From: Isoetes taiwanensis
Taxonomy: Eukaryota > Streptophyta > Lycopodiopsida > Isoetales > Isoetaceae
Direction: 5' to 3'
Assembly: GCA_021234155.1 (NCBI GenBank)
Contig: JAJEKV010000055.1
Coordinates: forward strand, 1,345,090-1,409,089
Length of the DNA stretch: 64,000 nucleotides
How positions within the stretch are numbered: the stretch's first letter is position 1; the number at the start of each line of letters is the position of its first letter. Below the pieces are notes generated by a model. That model worked only from the letters and a program-made list of their open reading frames with translations, ran no database searches and was not told the origin of the DNA. Shown here one piece after another: positions 1 through 64,000 of this stretch. A program made the position numbers and the translations under genes.

Positions 1-393
1 TAAAAACACCCCTGTATATGACTTTTTGAAAGGCAAATCCAACCCCGTCCATATAAAGTTTAACCCATGTAGTGGCAAAAAAGCCCCCTAATGTTTTCCT
101 CGCGATGGTCATTCCGCGGACGGTTCCTGATTGGTCGGCTGTTGTTTCTTTCGTGGTGTGGCCTTGGAGCCTCCGAGTCTCACTATGTTTTTTATATTCG
201 CATTGGTGTGCATTCTTGCTTGAGGCATCTAACTCTCTGACGGGTTATTTTCCTTTTTAGCCTTGACTCTCTGCAGGTTATTTTTCACGATCTCCTGGTT
301 GCCAGAGTGCGCGGGGTTGTGCATCAACTATTTGCTTGGTGCAATATTTTCAAGCTGCTGGTTCGAGCACTGCCAGCATTACTCAAGGCCGTT

Positions 394-470
394 GACGACC
401 GTTTCTCGTTAGGGTTTTTCTCGAAAACCTGAAAGGGCGAGGTTTTTCATCTCGATGAGAAGCGGTCGCC
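394..470 (+). repeat. LINE-type 3' tail stem-loop, copy a
   Basis: A long stem-loop. The arms GACGACCGTTTCTC (from 394) and GAGAAGCGGTCGC (to 469) pair with one G-U. They enclose an inner hairpin GGTTTTTCTCGAAAACC and a GAAAGGGCGAGGTTTTT segment. The same core recurs near 51.5 kb (+) and 54.0 kb (-). The minus-strand copy lies just downstream of a LINE-like reverse-transcriptase zinc-finger end, so I infer a LINE 3' untranslated region. The tail continues to about 640, where a GGGGTCAAGTTGT motif is shared with the 51.6 kb copy. The first 390 bases show nothing else I recognise. Confidence 0.6.
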
Positions 471-755
471 AGTTTTTCTCGCCTTTGCATAGACCAAGTG
501 ACAAATAAACCATCTTTTATCCTGTATTCTTTAGTTTCGTCGTGTTCTCGATTATTGTCTAGTTTCGGAGCATTTAATTTTTCAAGTTTTTTCAAAGTTT
601 TCTACCCCTAGTAGGGGGGTCAAGTTGTGCTCAATGATTTCACAAGGCTCAATAAGAATACCACTTCACTTGCCATCATATGTGTTATCATAGGACCCAT
701 TCTAGAAATTAGATGTTTGTGTACTAGGTAATCTATGGGGTTGCCCAATTTACTC

Positions 756-837
756 CCGGTAAAATCATAGCAGTGCCGCCAGATGAGCTGACCAACTCTC
801 GTCGCCTCGTCTGGTGGCGGTGCTGTGATTTTACGGG
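756..837. repeat. 82-bp foldback (inverted repeat)
   Basis: Arms of about 32 nt (756-787 and 806-837) are inverted copies with few mismatches and an 18-nt loop. The arm core TAAAATCATAGCAGTGCCG is answered by CGGTGCTGTGATTTTA. The length fits a small MITE-like foldback or a hairpin RNA precursor. No ORF or target duplication is evident. Confidence 0.6.
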
Positions 838-959
838 CATAAAATGAATAACACCATATATTACCTGACGTAATGCATGGTGAAGGAAATTATGCATGAT
901 GTGGCGATCTGAGTCTACTGCGGTCTTCATAGTGTGGCATTGCTCTGCACACTACAACA

Positions 960-1700
960 AGGCATCATACTACTCCAGCGAGATGCCTACAATTGTCTAT
1001 AACATCGGTAACAATTGTTCAATAAGCATGTGATCTTCGTCGGCATTGAGGTGTCTTCCGCAAGGCGTCAATAAGTGGAGATAAAATTCCATGCTATAAT
1101 TTACAGCAAAATATCTAGTACCTTTCCCCAACATGCATTACATCCAAATAAATCAATTAGAGAGTTAAAGCAGTAGCTATTCTCAACATTGCAAATGGAT
1201 GAACTCTCTATTCTATTCTATTCTATTGTGAGCAAGCAATTGGTTCAATGACTAAACCCCAGAGATCCTACACAAGAACATTGGGAGTCTGGAAATACTA
1301 TCTAGAGCTGAAGCATCTCGATAGCACACCAAGGAGGTTACATCAGACAAACTAGGTGTGTTTCCAAGGGGGAACTCTTTGATGCGTTAGCTTCTTGTCA
1401 TGTCATGCCATAAAAGCAAAATTATTTAAATTACATGGTGTTTTTAAGGTAGTCATCAAAGGCCAAAGTCACATGTCATCAAGAGGCCAAAGTTACATAT
1501 CAAGATTTGTATTGCAAAAGTGTTACGCAATGCGCAAATTTTCTAAATGACATGTCAAGAAATTTCTCTTAGTGCTTATTGTGTGCGTCGTGGTGGAATA
1601 GCATTCTTAGGTCATATTTTTTTTTTTAAATTTAATAGATTTCACCTCATGTACGTTTGGTCTTCGAGGATGACAAAATGTAGGGCTTCATATAAGCCAT
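960..1700. other. Intergenic, no gene recognised
   Basis: AT-rich DNA without convincing coding potential. It contains a short (TATTC)n microsatellite at about 1209-1227, the same simple repeat that forms the tail of the LINE-like ends at 28.2 and 53.9 kb. Confidence 0.5.
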
Positions 1701-1713
1701 TATTGCTTCAACT

Positions 1714-1861
1714 GCCCATCGCGGCGGTAGTCTAGTGGTTAGACCTTTGGCTGATCCGATCACAGGTTCAAATGTCACTGACTACAGTCAGGTGGGAGAT
1801 GTGGGTGAGTGCAAGTCTCACCGTGCGGGGTGTGCCCTTTCCTCCAATAAAAAAAAAAAAA
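1714..1861 (+). mobile_element. tRNA-derived SINE with perfect target-site duplications
   Basis: A 148-bp element. The tRNA-like head has an A-box region TAGTCTAGTGGTTAGA (1729-1744) and a B-box-like GGTTCAAAT about 36 nt further on. A short non-tRNA body follows, ending in a 13-A tail. The 13-bp sequence TATTGCTTCAACT lies directly before it (1701-1713) and directly after the tail (1862-1874), which is the target-site duplication of L1-type retroposition. The intact duplication implies a fairly recent insertion. A body motif (gtgggaga...gtgagtgc..ctc) recurs near 27.1 kb. Confidence 0.9.
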
Positions 1862-2510
1862 TATTGCTTCAACTTAGGGTGAGATTTGACTAGCTTGGAC
1901 ATGTTTGAGGACGTGGTTTTACGAGGTGATTCCACATATGAAACATGTAAAAAATCTACTAGGATACATAAAAGGATCAAGAAAGATGGTGCAAATTCAC
2001 GTGGCGACATTTGAACAAGAGACACTTACATCATTTTTTGGGCCAGCCAATATTGGGTGTCTTTTAAAAAAGGTCATGCTGATGCAATGCCACTTGGGTA
2101 TTTTGAATTTAACTTCCACTCAAGTGGACTTTCTTACATGGCAAATTTGCATTTGTTAAAGTCATAGCCTAGTTGAATCTCATCCTCAGATATGTAAACA
2201 CACAAACAATGATATTTTATCTAGCATGCCAGCCAAGCATTTACATCCTGCCCTGCATACTTCAATGCAGGAATGGACAACCTCTAAATTGGACATTTCT
2301 ATCAAAATTTCGACTGAAAGTTTGCCTATCAAATTGGATTTTTGCGGCTGAAAGTTTGCCTGTCGATTGGATTTTTCCAACTAATCGAACAGGATTGGAG
2401 CCTTGTGGACATCCTGCGTTGCGTTTATTCCGAAAGATTAAGATTTTCTCTCTAATCTGCTTAAGGCACCAATCAGGGCAAGGATCTCGAATAGGAGGGC
2501 CCGACAGACA

Positions 2511-4932
2511 ATGTGGAACAAAATTTTAAGGAGGAGATGGTCCGTTAGGAGGGAAGCCCTTCAGAGCTTGATGGGTCTTCCCACACCTCTTGGGCCCTAT
2601 GGCGTATCCTTTGCTGATCTTCAGCTCAAGAATACGCCTATGTTGCGTGTTTTCTACCCAACATTGGAGCAACCAAAATGGTACAGCGATCTTTTTGCTC
2701 GGAGGTGGCTTTTGGGTGTTGGATATGCATTTGGGTACCTCAACAAGGTTCTTGTTCCGAACACTTTATTCCGCCGTGTTATGCTTTGGATCCTTGCAGG
2801 TATGCCCACTTTATTTTCTGAATCTGTTGCCCTTCAAGATGGATTTGTTGTAGATACATGCAGTATTGTTTGTTTGGCTATTCGTCATTCAAACCAAAAC
2901 GAACACTTGACTTGCCTCAATGATAGCTCTATGATATTCATGGTTTTATTCATCGACTAAATGTAATTCATGAGCTTCGTTGTGTTGATAAGTCGCCCCA
3001 TTTTGAAAGAACTTTGGTAACAAGGTTGCTCAGTGGACTAGGCAATTTGGGACTGTAATTGCTAGCAAAACTTTAGGGGCTGATCGATGTGGTCCTAAGT
3101 ATGATTCATGGCACACACCAGATCTATGCAGTTAGTCATCTGGTCTATCTCATCTAAATGTCTACTCTGTAGATACCATATTACCAACCGATCTGGATGA
3201 GTCGCATGAGTTACAAATTAAAGGCAAGTAAATGCAGTTTGACTGAGTTCTTGAATCAGATATCAGTTGGCTGGCTCCTTTGTGCCCATATAGAGTTCAT
3301 AAATCATATGAAGAGCATATATGCTGTGTGGTTGAGAATAGCTGTGCCCTAATATTCAGCATTTTTGAAAGGCTCTTTTTATTATCTAGTGCATCCAAGT
3401 CAGGCCTGAAGGGTCAATCTTACCTTTATATCTGAAAATGTTCGTTTCACTCATTGGACTTCAGGCTTGCAGGAGGAACATATATGTTGATGTGGCCTGG
3501 TTCGGCATTGGCTGCATCTCTGTCAAATCCAATTTATCAGCCAGGAGATTTGCAACCTGATGGCCGATTATATGTCATAATTTTTTCACATGGATTGTGG
3601 GCGTGCAGAACAACTTATAGTGCATTTTGCTGTGATATGGCATCTCATGGGTACAGTTACGTTTGCACTGCATTCAGAAGACAGGCTATTTATTACCTGT
3701 TGTCTAAAGAAATGCAAAGATGAATTTGCATGAGTTTGTTTGCTTCTTATACAGTAATTGAAACTAATGGCATTTTGCAGCATATTAGTTAAGCGTGTTG
3801 CATCACACTGCAGTCCAATGGCATAAGAAAACAAACTTAGTTTTGAATAATTCAGTCTGAGGATGGAATTTAACCTGTTCTATGTTCCATGTTCACAAAT
3901 AACTTGTTACTATGGATTTGTGTATTTGACATAATGATGTTTATTCTCCCATGCATCCACCAATCTTTTGTCTGGATCAGTTGTTGTTGCACCTGAACAT
4001 CTTGATGGTTCAGCAAACCTGGCCTGCTATATTGACAACAATGGCAGGAAGAATTGGGTTCATCATAGATTTGCTGATGCTGCTTTAAAGGACTTGAGCA
4101 TGGAAGAGCGTAGCAAGTAGCTGGATCAGGTATCCCAATCTCTGATGGGCCTGCTTAAGGGTTGAGCACATTACCAGTTCTATCAAGCATGAAACATGAG
4201 ATGCCACACTGTTTGATTTTAATTTATTTATGAGTGGGACTCTGGGTCTTTTTTTGCAGCAGGCTTCTGAAGTTCAGAAAATTTTAGATGTTTTGGAAGA
4301 CCTTGATGCTTGTAGAGTGGGGCAAGATGAAAATTTGGTGAATGGTTCAGTAGCTTTAGATGTCAGATCCTTGGAAGGCAGGATAGACATAAACCGTATA
4401 GCTATGGCAGGCCATGCAGCAGAACTTGACAAAAGAATCAAATCATGCCTTGGCCTTGACGTTTGGTGGGAACCCATGAAGAAGGCATGTAAGAAACGAG
4501 CATTGCTCTTATCATGTGTAGGAATGCATGATCGATGTGAGATTTTTGTACCAGATTAACAACGATGGTGCTGGCAATGATGTTCCTATTTTACTTCTTA
4601 ATACGGAGATTTGACTGGAAAGCCTTGCGAGATGCTCGCTTGATGTTCATGAACAGGAGGACTTCTGGACTGACAACTAAGCTGGCTGCAATCAAGGTCT
4701 TCTCCTTGCTTCAAGTTTCAAACATGCAGGGGACTTGTCATCAAGACCAATCAGATGTGTCTTTGCTTTTGCCAAATTTGACCAAGAGATTATCTGACGT
4801 CACCAATATGTTCTTCTATGACTAAATACATGGTGCTACCTAGCCTTTCTGGAACATTGGATGCACAAGTTGCTAAAGACATAAATAGTAGGACTTGCCT
4901 GCAATTCTTGGAGAATCATTTTCTACTGTCAG
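2511..4932 (+). pseudogene. Platelet-activating factor acetylhydrolase-like gene, pseudogene
   Basis: Relic of a plant PAF-acetylhydrolase family lipase (alpha/beta hydrolase). Exon-like blocks run in order. An N-terminal block (about 2511-2797) reads LRVFYPTLEQPKW and ends at CAG|GTATGC. A block near 3463-3653 reads VIIFSHGLWACRTTYSAF. Block 3981-4129 reads VVAPEHLDGSANL between AG and GT splice sites. Block 4260-about 4550 reads RIDINRIAMAGH then KSCLGLDVWWEPM. A C-terminal block carries GTCHQDQSDVSLLLPNLTKR, with the probable catalytic His, and GTLDAQVAKDINSRTCLQFL, ending at CAG|GTAAGC. Lesions: an in-frame TAG at 4118-4120; the nucleophile motif GHSFGG reduced to GH followed by AAEL, so the catalytic Ser is gone; and a frame change in the last block. 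The family assignment is firm, and function is very unlikely. Confidence 0.85.
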
Positions 4933-4939
4933 GTAAGCT

Positions 4940-5690
4940 TGTGAATGTGTCAATCTACTTTTCCAATATGTAACACTCATTTACTTGAATGCCAGGGAAA
5001 GGCTTCCCAGTAGCTGGGAGGTTTTTCGCTGAAGATAATGAGCACTTGATGTGGAGTACTTGATGTCAAAAAAAGTTGCCATTTTTGAAAAACAAGGACC
5101 AATCCTATAATAGGAGAAATTCTTGCAATCGAATTTCCTAACAATCTGGACGTGAACCTTGCAAAATAAAGATATCTAAACAAAAATTGTTTGCACTAAA
5201 TCCCAATCACCTTTGAAACTTTGAAACTGGGCTTGTGTGATACATATATTTATCCATCAGGTGATACTAATATTAACTTCAAAGCTTTTGAGTGGCCTTG
5301 TACTATTTAACAAATGTCAACTTCAAAGTTGGATAACCAAATTAAGAACCCTTTCTCTACGTCTTGTGAGTAAGCCTTGGTACTATTTTCACTCGATTGT
5401 CATTGATGAAGCTCTCGTGTATTCCCAGCCGTTGGATCTGGGAATATCCCATAGCAAATGCCTTCTCGGATCATTCTAGTCCTACACCTAAGCGTTTGAC
5501 AGTATCAAATGCTTAGGTGCCTTTATTTCTTAGGGATTTGACAACCATACCATGATTTCCAATGCATCATTCACTCCACAATAGAATTATGCTCCTAATA
5601 AATAGAAACTAATAAGTAGGAACTTTTTATCCTGCAAGAAACAAGGGCATGCCATTTTTGAGGGCATGCCATTGTGTGTGGTTAGAGTCA
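4940..5690. other. Intergenic, no gene recognised
   Basis: AT-rich sequence after the PAF-acetylhydrolase relic. Short ORFs here have no recognisable domains or codon bias. A small duplicated word (gggcatgccatt, about 5646-5671) is the only repeat seen. Confidence 0.4.
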
Positions 5691-5704
5691 TTCTAAGCAA
5701 TAGC

Positions 5705-5790
5705 TTGGGGATTCGAACGCACAGCTCCAAACGGACTTACCTTACACTTCCAAAATAGTTACTCCAGCTTCCTTTCTAACCACTCGCATT
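5705..5790 (-). mobile_element. Possible old tRNA-derived SINE head
   Basis: On the minus strand, an A-box-like GAGTGGTTAGAAAGG is followed about 55 nt later by a good B box, GTTCGAATCCCC. The A-box resembles that of the SINE at 1714. The spacing is long for a tRNA and no cloverleaf forms, so this is not a tRNA gene. No tail or duplication is visible. Confidence 0.3.
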
Positions 5791-6239
5791 CGATTCCTCA
5801 TTAGGGTGCCATATCAAGATTGTAAGCTCCTGTTTCCTTGAACATTTCTACCCTGTTTGTTGGACCTACATTCTCTGTTTCTATCCGATACTTCGAAAAT
5901 ACATCAGAATTTATCCCACAGCTATCCATGCATATGTAGAATCAATTGCAAATATATTTTCATTTCAACTTCTCTGGCAGACAATGCAACAGCTTTTGGT
6001 CTGTCTTCTACATCACATGAATAAAGAGGATATGAGGCATCAGAACAACTCTGGGAAGAACTACCACCGACTAACTTTGTTTGAGATATAGATTTAAAAG
6101 CAGGAAGAAGGATAGCCATCTGCACAAAAAAAAACCCCTGCATAAAAATAAAGGACGAGGCCTCATCTCTTTCTAAGCAAGCATTGTCTCCCATTTCATA
6201 AGGCCACCATTAAGCCCCTCCTTCCTTGGGCTTTGCTTT

Positions 6240-7359
6240 ATCATATGCATCCGTATCCTAATGCGTCTCCCTTTCTAAAGGGGTTGCTTGCTGCTTGGGA
6301 CACCTGTCGTCTCTCTTTTCCCTATTAATCTCGAGGCATGTCTTCGGTTGTCCACTCCATCTTTGGTGGATTCCTTTGCTTGGACACTCGAGAAATGTGC
6401 CTCTAAGTGTGGTTGTTCATCCAAAGACACAACGGACGATGGATAGCAAAAATAAGCACTATTGCGACTTGGTATGAGTCCGGTCATCTCATGTCATGGG
6501 AAGCATTTAGAACAAAGTTCTTGTTGTCTGGATGGGACGAGTAATCTGGAATCATATTCTTTGCATTGTTGCCACAGGATTACGGTCCACGATTGAGGTA
6601 ATCGTATGGGGTTGCCATCGATATCCGGCCGGGCGGTTTGTGTCTTCTGTGTATAAACTGCTTGTGCATTAAAAATCCTGCCTCCATCTAATAGGTGGCA
6701 TCTTCGTCCCTCACCCACAATGGAAAAGTGTTTGGATATGGGTATGGGATAAAGCCGCTTCATCCCAAAGTAGTAGTTTTATGGTGGCAAGTGATCCATA
6801 GATGCCTCGTGAGTCAACGAGGTTGGTCCATAAAATGGATAATCGGATTTCGTGAGCTCTCGTCCTTTATGCCCGCAAAGGGTTGAGAGTATTGAGCATT
6901 GTTTTTTCTTGTGTGAGCGGCCCCGCAGGGCATGGTCTTGGTTGTTGACCCTATTTGGCACGTCTCGATCTAGCCGAAGAAATTTTGCTTGCTATCTATC
7001 CCGATGCTTGGCCCAAACTACGAGAAAACGAGCTTTTCATCTCGCATGTGGTCGGGCTTTTATGGTCAATCCGAAGAGAAGGAGGTTGTTCATCTTTAAG
7101 GGCGTGATCTGCCGGATGAGATTGTTCTTCAGTGGGCGCAAAATAAAATTGTTATGGCTTATAATTGTTCTTCTCTTGATCAAGAGAAGAAGGTACTGAT
7201 CTGGCATACTTACCTTCAGATTCATTCTTTTGCATAGGCAGATGGTTGTGCTCAGTTGGATCGGTTTGTCCACTAGGGTTATAATCATGTCTTTGCATTT
7301 TATGTTGCTCTAGTTCTTACTTGGTGAATAAAGCTTGTCGTCCTTCAAAAAAAAAAAAA
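6240..7359 (+). mobile_element. L1-like LINE, 5'-truncated 3' end with poly(A)
   Basis: The 3' part of an L1-type non-LTR element. Around 6740-6800 it reads KPLHPKVVVLWWQVIHRCL, the conserved start of the zinc-binding region that follows reverse transcriptase in plant LINEs (zf-RVT). A second frame at 6850-6960 reads CPQRVESIEHCFFLCERPRR, the Cys/His part of the same domain, so a frame change lies between. Upstream 6240-6690 is similar in composition and has SWYESGHLMSWEAF-like coding traces. The element ends with AATAAA (7327-7332) and 13 A residues (7347-7359). The reverse transcriptase core is absent, as expected from 5' truncation. Confidence 0.75.
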
Positions 7360-7361
7360 CA

Positions 7362-8400
7362 ATACCTACATGGATATACATTTTTGCAAGAATCTCCTGC
7401 ACAAGAAATAAGCTCTTCACCTGTGTAACAAAGAAAAATGCATGGAACTTTAACCATAACTAAATTTTGGCTCTGGATATCGCCCTGCACATAAATGGAT
7501 CAATATAGAATTGACACTTTACTTTTTAAACAGGACGATCAAGGACATCTAAGGTCTTGCTAGAACCAGTCTTAGCTGCATCAAGCATTTCCTTGCCACA
7601 TAAAGCATAGGGTAAGGGCTTTATAGACTCCAATCTCACCCAGAATCGCCATCTAATGCTAATATAACAGCAAGTTTACCTTCTAAAATTGGCCCGCTAC
7701 ATCAACATGAGGTGTCATGAGCTACAGGTGTTTTATTCTCTAGCGTCTACACTCTCTCTCTAGCACCTACACTCTCTTTTCTTGAGAGGGCCTATACTCT
7801 CCGTCTCCCTCTAGCACCTACACGCTCTCTCTAGAGCCCACACTCTCAGCTTCTCTCTCTAGGGTTTTTAGACACTTTCTCACTCTACACTACCTATTCA
7901 TCCCATGCACCTTTGGCCAATTGCTATCTTTGCTCCCTTTGTCTTGCACTCTTCTACCAATTTCTCTTGTGCATTCTTCTACCAATTTCTCCCTTCCCTG
8001 ACCTTCTTGGCCACTTTGTCTCTCTGGGGTTTCATCTTTTGGCAACATTCTCTCACTGCTTTGCACTCTTCTACCAATTTCTCTCTTCCTAAAACTTCTT
8101 GGCCACTTTCTCTCTCATTTTTTGCCGCTTTCTATCTCTATTTCCCCCTCTCAAAGGATGTAATGTTGCTAGATCTCTTTAGGCAACACCAAAGCCCCCT
8201 GTCACCTCAAGCCCAGCTCAAAAGAATTCTGTCAGTAGCAGGAATTGAACCTCCCCCCCATAGGGTTGAACCCCTCCAATCCCCTCTATGTCAAACACTG
8301 AGGGTGGGTAGCATTTATGCTTCAATATCATATTATGATCTAGTTGACCATCCAAAAACCCCTTAGCTCCTTGAACCTTTGCTTCTCCATACCAACTCCC
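7362..8400. other. Noncoding; pyrimidine-rich tract
   Basis: 7362-7730 shows no gene. From about 7735 to 8160 the plus strand is strongly CT-rich, with repeated CTCTCTCTAGCACCTACACT units and three copies of a TTGCACTCTTCTACCAATTTCTC-type sentence (about 7946, 7969 and 8061). This is a degenerate tandem repeat rather than a gene. About 8235-8275 contains a B-box-like GGTTCAATTCC on the minus strand, too little to call a SINE. Confidence 0.4.
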
Positions 8401-8437
8401 TCTCTCTCCATCTAGCTTTTAGATCCCTGCGTCAGTC

Positions 8438-9240
8438 ATGGCAACTTCAGTGATAGAAGAGCCAGATGAGCCCTGCATCTCTTCAACCTATCCTACAGAC
8501 ATGCACATCGATGACACCGATACACAGTCACCTCCATCGGGGGCGGACATGGCAGCTAAACTTCTCTTAAAAGAGTACATAGTGGCAACACCCGTATACA
8601 AACCAGATGATACGGGTAAGAATTACAGTAATACACTGGTAAGATAAGCACAAGCAAAGACCTGCACAACTAGCTTGGCCCGCCAGGCACATAGCAAGTA
8701 CTCCAACCTAGTAGCAAGCTGGACCCATCCACCATCATCGGCATCACCAGACCAGACGCCTGAGGATCACTGGAAACAAGTTCTAGCAATGGCAGAGGCC
8801 AACACAGCTAGGATTTGCCTACTTAGCAGAAGAAGTACAGGCCTTGGCACCCAAGTTGCTCAAAAAATAGCCGATGACAGAAAAATAACGTGTTTCTAGC
8901 ATGGAGACTCGCATTCAACAGCTTGAGAACGACCTCCGCCTAGCACACTCTGAAAGGCATCAAGATAGGGTGCGACTTGCTTATCATCGAATTAGTCTGA
9001 CACCCAGTCCGCCAAGATCAATACTATAGCTCGAGATTGGCAACATTTCGAGCGAGATACTAGGACAATCCTATCCCTACTCTGCAAAAGAAAGCTGAGG
9101 AGAGGGCAACCACAGTCCAAAAGATGCTACAGACAGCCAGTGAGATGCAATACCAGATCTTAAAACCCTCGAAACCCTCCAAAGCAAGGTCCGCAGTCTA
9201 CAGGAAATTTCTTCCGCTCATACTCTTCAGTGATGTCTCT
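8438..9240 (+). pseudogene. Unrecognised ORF remnant with coiled-coil stretch
   Basis: A start at 8438 opens an acidic N-terminus (MATSVIEEPDEPC) of about 69 codons. Coding-like sequence then continues in other frames. One part (about 8675-8897) contains WTHPPSSASPDQTPEDHWKQ, and one from about 8901 reads METRIQQLENDLRLAHSERH, a probable coiled coil. No domain is recognised. It could be the remains of a transposon-encoded structural protein or of a host gene. It is clearly not one intact reading frame. Confidence 0.35.
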
Positions 9241-9344
9241 GACGCTTAATTCATTTTTGGTGGGAGTGTTGACATATTGCAGTCAATTCTGTTTGCCTCA
9301 AAACTTAGATGTGTTTATGGTCCTTATTAATTGTTTTTTTACAG

Positions 9345-10365
9345 TGGAATTGAGCCATCCTCAACAACTATTGAGATTAAAAGGGCATATCAAAAACTAG
9401 CATTGAGACATCATCCGGACAAAGTAATACGCTTCCTGTACTTCTCTTGTTTTATATTCTATTATTTATGAACTCTGAAGAAAAAAGATCTTGCTGACGC
9501 ATACATTTACTTCTGGTATTCTTGCTCAATGCAAAACTAGTAGAGGCTGAAACCATGACTCATGATGTAGTAAGGGATCTGCTGGGGGGTTAAACTAGAT
9601 ATTAAGAACTGTGGTAAGAAATTGAATATTTGTTCTTGAGATCTTAAGGACTTCTATTAACAAAACATGCAATTCTTTTGCCAGTCTCTATTTTCACAAG
9701 AGATATTTCACCACCAGCATGGAGTTGAGGAGGTCAAGTTTATTGAGCATGATTTTCCTTCCAATGGACCTGCCAAGATCATTACTGACATCGCGGCTTT
9801 TTGTTGCAGGATAAGGAAATAGAAATTTTAAGGATGTGACTTCATGAATTTGTTGATGAAAGAGAAAGGTGGTTACTTGTATTCAATTTCCTAGTCAATG
9901 TTTGCTGTTATTTAATAGGTGTTAATTGATGTGTTTTTATTTGTATGGCAGTTGGTAGATGAGATAAAGTCCAAACAAACAGAAATGACATTAGATTGGG
10001 GATGGATAATGAAAAATTAAAGGTATCTTGTTTTGTAGTCATTTTGTAGAGTTATGATTGATATATGTCTTTAATCCTGTTCTTATATATGATTTCAAGT
10101 AGGCAGCCAGTCTTTCTCGCCCTGGCAGAGAAGGTGATGTCTTTCTGACCCTTGAAGCTTTAAGAAAATTGCAAGACAGGCAATGGAACAGGAGTTCTTA
10201 GACAAGAGAATCAAGGTAAAGAAGTGAAATGGCTTATTGTGGGTTTTAAATCGAAGTAATGGATTTTTAAAATTCTTTCCATCTTACAGGCCAGAGTTGT
10301 TGAAGAAAGGCAGCGGTTGGGTTGTTTTGCTCGCCTTCACCATCCCCAAATGCAGGATTTCACAG
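9345..10365 (+). pseudogene. J-domain (DnaJ/Hsp40) gene relic with exon-like blocks
   Basis: Exon 9345-9423 is bounded by a pyrimidine tract plus ACAG and by a GTAATA donor. It reads GIEPSSTTIEIKRAYQKL then ALRHHPDK, helix II of a J-domain with the diagnostic HPD at 9412-9420, which stimulates Hsp70 ATPase. The wording is closest to plant TPR-DnaJ proteins, though this is from memory. Further blocks with splice sites follow at 10103-10215 and 10290-10365. In one frame they give AMEQEFLDKRIK and ARVVEERQRLGCFARLHH, a charged helical stretch. In another frame the first of these blocks hits a stop. Whether these blocks belong to the J-domain gene is inference. Helix III and the rest of the J-domain are not found. 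Confidence 0.6.
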
Positions 10366-10734
10366 GTCTCCATCAATTTCTACGAATAAAGGAGCGAGTC
10401 ATAGATTTCCTTGCAGACCAAGTTCGGTTTATCAGAGATAACTGTTTATATATTTATACAATAAAAGCATCTCAGCTGCATCTTGTACATTCCTATGATT
10501 TTATCATATTTATAAAATGCCCATTCTTTTATTCAGGATTTGGTTTTTGAATCACAGAATTGGTCCATCGCAATGAATGTGTCATTGTGGCTTTAAAGCC
10601 TCCCAATTTGGTGCACTCTTCCTAATTGTGAATTTAACTTTCAAGTTTCTTTAATGGATAACCAGCTTATTTCTATAGCAATAGGAGTACAATAAAATGC
10701 TCTGCGACAACAAACTTTTTGACAGAACTTTTAA

Positions 10735-11059
10735 TGCATATTCTGACGATTCCCTGGCGATTTTGGCAACGAAAATTCTGACGATATTTTTGATGAAAAA
10801 GTTGGCGAAAATTCTGACGATTTTTGCGATGCAAAATGTGACGAAAATTCTGACGACTTTTTTGACGTTTTTTCTGACGATTTTTCTTACACATCATTGT
10901 CAGAAGATCTGATGCTTTTTCTGACGATTTTTCTGACACTATATCGTCAGATAATATTCGTCAGGTAAATCGTCAGCCAGTAGTATCTGGGTAGTTCTCT
11001 GTTTTGTGAAGAACATCTGACGACTTTTCTGAAAAAAAATGCTCAATTCTCTTGTAGTG
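10735..11059 (+). mobile_element. CACTA (En/Spm-type) terminus with subterminal repeats
   Basis: The terminus CTTGTAGTG (11051-11059) is the inverted form of CACTACAAG. Inside it lies about 300 bp packed with the motif CTGACGA, about seven direct copies, plus three inverted CGTCAG copies at about 10950-10975. CACTA transposons carry such arrays as transposase-binding sites. The body should lie to the left, but I found neither a matching CACTACAAG end nor a transposase, so this is probably a truncated copy. Confidence 0.7.
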
Positions 11060-13480
11060 TGTCTACATCATTCAACAAACTGTAACAGAACAGCGATTCA
11101 CAATCAGAATCTACAAGATGAAAGAGCAATAAGAAATGAATAGGGAGCTCTGTTGCAGGAGCTCTGCATGAAAGACATGTCACTGGAAGTCCAACATACA
11201 GAAGGGTGCCTGTGTCTGCCATGCCTCCAACTTGCTGCTTCCAGAAACCTCGCTGCATCTACCATGCTTGCAAACCCGCTAGACTCCCAGAGACATCTCG
11301 AAAACATCTCCAAAAACTAGAGACATCTCCAGAATCTAGCTCCTCTGAATCATGCTCTACAGAACATCTCCAAAATTCTTGTCCAGCTGAAACCCATCCC
11401 CCATGGCCATGCCGCCCTTACCATGCCGCAGTACCTCTGCGCTATCGCCTCCACGCGTCGCTTCTCCACTGCCACAACCGCGAACACAAAGAAAACCCAA
11501 TCACACCGACCCACCATTCAAAGAAGAAAGTCTATTTACTGACATCAGCATTATACTAAATAGGCATACAAATACCCCCATAAACTGAGGACTTTATCTA
11601 CGCCCGATTTGGGTTATCCACCAAGAAAGAGAAACTTAATATAGTTTCATTTTGGAAACTATATAAAGCTTCAGTGGAAACTATATTCAGTTTCCCTGAA
11701 GTTATATTCAGTTCCCCTCAAACTTAAAAAGTAGTCTTTCTATCCTGTCGTTTTCTTTGAACTTTTGCAATGATTTCTAATTGTGTATCTAGGCTTCCAT
11801 ATCTGCAGCAGAATCTAATGCATGCGCTTCCATTTAATATGCATCAATTTGCAAGAACAAATTTGCAAGAATACTTCATCCGGCAAGAATTTGAAGCAGG
11901 AATTTGAGGGGCATGCCGTTGTTGCCTTGATCTTGATCTTGGTAAGTATGTAGATGCTGAATTTGTCTTGTCTGCTGCATTTGTTTTGTTGATTGTCGGA
12001 TTTAGAACCCAAAGATTTGATTGTTTTCTTGCTACAAGAGATGCCCAAGTAGAAAATGGCAGAGCTTTGCTACTAGAGAGGCCCAAATAGAAAATGGAAG
12101 ACCTTCTTATTCTTTTACTTCATCCGATCTTTTTGCAAAACACAATGTTGTAAAATTAGAGCATGATTCTACAAGACGCTCTTGTCTCCCTGCAAATCGA
12201 GGCATGATTCTGCAAAAAAAAGAATCTGTTGTTTTATATTTTGCTGTTCTATTTTTGATGGGCGGATTTGAGTCCTCCCTTTTCTTGCTCAACTCTGAAT
12301 GCTCAATTTTTGCTAGGCGGATTTGGGTCCTCCCTTTTCTTGCTCAGCTTTGAATGCTGAGCATAAATTATTTAATAGAGCGGCATTGCATCAGAGCATC
12401 GATGGCATATAAAAAATAACCGAAGCATTAAATCGTTGCCCTTGGCATATCTAGCTGACTACTGGCATGAAATGAAACCCCAGATTCGGCAGGCGGCCAT
12501 TTTGGCACAAAGGACAAATGCATGCAAAGGATTTCCAGCTCCACATTCATTTAGATGCCAGATTTGGAACAATGCTCAGACCCAATGCTTGATCAACGCC
12601 TTTTCTTCACTAATTTGCTTAGGATCGGCCATAGTATTGGATATGTATTATCGGATATAAATAGCATTTTATTTGGGGAAGAAATTACATACACGGCCGA
12701 TTTTGGGCCCAGTTGCTATCCCAAAATCTAATGGGGGTCCTTGTGCGTCCATAGCCATGGGAGTTGTGCAACTAAGTTAAAATCGAAGGGGCACAATGGT
12801 AGCATGACCTTGTTGAGTTTCTGGGGCGGGAATATTTGAAACAGGGAAGACCTCTCAAATAAAGTAGCAGATTTTCGCCACAGCATTTATATTTGTTTTT
12901 TGCCCTCCAATGAGTGGCTGGAATTGGAGCGGTAAGACTTAGAAAAGGGAATGGAAAGTAATTTTGCCAGAACAACAATCGGCAAACTGAAAGCACCGAT
13001 TATGATGCTTATGAGCCATTGCTGCAGATTAAGAGGAGTCGTGTTGGCCAGCTTTCCAAGAAACTCAACAAGGAAAATTTGGAAGGTAACTGTAACAACA
13101 AGAACCGTAATGATCGATGGTCACCTAAGGAATGCTCTGCCGAGGAATGCTCTGTCCGATTTCAGAAATAGTTCGAAAATGTTTTTGCTTCAAGCGAGAA
13201 TCCCAACCCCCTTAAGATTTTGTATTAAAGCTTCACCTTATTATCTTAATACACTTTGATTTAAAAAACCTGGCCTTAGATTTAAACTTGTTGCTTAATA
13301 TTAGGGCGAGCTTGTTGCTTAATATTGAAATAAAAGGCAATTATACACTCTATTTTTTTGTGGATTTACAATAGTTTAAGAGTGTATATATGGTTAATAG
13401 GATGTATTTGCAATTGTCTAATTGTGTGCATATAATATTTATGGTCTTTTAATTAAAACATAATTTTTCTAGCACTTTAC
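11060..13480. other. Intergenic DNA with short tandem duplications
   Basis: No gene recognised. 11640-11735 has repeated GGAAACTATATTCAGTTTCC-type words, the same family as at 16380-16470 and 20650-20860. 12261-12363 is a 55-bp tandem duplication (ggcggatttgRgtcctcc units starting at 12261 and 12316). Two shorter copies of GAGATGCCCAAGTAGAAAATGG lie near 12040 and 12080. Confidence 0.5.
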
Positions 13481-13487
13481 CATAGGG

Positions 13488-14208
13488 ATGGCTACAAAGG
13501 ACTCGCAACAAGAGGGAGATGGTGTGGCGATGCCATCCAAACAGCTGACCTGGGCTGATGAAGTGTGAGTATTGTAATGTTCTTCTTTTTTAGACAATAG
13601 ATTTAGATCATAAGAGGTATTACAATAGATTTAGATCATAAGATGTATATAGGGTAGGATATAAATTTCTCAAATTTCCTTTTGAAATCATAGTAGCCTC
13701 TCATCTTAGCATTAATATTTGTGTTTGAATTAGGGTTGTGCATAATGGGTTATGGAAGATACGTCGTCTAACGGCGACTATTCATGGGCAGTTTGCCACA
13801 TCTCAGGACAGGTGGTTCTGCATATATGATGGGTGCACTCATACCCATGACCATGGTGGAGAGGAGTATTTGGGGATGACGATGCAGGGGGCAGCTATCC
13901 ATCAGAGGGATAAGCACAGTGAGGTGCCTTGGGTTTCTCGTGCACGAGGTGCACGTAAGATGCATGAGGATGCCCCTATAGATGATGCAACACGGGTAAA
14001 AGAAAGGGAGAAGAGCTGCATGCGTGGACAAGAGCGGTGTAGCAAGGCAGATTACTTGATTAGCCAGCAAGAGAGGAAGTGTAGGGCTAGAGCACGCACA
14101 CGGATGACTGTAGAGTGGAGTAAGATGGAGCAGACACTGCCACCACTAGAGCTAGCACGGGTTGCTCCGCAGGGAAGGGACCAGTGGATGGATGAGCAAG
14201 TTCAATAA
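13488..14208 (+). CDS. Unknown protein, two exons, zinc-finger-like Cys/His pattern
   Basis: The ATG at 13488 opens MATKDSQQEGDGVAMPSK. Exon 1 ends at 13564 before GTGAGT, and exon 2 begins at 13734 after TTGAATTAG. The joined length is 552 nt, exactly 184 codons with the stop, and the frame runs through the junction, which supports the model. The 183-residue product has WFCIYDGCTHTH followed about 20 residues later by AIHQRDKH. This is a C-x4-C...H-x4-H arrangement like a long-looped C2H2 or BED-type zinc finger. A basic R/K-rich C-terminus follows. I do not recognise the family. It could be a small DNA-binding host protein or the accessory protein of a transposon whose other gene is the minus-strand model next to it. 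The 3' ends face each other about 470 bp apart. Confidence 0.5.
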
Positions 14209-14678
14209 AGACTATTCTTAGGCACTAACCACTTGAGTTTTCATGGTTCTAGATTGGTCAAGAGTGGTTCTTATCTGACATTGATGTTGCATTGGAGCGG
14301 TGTGTTATTTCTTCTGCTATTCGATTGCTTTATGCACTTTGGTTGACGTTCGTACAACTCCGTTATGACTGAATGTTGTTATATCTTTGAGTATTTATGT
14401 CATACTTTATCTTTGATGTAATATATTATGTGTGTTTATTTGGTCATCATTTCTTATAATATGTATTGCGTCACAGAAACACAAAACTTTCTTCTTTCCT
14501 TGTGAAAACCTTCTTCATCCATTCACAACAATATTGCACAACATGCATTTAATATTGGTTACTAAAACAATAGACATATGTCTGATATCATGTACTAGAG
14601 TGACATTGTGAGTCAAACTCTCATCATAACTCCTTGTGACAAGGAAACTGGGCACGCACACTAGTTCCACCCCTTGGT

Positions 14679-16115
14679 CTACTCCCAGTTTGTAAAGGTG
14701 GTTGTTCCTGCAAAGGGCCTGGCATCTGGGGTAGACTCAGATGCTACATGGAGCATAATAGCTTCTAGATCAGTCAGGGTGATGATACCCCCATGCTCCT
14801 CTTGGAGCCTACATAAACATTCAGCTGCTGCTAGATGCTTGCTGCATCCACGATAGCCAAATCGTCCGCTTGCATCTATATTTTACACGAAGTACCGACG
14901 AAGGAGAAAAATAGCAAATCATGTGGTTACTAACCAAGTTCTTGACGTTGTCTGCACACTTCAAGCATAGAACCACCAAGAGGCGATCCTCCATCTAGAT
15001 ATCCAATTATAGTAGATAATAATGTGAACATACGAATGTTCACTTTTCGCTGCAAGAGCTGCACCTTCAAAATCCGCCATTGCACCTCTGTTAGGTTCGT
15101 GGTGTCACAATTTGAGTGCAAAAACATCCAAGCATGTTTTTGCCATTTCCCATCCCAATGTCCTCCGAGCACCTAGTTAGTCTGCAGTAACTATATAAGG
15201 CGCTAAGTTAAACAATTGCTTCAGAAGAGAACGTGTTCAATTTAGAGAACTTAAAGCCATTCCTTATTACACCTTCGTTGTCTCTATAAACCTCAATAAG
15301 ATCATTTAACTGGTTGAGGTATTCCCATTTGCTGGTGCAAGTCATCATGGTGGAAAGACAAGAGTGGCAAGGTACTCGGCTATCTAGAGAGTAGAAAGGT
15401 ACTTCTTCCTCGTAATTGAAAAGCTCCTTCCTGCTTGAAGGCATTATATGCCAAAGCTTGCATTTACAAGCTGCTATGCATTGTCTCACATAAGTTTCTG
15501 GAATGCCATGGAACTTAGACCCAACCTGCAACGTTTTTTTTTAATATTATCCAAAGTAGGGCATATGGGCAAATGCCGCAGACCCCCTTAACATGAGCTC
15601 TGAAGATAATTTGCTTCCACATCCATGACGGTGAGATAAATAGCCATTTTCCAAATGTCATGCGAGTGAGAAGACCTCTTTGTGTATCCACTTGCAACTT
15701 ATCTTGAAAGCTCAACCACCTTGCCATGATCTGTATATCCTCTGACTTATGTTGACGAACATAACCTAGAGGAAAGTTTGGATCCGTTGCAAGCACATCT
15801 TGGCTAGAAGGATGGATAGAATTTATGATGCAATGGACCATTAAATTGTATGATACATCAGTAAAAACATAGCCTTCACCTGATGCAATTGTAGGAATAG
15901 GTGGAAATAATGCAACATCCTTCCTCATTTGAGGGATCATTTTGCTGGTTCTTGTGTGCTTCATGCTCTTCATTGACAAGGCCCTCAAAAACTGCATCTT
16001 CATCATTATTTCCAAAAGCATAATCACTTACATTTTCATCTGAATTAGACGGAGTTGAATCCATTGAAAGCACTTCTTCCTCATCCTCTTCCAAGTTGAA
16101 CTCTAGCTCCATCAT
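14679..16115 (-). CDS. Multi-exon unknown gene, possibly MULE-like transposase remnant
   Basis: Reading leftwards, the first block (16115-about 15930) is very acidic (MMELEFNLEEDEEEVLSMDS). A second block in another frame runs to 15593 (FPPIPTIASGEGYVFTDVSY, then RMTFGKWLFISPSWMWKQ). An intron 15592-15526 (GTTAAG...GCAG) keeps phase into GSKFHGIPETYVRQCIAACK. A block at about 15168-14935 has HSNCDTTNLTEVQWRILKVQ, like the N-x-x-E-x-x-W/H-x-x-LK stretch after MULE transposase cores. An intron 14934-14876 then leads to a last exon ending TTTFTNWE-stop at 14679. The frame change between blocks 1 and 2, and the unclear junction near 15190, suggest decay or an exon I cannot place. The family link is tentative. 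Confidence 0.4.
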
Positions 16116-16214
16116 GCGATTGACAATAAGCTATAACTTGCATGAACAAAGGATGCTCAAGGAGCTCTGAACGAAGATGGAGAAAACAAACAAGTTCAAG
16201 TATCTATAAGACAA

Positions 16215-16624
16215 ATGGTTCCCCTTCAAATTCAAAATCTTAGCGTGCTCCTTACGCTAAGAGGACACCATTTAATGCATGTTGTCATACAATCTTGCAT
16301 ATGTGCCACAAGATCTTATACACGTGCCTACACTCCTCCATTTTATTTTACAAAATGGAAACCTTATAAAGTTTCCTACCAAATTAAAAACTTTAGGGAA
16401 ACTTAATGTAGTTTCTTTGGAAACCTAATGTAGTTTAAGTTTCTTTGGAAACCTAATGCAGTTTCAAATTCGAAATATTGGGTACTCCTCATGCTAAAAA
16501 GACACCATTAATGCATTTGGGAACACAATCTTCCATAAGATCTTACCCATGTGGTAGATTACATTTTGTCATACAATCTTGAAAATGTGCCACAAGATCT
16601 TACACACGTGCCTAGACTCTTTCA
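16215..16624. repeat. Tandem-duplicated repeat with GGAAACYTAATGTAGTTTC motifs
   Basis: Two diverged copies of about 250 bp stand in tandem. Matching landmarks are ACACCATT(T)AATGCAT at 16266 and 16503, GTCATACAATCTTG at 16284 and 16578, and CACAAGATCTTA followed by ACACGTGCCTA at about 16307 and 16601. Copy 1 continues as ctcca|ttttattttacaaaatgg. Copy 2 is interrupted after ctttca by Helitron H1 and resumes at 20641 as ttttattttaaaatg. The intervening DNA carries GGAAACCTAATGTAGTTT words. Confidence 0.75.
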
Positions 16625-16998
16625 TCTTCTTTATTAAAAAGGGAAGGCTTTGATCTCCGTGCCCGGAACGCCGCATGTTACGCCGCATGCGGCGTTCCCT
16701 CTCCTACATGCGGGAATTTTTCCCCCCTAGCGTCTCTGAATGCAAAATCTTTTGTCCCCATTTCGTATTTTGGCAGCGTTTGAGCAGATGGGCGATCCAC
16801 TAAACGGTTTTGCAGCGGCAGCAAGGTTGCATGCGGAGCTTCTTTGTTCTTCTATAAAGCTTTGTCCTTTTTACGCCTTTGTTTCTAGGTTCTCAGTTTC
16901 TTCATAAACTCTACATCAAATTTGTCACTATATCACTTTCTTTGGGCTGGTTTCGCTTCTTTATTGTTATGTGAAAGAATTGACCGTGGACGAAATAT

Positions 16999-17335
16999 AT
17001 GAGGAGCTGTAGGAGGGAAGCATTAATCCAGAAATGGCAAACGAGCTGAGCTCTATGGCCAAGAAACTGAGGGAAATAGTTATAGCAGAAGTTGTCAAAT
17101 TTGCCGCCTCCATTGAGTACGTTTTTGAAATGGTTGTTTGAGGAAAAGAAGTTCAAGCCCACAATGTTGCTGCTTATGGCTTCTTCCTTGACTGTTGTGG
17201 TACCTGACAATGATAGCAGCGCATTGCTGAGATTACTGAGATTATCCATGTTGCAAGCCTTCTTGACGGCAGTGTCTTGGAGAATGCTGATACAAGAAGA
17301 GGTATTGGGTCTTTGAATTTTGTAATGGGCAGTAA
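16999..17335 (+). pseudogene. Captured solanesyl/polyprenyl diphosphate synthase fragment
   Basis: Fragment of a plant trans-prenyltransferase, the enzyme that builds the isoprenoid tail of plastoquinone or ubiquinone. In order it reads NPEMANELSSMAKKLREIV and AEVVKFAASIEYVFEMVV, then in the next frame KKFKPTMLLLMASS, then in another AEITEIIHVASLL and ENADTRRGIGSLNFVMG. This order matches the N-terminal third of plant solanesyl diphosphate synthases. The first aspartate-rich motif (family form HDDVLDDADTRRG) is changed to DGSVLENADTRRG, so two metal-binding Asp are lost. One TAG and at least two frame changes are present. It lies entirely inside Helitron H1, in the element's sense orientation, with no downstream catalytic half. 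Confidence 0.82.
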
Positions 17336-17439
17336 TTTCGTTGTTTTCGTTGAGGGCTTTTTACTTGCTACAAAATATTGCTATACTTTTTTTTCTTCTC
17401 CAATGTTTCTACGATTTAGGGAGGTTTGAGATCATTTTG

Positions 17440-17905
17440 CTTCTTATTTGTTCAGGGTTTCTAAATGAGAGCAGTGGAATGCAGCTCTGTTGTGAAGTTC
17501 GTGAATGCTATGCAAGATGCTATGCCATTTTACGGAAAGTGCAAATGGAAGGTTTCAAGAAGGTATATGTTTCAAGTAAATTGCAAGAAATAAAGTATTC
17601 TGTTCTAATTACCTTGACTGTGGTGTCGGCAGCTGCGCCTTGCAACTGGAGAGAAGAGATGAAACCAACGGCAGTAGTTGAGAAAAAATATTTTTCCATA
17701 AGATGATGTTCATGGAATCAGTGAGATGGTAAGCATCCCAATACACATAAGTTTCGGCTATGGGGCAAGAAGGTGTAAAAGGTTACAATAAATAGCAGCT
17801 TCATATCTTCCTGATCCGCAACAGCCAGTTGGTCCTACTGAGAAACCTGCAAAGAACAAGCGGCAAAGCTTCAGCTCTAATCTAAATCTTCTGACCATAC
17901 CAGGT
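17440..17905 (+). pseudogene. Exon-like captured fragments of unknown origin
   Basis: Two blocks inside H1 look like exons. Around 17457-17700 an acceptor-like TTTGTTCAG is followed by coding-like sequence including GMQLCCEVRECYARCYAI. Around 17805-17902 a block reads LPDPQQPVGPTEKPAKNKRQ and ends at CCAG|GTATGA. Neither is recognised. They may belong to the same donor genes as the neighbours or to others. Confidence 0.3.
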
Positions 17906-18914
17906 ATGAGCTACTCACCATATTTGAAAGGATTTTGTGAAGCATCCAAAGTTGTGCTGTATAAGTCTAAAACTGTCAGTTTCATTCCAGATAGGCTCCA
18001 CCATTTCATGTCTTCTATGCTGCGTTTTAGTCTTGCGTTTAATGCTTGGGCATCTTGGTTCAATGTACTCACGCATGCCAGGTTTCCTTTACCATATAGC
18101 GTAATCTGTGAGGTTTCGTATATAAATTTGCTTCTCGCTGAGGATTGTGGTTTATTGTCTGGTTTACTACAAAAAGCACTCCATCAGCAGGCTCTTCATG
18201 GGGCTCTAATGGCATGGAGTGCAGGTTAGATTTCTTTCTGCTTCGCTTTCTCCCGACACTAAATAATCATTTGCATATGCTATTTTTTTTGTAGGGGGCA
18301 AACCATTGGCAGAAAATATCTTTGCTTGAGCAAATATTGGATCTTAGATGGGATTGTTTGAAGCTTTGCTTGGCCAACAAATGCAAACACAGAAATCTCA
18401 TTATTTTGGCATATGCAAATAATTGGTCTTGAGCTATTGAATGTTTTGAGATGTACCACAGAGGCATAAACCGAAGCAAAGGTACATTGTCTATTTCATG
18501 GAATAGAATCTCATGCCACACTGGCCTCTTCTTTTAAAGATTCGCCAAGTTGCATCACAAAAGATCCAGAAGCGCTTTTATTTTTGCGTATTTTGCTCAG
18601 TCTTGATGTGAATGTGTTGCATTATCCAAATGCGATCCTGCATGTTATCCAACGATGTTGTTTATGCTCTTTATCCAATGATTTTATATTGACAAGTCCT
18701 ACCTATTGCTTTATTGGCTGAGATAACAATGCTCCACTAGATGCATCAGAGGCTGCTGAGGTAGAGACCCTGAAAGAGCAGGCATGCAGGCTGGTAAGAT
18801 GGCTGCAAGTGAGCAATAAGGCGTAACATAGACAGTTCATTGTTAAATGGCAGGAGCTTATGTTGTCATTGTTTCAATCCTAGGTATTGTTGTTATAATT
18901 TTCAGCTTCTCATT

Positions 18915-19020
18915 ATGAATTCTCATTTTAAACAAGGGCTAAGTGGTATTCTAGCAGATGAAATGGGACTGGTAAAACCATTCAGGCAATGGCCTTTTTT
19001 GCCCACCTTGAAGAGGTTGG
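18915..19020 (+). pseudogene. Captured SNF2-family (INO80-like) ATPase exon fragment
   Basis: Reads KQGLSGILADEMGL, then after a one-base frame change GKTIQAMAFFAHLEE. This is helicase motif I (Walker A, DEMGLGKT) of a SNF2 chromatin-remodelling ATPase. The run IQAMAFxAHLEE is closest to INO80 proteins as I remember them. An intron-like TTTTCAG precedes it near 18904. Only this exon is recognisable. Other DNA within H1 (for example about 18731-18795 and 19619-19710) looks exon-like but is unassigned. Same orientation as H1 and as the prenyltransferase fragment. Confidence 0.75.
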
Positions 19021-20029
19021 TTCTGTAGAATTAAGCCTCTCACAAGTGCACCTGCTTCAGTCTTTGAGTAATTGCTTATTCTGTGTCGTCTCAAGGCGTT
19101 GCCTGACCTTAAGATGATAAATGAGATTTGTTATTTACTGGGGTGTGTATGATTGTCTGGAAGTTATATACCTTGGTTTTTGCTTTGAAATTATGGTTGC
19201 AATTGCACAGAAGAGTGATGCTCGGCTTTAGCGAACCCTTATGTAGCAGGTTGTCATTGGTTACAGAGCAATTACTGTGAGGAAGGCCACATTTCCTTGC
19301 TTTTTTGCTATTATGAGCCAAATTATCCAGGTGCATACTTGATGTATATACCTCTCAACAAGATAAATTCTTAGCTCATTCCTAGCATTTTAGACATACA
19401 TAGTTTTTTATTGGAACAAATGTAATATTATTTAGCATTGTGGTCCTGTGTTAAATAAGTTCTTTTCATGAATGCCAATTAGCCATCATAAATGTGTTTC
19501 TGGATTTCCCGACCAGAAGAGCAAGGCATGGAGTGCAGGTTAGATTTCTTTGTGCTTCACTTTGTCCTCACACTAAATAATCTTTGGACTATGAGTTTTA
19601 GATGGTCTCACTGGAGACCTCTTTAATTACGACCTAGGTGATTTGGACCTGGAAGAGCTGACAAGTCTTGCAAATGCCACCATAAGCAGTGGAGGAGATA
19701 ATGTGTTTCAGGTTTCTATGCTCGAAGAAACTAAGAGTAAAGGATGGCAGGTTTAGGTAATCTTATTATTATTGTTACACATGAGAAAATAATGAGCATG
19801 ACATACTGTTTGTTAGCAGATTCTTCTATGCCAGGGATAGGTCAGTCCTGGCATGTATAAATGACTGCTATGGTAGAAGAGCATTCTTGCATGTCCGCCA
19901 AGCATTAGAAGAGCATTAATACTATTTGGATTTAATAGTTTAATAGCATTGCACATATATGGCAGGCAGTACAAGTTGTTACAACAGCATCAGATGATGT
20001 TGTATACTTCATTGAGTCCTAACTGGAAT

Positions 20030-20610
20030 CCAAGACCTTAACCAATCCAATACCTCTCCAGACATCCTTATATTTTACAACTTTTTATTCCATCTATAAA
20101 TACCATTGTAAAGGTACCCCCTTTTCCTTTTAGGTTCAATATCCATCTAGAATAAATTTGACTAGCATCACGTTAACGCTCACTTGCATCCACTCGAATA
20201 GTTTGCTCAATGGTTATGCATGCATACACGCATTACTATCACCTTGGGTTCACAATTATCACTAGACTAGATACTATGAAGTCATAAAAAACATATGCAC
20301 ATACATATCCCACTTCCAATACATCTAACGTCCACTATTCAATTCACTCCAATCTCAATTGTATTGATTAACAATTGCAATTTTCGACAAAACCCTAAAC
20401 TATCAAAAACATCAATCCATTCCATTACATTTACCCATTCTATTCCACACTATGCATGCTATTATTTTATATTGTCAAGGCTAATGCTAACAACCCCAAA
20501 CCCTTTACACCTGGCACTCCAATACCTCTTCGAACATGATTATATTTACCAACTTCTTATTCCATCCATAAAATCCATTACACGTACCAATTTCATGCAT
20601 CCAAGATTAA
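20030..20610. repeat. G-poor 3' region of H1 with an internal direct repeat
   Basis: The plus strand is almost devoid of G in several lines (for example 2-5 G per 60 bases at 20281-20460) while C and A/T are common. A block of about 70 bp is repeated directly: 20047-20118 and 20519-20588 both begin CCAATACCTCT and share TTATTCCATC(T/C)ATAAA. No coding capacity is seen. Confidence 0.7.
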
Positions 20611-20640
20611 TGCCCGGCGTCGCCGGGCACACGTTTCTAG

Positions 20641-20870
20641 TTTTATTTTAAAATGCGAAAACCTTATAGAGTTTTCCCAAAAGTAAACTACGTATAATTT
20701 CCATAAAGGAAACCTTACAAGGTTTTCACTAGAGGAAACCTAACATAGTATCATGGAAACTTAATACAGTTTCAATGGAAACTTGATGTAGTTTCCATTG
20801 AAACTACATCAAGTTTTCATTGAAACCACATTAAGTTCCAACGAGAAACCCTATGAGGTTTCCGGCGAAC
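20641..20870. repeat. Host repeat resuming after H1; 50-bp palindrome
   Basis: Continues the interrupted repeat copy: ttttattttaaaatg...accttata(g)agttt parallels 16340-16375. It is rich in GGAAACTTGATGTAGTTTCC-type words. 20773-20822 is a near-perfect palindrome with 22-nt arms (CAATGGAAACTTGATGTAG on one side, its complement on the other) and a 6-nt centre. Confidence 0.7.
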
Positions 20871-21733
20871 TCCAACCCAAATCGGGACTAGAAAAAACCA
20901 TCGCCCATAAACCTTTGAAAACCATATGTAATAATTTGCCCGCTCCACAATTGCAGAAGATAATATACGTAACCAAGATGGCAACATAGATAATCAAGAT
21001 GGCGTTTTTTAAATATACCGCAACATAGGTGCCATGGCAAAGGACATGGTTTAAGTGGTCTTCAAGGCTATATTGTTTTAGGTACGAGCACCTATAGAGC
21101 CTACATAACATCCCTATACAACACCCAAGGCCCTGACGGGCTAAGAAAAATTTAAATTAATATAAACCATTACATTCAACACTATTAAATTAGCTGAAAC
21201 CCTTTCTATCTTGGGTGCATATTCACACAGGGGGTGATGTAGTGTAGCGAGAGCTGTTGGATGGGAATATTTACAAGTTATTCCTCAATCTAGACCTTAG
21301 ATAGTATTTTCGTTTATGAGATATGCTTGTACAAGTTTCGATATCTTGTGAAATACTATAAAATTTTAAGCAACGTATTAAATAATGTAGATTTTATAGA
21401 TGTGTGCACCCGATTGTCCAGAATGAATATTCACCAGTTTATTCTACACCCCACCGAAATTGAGGGTCAACAAGAACATAGACAGCCAAACACAGACTAG
21501 CATTCTTGAGCTGACGATCAGCAACGGCAGCCTAGAGGCTTGGCAGCCCAAACTTCTTCGCAGAATTTTCGTCAGCATTTGATTGGTGGATTCTGATATC
21601 CGGGAAGAAAATAACAGGTAAGAAATTTGTCTACCGTCTGGATATGGCGTATTTTGGAAGACCAAGCCTCATGCATTTTGCATTGGCAGTTTTCCGCAAC
21701 AGTGCATCCGCATGTTCCCACTTTCGCACTCCA

Positions 21734-21755
21734 GCCAATGCCTTCCTTTAAATAA
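21734..21755 (+). promoter_or_regulatory. Candidate core promoter of the receptor kinase
   Basis: CCAAT at 21734-21738 is followed by a TATA-like TTTAAATAA at about 21747-21755, some 85-95 nt before the start codon. The spacing suits a short 5' leader. Supported by position only. Confidence 0.35.
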
Positions 21756-21840
21756 GAACAAACGAGCACTCTACAATGTCACCAGTTGGGGGCTTAGGCT
21801 ATAGCGTAATTCTTTCCTCAGTTTTTGATTTATTAACACA

Positions 21841-24800
21841 ATGCATATGCTCTTGCTAATCCTTGTATCAGTGATTCACTTTTCCTTTGGGCAGAAAAGA
21901 GAGGAGGTTTTGGCCCTCCTTGCATTGAAGTCTGCATGGCAGGATGTAAATGGGACCCTTGCATCCTGGAACGTATCATCAGGACAGCCCTGTGGTTCAC
22001 ATAAATGGTTTGGTGTAGTATGCACAAATCATGCATCTCAACATTCTATATTGGAGCTGTCTTTGCCGGCTGGATCATTAAAGGGAGGCTTCTTAGTTGC
22101 TCAAATTGGCGCTTTGAAGAATTTGAGAGTTCTTATCCTTGCAGGAAACCAAATTTCAGGTTGCATTCCTAAAGAAATAGGTGAGCTTGCCGAACTGAGA
22201 ACTCTGGATTTGTCTACTAATTTACTAGAAGGTAGAATTCCCATTGAGATGGGAAACTTGAGCAAGTTAGTGGCCCTTTCCCTTGGGCACAATCATTTAG
22301 AAGGTCAAATACCAAGTTCTTTTGGAAATTTGACTTCTCTTCAACTGCTCGATCTTCATGATAACTATATCTTTGGGCGCATTCCATCTGCTTTCGCGAA
22401 GCTTACAAATCTACAGATTTTGTATCTTCAGTCAAATAGAATTTCTGGATTGATTCCATCAGAATTGCAGAATTTAAAGATGGTAGCTGTTTTACTTTTG
22501 TTCTCAAATTCTCTAGAAGGGAACATTCCAGCCGTTTTGGGCAATTTGACGAACTTGGAGGCGCTCGTCCTGTGCGACAATCATTTATCTGGTATTATTC
22601 CCCCCGAACTTTTTCAGCTTCCTATGTTGAGGGTCCTCCACCTGGACCACAACAATCTTTCAGGGATCATTCCTTCCCAGTTGGGCTCACTTCCTTGCCT
22701 CCAAACAATGTGCTCATCTTATTCATCTAGCAAGTTTTACAGTGCACCATCTGCAGTAAAGCTGAGCTTCAACAACTTAAGTGGCAGCATACCAACAGAA
22801 ATTGGGTACTTGCAAGGCTTGGAGATTCTAGAATTGGGTTGCAACAGATTAACAGGTATTATCCCGCCAGAGCTTGGCAACATGAGCTCACTGAGGAGTT
22901 TAGATGTGCAATTCAACAACCTATCTGGCTATATTCCCATGGAATTATCTCTACTTGGAAAACTGGAAATTCTTTCCCTGGGGTACAACAATCTGCAAGG
23001 GCCTCTTCCATCTGAGATTGGCATGTTGCCATCTCTTCAGATTTTGTACCTTGCTAACAATAGTTTGAGTGGGGTGATCCCATTGGAGATAACTTATCTG
23101 AAGACACTGAAACAGCTAAACTTTGATTTCAACTATTTCAGTGGGACTATTCCATCAGATATTGGCAACTTGGACAATCTTATTGTGTTCTTTATGCAGC
23201 ATAATAAGCTTAGTGGACATATCCCTGCACAGCTAGGAAAGCTCGACCAGCTAAGGTTCTTAAACTTGGGGTCTAATAACTTGACTGGTGAAATTCCGCC
23301 AGAGTTAGGCAAGTTACGTAAATTGTCTCAGCTTCTATTAAATGGCAATCACCTCTATGGAAGCATTCCTCCTGCTCTTGGAAATTTAAACTTTCCGATC
23401 GGCGAAACTATGCCATCTTACAGTAATTTTTTTGCTGGAGCGTCTGTGCTTGACCTGGGCTCAAACAATCTGTCAGGCAGTATTCCTCAAGAGCTTGGTA
23501 GCTGTTCACATTTGACCATTCTTAATCTTGGGCATAATCAGCTGACTGGTCTTATTCCTGGATCATTAGGAAAAATTCAAAATTTGACTGCTCTTAATCT
23601 GGGAAACAATTATCTGAGGGGTCCATTGCCATCAAGCCTTACTAACTGCTCGAACCTGATCAATATTCAGTTAAAGAACAACTTTTTGACTGGAAAGATA
23701 CCCAGAGGCATTGGCCAGCTACTGCATCTGCAGATTTTAGAGCTTGGGTACAATTTAATAAGTGGTGAAATTCCTTTAGATATTGGTGATTGTGAAGGGT
23801 TGGTCACTTTGATTCTTAGTGATAACCACCTGGAAGGAGAAGTACCTTTTACCTTAACTAGATTGCCAATCTTGCAAACCCTAATTCTTGCAAGAAATCG
23901 CTTGCAGGGATCTCTACCCTCAACCCTTGCCTTCCTGGCGCAACTGCAATACTTGGACTTAAGTAGCAATCAAATTGCTGGAAATATTCCATCTGATATT
24001 GGAAACATTGGAGACCTTCATTATCTTGATTTGAGCTCAAACATCCTTAGTGGATACATACCTTCAAGTTTGGGATCCCTCTTCTATCTCGAGACACTAT
24101 ACCTTCATAGTAACAAACTTGAGGGACAGGTACCACTTCTACTAGGTAACTGTATTTCCCTGACTCACTTGAACCTGTCATATAATGCACTTGTGGGGGA
24201 GATACCAACGTTTGGCATATTTACACGATTTGGTGTAGATTCTTTCTTTGGTAACAAGGGCTTATGCGGTCTTTTGGTGGATGTGGCATGCAGAGCTCCA
24301 TATCTTTCGCAGCTATATGTAAAGGAGATCCACTTTGTGATTATGGTTATGTCTGCCCTGGTGATATCTTGTATGCTCCTCCTTATAGTTTTTTTTATTG
24401 TTTCATACCGTGCAAATCAAAGCAGACAACATGAAAACATTCCTATTATTTATGATGGAAAAATGGTTATGTTTGTACCTCGCTTCATCTTCGGATACAG
24501 TGATATTGTTGCTGCTACTGGAGGATACAGCTCAACATACTTGCTTGGGGATGGTGGATTCGGAGCAGTCTATTGTGCTACATTACCAGATGGATCGAAA
24601 CTTGCCGTGAAGGTTCTGAGTAGGCAAAACGCACATGCTAAAGCTTCATTTGAAACGGAAGTTCAAATGCTCAGCCACATTAGGCATCGCAACCTTGTAG
24701 TCCTAAAGGGATTCTACACAAGTTCTGTTGATAAAGTATTATTTTATGAGTACATGCCGAATGGAAGCGTGCATGACTTACTGCACAATCAAAATAGATA

Positions 24801-25365
24801 TCCAGAAACCCCGCAGTGGTCTATACGACAAAAAATAGCTCTTGGAACAGCTCAAGGTCTGCTGTATCTTCACCAAGGTTGCTCTCCACAGATAGTACAT
24901 TGTGACGTAAAATCTAGCAATATTCTTCTTGATGAAGATCTAGAGCCACACATTTCTGATTTTGGAATAGCACATTCGATCGAAAATTATGCAGAGTATG
25001 CAACAGGCAGAGTGGCAGGGACCTTGGGATACATTGCACCAGAAGCTGGATCAAGCTGCAGACTAACTGAAAAAACCGATGTATATGGATATGGAATTGT
25101 TTTGTTAGAGCTTCTTACAGGGAAGCGACCAATTGTTTGCATAGAAGGAACATTGACAAACTTAGCTGCATGGGTTAGAGATCTGCATCAAACGAAACAG
25201 CTAGAAAAGGCAGTTGACACAAGTATGCTTAGTTCATGCACATCTTTACCCAACCTTGTCCACCTTCTAAAGTTAGCTATTCTCTGCACCTCCTATTCTC
25301 CCATTAGGAGACCAACGATGAATCAGATTGTACATCACCTGGTAAACATGCAAAATGCAAACTGA
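21841..25365 (+). CDS. LRR receptor-like kinase, non-RD, intronless
   Basis: A 1174-residue membrane receptor kinase in one uninterrupted frame. Residues 1-18 form a signal peptide (MHMLLLILVSVIHFSFGQ). An LRR N-terminal domain follows, with PCGSHKWFGVVC. About 25 plant-type LRRs (LxxLxLxxNxLxGxIPxxL) fill residues about 75-800, with two irregular breaks near 285 (TMCSSYSSSKFYSAPS) and 520 (GETMPSYSNFFAG). The membrane segment is about 830-853. The kinase has a glycine loop GDGGFGAVY (about 903-911), Lys924 in LAVKV, HCD at 1020-1022, DFG at 1040-1042 and APE at 1067-1069. Cys instead of Arg before the catalytic Asp makes it a non-RD kinase, common among immune receptors such as the FLS2 group. 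Ligand and function are unknown. The ATG chosen begins the signal peptide. No neighbour suggests a pathway. Confidence 0.96.
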   Translation: MHMLLLILVSVIHFSFGQKREEVLALLALKSAWQDVNGTLASWNVSSGQPCGSHKWFGVVCTNHASQHSILELSLPAGSLKGGFLVAQIGALKNLRVLILAGNQISGCIPKEIGELAELRTLDLSTNLLEGRIPIEMGNLSKLVALSLGHNHLEGQIPSSFGNLTSLQLLDLHDNYIFGRIPSAFAKLTNLQILYLQSNRISGLIPSELQNLKMVAVLLLFSNSLEGNIPAVLGNLTNLEALVLCDNHLSGIIPPELFQLPMLRVLHLDHNNLSGIIPSQLGSLPCLQTMCSSYSSSKFYSAPSAVKLSFNNLSGSIPTEIGYLQGLEILELGCNRLTGIIPPELGNMSSLRSLDVQFNNLSGYIPMELSLLGKLEILSLGYNNLQGPLPSEIGMLPSLQILYLANNSLSGVIPLEITYLKTLKQLNFDFNYFSGTIPSDIGNLDNLIVFFMQHNKLSGHIPAQLGKLDQLRFLNLGSNNLTGEIPPELGKLRKLSQLLLNGNHLYGSIPPALGNLNFPIGETMPSYSNFFAGASVLDLGSNNLSGSIPQELGSCSHLTILNLGHNQLTGLIPGSLGKIQNLTALNLGNNYLRGPLPSSLTNCSNLINIQLKNNFLTGKIPRGIGQLLHLQILELGYNLISGEIPLDIGDCEGLVTLILSDNHLEGEVPFTLTRLPILQTLILARNRLQGSLPSTLAFLAQLQYLDLSSNQIAGNIPSDIGNIGDLHYLDLSSNILSGYIPSSLGSLFYLETLYLHSNKLEGQVPLLLGNCISLTHLNLSYNALVGEIPTFGIFTRFGVDSFFGNKGLCGLLVDVACRAPYLSQLYVKEIHFVIMVMSALVISCMLLLIVFFIVSYRANQSRQHENIPIIYDGKMVMFVPRFIFGYSDIVAATGGYSSTYLLGDGGFGAVYCATLPDGSKLAVKVLSRQNAHAKASFETEVQMLSHIRHRNLVVLKGFYTSSVDKVLFYEYMPNGSVHDLLHNQNRYPETPQWSIRQKIALGTAQGLLYLHQGCSPQIVHCDVKSSNILLDEDLEPHISDFGIAHSIENYAEYATGRVAGTLGYIAPEAGSSCRLTEKTDVYGYGIVLLELLTGKRPIVCIEGTLTNLAAWVRDLHQTKQLEKAVDTSMLSSCTSLPNLVHLLKLAILCTSYSPIRRPTMNQIVHHLVNMQNAN

Positions 25366-25443
25366 ATACCAACCTGTAGGACTTCATTAAAATGGCTCCA
25401 GTATTGAAGCTTTTATTTCCATCCTTTTTAGTAAGGGAACTTA

Positions 25444-25822
25444 CAATTGTAAGGAATTCAAGGGTCGAAGAAGAGAAATTATACAGGAGCTGCTCTTGAA
25501 AGAAAGGTGTAAAGGAACTGATATCATTTTGCAAGTTTTCGACTCTCTTTACACGATAGCTTGGCTTCTGGATTAGACTCTTATGGAAGGTTTAAAATGG
25601 TCAACAGCCATTTTGCATTCCAAAATTTCATTACGCAAAAGTAACCAAGAAGATAAAGATATAGGTAGACCAAATGTGAGTTCGTTGAATGGATTGATCT
25701 GCCCCAATATTAGAGGTTTAAGGAATTCATGACTGGAAGAAGAGAAGATTTACAGAAGCTGGAGCTCGCTTTTCAAAGGAAAAAAGGTGTAAAGAACCTG
25801 AAATGCCATTTCGCAAGCTGTC
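25444..25822. repeat. Direct duplication in the 3' flank of the receptor kinase
   Basis: About 100 bp is present twice (about 25444-25540 and 25713-25822). Both copies contain GGAATTCA..G, GAAGAAGAGAA.ATT.ACAG.AGCTG, AAAGGTGTAAAG.A.CTGA and ATTT(T/C)GCAAG. No coding role is visible. It could mark a duplicated 3' untranslated segment. Confidence 0.6.
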
Positions 25823-25899
25823 TACTGTCACACTACAACAATCCCTTCAAATCCAAAATTGGTGGTCAATATCTTATGTTTGAAGACTGGTTCATGTGC

Positions 25900-26650
25900 T
25901 GCTTTTGTATTGTCTTTACAATTTTCCAGCTAGCAAAAAGGCCCCAGACTCACCAAGCTCTTATGGTCCCTACACTTTGCTAGCAAAAAGTCTCAGAAAG
26001 ACACAACACGCTCTTATGGTCCTACAATTTCTTGTGGTCAAATTGTGCTCAATAAGTCCTGGCTATTTGTCTAAAGTTCTAAAAATGTGAAAAATATACC
26101 GTCGTACATAAGATTGTTAATGGTGTTTGATTTAGTACAATGATGATGGTGGAAAATGCGTTTCAATATATCGAAGGTTGAGGGGAGATTGAGGGGAGAT
26201 GGGCGGTGCAAAAATTCTCTTTAGCGAACTTGGAGAATCGTCGGATATGGCATCTTTCCTGGCCGCTTCTTGAAAGGCAGAACAGCAGCATCTCGAGGAG
26301 ATAAAGCAGCAGGTCTTTTTTTAGGGTTCTTGGGCCCGATTTTTGTTTTGAAGCTGGGTTTTTGTTTTGAAGCCCGATTCTTGTGTTGCACAGCCTGATT
26401 TTTGCCTTAGATAGTGCATGTGCTATGGCGGTGGAGGCATACAAGAGCTTTGGTTATGCTTGTGTTGTTGGCCTTTTCTTTTAGGGTTTATTCTTAGAAG
26501 GTGCATTCGCATGGAGGCGATGGCGCGATGGCGTTGGGGCATCGTTTCTCTTCTCTGCCATAGCTACCCCAAGGTTTATTTTTGGAATGTAACTGGACTT
26601 GATTGCTTGCAGCTCTTTGTTGTTCTTGATTTTTATCTGCTCTTGCTGCT
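25900..26650. other. Intergenic, no gene recognised
   Basis: Two short tandem copies of GCTAGCAAAAAG...CTCTTATGGTCC lie at about 25930-26035. The rest has no recognisable domain and no splice-supported exon. Confidence 0.4.
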
Positions 26651-26659
26651 GGGTTTTCT

Positions 26660-26790
26660 TGTAAGTGTGGCCAGGGTTTGAACCCCTGACCAAGTGCACA
26701 TTTATTTTGGCATTACTAGGCCTATACCAACTCACCACACATCCGTTGGGCAAAACTTTAGCCATACATGCACACTTTGTAGGCAGGATA
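26660..26790 (-). mobile_element. Old tRNA-derived SINE (minus)
   Basis: On the minus strand an A-box-like GTGAGTTGGTATAGGC is followed about 45 nt later by a good B box, GGGGTTCAAACCCTGGCC. The rest of a tRNA fold is absent and no tail or target duplication survives. Confidence 0.45.
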
Positions 26791-27044
26791 GAATCCCGCC
26801 TCAGGAAGTCCAGAATTTTTAGGCAACAACCAGTTAACCAGCCCCAGTGTACATGGAAGCCAATTTTTACTGGTGCATACTCACACAATTATTGTGGAGC
26901 TTACGCTTGATAACTTGTTGATGATCCGTTTGAGTGTTTCATTAGAAACCACCTATTGGATTGAGTACGAGTTTTTAAGCAAGTTTGACTTATATAAAAA
27001 ACACCTATCAAGCAAACAAAAAATACAAAGAAGGTTGCAATATT

Positions 27045-27170
27045 TGCGTGTATGGTTAGGCCTTCCAGTTGGGGTGTCCTCCACCACGGTTCAATATCCA
27101 CTGGCTATTATCAAGTGGGAGAAGTGTGTGAGTGCGACTCTCATCACGTGTGTCATGTATTTGAGAGCAT
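27045..27170 (+). mobile_element. Old SINE related to the copy at 1714
   Basis: Contains a B-box-like GGTTCAATATCC and, downstream, aagtgggagaagtgtgtgagtgc followed by gactctcatca. This matches the body of the 1714-1861 SINE (aggtgggagatgtgggtgagtgc, aagtctcacc). It is diverged, with no intact tail. Confidence 0.5.
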
Positions 27171-27224
27171 GAAAGTGGCATATGCTCTAAAGAATGTAGT
27201 GTGTATCTAAGATAAAATTTGGGC

Positions 27225-27520
27225 ATGGAAGAGCCATATGTTCTGAAGGGGAGTATGACGTAAAAACTACTAACAATGTTTGGTCTAGAAGCGTGCTATT
27301 TTATATCAAGTATAGAGTATTATTGCGGGTGTTGTAGTTTTAAAACCATAGAGTATGAATGCTTCCATATGCCATACATGATGCTGCCAGGCACGAATAT
27401 GCCATATGCCCTAAAGGGTGGTGTGATGTAAGGACTACTTTTAACAAGGTTTGGAGTATAAGCATGCTATTTATATCAACTATATATAGCATCATGACAT
27501 GTGCTGCAGTTTTAAAACCA
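27225..27520. repeat. Two tandem copies of an unknown repeat; third copy at 29910-30015
   Basis: The copies share TATGCC(C/T)TAAAGG, TGACGTAA(A)A, TTTGG(T/A)(C/G)TA, GCATGCTATTT.TATATCAA and TTTTAAAAC. Copies start at about 27225, 27405 and 29910. The third stands immediately beyond the truncated 5' edge of the minus-strand LINE, as if that insertion block had split a tandem array. Confidence 0.55.
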
Positions 27521-27799
27521 TATTTCCCCCCTTTTTTTTCCCTTTGAGGGCAAGGTGGGTTTTTTTATATTTCGTTTAAAAAAAATACATAGGAAAAGGA
27601 GTGCAGAGATCACTCTGAGGTAAACCTTTTTAACACAGGAAAGAACAAAAAAAAAAAAAAAAAAAACTGGATAACATAGTTTAGAATGTGGCATAGGACT
27701 CATAAACTTAGAAATAGTCTTAAGCTTAAATAAGTTAAAATAAACATAAACATTTGATTCCTGAGATGAAAATATCAGATACTTATGGAAAATATACGA

Positions 27800-28110
27800 G
27801 ATCTTCTGAAGCCAAGTTTTTGTGCAAAAAATCAAACATAGTCTGTAGCATCAATCAGATCCTGGATTGTAAGATCAGAGTACAATTTCCGAAGATATTC
27901 AACATCTTGTCTAGTTGTTTGATGGTATCGGTAGAAAAATCAAAGGACAGGAGATCATGGCCCTTGCGCCTCCACTGCCACTTATGAAACAAGTTTTAAA
28001 ATAGGGCTTTAACCCATTAAAATGCCAGACTTCTGCTCGATCCAACGTCTTCTTCAAAGCCATGACATGCACCACTTTTTGTTTCAATAGAATCATGATA
28101 TCAGATACCT
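27800..28110 (-). pseudogene. Decayed paralogue of the 36.35-36.76 kb ORF
   Basis: The minus-strand reading contains LLKQKVVHVMALKKTLDRAE, then HKWQWRRKGHDLLSF, LDKMLNIFGN and TIQDLIDAT in broken frames. These align in order with LKQEMIHASAIKKVLNRPD, HKWEQKREAH, LDEILNILG and TMQDLIEAQ of the ORF at 36349-36759. Two decayed or live copies 8.5 kb apart indicate a repeated gene or transposon part. Function unknown. Confidence 0.6.
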
Positions 28111-28129
28111 CAGTACGAGAGATGGTCTG

Positions 28130-28243
28130 TGCAGGGGTTTTTTAATCCTAGTAGTAATGATTGTACTAGCCCATTGTATGGGTCCCATGACCTATTGGTC
28201 TCCATGGACGTTAAAAAAACTATTCTATTCTATTCTATTCTCC
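28130..28243 (+). mobile_element. LINE-type 3' tail with (TATTC)n
   Basis: Carries GGGGTTTTTTAATCCTAGTAG, then TGGGTCCCAT, TTGGTCTCCATGGACGTTAA and a (CTATT)n tail at about 28219-28243. The same order of words occurs on the minus strand at 54040-53902, next to a LINE coding end, and in a decayed form at 63541-63647. Only the 3' end is present, as in a heavily truncated retroposition. Confidence 0.6.
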
Positions 28244-28395
28244 AATCCAGCGCATTGGTGCACATGATTTAGCCAGCCTTCTCTGCTGGTCTGTGGAATG
28301 AACCATTAGCTTCAGTTAGCACATTTAAGAAAAAATTTGAAACTCCACATAAAGGTCCCAATTCTGTCCCATTTTCTATCATATTTTTTGTCCCT

Positions 28396-29905
28396 CTATA
28401 GTTTATGAGCCATGGCTAATTCTGCAAGTATAGACAGGGGGCAACATTTCAGCCAGGTCAAATTAGGATTCTTCTTCTCAATGGCTACCCTATTCCTATG
28501 CTTCCAAATGATCCAGCAACATAGGGCTCTGGTTATATTAACTATTTTGGAATCAGGGTCTAAGAATTGTCTCTGACATCCTGTGAGCACATTTATTGAG
28601 CTGTGAGGTCCATGTTCAGAAGGCTCTTTACTGCCACATTTTATAGAACATTCATTACTTACTCTGGCATCATATTTGCATGGAATGGAGTTGGTATGCA
28701 GGCTTTGATGCAAGACCAGCCATCTAAAAACGTTAATTTTATTTGCCATGTATGTTTTCCATCCAGAATAGGCAGCTATCAGTTCATCTTCCTCACTGTG
28801 CCAAAGGGTATTGCCTCTGAAAGGTTTAAAATCATTAGCCCTTTATAGATATCTCTGACCATATACCCTTTCTTTCGATTTAGGGCCCAATTGTTGGATA
28901 CATGTGCCAATTCTTGATGATAACTTAAGATGTTCATGAGATCTGAAAAGATTTGTTTGTCAATGGATGAACCTTTGATTTTTTCTTGAATTTCTTCCCA
29001 TCTTAGCCACCTGTTCTCCTATCTTAGATCCTCAATTTTCCAAATCCTAGCCCTATATCATTGCATATATTTTTGTGGATGCTTGAATTCCAAATAACCA
29101 ATTCCTTCTGGAGCAAAAATGTGGTGCCAAAACATATTTATGTTCTTGCATCTAACATTCAAGCCTCCATCATTCTTCTAATTATACTTGAGGTACCTGA
29201 ACATGGAGAGAATTGGACGAAAGCAGAGTCTGGTAGCTGATGCCTAAGAATGTGGCTGCCAACTGGGTGGGAGTCTTCCACCCAATACTGAATGAGTTTC
29301 AAAGTAGGGAGGGATTCTTAGAGTAGATGACCCTCCAAATCATTTTCGCTGCCAAGGCTTGAGTTTAGATAAACAAATCTTTACAACCAAGACATCTCTC
29401 ATTCCTTGACTTAATGAGATCACTCCAAACCACTTTGTGAGAGCCTTGCCATATGAATGTCCTCAAGGCCACCTCCATATTCCTTTACGATGTTCTATCT
29501 GCTATTAAGACAAAAATCCTTGTAATTATCGGGTCCCACAGGCCATGGATGAAGATATTTAGAGCCATTGGGATTTTCAAAATTTTAGTTGCATCCAACT
29601 TGCAATGACTCTAATATCTTGAAGATTTGTTTGCTCTGTGTCTAGGATGGTAGCACATTTGGCTTTGTTGAGTAGAACCCTTGAAACATCACCAAATAAA
29701 TCTAGATCTTCCAAGAAGTTGTCTAGACTATTATCTTCTGCTTTGAGAAAGGCGAATGTATCATCTGCATATATTGCATAAGAACAAAGGATCCAGCCTC
29801 TTTTGGGAGCTTAAGACAATTTTTGTCATGTAGGCTAGTGGCTATCTTAGTCACCATCTCTGCAACAATTAGAAATAAGTATGGTGCCAAAGGGGAACCA
29901 TCCAA
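28396..29905 (-). mobile_element. L1-like LINE fragment (reverse transcriptase to zf-RVT)
   Basis: The right end reads DGSPLAPYLFLIVAEMV, the conserved reverse-transcriptase block with PLSPxLFxL wording, followed by a decayed YADD region (LMQYMQMIHS). The left part reads VFRWLVLHQSLHTNSIPC and RALCCWIIWKHRNRV, the zinc-binding and post-zinc segments of plant L1 ORF2. Reading frames are broken many times. The element looks 5'-truncated at 29905, where the 27.2 kb repeat family resumes. Confidence 0.75.
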
Positions 29906-30019
29906 ATGCCTTAAAGGATGCTGCTAACATGGTATGACGTAAAACAATGTTTGGTCTATGCATTCTAGCGAGCATGCTATTTTATATCAACTATATAGAT
30001 ATATTGTATTTTTAAAACA

Positions 30020-30970
30020 ATGCGTTCATATAATTTACCCATCGATTATTGTAGCTTAAGTTTGAAGTTATTCTTTAAGACCTACTTAGAGATGTTCCTA
30101 TTGTGGCTGGGTGTATAAAACTAATACTTCGCACATAAGACAACTCAAACAAACTGTTATTTCCATTACAGAGGAGATTATGTGATAAGGCAAGATACAT
30201 GTACATATGACCAATTCGTTGCAACAAACATCTGCGCTATAACCCCTCGGGCAAATGCTGCTACCGCTCTTAATAAAAGTGCTATTGATGCTGCTACTGC
30301 AATCGCTGGACCGCGGATTAGGAACAATGAGCGCCATTTTTCTTGAATATTTTGTCTTTATCCCACTTTTTCTGTTACAAATGTTTTCCTGGCAAAAAAT
30401 GTGGGAGAAAGCAAATTCACTATGATCTGAAGTAGAATTCGAGCAAATCAATTGCTGCCCTTGTAGAGGGTGGAGCACACACGATTCTTCTCATATGAAG
30501 CTACAATTTGAGTATAAAATCTCCATATTTATGAAGCAAGAATTCAATCTCGATCGACTCCCTTATGGAAACAAAAGTTTTTGCAACTGCGGAGAGAAAA
30601 AAAGAATTACGTGTGGTTTTTCGAAAGGATCTGCTACTGAACTTTAGAATTCTCTGATCACTCAGCAATTTTTTCCTGACAATTTTTTTACTATAGAATA
30701 CACCTTTGTTCCCATTACTGTCGAGTTCGAGGTCGAAATTACCAATTCATGGATTGAATAATTTGTGGGATCAAGTGCCATTGCTCCTTCAAGCATTTTT
30801 CGGGTGCGTTGTGACTGGGTAGATCACAAAATTTTTGTTGAAGTTTCCTCACAGCAAGACACATCGCATTTTGAAGGGAATTCGCCTTAATTCTCTGTGA
30901 ATTGGAGTTCTCAGTATGATTGACTTTGATCTGCATAATTGTAATGGCTATTCGACCTCTGTTAGTTCAT
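30020..30970. other. No gene recognised; LTR-like wording on the minus strand
   Basis: On the minus strand at about 30480-30330 there is TTTGCTTTCTCCCACA and TTTTTTGCCAGGAAAACATT, followed by an ATG in good context (MALIVPNPRSSDCSSS). It vaguely resembles an LTR end followed by a leader. No primer-binding site or polyprotein was found, so no element is called. Confidence 0.2.
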
Positions 30971-31226
30971 TTTGAATCTAATTAAAGGCTTTTTTCTCCC
31001 CTACTCTCTTTTTCCCTTTTCGTCGTTCAATTCTTGCATGTGCTTTTGTTGTTTTTCCCCGAACTTTATGTTATGGATTCCAATTGTCCCAAAGACCCTA
31101 AACATTTGGCATTCCTTAACTCTTTTGTTAATCTTCCGGCCCCGGAATGCTCTTCTCTGCTTCAGAAGCTGCAATCATTTCAAGAAAAGCCTGAGGATAC
31201 CATTCTTTTCAGAAATTTTGATAATT

Positions 31227-31516
31227 TGCTTCAAGAAAAGTCACAAGGACAAATTCAAGTTCATATGGAGTCAGGATCAGTGTACCAACACAAATTTATT
31301 TAACAGTAAAAAGCCAATTTTTTTGAAGCACCTGAAAAAGGTCTACGACGAATTTCCAGGTTTCACAAAAGAGAACGTGCTTCTCATTGATGACAGCAGA
31401 TGCAAAGGGTACCTCAATGCGCCAAACACCATGATCTGTCCAAACAGCTGGAGCCCTGACAGAGTAGATGGCAATTTCCTCATGAATGATCTAAAGGTTT
31501 GGCTTCGGGGTTGCTA
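31227..31516 (+). pseudogene. FCP1-like (NLI-interacting factor) phosphatase fragment
   Basis: Reads KFKFIWSQDQC, then KKPIFLKHLKKVYDEFPGF, KENVLLIDDSRCKGYLN and APNTMICPNSW. This order is the C-terminal half of plant FCP1/SCP-like HAD phosphatases, where LLIDDS holds the downstream acidic motif. The amino-terminal half with the catalytic DxDxT is missing, and upstream sequence in the same frame looks non-coding, so I take it as a relic or a lone exon. Small phosphatases of this kind act on phosphoserine, for example the RNA polymerase II tail, but no activity can be assumed here. Confidence 0.7.
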
Positions 31517-31519
31517 AAA

Positions 31520-32820
31520 GGTGGAATGTGCAAAGTTATGTCGAAAAGCAACAAAATGTCAATATGTTTGACATCGAGAGTCAAATTTGTATTAATATGA
31601 TGAAAAACATAGAACTAAAGCCTAGAAATAGTATTATTGTGTATATGATGTAACCTCTCTTGACTTTTTAATATAAACAAAGTTTTACTTCAATTGTTCA
31701 TTTCTTGGCTATTTCAATGTTCCTCAAGGTTTTCAATGATCTTCCATTTGTCGAATGTAAACTTACACCACCAAAGACGAGGACTCCAGCAGTGTTAAGA
31801 GCGCACATCCCACTGCCGAACACTTGCCACTTGAAGTGTTTAAAGGATAGCAGAGCCTCTTGTGCTTGATCAAGAGGCAATCAGAATATTGGAGAAAAGT
31901 AGGGATTGGTTCAAAGGATGGATAGTCCATTTCTTCATGAGGTTAGTAATTTAATATAAACAACTCAGATTTGAAGTCTTCTTTGTTTTTCTTAAATCAT
32001 CTTGTTTTACCGCAGACCTTGGACTTTGGCGGTGTATGCACCAATTTCGATCAAGCATGACATGGAATGCAGGTTCCATTTCATGGATCCGCCATTTACA
32101 CATTATCACGAACGAGCTTGCTTCAAAGGACAAACTGTTGAACCCTCAACTTGCAATTTCGAATGTACCATTCTCACAAAGATGTTATCAAGCAAAGACC
32201 GGACAAAGGTGTATGTCATTGTAGGTCTTGGAGGTCACCCGCTTAAATGTCGTACCCGTGTGTGTACCATTTTGACAAACCCTAGAAATGTACAAGGGCT
32301 CCGAGCCCTGTCATGAGTTTTGTTGAGGATGCAAACACAAAATTCCCAAGCACCATAAAGCCAAGGCCACAAGAAAATTACAAGTTCCCACTCAATCGAT
32401 TGCCGGGTCGTGGTGGTCCCGCTATATGTGTCTTTGTAAAGAAAGTTGTGGCTGCAAGAATGCGAGACTTGGACATACTATCCCAAAGGCAAGGTGAGTT
32501 CAGAATTTGAAGGTATTACTCATCCAATGTGAGGCCCTGATATGTTTGTTGCGTGGGTGTACCAATTTCTAGTGGCGAAATGTTGGACACGCCAGAATGT
32601 GTGAAGCTACGCTTGCTCTAGTAATGAAGTCGAGGTTGACAGATCAATAGATCTTTACTTGTAATCACATGTTTGTATTATTGTAACCAAAGAGGTTATT
32701 CTTGTAACCTATTCTTTTATTGATCCTAATGTACATTGTTGTATACTATTGTATACAATAGACTTTTTTCTCGGTGACTGAATAACACTGGGTGGAGTTC
32801 AAATCTCCGTAAGAAATTGA
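31520..32820. other. No gene recognised
   Basis: Plus-strand ORFs at 32002-32316 and 32313-32510 (LNRLPGRGGPAICVFV) have no family I know and no supporting splice sites. The rest is AT-rich. Confidence 0.3.
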
Positions 32821-32825
32821 TGTAT

Positions 32826-33570
32826 TCAAAGATTCATGACAATGTGGTGATACATGTCGTGATAGATGTGGTGATGCAAATGGTGCATGTGGTGAATCAT
32901 GTGGTGAACCATATGGTGAATCATAGGTGGCATGTTGGAGCTTACGTGGCATGTTGGAGCCTAGGTGGCATGTTTGAGCCACCTTGGCATGTTGGAGCCT
33001 AGGTGGCATATTTGAGCCACCTTGGCATGCTTGAGCCTTTACATGACCTTTGTTACATGTTTGACTTTCATTGACCAACATGTTTGGTGATGCTAATGGT
33101 GCATGTGGTGAATCATGTGGTGCATTTGGTGAATCATGTGGTGAATCATGTGGTGCATCATAGGTGGCATGTTGGAGCTTACGTGGCATGTTTGAGCCAC
33201 CTTGGCATGTTGGAGCCTAGGTGGCATATTTGAGCCACCTTGGCATGCTTGAGCCTTTACATGACCTTTGTTACATGTTTGACTTTCATTGACCAACATG
33301 TTTGGTGATGCAAATGGTGCATGTGGTGAATCATGTGGTGCATTTGGTGAATCATGTGGTGAATCATGTGGTGCATCATAGCTGGCATGTTGGAGCTTAC
33401 GTGGCATGTTTGAGCCACCTTGGCATGTTGGAGCCTAGGTGGCATATTTGAGCCACCTTGGCATGTTGGAGCCTAGGTGGCATATTTGAGCCACCTTGGC
33501 ATGCTTGAGCCTTTACATGACCTTTGTTACATGTTTGACTTTCATTGACCAACATGTTTGGTGAAGCGTA
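32826..33570. repeat. Higher-order satellite-like tandem repeat
   Basis: A nested tandem array. The marker ACATGACCTTTGTTACATG occurs at 33041, 33259 and 33515, giving periods of 218 and 256. The 38-bp difference equals one extra copy of a subunit built of GTTGGAGCCTAGGTGGCATA and TTTGAGCCACCTTGGCAT. Between markers, TGTGGTGAATCATGTGGTG words form a shorter array. A lone piece of the subunit reappears at about 35036-35060. Confidence 0.85.
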
Positions 33571-33794
33571 AGTCAACAATTGAAGTCAACAATCAATTTA
33601 CACTAGCTAATTATAACTAAAATTACTAAACAAGTGCCAAGCCAACATAATATGATTGGTGTCCAAAAATGAATGGCCAATTCAGGATAGATATATATAT
33701 ATATATTTTTTTTATGTTTTTTAGAAAATAAAATAATGGTCATTTCGAGGTTATTATTAGTATATCCTACTAAATAATTACGATTAAGATACTA

Positions 33795-34400
33795 ATGGTA
33801 CGAAATCCTAAAATCGTAGCCTACGAAATTAATTTCACGCCAGCCTTTATAGGCTATGGCCGTGAAGGAGAAGCATCGTCCAATTCCTTCCAACAAAATA
33901 TCAAGGCCGCCGGCTCTCCTTCCAGCTCGCCTCTCCCTCTCGCTCTGCCTCCCCCTCATCCTCATAAGCAAAAACTCCTGCTATCAATCCCTTTGGTTGA
34001 GGTCCTTGCTGGTTATGGCATAGGATCTTGGCCAATTTTTCATTTGCAGGAGCCCGATCCCGTGGACCCTACTACCCGAGAGCCCCGAGCTCGAAAGCTC
34101 GATTAGATTCCACCTCTTCCCAAAGCTCAAGATCTTTCTGAAGCTTTAAGAGGTGGAATCCTCCTCAATTCGATTCCTATGATGAAGCTTCTTCCGATGA
34201 TCCCCAAGATTCCCAAGATTCCGATAACTAATGGAGCGAAGACCAGGATCAAGAAGAAGAAGAGGTAGAAGACGAAGAAGAACATGAATTTTTTTTTGGA
34301 ACTCCAAAATTTTCTACAGAGTAAGTAGCATGCATGCATTAAATTTTTGTTTTCTTTTATGTATTCTAAACTAATTTTCTTCACTTTTTCTTACAGATGA
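33795..34400 (+). CDS. Unrecognised ORF with acidic downstream segment
   Basis: A reading frame opening by 33795 contains a proline/serine-rich stretch (SPSSSPLPLALPPPHPHK). Further downstream another frame is very acidic (SYDEASSDDPQDSQDS, then DQEEEEVEDEEEHEF), ending near 34325 before GTAAGTAG. It could be exons of one small gene, but I cannot place the junctions and do not recognise the product. Confidence 0.25.
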
Positions 34401-34449
34401 AGCTTGAAGTCCCGGCTGTGCCACCTTTTTTTTTTCTTTTTTTTTTTTA

Positions 34450-34800
34450 TTTGAACAGGTTTAGTGAAACAGGCCTTAGTGCCTCTTTGAATGTAATGGC
34501 CTTGCGCCTCTGATTGTAATGGCCTTAGTGCCTTTTTTGATTGTAATGGCCTTAGTGCCTCTGATTGTACTATATGATGGCCTTAGTGCCTTTTTGATCT
34601 ATTAATGTGAATCATCTTTTTGATCTATTAATGTGAATCATCTATTTGATACACATCCAGAAAATAGTTTGTAATGGCTTTGTGTCTTGTGTAAATTTGT
34701 GCCTTGTGTAAATTTCTAATTCTGTTTTACCACATGCCTGTTTCTAAAAACAGATACCAATTTGGCCTTAGTGCCTTTCTTTGATCTCACCCATATGTCT
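34450..34800. repeat. Degenerate tandem repeat TGTAATGGCCTTAGTGCC
   Basis: At least six imperfect units of TGTAATGGCCTTAGTGCCT with a variable TTTTTGATT spacer, plus a local duplication TTGATCTATTAATGTGAATC. No coding sense. It follows a T-rich run at 34426-34450. Confidence 0.7.
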
Positions 34801-35228
34801 AACAGGCTTTGTGCAAGTTTAATTCAGTTTAATTCAGTTTAATCCAGTTATACCTTGGGAATTCATTCAACATTCAAGTACAAATTTCTGTAACTGAAGC
34901 ATAAAAAATGAGAATGCAAAACAGAAACTTCTTTATATTCATAAAAGTATCTATACAGTACCCTTTACACAATTGCCACAGTAAGTGGATTTTCCTAATA
35001 CTTTCGGTCTATGTGGCATGCTTGACCCTTTACTGTGGCATGTTGGAGCCTAGGTGGCATGCATGCAAACGTCCCTTTTGGCATTCATTCCCAAAATCGT
35101 ATGAATGCCTACGATTTGCATCCCTTTTATTCCCAAAATTCTGCCCTGCAGCTTCATTCCGTCCCCATCGTCTATTCCGCCATCTCCTTCACTCCTTCCC
35201 CATTCCGTCCATCTCCTTCACTTCCGCC

Positions 35229-35435
35229 ATGGCCAAGTTCAAGACTACACTCCGCAGGAACACTATCCCGGCCATTGTGCCTGCTCCTTCGCAGCCAGCA
35301 CGGTCAGAATCCGTGGCTTCCTATGGAGGATCCGTGTCTTCCTCCACTAGAGGAGGCCGCCTGATGGTGGGTGGCTGTTCACTCCACCGCAGGTGGAGAA
35401 GCTCATCATGGATCATCAAGCTGCCACTTCGCTAA
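35229..35435 (+). CDS. Small unknown ORF with good start context
   Basis: ATG in GCCATGGCC context starts MAKFKTTLRRNTIPAIVPAP, a basic then Ser-rich 68-residue frame. An overlapping frame just downstream reads WLFTPPQVEKLIMDHQAATS, which looks more coding-like than the annotated end, so the true structure may be spliced or broken. Not recognised. The region 35440-36100 after it shows no gene. Confidence 0.25.
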   Translation: MAKFKTTLRRNTIPAIVPAPSQPARSESVASYGGSVSSSTRGGRLMVGGCSLHRRWRSSSWIIKLPLR

Positions 35436-36095
35436 GGTGCTCGAGTGGGTGTATCCGACGAGGAGCGACTCCCTCGAAGATGTATGTATGCTGGGACGAC
35501 CTCCATATAGAGCTCAAGATGGCCCCCACCATTAGTTTAGATTTGTATTGTAATCCCCCGGTTTCAATTTTTTTTGGCAATAGTCCTTGTGACTATTCTT
35601 TGTAAAGGCTTTTCATTAATGACGTAACTTGTTTTGCAATAGTCCTTGTTTTGCAATAGAACTTGTTTTGCTTTAATCGTTTCTCCGAAGTTTCCACTTG
35701 TTCTTTCGAGCTATTTTGACTGCTCGCCAGCTGAACTTTTTGTCATTAATTATAAAATGCAAACAAGGAATTTGAAGGTGCGAATCTATGATCCGCACAC
35801 TAACAAAATATGGTAACCAGCTTTCAAAGAAATAGGAAAATATGAGATGGGTGGCTCGAGGTTCAAAAGAAATAGAGTTCAAAAGAAACTAAAAGAAAAA
35901 CACGTAATTCCAAAGCAAAAGTTAGTGGCCTTGCAAGAATCTTTGCACAAAGCGTAGCTTAATGAATTTTGGCCTCATATCAATTCGTGGGACCTAATTT
36001 GGGATCCATATATTCCGCCACCAAAATCAGTCAAGATACTATCAGAATTGAGCCATTCCATTTTCTGGGTCAAAATGGTCAATGCCCCGGGCTGA

Positions 36096-36160
36096 TTATG
36101 GTGAAATGTGGTGAAAGCTGTGGTGAAAAATGTGGTGAAGCTGTGGTGATGCAAACGTTG
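36096..36160. repeat. TGTGGTGAAA motif cluster
   Basis: Five direct copies of TGTGGTGAAA-like words in about 60 bp, the same word that forms the array at 38271-38375 and, inverted, the arrays at 40.5 and 45.6 kb. Confidence 0.6.
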
Positions 36161-36348
36161 TTTTTATATTTCAAAGGGAGAAAAATACATATGGAAATCT
36201 ACCATACCCAGTAGAATAGTTCATACTTCTTATGAAATGAAGTATGCAGAAAAATCAGGGAAAACTATAACCCTGAGCTTCTAGTATTATCAAAATGCAT
36301 TAGAGATATAATAATAGTTGTTTTGAAGAGGTTAATGATGATATACAG

Positions 36349-36759
36349 TTACTGGGCCTCAATCAAATCCTGCATTGTGAGATCTGTAACTCTTCTTCTT
36401 CCAAGTATGTTCAAGATTTCATCAAGTGTTTCTGCTGAATAGTTGGTGTAATCCAGCAACACTAAAACATGAGCTTCTCGTTTCTGCTCCCACTTATGAT
36501 ACAGATTCATAAAGTATTGTCTCAGGTTGTTGTGTCTCCATGCATCTGGCCTGTTGAGCACTTTTTTAATGGCTGAAGCATGGATCATTTCCTGCTTTAG
36601 TTGGATGAACATATCCTCTTCCTCAAGCATGGAGAGAGTTGAGAACTCATCCTCAGAATCATACACCACCCCCAGAACCCTGTCGGTTGCACCAGCTCTG
36701 TTAAGTCTCCTGACTGCATCTGTGTAAACAACATCATTAGTAATAAGAAAGGCAACCGC
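36349..36759 (-). CDS. Unknown repeated-family protein, terminal exon
   Basis: An acceptor-like GTGATAG precedes 36759. From there 136 codons run open: AVAFLITNDVVYTDAVRRLN, then an acidic DSEDEFSTLSMLEEEDMF, then KQEMIHASAIKKVLNRPDAW and TDLTMQDLIEAQ before the stop. Codon usage looks natural and a decayed paralogue lies at 27.8-28.1 kb. I do not recognise the family. It may be the last exon of a multicopy, possibly transposon-borne, gene. Another exon-like ORF lies 0.6 kb upstream on the same strand. Confidence 0.45.
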   Translation of the reverse strand, partial: AVAFLITNDVVYTDAVRRLNRAGATDRVLGVVYDSEDEFSTLSMLEEEDMFIQLKQEMIHASAIKKVLNRPDAWRHNNLRQYFMNLYHKWEQKREAHVLVLLDYTNYSAETLDEILNILGRRRVTDLTMQDLIEAQ

Positions 36760-37321
36760 CTATCACTGCCTTGGCTTCTAATTCTTTAAGCCCATCAGGA
36801 ATTAACCTATGTTTTAAGCCTAGAATACCTCGGAATTCATGGGTCCTCCGCTCCTCTAATATCCGCCTCTGTTCCTGGTTTATTTGCTCCAAAGATAGGT
36901 CCTACCGTGATGCATTTGCATTTGAACTGGCGAAATTGTTTGTGCCCGTGTTCTCCTTCTGTTTTCTTCCGCCATAGCTGGATCGGGATAAGCCAATGTC
37001 TGCATGCAAAACTAGATTTAGGGTTTCCCTCCAATCTTTCCTGCACAGCCAGCTTTTGAATGATTGACCTTGCATTTGATGTGACAGATTTCCAATGGTG
37101 GGTTTCATCATGTGTTTCTCTGTCCCATTCCGTTCATCCTTAATGTAATTTTTCTGTGTGTCACTTTCACCCTGTCAATTAAACAGTAAAGATTGAAGAG
37201 TGAAGATTTATATTAAACATATAAAATGATTACATAAGGTTACATTTCAGATTACAAGCGAGGATTTGTATTAAACATTTCAGATTACATGAGAAACAAA
37301 ACTTTTTATATACACTTGCTT

Positions 37322-37591
37322 TCATTCCTGTGGGTCTATCAAAAAGAGATCTGGGTCCAGCTCCTCCTCGTCATCTTCTATGATCACCAGATCAGTGGCC
37401 ACCGGGTCAGCTTCCCAGCCTATTTGCTCCCATTCTGGAGGGAAAGCAAAAAACCATAATGGTGGAGTGTTACCAAACAGAATAGCAGCTTCTCCATGTC
37501 CATCCTGCAAGGCCTTGTGATGATAGTACATATCCCTGAAGTGAAGGAATTGGTCCTCCTCAGAACAACCTATCATAACAAAAAGAGGAAC
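37322..37591 (-). CDS. Unknown acidic protein, terminal exon
   Basis: Begins after a CTAGGCAG acceptor and reads VPLFVMIGCSEEDQFLHFRD, then FPPEWEQIGWEADP, ending in an acidic tail EDDEEELDPDLF before the stop. It is 89 codons and open throughout. Upstream on the same strand, about 37980-37790, another coding-like piece reads QKRWSAEWDNVTKEEEPIIP. Splicing between them is possible but unproven. Not recognised. Confidence 0.35.
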   Translation of the reverse strand, partial: VPLFVMIGCSEEDQFLHFRDMYYHHKALQDGHGEAAILFGNTPPLWFFAFPPEWEQIGWEADPVATDLVIIEDDEEELDPDLFLIDPQE

Positions 37592-38270
37592 CTGCCTAGC
37601 ATAAAGGCTTGGTAGTCATTAAGTAGAAAAGGTCTCAACCTTTTGCGCATCCCGGTCAATAGTATGAGGAGGGGCCAAAGATGCCGGTGTGTAAAAAAAT
37701 TCAATTGGAGGCGGAAGTTGAGAGGTCCGGGGATGGTGTACAATTCAACCTCCCCGTGAGAGTTTTCAGCATTTACGTGGTCATATTCTCATCCGGTGAA
37801 TAGAGTAATTTCATTGTTCGAGCATGTCCATCCATTCTCGCATGGCTGAAAATCGACAGCACGCCTAGGTATTATGGGCTCTTCTTCTTTGGTCACATTG
37901 TCCCATTCCGCACTCCATCGCTTTTGCAAAGATCCAAGAGGTGAAGTTGGCCATGTCTGCTGAAGTAGCCGTAGTGAAGTCAGAACCAGAAATCGCTTCC
38001 CACCCAATCAGAAATCAGAACCGCCTCCCCCCGAACTGCCAGAATAAATCAGAACTCGGCCGGGAGCAAGAAGAATGGCATCTCGGGCCTTTTGGGTTGC
38101 CCGAGGTCATTAATTTTCGCCATCCCATAATGATTTTCGAGTACGGCTGTCAGCCAAAGGATGATGAGAGGAATTGATGGGACCGAGAGAATTTAAGGAA
38201 AAGGAAAGCATTTCAGTAGGAAAGTTGTTCAGAAGGATCTATCTGTCTCGGGAGAAGAGACAGAAAGTGA

Positions 38271-38375
38271 AACACGTGGTGAAACATGTAGTGAAACACA
38301 TGTGTCACCACATGTGGTGAAACACATGTGGTGAAACACATGTGGTGAAACCTGTGGTGAAACATGTGGTGAACC
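38271..38375. repeat. TGTGGTGAAACA tandem cluster
   Basis: About eight units of (A)CATGTGGTGAAACA, including a local palindrome ACACATGTGTCACCACATGTGG. It sits just left of the 3' end of the minus-strand transposon-like gene. The inverted word CACCACA dominates the arrays to the right of that gene's 3' part. Confidence 0.7.
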
Positions 38376-40531
38376 TGGGGCATGTTACATCAGGGACATC
38401 AAAATACAATTACATATTACATCAGAAGCAAACATATTACATTGAAACAAGGGACATCAAAATACAATTGAGCATGGAATTGAGTTTCTTATATTATTCC
38501 CAAACAAGGCAAGACACAACAACATATTCAAAATTTCTGAATCATTTCCTAACCTGTAAGAATGTGTTCAGCTATTCTTCATCAGACATGCTATCTTCAT
38601 CAGATAAAACCTCGGGCAAGTTTTCTAGAATCTTTTCCTCATCTCACCGGTCTAGCACAGAAACAGCTTCGAGCACCTTTCTTGATCTCACGCTGCATGG
38701 GAACTCGAATAGCACAAATTTGAGTAGAGAATACAAGTGACTTTGGCTCGTTTGTCAACAACTCATACATCACCTTTGACCGAGGCTTCTTTCTATAGTA
38801 AATGCCCTCCACAACGGTTTCACCTCTCATAAACAAGTTTCCGCTTCGCTTGAAGTCATTTTCAACTTCAAATTTTGGCTTGGTGCATAGCAACATCCAA
38901 AATACGTAATCCTCCTCGCTCCTTTAGGTGCAAAGAACCGCAAAAGTCGTCTCCTTCTCTAAGTGCTTCGCAAGTACATTTGCCAAGGTTGAGTATAGTG
39001 GCCTGGTAGACTTGCGGGTCTCTTCCACATCCGCATGAACATTGGAGGATGGTTCAACGACTACAAGGTCCCATTCATCTACATACAATTTGTTCTCACA
39101 CATGTCCCATTTTCCATCCAAACAATTGCTTTGCAAAAAACATGATAGCTTTCTCGGTATGTAGTCAGTGTTGGATTTCCGTCTTGAATCTATGGACTCA
39201 ATGAATTTGCCTGGTTTTGCGAATTGTCTCTCGCACCCCAAGCCTTTTTCCCCGTTGATATCCTCGTGTTTTATTTCCCGTAAGTATCTCCTAACTTTTC
39301 TTCCATTTTCAGTCCACTCGGATGTACCACATTGAAATTGTTTCTCCGCAATTTTCACCACATCATGGGCATTATCTAGTTTAATGTCGATGTTTAAGCT
39401 GTAGACCTCGTGATCCATCTTTTTTCAATTCACCGCTGCCTTCCCATCATGTTCACCTTTTCCATGGTTTGATCCAAAGAAGTTCCACATCATGTTGACC
39501 TCCTATCACACAACCGTACTTTCCAACAAAATAAAATAATCGGCTGCTTTGAATTGTGATGCAAAGACCATTTGAAAATACATAGTGTTTGTTTGGGGAC
39601 ATTGCCTTCTCGCTTTAAGTAACTCAAAATGTTTCATAAAACAATGTTGAACAAAAAGTGTGTCATGTTCCCTATCATCCGGCCACATAGTAGTGTGTTT
39701 CTTTCTCAATGGTGTTCTGCTCTCGGATCAACCCGATAGGTTATTTGAACAAATATAGTTATCCGGTTGTTGACCCAAATAAGATGGACCGAACTTCATT
39801 CTCGCTCCTTAAAAGTATAATTCTCTGCTAAGTCAACCACGGATAGGTAAGCATCTCGTGCAAGTTATCAAGGAGTTCTTTGTAATCGGGCACCTCGCCA
39901 CTTAATATATATGAAGTTGTGTAAAGGAAATTTTGGAAGCTTCTCCAACATTTTGTTCACCAAAGGAAGACTTGCAGTTTCATTGTGTTGGTGAACTAGC
40001 TTAGACTTCTTTGCCGCCATCTCTCGAATACAGCTTTTTCATAGTCTAGGTATTCCCACTTCACCATGTCACTATCACTAGATTGTTCATGTGGGCGATA
40101 GGGAACTTCTTAATCCCACACTCTTTACACTCACCCGCAATGCATTCCCTCTTATGGTAAGGTTGGAAGCTAGTAGTTTTCTCACATAAAATTCCCCGCC
40201 ACGGACTTCTTGTGCTACTTATTTTGTATTCGACGCCATGATTCACCATATATGTCCGACACCGCAAAGTTGACAAGTGTACATTTCAGCTTTTGGGTGC
40301 TTAGTTCTCATACTATTGAAGCCATCTATTAGCATCTGCATTCTAACATGGTATATACAGCAAGAACTATTGAAGTCCTTTAATTTTACAACAAACCATG
40401 GTTTCAAATTTTCAAACATCCTCCTGCTTGATCATAACACTAGGATGTTCCGCCTTGAATTTCCCCCAACAATTGCAACCAAAAGGAAGATAACAAGGTG
40501 ATCAAAGATATTTATTGCACACTACATTTTC

Positions 40532-40739
40532 CACCACACTAGACACCACATAGCATATATTACAGACATTCATCTTACACCGCGTTATTCACCACACTAG
40601 GCACCACAAAGCATATATTACATAATTTACTGTACACCATATTGTTCACCACACTAGGCACCACATAGCATATATTACATCATTTATTTTACACCATATT
40701 TTTCACCACACTAGGCACCACATAGAATATACTACAGCA
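40532..40739. repeat. 57-bp tandem array, left part
   Basis: Units of 57-58 bp containing CACCACACTAGGCACCACA and TAGCATATATTACA start at 40532, 40590, 40647 and 40704. The last unit stops after 36 nt where H2 begins. The array continues at 45601. Confidence 0.9.
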
Positions 40740-42419
40740 CTAGAAACGTGTGCCCGGCGATGCCGGGCATTAATCATGGACGTGTGGAATGGGTAAATGA
40801 AATTTTAATTGTGTCTGTGCCCATAGATGTAATGCGTTGCTGGGCTAATTTCCTGACGTGTTTTTACAAAAGAGAAAACAATGCTTTATAACGAACATGA
40901 GAGGCAATTAAATCTACCTTTAAAGACGAAATTTTGGAAAGATAGATCCAAAACTTATGATCAAAATATCACCCTTAGTGGTTAAGTACATAAAAAAGAA
41001 ATAGGTAAAACATAGCAGTAGGGCAAAACCTCCTTGGGCACCTGCCAGCCGGTGTAGCAAAAATCGATGTATAGTCGATATGTGAAAATCCCACCCTAAG
41101 AAGGTTTGAGTGGTGACCTATGTCTAAAGATGGAAAATGGATAGGCTTGCAGGCCCCGACTTGTGGGGCCAGAAGTTATATTGAAAACGCAACTGGCAGT
41201 GCTTTTTTCTTGGTGATGCATATTAGTTTGTTGTTGAAAATTTGATGCATATTAGTAATCCATGATCCTCGTTCTTTATTGCACTGAGCCAACACGATGA
41301 GCATATTTATGTTTCTCTACGTATGCCATTCTATTGCATTTCAATTTTAAGTCTATAAGCGTTTAATCTGAATTGCACGAATATCCATTTCCCAATGCTT
41401 GCATTAATCACGTTCTCGTATGGGTTTACTTCCTCTTCATACCAAGCTTGTGAACCACTTTCTCTACAACGTTAGGCAATTTTATTGCAAGCGCGACCAA
41501 ATCTAACACATCATCTCTATCACAAACATGGGCCAATGCTCAAAATCTAGGATTCCTCATTCACCAAGCCTCTCTATGTCTATCATGTTCTATAGAAACC
41601 CTACATTCAAGGTGGTCATGAAATGGTGAATAACGAATGAAAGTAATAATTCAATAGGAAAAAAGAAGTTGGAAGAAGACACTTTTAAGTAAGACGCCTC
41701 TTAATTTGATAATTTAGACTTCCACTTTGGTTATTCTAAAAGTTTTTGGTAGTTTCTCTAAGCATTATAATTTGCACACTTCTCCTTTCACCAGTGCATC
41801 AAAAAATGGATGATTAATTGTTTTGGCAATTGCGTACTTGTGTTACCTCATTTACGTCCTTTAGGTTGAATCCATATGCTCATTCATGAGAATGAGCTTC
41901 TGCATGTCATAATGTGCACTTTTCATAGAATTTCCAAACGTGATATGAAGATTGAATTAAAGATTGGAAACAAAGAAAAATGCATCTTTCAATATGACAT
42001 GCTACAACAAAGAAAAATACATCTTTCAAAATTATAGTGAGGGAACATATGGAAGAACCATACAACCAAAGCCTGGAGTTTGGTTGTCTATTTGGACTTT
42101 TATCTCACCTCACCTAGTAACTGCAGTTATCTTATCTGCAATCCTGACCTGTCCAACTTTTTGTTTCCAACATGCAAGAAAAGCATATTGCAATCATGAG
42201 TTGGATGCATAAAACCGTGAGTTCGATGTGTGAAGACCCTTCAAAATTTTCATAAAAAATAATATTCAGCAGTGCTAGATTTACCCAAGGGTGGCTCAAA
42301 ATAGCAAAGGTACTAACAGTGCCATGTTTCTGACTCCCATGTCAGTGGAGCTGCCCTATCTGCTTCTTTAAATCAGCCGATGCAACCTGTTAAGACCACC
42401 TGCTTATCTAAATCATTTG

Positions 42420-42660
42420 ATGCCATGTCTGCATTAGCATAAAAAGGTCCAAAATACTGCCCAACTTGTAAAGTCTTCTGATTTGGTAGCTTGAAAATAT
42501 TGAAGAGCATACTTGGCTGCTATCTAATGAATGCTGCATAAACTTACAAATTTGTTGTAACAGCTGCCAGCCCAAACTATCTATCCCAAATACTTTATCA
42601 TCACCAAAAAAGCTTGTTAGTTCAATGTCCCAGAGAATCAATTTAATTATGGACCAGCAT
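42420..42660 (-). pseudogene. Exon-like fragment inside H2
   Basis: The minus-strand reading ILWDIELTSFFGDDKVFGI then SLGWQLLQQICKFMQHSL is open for more than 60 codons with plausible protein composition. Not recognised. Probably captured host coding sequence. Confidence 0.35.
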
Positions 42661-43019
42661 ACAAAGGCATGTTAATTCGCAGTCTACAATAATATTCAGA
42701 CATGTATACTAAACCATGAACTGACATGGATACTAAATCATAAACATACTCTGCCTATGAACTGAGCAGCATTTTAGCAATCACATCTATGAAGAGGCTT
42801 CTGCAGAATCCAAAAAACTTATGCTTGAAGATCAGAGATTTGAGCAGCCTACTACACAGATGCATTACAATATAATAAACCCACTTACATTAAATCACTC
42901 TATGAGGGTCATTCTATGGTGCATTTTGCCAAATTTCCAGATGCAGCTATTGGATAGTGCGTTAAGTGTAGATGAATGTAGCAACAACTACTTGAATACA
43001 CAACATTTACCATGCTCTT

Positions 43020-43190
43020 GATTAGGAGCAGAGTCACATGGTATCATGAAGTATGGACCATGAGGCATAATATATTTCTCCACATTGACAGTTTTTGGAA
43101 GCAGAGCAAAACATTTTGTTTCTTTTTGCAGCCCCTTTGAGCATGGCAGATTTGAGTGTATTATGACTTGGTTTCCTATAGGAACATTCG
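43020..43190 (-). pseudogene. Exon-like fragment inside H2 with splice sites
   Basis: After TTCCTATAG the minus strand reads NQVIIHSNLPCSKGLQKET, then KTVNVEKYIMPHGPYFMIPC and SAPNQEHG, stopping at CATG|GTAAAT. Both boundaries look like splice sites and the frame is open, so this is very likely a captured exon of a host gene. I cannot name the donor. A further exon-like piece (APKWQRNRQQQLHSATSG between AG and GT) lies at about 44505-44450. Confidence 0.45.
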
Positions 43191-45359
43191 CGTCAGTTAA
43201 CAATGATAAGATCTATATTGTAATGACATAAAGCAAAGGGAATATAGTGACAAACAACAAAGGGATTGCTTCAAGAATTACCATAATGTACAATCGTGAT
43301 CATTGCAGTTGCTAGGGAGAGCTTGTTGTGACCTCGAGATGCATCTATTGAATGAGATGCATCTATTGAATGCTTATATCTACGATCTGCTCCAAACCAT
43401 CAATATATTCAGATGGATAATCCTGCACAGAATCCTGCACACAACAAAAGGGGTTTCAGAGCATTTCAACACAGGCTCATATATTCTGATGTTCATTGCA
43501 CATCTAAATGCATCCACAAAATTGAACATCTATAGGCCGTTGGATTTGAAGCTTGTTTTGCCTTCATAACATCGCATTGTTGAAGCCCGCCCTATTTCCC
43601 TGTAGGCTATGGTACAGGTATATGTGCATGCCTAGGTAGAAATAGATGGGTCTAATTGGGAAAGCTTCTCTAGTGTATATGAAGTTTGACCATAAAAGAG
43701 AGGAGCCAAGCTTCAGAATAAAAGTTACAACTGCAGTACCTATTGCAAAGCTGCATTATGCTCTTTGGACATGTGTGCCATATGTAGCCACCTTTACCAT
43801 AGTACTGCAAGCCACTTTGAAAATGCAATTACTTTGCTCTGCAATCTAATCTAAGCCTTGGCAGAAGAACATATATAGACATGAGGACAATAAAGTACGA
43901 AAAAGAATTAGCTCATCTTACATTGAACTCAATGTTGTTATTTAATACTGCCGCAGATTAGCCCTTCCATTTTTTATAATGGACAGTACGAAGGTAGGAA
44001 CCTGCAGCAAAACAAATACCTAGCATGTGATCATGCCAAATGCTCTAACAAAGTTATCATTTTGCATGAAAGAAAAAACAGAAAAATCCGTAAGGGGCAT
44101 AAAGGATGAACAGAAAGATAGTCTTTGTAAACCCGTGTCTAGTTCTCTCATTCAAAAAATAAATGTCGTTGCAACATCCATTACCTTGAAAGCTCTCTCC
44201 ACCCAGAACTGTGGCTTTGGGAATCGAAATTTGAAAGCCATACCATGTTCACTAAAAACTTACAAAGCCTTTAGGGCTTTGTTGCTGAAGGAGAAGGCTA
44301 AAAAGTAAAGTATAACAGTTTCACGAAACATCAAGTAAAGGAAAAGCTTTGCTACACAAAACGGATGACATGTGTAAAGAAGTTAGTCCAATCCAAGAAG
44401 CAACTATGTGTAAAGAACTATGTTTGCAAAGAAGCGAGAGAAAAGGGCTACCTGATGTTGCCGAATGAAGCTGTTGCTGCCTATTTCTCTGCCATTTTGG
44501 AGCCTTGACAGAAAACATAAAAAGGCACACAATATGTATAATGCCAAGGGAGCATAATTGAGCCATATTAAATTCTGTAAAAGCAAGAAATACGTCCTCA
44601 GACATGGAAAGGACACTGGTTGTACTTGAAGAACCAATTCGACTCTAAAATAAAGTAAATTATGCCAAGAGAAACATCCTTTATGGCCACAAAATTTTTA
44701 ACATCACTTTCTAGCAGAAAAAGATTCCAGAAGTAATGAGATTAAAAACAAAGATTTTCGATGCATTACTCTTATCTCACGTGAAATAAAAAAAGGTTGG
44801 ATAATCCAAATCCATGTTTACATACCTCATTCCTAAAAACACCGCTTGAATGCCTTTGTATCAATATACTCCTTTAGCTAGTAAGAATAATAACATGCTG
44901 AGTTCAAAAGGCTCTGTTCTGTAAAAAAATGCTAGTTTAAAGCACTGTTGAGTTGATCCGATAATCTTACCTGCACATAAATTCTTCCTCTAAGGAAATC
45001 CATTTCGAAATTGCCAAGCGACTTAGCCCCTGCGCTCAGACCCCTCTAGGTGATTTCATCCTAAACCTAAATGAAATGACGATTAGGAGAGCATGCCATG
45101 TATATGGCATCAGATGCTGCTGGCGCTTCTCGAGGAGGACTGGGTTGTGGGATCCTCTGCCATTTCAAAAAGCTCAGATATCATTGGACGGTGGAGGATG
45201 GCAAAATGGCCGGATATACTCTCAGAGAAAGTATGAGCAAGAAAAATGGTCCGTCCAGGAAAAAACGCTTTGTTTTCCTAAAACTGAATCCAATAGGTTG
45301 AGCAGGCATCGGCTGGGCTGGATTTTTTGGAAAATAGTAGCATCTAGCACCCTTAGACC

Positions 45360-45490
45360 GCTATCGTCTGCACCAGTGGAAAGGAAAGTGTAGACGGGAG
45401 TGAGAAATCTGAGATGAATCCATAGCCCAGTCCGGCAGTGAGCGTCATGTCTTCGGCAACGTGATTTGAACCCGTAAAGGTAGGAGAGAA
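45360..45490 (-). mobile_element. Possible SINE remnant inside H2
   Basis: The minus strand has a B-box-like GGGTTCAAATCACG followed by ...CACTGCCGGACTGGG..., resembling the post-B-box part of the SINE at 1714 (GGTTCAAATGTCACTGACTA). No A box or tail is recognised. Confidence 0.25.
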
Positions 45491-45600
45491 AAAACATACG
45501 ACCAAAATAGTCCCGCATGCGGGAGAGGGAACGCCGCATGCGGCGTTACATGCGGCGTTCTGACACAGAACCCAACACCCTCCCATTTTAAAAAAGAAGA

Positions 45601-45975
45601 TTTATTTTACACCATGTTATTCACCACACTAGGCACCACATAGCATATATTACAGCATTTATTTTACACCATGTTATTCACCACACTAGGCACCACAAAG
45701 CGTATATTTAGAGCATTTATTTTACACCATATTTTTCACCACACTAGGCACCACATAGCATATATTATAGCATGTATTTTACACCATGTTATTCACCACA
45801 CTAGGCACCACAAAGCATATATTTACAACATTTATTTTACACCACGTGCCTCACCACACTAGGCAGCACATATCATATATCACAGCATTAATAGGCACCA
45901 CACACCACAAGCAATCACTAACCACACCAACCACATATCACAAGCAATCACTAACCACATACCACATACCACATT
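45601..45975. repeat. 57-bp tandem array, right part, plus CACCACA-rich DNA
   Basis: Resumes the array interrupted by H2. CACCACACTAG units start at 45622, 45679, 45737, 45794 and 45852. It grades into irregular CACAAGCAATCACTAACCACA repeats to about 45975, inside what looks like the first intron of the minus-strand transposon-like gene. Confidence 0.9.
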
Positions 45976-46979
45976 AACAATAAAAAATGTGGTGAAGATG
46001 AAGAAATGAAATAACCTGTGATTCTTCCAGATAGTGAGTGGCATGATCCTCTCTTACATTTCGTTCCAATCTTCTGAACTTAACATCCTTTGCATTTGGA
46101 GAGACCCTACTGTTTTCGGTCCAAAATTGCTGCACAAGTTCTATGACAGAATTGGGAATTGCATCTGCTCTTCTAACTCTTTTGTACAAAACCCATTTTC
46201 CCACTTTGCAATCTATCTCTTCCCTCTTCAATTTTGCTTTGGTAAGATTCCTAGGATGAACACCCAGCAATTTACCAAAACCACGAGCACTGACAGGATT
46301 AGCACTTTCGATAATGCTTCCTCTTACGGCCATAGCAAGGCAACTACTCTTGGCTGCTAAACTGTCATTGCTGTTAGACTTCTTCACAAGTTGAATGGAA
46401 GCCCTGAGGTTGCTGACCACAATGCTCTTGGCTTGCAAATCTTTTCGACTCTTCACCAAGTACGCCATCCCATTGTGTCATCTTCCGTGAAATCTCGTAA
46501 AACCTCTTTCTTATCATTGTCGGTGAAGCCTTTAGTGGTGCTATGAAATGAAGATAATAATTTCAACACCATCCGGACGCCTAGTAGAGGCCGCTTACGG
46601 TGGATCCTCCTTCTCTTGATGCAATTTTTGCTAATTCTTCTTTAGCTTCCTTTTTTTTTTCCTTTGGCGTCTTTTATGATCCCGTTCTTGTTCTGGAGTT
46701 CTCTTTCTCACACATGTGCTCGGTTTGAGATTTTTAGGCATTTTCTTCCAAATTAAATGATTCAAAGTATGAACCGGATTGATCCACAACCGGATTAAGC
46801 GCCATAGCCGTGTGCTTCAGGAAAGGCGCGGGTGGGTTTAGGAATCGGTTAAATGGAAATTGGAATGGGACAGGTGGCGTAGGACATTGGAATGGGACGG
46901 GTGGCGTGAGAGTCGGGTCGTTGCAGTTCAAGAAATGATTGAATCCGGGCAGTTATGCACTAGGCGCCAAACAAAAATT

Positions 46980-47620
46980 TAAAATCGCACCACAAATTTC
47001 ATATCTCCCACCACATTTTTAGGGGGGACAGGGGGGACACCCATTCCACTACAACATGCTTTCACCCACACCATACTGCGCTAGGGTGTGAAGCTGAAGG
47101 GCACCTCATTGTATGTCGCCTATGACCTCACCCCACGGCAACAAAAACAATGTAAAAAGGAGCTAGCTCATGCGAAGGCCATCAACTGCACAGGAGGCGC
47201 AGTGGCTTGGTCCAAGGCAAAGCACATGTGCTTACACTACCAAACACAGAGATTGGGGATGCGATGCACAGCGCTGCTAAAACACCTCGGGGTGCTAATG
47301 CACGACTACTGTCAGTGCTGCCGAAGTTCTGCTACACCTACTGCTGTAGTTGACACTGTTGCTTGACATTGTCACTATCAATGCCAGTGTTACTGCCACT
47401 GCTTCTCAGGATGCTAATGCCGATGCCCCTCGAGATGCTGCTACTGTTTCTGCTCCTGCACAACATCTTGACGTTGACACCTTGCTGCACCTACGGGTCC
47501 AACTCTCAAATAAGAATTGTGCTTGTGGATGGTCTTCTAGAACTATAGGGGCTTTCCTTAGCAGAAAAGAAGAACTTGAATCGTATATTCGGGATGCAAA
47601 CTTCCATGTCTGAGATGAGA
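46980..47620 (+). other. Coding-like segment, possible retroposon ORF piece
   Basis: An open frame from about 47088 reads LKGTSLYVAYDLTPRQQKQC, which resembles the edLTpxQ wording near the end of L1-type ORF1 proteins. After a frame change, a Cys-rich and then Ala-rich stretch follows (about 47350-47610, ending RKEELESYIRDANFHV). The assignment is weak. Confidence 0.25.
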
Positions 47621-48119
47621 GGCACTACATCTACCCTGTTAAGACCATAAGAAAAGCATTGTCGGTCAAGCAAGAGCTGATTATCTTCTTCCATAGCTAT
47701 ACGCTACATAAATGCAGGGTTTAATCTTCTCCTTATTATCTTTGATTATACAAGCTTGTTAATGCTAGAACTGAACAGGAAACTTGAAGCTTTTTGTTGG
47801 GTTCTCAATAGAAATGCACGCTCTTCCGTATTTATTTTTTTTAAAAAGGGCACAGTGTTTCAGTAATAAAAGGCACGATACATATTAATGCAAAACTATG
47901 GCCCTTTTTTTCGCAGCAGTCTTATTTTATGACTGTCACATTCTTAAAAGACATTCTTTTGGGCTTCATGACATTCTTTCCATTCTTTAATATAAGACAC
48001 ATCATATTCACAGTTTTCCATCATACAAAAAAAGACGTGTCTTATTGTTATAAATACAATATTATAAAGCCACAACAATATAACACCTTATAAACAAAAA
48101 AATTAGCTATCATCTATAT

Positions 48120-48598
48120 CTATAGAACAATAATACTGTATAAAGCCCTTGCCAACACATCTCTTCTTGCAGTGTCTTCTATAACTAGTTCTTCGTCAAC
48201 TTTTTCCTCGTTCCCATTTTCCTCCCCATTCTCCTCAGCCTCCTCAGAGTTCTTATTTGAGTGTATGCTTACTGCACCTAGTTCATCTAATACCTCTCTT
48301 GCACTTGGCTACTGCGTTGATCCAATCCTCATCAAATGCTTCATTATGTATAATGCATAAATTGTGCATCACAAAACAAGTAATTACAACCATTGGTACA
48401 TGCTTTAGCTGTGTCTCTATCTTCTTTAATAGTATGCGGAATCATGTTTTTAGTATCCCAAAGGCTAGCGCCACAGATATTGTGGTGCTTGACTGGATGA
48501 AAATTTCAATGTTTTTTATGATTCTTAAATCCAGTACCTTTGTCATAAATGGGGTCAACTACCAAAGCCTTGGAGTGTATCCGACATCATCAAGCAAA
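48120..48598 (-). mobile_element. PIF/Harbinger transposase, C-terminal remnant
   Basis: The minus strand reads LLDDVGYTPRLW, stop, LTPFMTK, then VALAFGILK, stop, FRILLKKIETQLKHVPMVVI and FVMHNLCIIHNEAFDEDW. This is the last part of the Harbinger DDE transposase (family wording GDxxYPxxxWLxTPF, ERAFGxLKxRFRxL, CxxLHNxC), including the final acidic residue region. After one frame change the C-terminus continues acidic (EEAEENGEENGNEEK) and ends ARRDVLARALYSII-stop at 48120. Two in-frame stops and a frame change make it dead. The N-terminal catalytic part, terminal repeats and Myb-like partner were not found. Confidence 0.85.
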
Positions 48599-48989
48599 CA
48601 ACAAAGCATGATTTAATTAATCGGAGAGAATAACACAATTTATAGAATTTTGACATAAGCTAACTTGCTCAAGCTAAAGTAATTTCTCTGACTTCTTAAG
48701 CTCAAGTATTCTCTAGAGTTGTTGATAACCACAAAATTAAAAATAGAAAATAATTGGTGGATAGATAGCTACCAAATTTATTGTTGGTATATGCATACAT
48801 ATTATTGAGGTACATGATACTCGTATATACACAATAATATTGCTATAGTGAATATTAATTAATTTTATGGGTATAAATACAACTGCATTCGACGGCCCAA
48901 TTCGTTCATTTGCCATGTCTAGATGTCCTGCCAGCGATACGTCGCTAATGCCTGCTCGTCCAGAACATATCAACTCCATTACTTGCTCA

Positions 48990-50360
48990 ATGACTTATAA
49001 TGATTTGTGTGGATGCATTATGAGAGGGTTGCACTTTGATCCCTACCTGTTGAAGGTATTCCTGGCAAACCTTCAACCTCAATGGCTTAGAACCTTCAGG
49101 TTGCTTTAGGCAACTATTCTAACCAAGAAGATTGCAAAAAGAAAGCTCAAATTTTGTGTTAGAACTACTTTTCCAGAACTAGAAAAAGGGACCTTCAGCA
49201 AAACAGTAGCCATTTGCAAACAGACTCGAGTTTTGACATGATTTCAATTCAAGAAGTTGCTCTAATACTCAAAGAATCTATAGTCAAAAGTGAGATGCAA
49301 GAAAATATACAGAGGCCTCTCACATTTGCAATCCTGGCCAAGTGAAAACTTGGGCAATGTCCCTAGCAGCAAGCTAATTTTTGCAAACGGAAAAATACAA
49401 CTCTTTTTTCACTTATTACACTTGATTTTTACTTTGACATGTTGCACACAAAGTTTCAACATGTTTTTTGCCAAAAAAACATGAAAAAATGCCCTGAAAT
49501 TGAGATTTTTTGCTCAAAGACTGTTAAAGGCAAAAACAACAAGCAAATTTTGGTAAATCGAGTTCTGGTGTGATCTTTTTTTACTTTTGACAACTTCTAA
49601 CAATTCTGACAGATTGCAAATAATATATATCAACTCTTCTTTCAAAAAAATTATGCTCGAAAGGTCAAAAATCACAATTTTCTAGCTGAAAAACTGTATT
49701 TTTTGTAAGAACAGCAAGATAATGTTTGCAGAATGAGATTCTGAGAATGTTTCTTCATTTTCTAAGTTCCTTTGAGTTCTAAAACACCTGCACAATGAGT
49801 ATAACTGATTTTTGTGTTAGAAACTCCATTTTTCCTTCAAGGATCTACTTTTCTACATGCAAAAAATAGAGGCAAATGCATTTGAGTTTTTTATACTTCC
49901 TTTGAACTTTTCCTTCTGAATATTTCTGTATCTTGTCATAACTCTTAATTCTCTATCAATATAGAAGTATGAGATTTTTAATTCTACTAATGCTAGTGCT
50001 ACTTAATGATTTATGCTCGATTAATGCTGACTCTACCAATGCACTCTTAATTCAATTTTTTTTTCATTTTATGCTAAGCTTATTGATCCTAAATCTATTC
50101 CTTGAAAACGTAACCTCTGATTTCTTAATTTGCCTAGTTTAAATGCTTTTTTTTCAGAGTTTTACCTTGTTTTGAGTGTAACATGCATACATAGGAATTT
50201 TTTTTTTCAAATTTGGCACGAATCCCAAAAAATGAAAAAAGGAGGTCAATATAGGTTATTTTTCAAAAATTCTTTTTTCCACAAAGAATCTTGATGCTCC
50301 ACAAGATGGGAGAAACTTTTTGAAAAAATGAGCATCTTGGTTTTTTGGCTATAAATGAGG
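48990..50360. other. AT-rich intergenic DNA
   Basis: No gene. A and T runs dominate. Short ORFs here carry no recognisable domain. Confidence 0.5.
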
Positions 50361-50369
50361 GTAAAATTT

Positions 50370-50680
50370 GATGAGGTAGCACGTTGGTGGGTGATGTGGC
50401 AAATGGATGGTGACATGGCATTATGAAGTGATACTGTGTCAAGTAAGGTTTTTTTCTAGTCAAAACTTTTTGTGAGGTGGTGATGATGTGGATGACATGT
50501 GTATGATGATGTGGATGTACTTGGGGGATGATGTGGCACAATGAAGTGATGACATATCACCTAAGGTATCAAAATGACTTTTCTTAGGTCAAAATTTTTG
50601 AAAATAAGCGATGACGTAGGTGACACGTGCATGATGACATGGATGTGCTTGGATGATGATGTGGATGAGTTTTGACATAT
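50370..50680. repeat. Diverged tandem repeat (GATGATGTGG words)
   Basis: Two to three copies of about 125 bp share TGATGTGG, GGCA.(A/T)ATGAAGTGAT, AGGT.AAAA.TTTT and GATGATGTGGATG. Purely repetitive. Confidence 0.6.
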
Positions 50681-50699
50681 TTAAAGATGATATGAACAA

Positions 50700-51786
50700 T
50701 TTCATCGATCCGAGCCCTCGGATCGAGATTCTAGAGGGGGCGAACATGCATGTCTCACATGCATGCATTATATGCCTTCTCTGGTTGGGAGATCGCTATA
50801 TTAGGCGAGGTTCTTCATCAACGTCCCATTGGCGCTTCCTCTTCTCTCTCAACAGTACCTTATTCTCTATTCTTTGAAACCATGCAGGAGAGGGGCTTCT
50901 CCCTGCTTGGATTGACCAATTTGGTGTTTCTTTCATGCTGTGGCATGTTCTTTCTCGGCCTTGCCTCTTCTTCAGCCATAATCCTTTGATCTTCGTCCTC
51001 GATCCCGTTTTGATAAGGAAGTTCTCTTCTATTCGGGAGGTTTTTGTCGTTTTCATGCGAGCCCCATTCTAGAATTTTATTGATCCGAGCCCTCGGATCG
51101 AGATTCTAGAGGGGGCGAACATGCATGTCTCGCATGCATGCATTGCATGCCTTCTCTGGTTGGGAGATCGCTATATTAGGCGAGGTTCTTCGTCAACGTC
51201 TCATTGGCGCTTCCTCTTCTCTCTCGGCAGTACGTTATTCTCTATTCTTTGAAACCCACCCTCCCCCCCTTAATTGTTTAAAATATTTGTCGCCTGGCAC
51301 GTGTGACCAGCCCCTCTAATTGAAGAGGTTTATTTGTTGTCGCGTGGCACGCGTGATCAGCCCCTCCACTTTGGGAGGTTTGTTTTGTCACATTTGTTCT
51401 AGTGTCCGTGATGTGCAGGTACACGTTAGCAAGCGGCAGCAGCAGCCGCTTCGACTTCTCCATTCGTGGGTTTTTTTGGAGCGAATTCTCAGCCTTACGT
51501 TTGTCCAAGCCCCTTGTCGAAGGTTTATCACTAGGGGTTTTCCTCGAAAACCCGAAAGGGCGGGGTTTTTTAATTCCGGTGATAAGCTTTCGGCAGGTAC
51601 ACAGACCAAACATCTATTAGCATTGTATTTCATGGGGTCCAAGTTGTATAATTGAATATTCCCTTTATTTTCCTTTGTGGCATATGTGCGGCTATCCACT
51701 ATCCACCATTGTAGAAAATCTGCTGAGATAAATGAAAAGCCTATGGGAGGTTTTTGTCGTTTTTATGCGAGCCCCATTCTAGAATT
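50700..51786. repeat. Duplicated two-part module (A-B A'-B')
   Basis: Segment A (about 50700-50881) recurs as A' (about 51078-51258) with few differences, including GATCCGAGCCCTCGGATCG, GAACATGCATGTCTC and TGGTTGGGAGATCGCTATAT. Segment B (51036-51077, GGGAGGTTTTTGTCGTTTT then CGAGCCCCATTCTAGAATTT) recurs as B' at 51744-51786. The order A-X-B-A'-Y-B' implies a tandem duplication whose middle parts (X, Y) then diverged or were replaced. Y includes the stem-loop tail at 51518-51593. Confidence 0.8.
51518..51593 (+). repeat. LINE-type 3' tail stem-loop, copy b
   Basis: Arms CGAAGGTTTATCAC and GTGATAAGCTTTCG pair completely with two G-U pairs. The core GGGGTTTTCCTCGAAAACCC then GAAAGGGCGGGG matches copies a and c. 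Downstream words CAGACCAAA and GGGGTCCAAGTTGTAT are shared with copy a. Confidence 0.65.
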
Positions 51787-51789
51787 TGG

Positions 51790-52740
51790 CACCCAATTTG
51801 GCACTAGTGCATATACCATTAGTACTTTTATGCAATGTCTTGGATAGTTTGCTCTTCCATACTTGCTTGAAAAAATGTGCACTTCTCTCTCTAGTTTTGT
51901 TTTCCGAGAGAGAAAATGGTCTTAGACCATGGGAATAGCCAAATTTAGTGGATTTTTTTTTTCTTTTTCTCAAGGTGGTGAATGTATGATGGGTGTGTGA
52001 TGTGTGTATGATGTGTTTTGACTAGAAAAAAGACTTTCTACCAATTTAGGCTAGGGAAAATGATGAGGAGTATGGAGATGTGAATTGTGGAGTATGTAGG
52101 ATGTTTCATGGATGGGATTAAGGTGGTAGGATCATGAAGAAGCCTTAAGAAATAGAACTCATGCCAAAATGACTTGGAACTAGCCACATACCAAAGAATC
52201 TTGAGGGGTCTTCCAAACTTCAAACTTGAGTGATCTTCCAATCTCTAAGCCCAACTTATCTTGCTTGAATCTCATCTTCCTTGCTACACTTGCATGATAT
52301 CCAATGAATGTCCTTTCCTTAGTTCTTCATTATAGGTGTCAACTTGAAGTCTTCAAAGATGGGAGTCTTCAAGCTTCTACCTCATGCACCCATGTATTAG
52401 TCAAATGTTAGCCAAAATGTGCAAATTGTGTGCATTGTTCTTCAATGCTGCCAAAATGTGGGGCAATGAATATCTAATGGTCGCGAGATAGATCCCCTTT
52501 GACTCCATCGAGTTGTTATCCATCTTGTTTGGGTTCCGGAGTGCGACGCCTATGAGCTTAATGCGATCACTTTACGAGGCCATGATGAGTGAATATTGTT
52601 ATGAAGATAAGTGATATAATGAATATCATAATGAATTTGATCTAGTTTTTCGTACCTTGAAGGAGTGCAAGATCGCATGTAGGTCGACCTCAGGAATTCT
52701 TAGCCTCATCGTTAGCTTCTTTAGCTACCAAATCTTGCAA
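51790..52740. other. Intergenic, no gene recognised
   Basis: AT-rich DNA with short homopolymers. Nothing with coding support. Confidence 0.4.
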
Positions 52741-52759
52741 TTGGATACCGACACTATTA

Positions 52760-53160
52760 GGGATGACCACTAACAATGGCTTGGTCTTCACAACCCAGTC
52801 GTAGTCTATTGTTTTTAAATGCTGATAGCGTGGCCGATCATTGGGATTTGGTCTCCACTTCTTACCCTAGCAATCCCTATATTGCATTTCTTATGAGGTG
52901 CCCTTTCTAGCAACTGGCTCCCACCAAGAGACAAACACCTCTTCGTAGTGAGGGAGGTTTGGATCTTGTATTGGATCCTTCTCGATCAAAAGCCATCCAT
53001 GTAGGGCACTTATCATGTGATCTGATGAGCAAGAGCATTCCTTTCTTAATATCTTGATAAGGATCAAAAATTTCGACCGGGTTCTTAGGGGTGTGTTTTT
53101 TCTTGATATATGCAAACAAGCATGTGGGCGACACCCATGCTGGAAAACTGCTTTTCAAAC
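52760..53160 (-). mobile_element. C-terminal fragment of a transposon-encoded protein
   Basis: The minus strand reads TPKNPVEIFDPYQDIKKGML, RSHDKCPTWMAFDREGSN, then in the next frame HYEEVFVSWWEPVARKGTS and MQYRDC, stop, GKKWRPNPNDRPRYQHL. The order 'charged loop, P-x-W-M-x, V-x-W-W-x-P-V-x-K-G, Y-x-D-C-W-x-x-K-W' is one I remember at the C-terminus of uncharacterised transposon proteins of seedless plants and conifers. Stops and a frame change are present. Confidence 0.4.
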
Positions 53161-53289
53161 TTCAAACGCGAACATCACGCCCTTCTTCGATTGTCACTGA
53201 AATTTTGCCCTTCATTCGGCCGTCATCCAAATTTCTTGAGCAAGAGGAAAATTCTTTTCTTGAATCGTTTAGGCGACGTAGCAATTTTG

Positions 53290-53665
53290 CAATTTGAAAT
53301 GGGTAATGGCGGTGTAGTCTCATGTTCTTGCAAAATTTTGCAATTCATCCATCTCCCCATTATGGACTGGAGTTCTGCCTTCCTCTGTTCCTTGGCCAAG
53401 AACCGAGTGCAATTTGATCCTGGCCCAATTCTATCAGGCGTCGCAACAATTAAGCAGCAATCCGAAAGATTTATGGACTGTTGCTTTAGTTTCAACAAGA
53501 ATTTTGATGACAAGATAATTCCTGGTAGAGGTATGTCAGATGCTTACTGCCTGTTCTTGACTGCTCAGGACACTTAACTCTTCATTACTGTGCATTTATA
53601 GAAGAAGACGAACCTGCTACTATCCTTGATGAAACAAGAACAGAGGATGTTCACCATGCGGATAG
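53290..53665 (+). pseudogene. Two exon-like blocks of unknown protein
   Basis: The block ending at about 53530 reads ILQFIHLPIMDWSSAFLCSL then GVATIKQQSERFMDCCFSFN and meets GGTAGAG|GTATGT. After TTTATAG (about 53600) a second block reads EEDEPATILDETRTEDVHH and meets GAAG|GTATATC. The splice signals are good. The protein is not recognised. Likely a host gene remnant. Confidence 0.4.
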
Positions 53666-53901
53666 ATATGAAGGTATATCGTTAGTGCGTATTTAGTGCT
53701 GTAATAGCCAATGAATTTTGTATTGATATTGAGTGTATTACTTTCATTTAAGGTGGTGGATGTCCCTGTCAAAGAGCTGTTGAACTATGATCATATTATA
53801 ATTAGAGTAAGTTTATCAGGGTGACCAAATGCCTATAAGGCTAGGTGGAAGAAATCAAGGTCGGTTGAGCTTCAAAGCAATAGCCATTAAGTTTATTCCT
53901 T

Positions 53902-54350
53902 GAATAGAAGTAGAATAGAATAGAATAGGTTTTTAGCGTCAACGGAGACCAACTGGCATATGGGACCCAGACAAAAAAAGAGCAGCAAGCGTATTACTGA
54001 CAGGATTAAAAAACCCCCGCCCCGAAGGGTTTTCGAGGGAAAAACCTTAGCAGTAATAAGCATGCTGGCAGACTGTACAATTGCATAGGACAGTTCAAGA
54101 CCGTCCCCTAGGACACAAACGAGTCCGTGCATCCATAACCTCCTGGAGGTATGACCCCAACAAACCCACTGACGCCGTAGTCAATAACTGATGCAACGGC
54201 TGGCCAGGCACTAGTAGTCGAACATACCTCTCTCGGATATGGGCAAATGCCGGGCAGATCTGGAGGGTATGACATTCATCCTCAATCGTGCCCTGTTGGC
54301 AACACTGGCAAGGGAAATATCTAGGGCATTGTTTGGAATGATCAAACTAG
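53902..54350 (-). mobile_element. LINE 3' end with structured tail (copy c) and (TATTC)n
   Basis: Reading leftwards from 54350: a zinc-knuckle-like end of a non-LTR reverse transcriptase (QCCQQGTIEDECHTLQICPA, then IRERY). Next comes an untranslated region, then stem-loop c (54067-53983, arms CAGCATGCTTATTACTG and CAGTAATACGCTTGCTG, 15 of 17 pairing) with core GGTTTTTCCCTCGAAAACC. TGGGTCCCATATG and TTGGTCTCCGTTGACGC follow, then a (TATTC)n tail at 53928-53902. This copy ties the tail family to a LINE. It is 5'-truncated. Confidence 0.7.
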
Positions 54351-54359
54351 CTAGTGACC

Positions 54360-57300
54360 ATTGATCTAAGTTATTTGAATTATTATAATGGTTAAATGCA
54401 ATGGTTGTGGTCGGTCAAATGAGATAAAGCCACCATCAAAGCATTCAAATAGAAAGGAATGGAGCGAAACCGACGACGAGTTGGTGCCGATTCTCCATGG
54501 ATCGGTGCCGACTGTGAATAAATACAAGAAGGATCAACAATGAAAGGTGTGTGATGATTTTCGGATTCATCAAGGGATGAATGCCTGTGCTATCGAATGA
54601 ATTGATTCGATTTGTAAGAGTATGATTTTCATTTGCTATTAATCAATACCTTTGCTACAGTAATTTCTCTCACCATTGTATAATTCAAGTTGTAGAATTT
54701 ATTGTTTTGAAAAGGTCCATAAAAAGGAAAGAGTTGTATTATCTAGACATTGTATTATCTAACTTTTTATCAGTGGTATCAGAGCCAGGTTCAAAATGTC
54801 TAGCAGGTTTGGGGCATCTCTTCTATCTGGAATAAGTGTATGAAGGTGGTCCTAGATTTCAGATATGGAAAGAGCAAATAAAAAATGTTCTAGAAAATGA
54901 AAACCTATGGGATTTAGTGCAGGATTCTGATGAATCTTCAAGTGTTGTTCCAGGAAGAAGGGAGAGTAGCTCTTCTGACACAAATGCAACAGGGACTACC
55001 GTGAGTAGTGGTGGAAATGAAAATGCTAAGATCAAAGAAGCATATGCCATTTTGACAAGTAAAGTTGGAGCATCCATTTTACTCAAAGTGAGAGGAAAAG
55101 CACCTGAAGAAATTTGGAGGTATTTGCTAAAACACTTTAAAGAAAAATCATCTTCTCAGATTGATATTCTAGACAAATCACTTAGGAAACTAAGGCTCAA
55201 AGATGATGATCTTACTAAGTTTTTTTCAAAGTTTGACAATATAGTAGCAGATCTGGAAGGTGCAAGAGTGGTTTTGACTGAGCAACAGAAGCTCCTACAT
55301 ATAGCTAGGGCTGTGGAGGGGAACAAACAGCTAGCTACATTAATTAGAAATGTAGCAAAAACCAGAGAGACAGCTGAAGATATGATAAGAACAGAGTTTG
55401 AGCAGCATAAGGTACTCTGTGATGACTATGATGACAATGTTGAAAGTGCTGTATACTGGCAGAGGGAAATATAAAGGAAGCAGCTCCAAAATATCAAAGG
55501 AAAGAAGGCAAGTTGGACCCTGTTATCACTGCAAGGAGCATGGACATTTAAAAGCAGATTGTCCTAAGTTAAGAGAAGTAGAGTGCTACAACTGTGGAGG
55601 AAAGGGACACTTTGCAAATAGGTGTTCTAGCAACAAAGGAGGACGGGGAAAAAGCAACAGAGAGAGAGAGTTTCTTTCAAAGGTCGAGGAAAAGGTCATG
55701 GAAAGCAAAATGCCACAATCAATTTTGCTGAAAAAACTGAAGAAGACTCGAGTGAAGAAGATGAGGATGCTAAGGTAAGGAATAATGATATTTTGACTAT
55801 TTCAAAAGGGGAATCTAATGATTTGAATGACATGCTGATATTAGATAGTGGAGCAGAAGAAACAATGACTGGATCAACAAAATTATTCAAGCAAGAAAAT
55901 GAAGAAAGGACTGGATACATTAAGCATGGAAATGGAGAATTGCAAAAGGTTCAGTGTGGTCGTACTCTGGAGCTGTTCGATCTGCAAGAAAAGGCTGTAG
56001 TTCTGAAGGATGTGTTGTGTGTTCCAACACTAGTTAGAAATTTAATTTTAGTAAGTCAGTTAGTAGACATGGGCTATACAATTATTTTTGACAAACTTCA
56101 GTGTACTGTGCTATTTGAGAATAAAATAAAGTTTCTTGGAAAAAGAGTGGGGAACCTTTTTGGCTTGAATATTAATGATTTGCCTGATGGTAATGCAATC
56201 ATTGTTCCTGATATAAATATATGGCATCAAAGGATCTGCCATACCAGTAGCAAAAATATTGAGATCATGATTAAACAAGGAATGATTAAAGCTGACAACT
56301 TAAGCAAAGGAGAAAATATATGTTATGGTTGCATAATGGGGAAGCACTCCAGGTTACCATTTAAAAAATAAAACAAAAGAGCAAAGGGAGTACTGGATAT
56401 TATACACACAGATTTATGTGGACCTCTCAATGTGAGAAGTATGTCTGGAAAAAGATATTTTATTACATTTATTGATGATTTTAGTAGAAGAACCAAATGT
56501 GTATGTCTAAGAAGGAAAGGTGAGGCCTTTGAGGCATTCAAAATGTTTGCTGCAGAAGTAGAGCTTGAGACTGGAAGGAAAATTAAATGCATACGTTCTG
56601 ACAGGGGAGGAGAATACCTATCTGATGAATTGAAAAGATATTGCAAAACTAAAGGGATTAAGAGGCAACTCACTTGCAGATTCTCTCCACAACAAAATGG
56701 AGTGGCAGAGAAAAAAATAGAACAATTCTTAATGTTGTCAGGGCAATGTTGAAACATACAGGATTACCTAACTTTCTATGGGAGGAAGCTGTAAGAACTG
56801 CAGTAGAAGTCCAAAATATGCTACCTTCAACAAGCATTAATGAAGCATGGTTAGGAAGAAAACCTGATTTTGACAAACTGAAAGCCTATGGATGCCTAGG
56901 TTTTGTACATCTTCCCAAGGAGCTAAGGCTTAAACTTGATGACAGGGCAAAAATTGCCTACTTGATAGGCTATGATGAACAATCAAAGGCTTACAGAACG
57001 TTCGAACCAACAAAAAAGAAGACAATAGTAAGCAGGAATGTGATTTTTGATGAAAGCCAATGCTATAAAACCAACAAGTCTTTATCTTCTAGAGTTGAGA
57101 AAAGAGAAGATAATGAGACAACGCAAAAAATGAACAACACATCTATAATTGATAATGATGATACTAACTCTACTATTGTGCAGGAAGATATAACAAATGG
57201 AGAAACACAAAGTCCTAGACTAAAGATCATGAGGCAGTTGAAGCAAAGGGTGGTCATGGGAAAAGAACCAATACCCAAATACTGCAAGAAGAAGCACAGG

Positions 57301-58960
57301 TTAGTACTGAACTCTATGGTAGAGACCCTTCTGGAAGGAGTAGGAGATTAAAGAATATTTTTGCAGAAATAAATCTAGTTGAACTAGTGGCAATGCTTGA
57401 TTTTGAGGCACCTGAAAACTTTGAGGAAGCCATAAATGCAGTTGATGTAGAAGAATGGAACAAAGCTATGGAAAAGGAACTCAGTGCTTTTAAAAAGACT
57501 GATACTTTTGAACTAGCAGATTTACCTAAAGATAAGAATGCAATAGGATGTAAATGGATTTATAAAATCAAGCAAGGAACTGATGGGAATTCTGTCAAAT
57601 ACAAAGCAAGGCTTGTTGCACAGGGTTTTACCCAAAGGAAGGGCATTGATTATGAAGATACATTTTCCCCCATAGTTAAAATGGCCAGTATTAGAATGCT
57701 TTTGTCAATGGCAAATGCACAAGATCTAGAAGTGCATCATATGGATGTGACCACTGCTTTTCTTAATGCTAAACTAGATGAAGATGTCTATATGAGACAA
57801 CCCCCTGGTTTTGAGCAAGGGAGAGAAAAGGTATGGAAATTAAAACGACCAGTGTATGGACTCAAACAATCCCCAAGATAATGATACCTTTGTATAGACT
57901 CATATTTGAAAGATCAAGGTTTTGCAAAACTTGAGAATGATGCGAACATATATCTATTTATGAAGAAGAATTTTGTTACATTGCCTTATATGTAGATGAC
58001 AATGTCATGATTGGGAGCAACTTGAGTATCCTACAGAAATGCAAAGGCATCTTGAAAAATAGGTTTGAAATTTCAGATTTAGGGGAATTAAAAAAATTTC
58101 TAGGAATTGAAGTTCACAGAGATAGGAAAAGAAAAATTATGACATTATCAGAAGGAAAAAATGTAGCAGGAGTCTTGAAAAGATTCAACATGGAGGAATG
58201 TAAAACAGTGAAGGCCCCAATGGTTGCTGGAAACAAATTATCAAAAGATCAATGTCCCAAAACAGAAAAGGAGAAAATTATAGCACAAAGTTTGCCATAT
58301 CGAGAGTTGGTTGGATGTCTACTGTATTTAGCAAATTGCACCAGATCTTATGCAGTAAATATTTTAAGCAGATATTGCAACAATCCAGGTGTAGGTCATT
58401 GGCAGGCAGCAAAAGGATTCTGAGATATCTAAAGGGTACAAGCAACTATGGTATAATGTTCAACTCAGACACCTTAGAACTTCAGTCATTTTGTAACTCA
58501 AACTAGGGTGGAGACCCTGACGAAAGAAAATCTTCATCTGGATTTATTCTGTTGCTAGGAGGTGGGCCAATATCATGGAAATGCAAAAAACAAAACTCAA
58601 TAGCTCTTTCAACTGGAGAGGCTGAATATGCAAGTACTACACTTGCAGCCAAAGAACTTTTGTGGTGTAGAAGACTGCTAAATGAATTAGGAATAACTCA
58701 GAAGGATCCTTTAATTTTACAGTCAGATAGCACAAGTTGCATTGCTATGACAAAAAATCCTGTTTTACATGAAAGGAGCAAACATATAGAGCTGGAGATG
58801 CATTTTATTCGTGATCTGGTGAACAAAAACATTGTACAGGTAAAGTATGTTCATACTGAAAATCAACTAGCAGATATTCTTACAAAACCATTGGTTGAGA
58901 ACAGGTTTACCAAGTTGAGTGTTTGGGGTCTGGGTTCGGGAACTCCTGCAAGACAGCCCT
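54360..58960 (+). mobile_element. Ty1/copia LTR retrotransposon fossil, broken
   Basis: The primer-binding site TGGTATCAGAGCC (54774-54786) matches initiator-tRNA-Met, as in most plant copia elements. A possible 5' LTR occupies about 54.36-54.77 kb. The parts follow in copia order: gag (about 54.8-55.5 kb) with two zinc knuckles, CYHCKEHGHLKADC and CYNCGGKGHFANRC; protease (LDSGAEETMTG, about 55.84 kb); integrase (about 56.2-57.0 kb, with the HxxxH...CxxC-type zinc region and SDRGGEYLS); reverse transcriptase (about 57.4-58.3 kb, NAIGCKWIYKIKQGTDG); and RNase H (about 58.5-58.9 kb, NSIALSTGEAEYASTTLAA). Integrase before reverse transcriptase defines copia. It is broken, with roughly six to eight breaks. 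I found no matching 3' LTR. Old but still well readable, so mid-aged rather than ancient. Confidence 0.93.
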
Positions 58961-59260
58961 CTGTGAGGACCCTTGGATCTAACAGGAGAATCCGGGGGAC
59001 TATGTCACGCGGGATTTGCAAGAAAAGAACAAGAAGAAGAAAACAGAACAAAAGAGAACAAAGAGAGGAAAATGATAAGCTTCCTTGATATCAATGATGA
59101 ACATACATGAGCTCTCGCAATAGAGAGAAGACTAAAGAGAGACAAGACTCAAAACTCATCTAGCCATCATATGCTAGCTCTACTCATATATATAGTACAA
59201 TGGCCTTTCACAAGGCCCCCAAAAAATAATTGGTATTAGTTTTTCACAATATTTTTTAGA
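58960..59260. other. Sequence after the copia fossil, possible unrelated element end
   Basis: Instead of a 3' LTR matching the DNA upstream of the primer-binding site, there is an A/G-rich stretch, then a TATA-containing segment (ACTCATATATATAGTACA) and CAAGGCCCCCAAAAAATAATTG. It may be another element's terminus. Unassigned. Confidence 0.2.
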
Positions 59261-61980
59261 TGAAACCACTAGAATATAGTAATGTCAGTTTGTGGGTTAA
59301 TATGTTGAATAATCATGAATAGTTACATTGTGTGGTTCTTGTTTATGATTTGTTGTTCTAGTTTATTAACATAGTTCACCACCATGGTTGTGTATCATAG
59401 TTTGTATAGTTGGTTTTATTATTATGTTTGTAATAGTCCTTCTTATGCCAATAGTAATGTAGTCATACACCACTAGTTGTTTGAACTTAAAAGTTTGAGT
59501 GGTTTACTAGTGAAATTACTTATACCTTTTTGCATAAACCACTTTTATTCATAATACAACATTCCCACTTTTTATCAAGCTAACTTCTAATGCTATTGTT
59601 ATCAAGGTAGTAAGGATTTGGGTCCTAAACCTGCTTCATATATAAAGACAAATCAATGGTGTTTTGAACAATTATTGGTATTGCTTTATTAAATATAATA
59701 CAACCTGCTCAACTTAGGAACCATTGTAGTTTTTAGAACATAACTAAGTCAATTGTTATGAGTTTGTCCATTAATTGATAGATTGGTTTTATGTCAATTT
59801 GCAAATGCTTTCTCCATAGATCGCTAGATGGTTTTTTCATCAATTTGTAGATAGTTTCTCCATCAATCTGTTAATGTTTTTGCTTACAAAACCATTAAGA
59901 AAATGGATGAAGCTTTTGTATCATTTTCACATGAAAATCAGATATAGGTTTGTGCAATATTATTATGTTTATGGATAGCTCAACATGTCTAGGGATTTGA
60001 ACCCTGATATTTCCATTATCTATACTATAGGTCAGTACCAAGAGCCAAACAACATAGCTCGTGGATGTTCAGCTCCTGGCGAATAACATAACTTGTGGCT
60101 TTCCAAATTCCAACAACTTCAAGTAGCAAATGGAGAAGCATTTTGCATTATAATATAAGCCAAACAACTGCCTTAAAATTTCAGAACGCTTAATGAAGTC
60201 AACAAGGATAGAGACAAACTTACATTGGGACTCGTGATATTGCTGCTTAGATAATATGGCATTTTGCACTTGTAGATATTGCTTCTGGATATGGGTCTCC
60301 ATTGCCGGCGAATAATATCAAGAGTTTCGTGTACTTAGAGTCTCTTATGCAGCTGGCTTGGAATATCCCCATCACTGTGATGATGATAAGCAAATCTATA
60401 AATAAATGCATACTGTAAATTCCCATACCTGATATGTTCCCAAGCAGCCAGACTCTAGAAATAAAGAAGAATAGTTATAAGATGAATAAATAAGAACACC
60501 TAATAAGTCTATAAATCTTCTATCTTACCATGCAGAATGGGATGAAGATAATGTGGGTATGGTCACAGAGGTTAAGGAGTGCACTATATTTGCATCCAAT
60601 ATTCAGAGTCATCAGAAAAGGGATGAATTGAGATAACCAGATTGACGAAAGAGGAACTTTTTATAGTTATGATACTGTTGGTCCTCTGTTTCAATTCTAG
60701 ATGGCATGGTCTTTATGCCCATGAAACAAGCTCTGCCTTTTGAATGACCATATCCTAGATGCATATCTGTGAGAAAATACCTCAGCCATTACTTCAAATA
60801 CCACAGACATCAATGCAAAAATTCAACTTTGCAAATGTACAAATTTCTGCTTCTGCATGAAAAGAGGCAAAGACCAGACAATGTTTCCTAGATATTTTTC
60901 TTGAAATGAAAACTCACATGCGGCAGCAAAGAAAATAAAAGAAACACAACATAGAATGTTTACTACACTAGTATACTACAGCTGGTAATAAAGCTTTAGT
61001 TATGCATCTGAAGAATTGATAAAACAAAACAATCGAGTAACAGAAGAAAAATAGCTTGAGTAGCTTTTTTATTCTATGAATATCAAGAAATTACACAAGA
61101 TACACACGAAGAAAAAAGGATATAAGAGCATACCATGAGTTGTCCACAAATTTCTGCTTCTGCAACAAAAGAGGCAGAGAAGACAAATCTTCATAAATGT
61201 TTTTCTTGCAACAAGAACTCAGAAGTTAGCTGCAAACAAGAAAAGCCAATAGGTACTTATATCACATAATTCAGATAAGCATTATCAGGTTAAAAAAAAG
61301 GTGTACAGCGATCTAAGCTAGCGAACCTCAACTAGCAAATGGGGTTCTACCTAAATGGGGCTTACGTTGCGCCTGGCCATGGCTAGTCAGACATGTAGAT
61401 GCCTTGGCAATCAAACTCTTTTCTGTCCATACACTGCATATTAAATTGTTAGATTGCTCTTAGCTCGGATTAACCTAGAACTCTGTCAAAATATCAGCAA
61501 GAAAAAAAATGCTCATCTACGAACTGCTTTGAAGCAAACAGATCTTTCGGTGGTTCGGCCTCCATAGCATCTTTTGGTGGTTCGGCCTCCTTACAAAATC
61601 GCCAAATGAACATCTCGACACAATCAGAAGAAATGGTGAACCTGTTCGGAACGCAAACCCTAACAAAATATTAGGGTTCTAGTAATGAAATTGAAATTCC
61701 CCTTCCTTTTTTGTTTGAAGTTCCCTTGATACCCCTCACCGATTAACACAACTAATACACGTAAATGCAAGTTAGGTTGCGTTGTACCATATCTGCCAAT
61801 GGCAGTGCACCATCTGGCCCAGTTTATTTTTCCTGAACTTCTACCATGCTCAATAGCGGCGGTCGTTCTTGAACTTACCTTGTATTCTTGAGGATTTAAC
61901 TTACATTCTGACCATCTACCTCTCATTTCCACGCTTCTGCCTCTGAAGCGTTTAACCCTGATTTCGGAGCGCCAAGGTGC
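59260..61980. other. Intergenic, no gene recognised
   Basis: AT-rich DNA with scattered short ORFs lacking domains. Two related segments, 60840-60910 and 61145-61215 (ACAAATTTCTGCTTCTGCA, AAAGAGGCA.AGA, TTTTTCTTG.AA), form a direct duplication about 305 bp apart. Confidence 0.45.
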
Positions 61981-62012
61981 AGAATGCAACCCAAGTTGCA
62001 ACTACATTAAGG

Positions 62013-62087
62013 GAATTACAATTTAGGTTGCATTCCAGAGAGATTGGCAGGGATTCCTCCCTTGGAACGCAACCTAGATTGTAATTC
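62013..62087. repeat. 75-bp foldback
   Basis: 24-nt arms GAATTACAATTTAGGTTGC-ATTCC (62013-62036) and GGAACGCAACCTAGATTGT-AATTC (62064-62087) are inverted copies with two mismatches around a 27-nt loop. A third related word lies at 61981-62003. Confidence 0.7.
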
Positions 62088-62106
62088 TCTTATACGTAAA
62101 AACAGA

Positions 62107-62394
62107 GTAGCAAGGATTCAGCCATGTCCGCCAATTACCACGTGCCACGTGGAACATTTTCTTTTGAAGAATGTTAATCTATTTTGAACCCATAGACGAG
62201 AAGATTTTTTACTCTGCCTTCTCTTATTCAACGCGGCATTCCGACATTTTCACCCAGGATTCTACTATTGTAATCCGACATTCCAGTGATTTTTACCCTG
62301 TTGAATCCTTGCTACCCTCTTTTCACATTGCAGGAATGGCTCTGCGCGTCGGCACTTGTTCCACACCAGAATTTAAGGCGCAGAGCCATTCCTG
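62107..62394. repeat. Two adjacent inverted repeats
   Basis: GTAGCAAGGATTCA (62107-62120) is the exact reverse complement of TGAATCCTTGCTAC (62301-62314). Next to it, CAGGAATGGCTCTGCGC (62331-62347) is the exact reverse complement of GCGCAGAGCCATTCCTG (62378-62394), giving a perfect 17-bp stem with a 30-nt loop. No ORF explains either. Confidence 0.75.
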
Positions 62395-62399
62395 TATAC

Positions 62400-63540
62400 A
62401 TCATTAACATGTCCATCCCTTAGAAATCGATCCCATAGTGTGGGACAAAATTTAAAAGCCGAACAAATATATTTCCTGTATAATTTAAGCTAATGGGGGT
62501 CTACAAAAACCTAGATTTTAGCTGACAAAAGTATAACAACCCAAAGTTTTTGATCGGTGAACTTCCTGGAAATAATTTTTCCTCGATTGTAACAGGCTAA
62601 AGTTTCTCGAAATTTACCCCACATTAACTCATAATGATGTTTGGCATGTAAATAAATGGATGTATAAAATTAAGCTTAATACAGATGGCTGTCTCAAATA
62701 TATAAGGCCGGATTAGTTGAACAAGGATTCCGGTGCAAAGACATATACAACCTCTTTGAATCATGCCAGAATGGCTTTCTCCCTACAATCACACTCAAAC
62801 GACATCCCTGCAATCACACTCAAAATGCATTTCTTGGTTGGTGTAGATTTCCATAAAGATGCAACTTTTCTAGTGTAATGAAGCAAAAGCATTATATTTT
62901 CATAAGCATAGAATGGCTTCTTGTTACTTTGTTGCCTAAATATATTGCTTAATGTTCTTTAATGCTTTTTGAATTGCCTCTAGTAACCATAAGGTGGGCT
63001 TTGACATCTTATAGGATTTGGATTTAAAGGAAGTCTTGGTCACTGAAAACAATTCTAGGATCTTGAACATCAATAGTAACCATTGGCATGACCAAAAACA
63101 ATTACAATTACTATGTCGTTGTTCTCCATGGAGGCTTGTCTTCACTTATCTCGCTGGGAGTTCACATTCTATACCTAATTTCGTTCTCAAATCTTAGATA
63201 GGTCCAGGACCTTCTTTGAGCTAGATCTAATAATTAAATTGTGTCTTTCCAATCATACAATTCACAAGAATATCTTAACTTCTATTTGCATCGAATTTTT
63301 GAATCCCCCTTCCCCCTTCCTTTGAAGGATGTAAGTCATTGGATTCACCATGCAACATCAAGTATACACTACAATATGAAGCCAACCTAGAATAGCTCGT
63401 GCATCGATGTGCATTATATCAAAATATTCACCTTATGATTAAGATAATATTGATGTGTAACCCCTTTTTTTATGAAGTTGGTTGTTGCATGTTGCTCTCT
63501 CCACGTGTGCTCCTTATTCTCAAGCATTTTTCCAAACCCT
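62400..63540. other. Intergenic, no gene recognised
   Basis: AT-rich DNA. A short coding trace on the plus strand near 62620-62700 (NDVWHVNKWMYKIKLNTDGC-like) resembles the start of a copia reverse transcriptase but is too short to call. Confidence 0.35.
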
Positions 63541-63647
63541 TTAGGGTAGGGTTTTATTAATCTGCATAATAATGGGTTTATTGTCCTCTTTATTATTGGG
63601 TCCCATAGACCGTTTGGTTTTCGTGCATGATAAAGTTCAATTCAATG
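63541..63647 (+). mobile_element. Decayed LINE-type 3' tail
   Basis: Contains GGGTTTTATTAATC, TTGGGTCCCATAGACC and TTTGGTTTTCGTGCATGA in the same order as the tails at 28.1 and 53.9 kb, followed by a decayed AATTCAATTC tail. After it, 63650-64000 shows nothing recognisable. Confidence 0.5.
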
Positions 63648-64000
63648 TAAATCAATCATATCTTTCCTCCCAAATATCCTTGTGAAGTCTTCTATAAATG
63701 ATAAAGTTGTTGAAAGAATTCAAGTGATCGCCCACATGTCGTAGTTGCACTTTCATTTGCATATCATTCATTTCTCTTCTATATCAAGAACTAGACCTCT
63801 GCATGCACGAGAACAATTATTAATCGAATTCACATAATAACCCTACCATGCAATACAAACCTCTTCAAATCCATCGTCATCATATAAGAATTGGGAAGGT
63901 CATACATCATGGATGAAAAACACATATTCAAATATTCATTGCTCTGAAATTCCAGAATTCATTTCAAAATACACTATGCAGATGCATCCTATACTTAAAT

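Follow-up and report, generated by a model that had tools for sequence, protein, structure and literature searches.

Two non-autonomous Helitrons of one family with shared ends, unrelated interiors and a 5' subterminal palindrome in a 64-kb window of the Isoetes taiwanensis genome

Results

Features of the locus

The window, i.e., the whole stretch of 64,000 nucleotides of Isoetes taiwanensis DNA analyzed in this study, contains two Helitrons on opposite strands, here named H1 and H2. Both of them begin with 5' TC and end with 3' CTAG, in agreement with the 5' TC and 3' CTRR termini by which Helitrons are recognized. The coordinates of the two elements, their ends, hairpins and palindromes, their target sites and the cargo pieces are listed in Table 1. 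The boundaries given in the original prediction (H1, 16625-20640 on the plus strand; H2, 45600-40740 on the minus strand) proved to be correct. A Pfam search of all six frames at E-values up to 0.5 revealed no domain of transposon type, whether Rep, helicase or other, in H1 or H2, and both elements are therefore considered non-autonomous.

Table 1. Positions of the two Helitrons and their component features in the window
Feature	Position	Strand	Basis
H1, non-autonomous Helitron, 4016 bp, TC...CTAG, between A and T	16625..20640	+	direct reading, blastn, uninterrupted paralogous site
H2, non-autonomous Helitron, 4861 bp, TC...CTAG, between A and T of 57-bp tandem array	40740..45600	-	direct reading, blastn, array register
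Uninterrupted paralogue of H1 target site	16278..16383	+	aligns through joined H1 flanks, junction gap-free
57-bp tandem array, one side of H2	45601..45889	-	tandem-array reading
57-bp tandem array, other side of H2	40510..40739	-	tandem-array reading
H1 5' end common to H2 (80/97)	16625..16721	+	blastn
H2 5' end common to H1	45505..45600	-	blastn, two-sequence profile
H1 3' end common to H2 (54/64)	20577..20640	+	blastn
H2 3' end common to H1	40740..40803	-	blastn
H1 3' hairpin (8-bp stem, 3-nt loop), its end 11 nt from the terminus	20611..20629	+	hairpin scan
H2 3' hairpin (8-bp stem, 3-nt loop), its end 11 nt from the terminus	40751..40769	-	hairpin scan
H1 5' subterminal palindrome (13-bp stem, 8-nt loop)	16665..16698	+	hairpin scan, DNA fold
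H2 5' subterminal palindrome (12-bp stem, 8-nt loop)	45529..45560	-	hairpin scan, DNA fold
H1 second 5' word CCTACATGCGGG, half palindrome	16703..16714	+	direct reading, word list
H2 second 5' palindrome CCCGCATGCGGG	45512..45523	-	direct reading, word list
H1 captured, broken prenyl (geranyl/polyprenyl) diphosphate synthase gene fragment	17031..17378	+	phmmer 3apz, Pfam PF00348
H1 possible SNF2/INO80-type ATPase exon scrap (weak)	18927..18980	+	Pfam PF00176, PDB

The surroundings of the two elements comprise genic, transposon-derived and repetitive DNA. About 1.2 kb downstream of H1, an unbroken frame of 1178 aa from stop to stop (21829-25365, plus strand) encodes a leucine-rich repeat (LRR) receptor-like kinase with LRR repeats and a protein kinase domain. 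A broken Ty1/copia retrotransposon occupies 54836-58423 on the plus strand, with gag, Pol_BBD/pre-integrase and reverse transcriptase matches in four of the five separate frames searched. Together with the synthase fragment of H1 described below, these two neighbors point to a land plant as the source. H1 is flanked on both sides by a cluster of GGAAACYTAAYRYAGT-type motifs (16397-16464 and 20734-20837), which holds all five matches of the pattern in the window; an AT-rich palindrome with a 17-bp stem (20779-20816) lies within this cluster, and a related stretch is located at approximately 11628-11713. Nested tandem arrays with a 218-bp unit and sub-units of 38 bp and 19 bp occupy 32842-33512. 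Rfam and tRNA scans of the whole window were empty.

Insertion sites of the two elements

H2 interrupts a 57-bp tandem array that is present in the window only around this element. When its two flanks are joined, the array comes back into register, and the 60 bases over the junction are identical to another unit at 56 positions. Among 169 boundary shifts tried, the best were the boundaries in Table 1 and an equivalent one-base shift due to a shared T. The joined flanks of H1 (16624 to 20641) align with positions 16278-16383, with 93 of 108 columns identical and six gap columns, all of them to the right of the junction. The same two choices tied for best among 289 shifts of the H1 boundaries, and none of 500 random right flanks taken from the window reached the score of the true joined flanks. 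The H1 target region was itself duplicated, and 16278-16383 is the duplicate without the insertion.

Both elements have thus entered a site between A and T, and neither insertion is accompanied by a target duplication; the shared T makes the one-base shift equivalent. Since the uninterrupted target is visible for H1 as well as for H2, the ends can be placed with single-base certainty, apart from that one shared T. The boundaries of both elements are exact, beyond what the first reading of the sequence could show.

Shared ends and unrelated interiors

The 5' ends of H1 and H2 form a blastn match of 97 columns, 80 of them identical (E = 5e-22), in line with the common end of about 95 nt claimed beforehand; the 3' ends match at 54 of 64 positions (E = 5e-15). 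Identity is thus 82-84% at the two ends. As had also been predicted, the last 36 nt differ at a single position (35/36 identical), which lies in the hairpin loop. The description of the ends as nearly identical therefore holds for these 36 nt of the 3' end but not for the whole 5' end, whose first 30 nt agree at only 23 positions. Helitrons are assigned to one family when their last 30 nt are at least 80% identical, and to one subfamily when the same applies to their first 30 nt. With 29 of 30 identical nucleotides at the 3' end and 23 of 30 (77%) at the 5' end, H1 and H2 belong to one family and fall just short of one subfamily. The original assignment of both to a single Helitron family is borne out by their matching ends, their TC...CTAG termini and these last 30 nt.

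The 3' palindrome of both elements spans 19 nt, with an 8-bp stem, and lies 11 nt from the terminus, within the range of canonical Helitrons (16-20 nt in length, 10-15 nt from the end). Of the seven CpGs in the last 64 nt, H1 and H2 share four; of the three others, one falls in the hairpin loop and two lie upstream of that hairpin. A likeness of the ends by chance was rejected on the blastn E-values above and on a scan for a GC-rich hairpin combined with CTAGT, whose only hits in the 64 kb were these two ends; 30 simulated order-1 Markov sequences gave a mean of 0.07 and at most 1. The ends are not part of a longer common repeat either: the 300 nt flanking H1 on each side have no match near H2 at E-values up to 0.1, and the flanks of H2 consist of the 57-bp array. 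A two-sequence profile of each end detected no third copy in the window, all other matches with E < 1 being reverse strands of the palindromes.

The interiors are unrelated, as had been claimed. Outside the ends and the palindrome or reverse-complement matches, blastn of H1 against H2 gave nothing better than E = 0.2 (cut-off, E = 1). Cargo shared at the protein level was examined by tblastn of all H1 reading frames of at least 20 aa against H2, with the ends and palindromes set aside; the best E-values among these many queries (0.005, 0.008, 0.010 and 0.012) were judged to be chance.

Cargo of H1 and H2

The sense strand of H1 carries part of a prenyl diphosphate synthase gene, broken by several stops. 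Its best phmmer match is the geranyl diphosphate synthase 3apz (E = 1.8e-18), which we take to be an Arabidopsis enzyme, and each of the 42 PDB sequences that match the fragment at E-values up to 1 bears the name of some prenyl synthase. The Pfam family PF00348 matches it with an E-value of 9.2e-5, under its curated cut-off. A second, much shorter piece of H1 is similar to the ATP-binding motif found in SNF2-type remodellers (PF00176, E = 0.011, under the cut-off; best PDB match INO80, E = 0.12), and the frame that follows it has no Pfam match and one unrelated PDB match (E = 0.067). Given these weak scores and the negative next frame, the piece is a lead and not a result; H1 perhaps carries a scrap of an SNF2-type ATPase. 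The other two sense frames of H1 gave two PDB matches at E = 0.2 and none, respectively, which were judged to be chance.

For H2, no Pfam match was found in six frames, and the best PDB match in the three sense frames has an E-value of 0.99. The PDB searches covered the sense frames, and the antisense frames of both elements were covered by Pfam. The view of the pair as gene-shuffling Helitrons is consequently supported for H1, by the prenyl diphosphate synthase fragment, but not for H2, which has no Pfam or significant PDB match. Splice-acceptor-like sites on the sense versus the antisense strand number 4 versus 1 in H1 and 3 versus 1 in H2, compared with 27 versus 26 in the whole window, and the sense strand is T-rich in both interiors; together these give a hint of sense-oriented intron DNA that is too weak to count.

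H1 also contains two internal direct repeats. One of 69 nt (18211-18279 and 19525-19593; 88.6% identity over 70 columns) resembles the same exon-intron border present twice. The second copy of the other, a 65-nt repeat (20043-20107 and 20515-20579; 81.5%), adjoins the common 3' end, an arrangement reminiscent of a duplication of an older 3' end region.

The 5' subterminal palindrome

The palindrome that had been reported near the 5' end is present in both elements, its stem measuring 13 bp in H1 and 12 bp in H2, with an 8-nt loop in each. It is GC-rich, lies at approximately positions 41-74 of the 5' end, and has common stem arms of 11 bp. The second word CATGCGGG, also noted before, takes the form of a full palindrome, CCCGCATGCGGG, in H2 and of CCTACATGCGGG in H1. 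A scan for perfect hairpins (stem of 8 or more, loop of 3-12) yielded 47 in the window; by a GC-weighted score, the H1 5' palindrome ties for the top (22) and that of H2 ranks fourth (20), the rest of the top four coming from one AT-rich palindromic stretch beside H1. The best hairpins in five simulated windows scored 12 to 16. Moreover, 10 of the 14 CCGCATG/CATGCGG words in the window fall within the first 212 nt of H1 and H2.

All 22 positions of the 11-bp stem arms are identical in H1 and H2, although the two disagree in 17 of the 89 columns that follow the first eight (hypergeometric p = 0.0044), and 47 of 51 positions match in columns 42-92 compared with 21 of 33 in the spacer, columns 9-41 (Fisher p = 0.0017); the regions for both tests were chosen post hoc, with the sequence already seen, and concern two copies only. 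Both copies retain the six CpGs of the palindrome in full, compared with one of four elsewhere in the 5' end; the observed/expected CpG ratio of the whole window is 0.46. The hairpin loop is identical at seven of its eight positions because the word ACGCCGCATG recurs there and makes a second, loop-less palindrome, so a binding site on double-stranded DNA fits as well as a hairpin does. With the loop nearly as conserved as the stem, the data fit a hairpin, a plain binding site or chance retention alike.

We are inclined to think that the 5' palindrome and the CCGCATG/CATGCGG words belong to the left-end recognition site of the transposase of this family. They may instead be a neutral passenger, or a host regulatory site, of the family ancestor that was retained as the copies are not very old, an explanation that bears on the role of the palindrome and not on the identity of the elements as Helitrons. 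This is a quite plausible alternative, if one to which we give somewhat less than even odds: there are two copies only, their 5' and 3' ends still share the identity of 82-84% given above, and a comparison of maize and rice doubts the role of even the 3' palindrome, according to the part of that paper available to us (PMC2575219). It accounts less well for the intact stem (22/22) and CpGs (6/6) next to a spacer in which 12 of 33 columns differ.

Discussion

In this study, H1 and H2 were identified as members of one canonical (Helitron1-type) Helitron family, each precisely inserted between A and T, and we put the probability of this reading at roughly 0.93. Every structural feature of canonical Helitrons that we tested for is present in both elements. 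The pair is real and well bounded, and of an ordinary type, both elements being non-autonomous members of a single Helitron family that differ in their interiors.

Canonical plant Helitrons (Helitron1, including those of maize and rice and the wheat Xuan-Feng elements) likewise have 5' TC and 3' CTAG termini, insertion between A and T without duplication, a hairpin of 16-20 nt about 11 nt from the 3' end, and non-autonomous members with common ends and captured gene fragments; unlike in H1 and H2, a conserved 5' subterminal palindrome is absent from their descriptions, as far as the accessible portions of these papers go (PMC2267711, PMC4683698, PMC2575219, PMC13286980). In the excerpts available, the 3' hairpin is the only one described for canonical Helitrons (PMC4683698, PMC2267711, PMC13286980, PMC4067079), and the 5' palindrome, which the original prediction had called unusual, indeed lies outside these descriptions. 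Helraiser, derived from the bat Helibat1, resembles our elements in its TC/CTAG ends and in a 19-bp 3' palindrome located 11 nt upstream of the end, but no left-end palindrome is described in the available part of that study, which found the left end indispensable and the right end less strictly required (PMC4778049). No plant case of a 5' or two-ended Helitron hairpin was recognized in the literature searched, partly seen as excerpts, which is not evidence of novelty, and no paper there combines the term Helitron with an 11-letter piece of the 3' end. Exact-pattern scans found neither the 3' end nor the 5' palindrome in viral contigs, and no 5' palindrome in contigs of prokaryote genomes; as these contigs are viral and prokaryotic, the zero counts say nothing about a Helitron family.

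The palindromes near both ends raise the question of whether H1 and H2 belong to the Helitron2/Helentron branch, which we regard as very unlikely. Helitron2, Helentrons and HINE-DINE-1 elements have palindromes near both ends and asymmetric terminal inverted repeats, according to the parts of the reports at hand (PMC4067079, PMC5148889), and the first 45 nt of H1 contain an 8-nt inverted match to the 3' hairpin that was equaled in 41 of 500 shuffles. However, H2 lacks this match (414 of 500 shuffles scored as high), and no terminal inverted repeat was detected when the first 30 nt of either element were compared with its last 120 nt, shuffles scoring as high in 495 of 500 cases for H1 and 327 of 500 for H2. 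Thus, an asymmetric (sub)terminal inverted repeat is not present in both copies. Furthermore, the target of Helentrons is T-rich (TT), whereas H1 and H2 end in CTAG and lie between A and T. Membership in this branch was rejected on both grounds. Instead of two independent insertions, the pair might represent one element and its internally rearranged derivative, or ends that are alike by chance, but the probability of this is negligible: the two lie within about 30 kb of each other, but their targets are different, each with its own uninterrupted copy, which already contradicts it, the 300-nt flanks of H1 are unmatched near H2, and no significant interior is common to both.

The terminal anatomy and the precise insertion between A and T are observed here, and the steps of transposition follow known Helitron biology. 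By analogy, a RepHel transposase supplied from elsewhere would nick between A and TC, peel off the top strand of the element and halt past the 3' hairpin at CTAG, and the copied Helitron would enter an AT site without target duplication. We propose that the ends of H1 and H2 have been retained because the transposase requires them, and that the insides are unlike because each lineage took up different host DNA, which in the H1 lineage would include the sense-oriented prenyl diphosphate synthase piece. As for the 5' palindrome, it may fold into a hairpin once its strand has been displaced, or it may be read in double-stranded DNA as a site with two-fold symmetry.

The window provides two fully bounded members of one Helitron family, together with an uninterrupted target for each. 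Should the 5' palindrome be general in the family, it would be a candidate left-end recognition site, in the end that is essential for Helraiser in the portion of that work available (PMC4778049). A bolder and rather doubtful suggestion is that this could be a CTAG-ending canonical plant family with a second, hairpin-type site of transposase recognition at its left end, combining Helitron1 termini with a two-hairpin layout in the style of Helitron2. If true, it would offer a plant system for dissecting left-end recognition.
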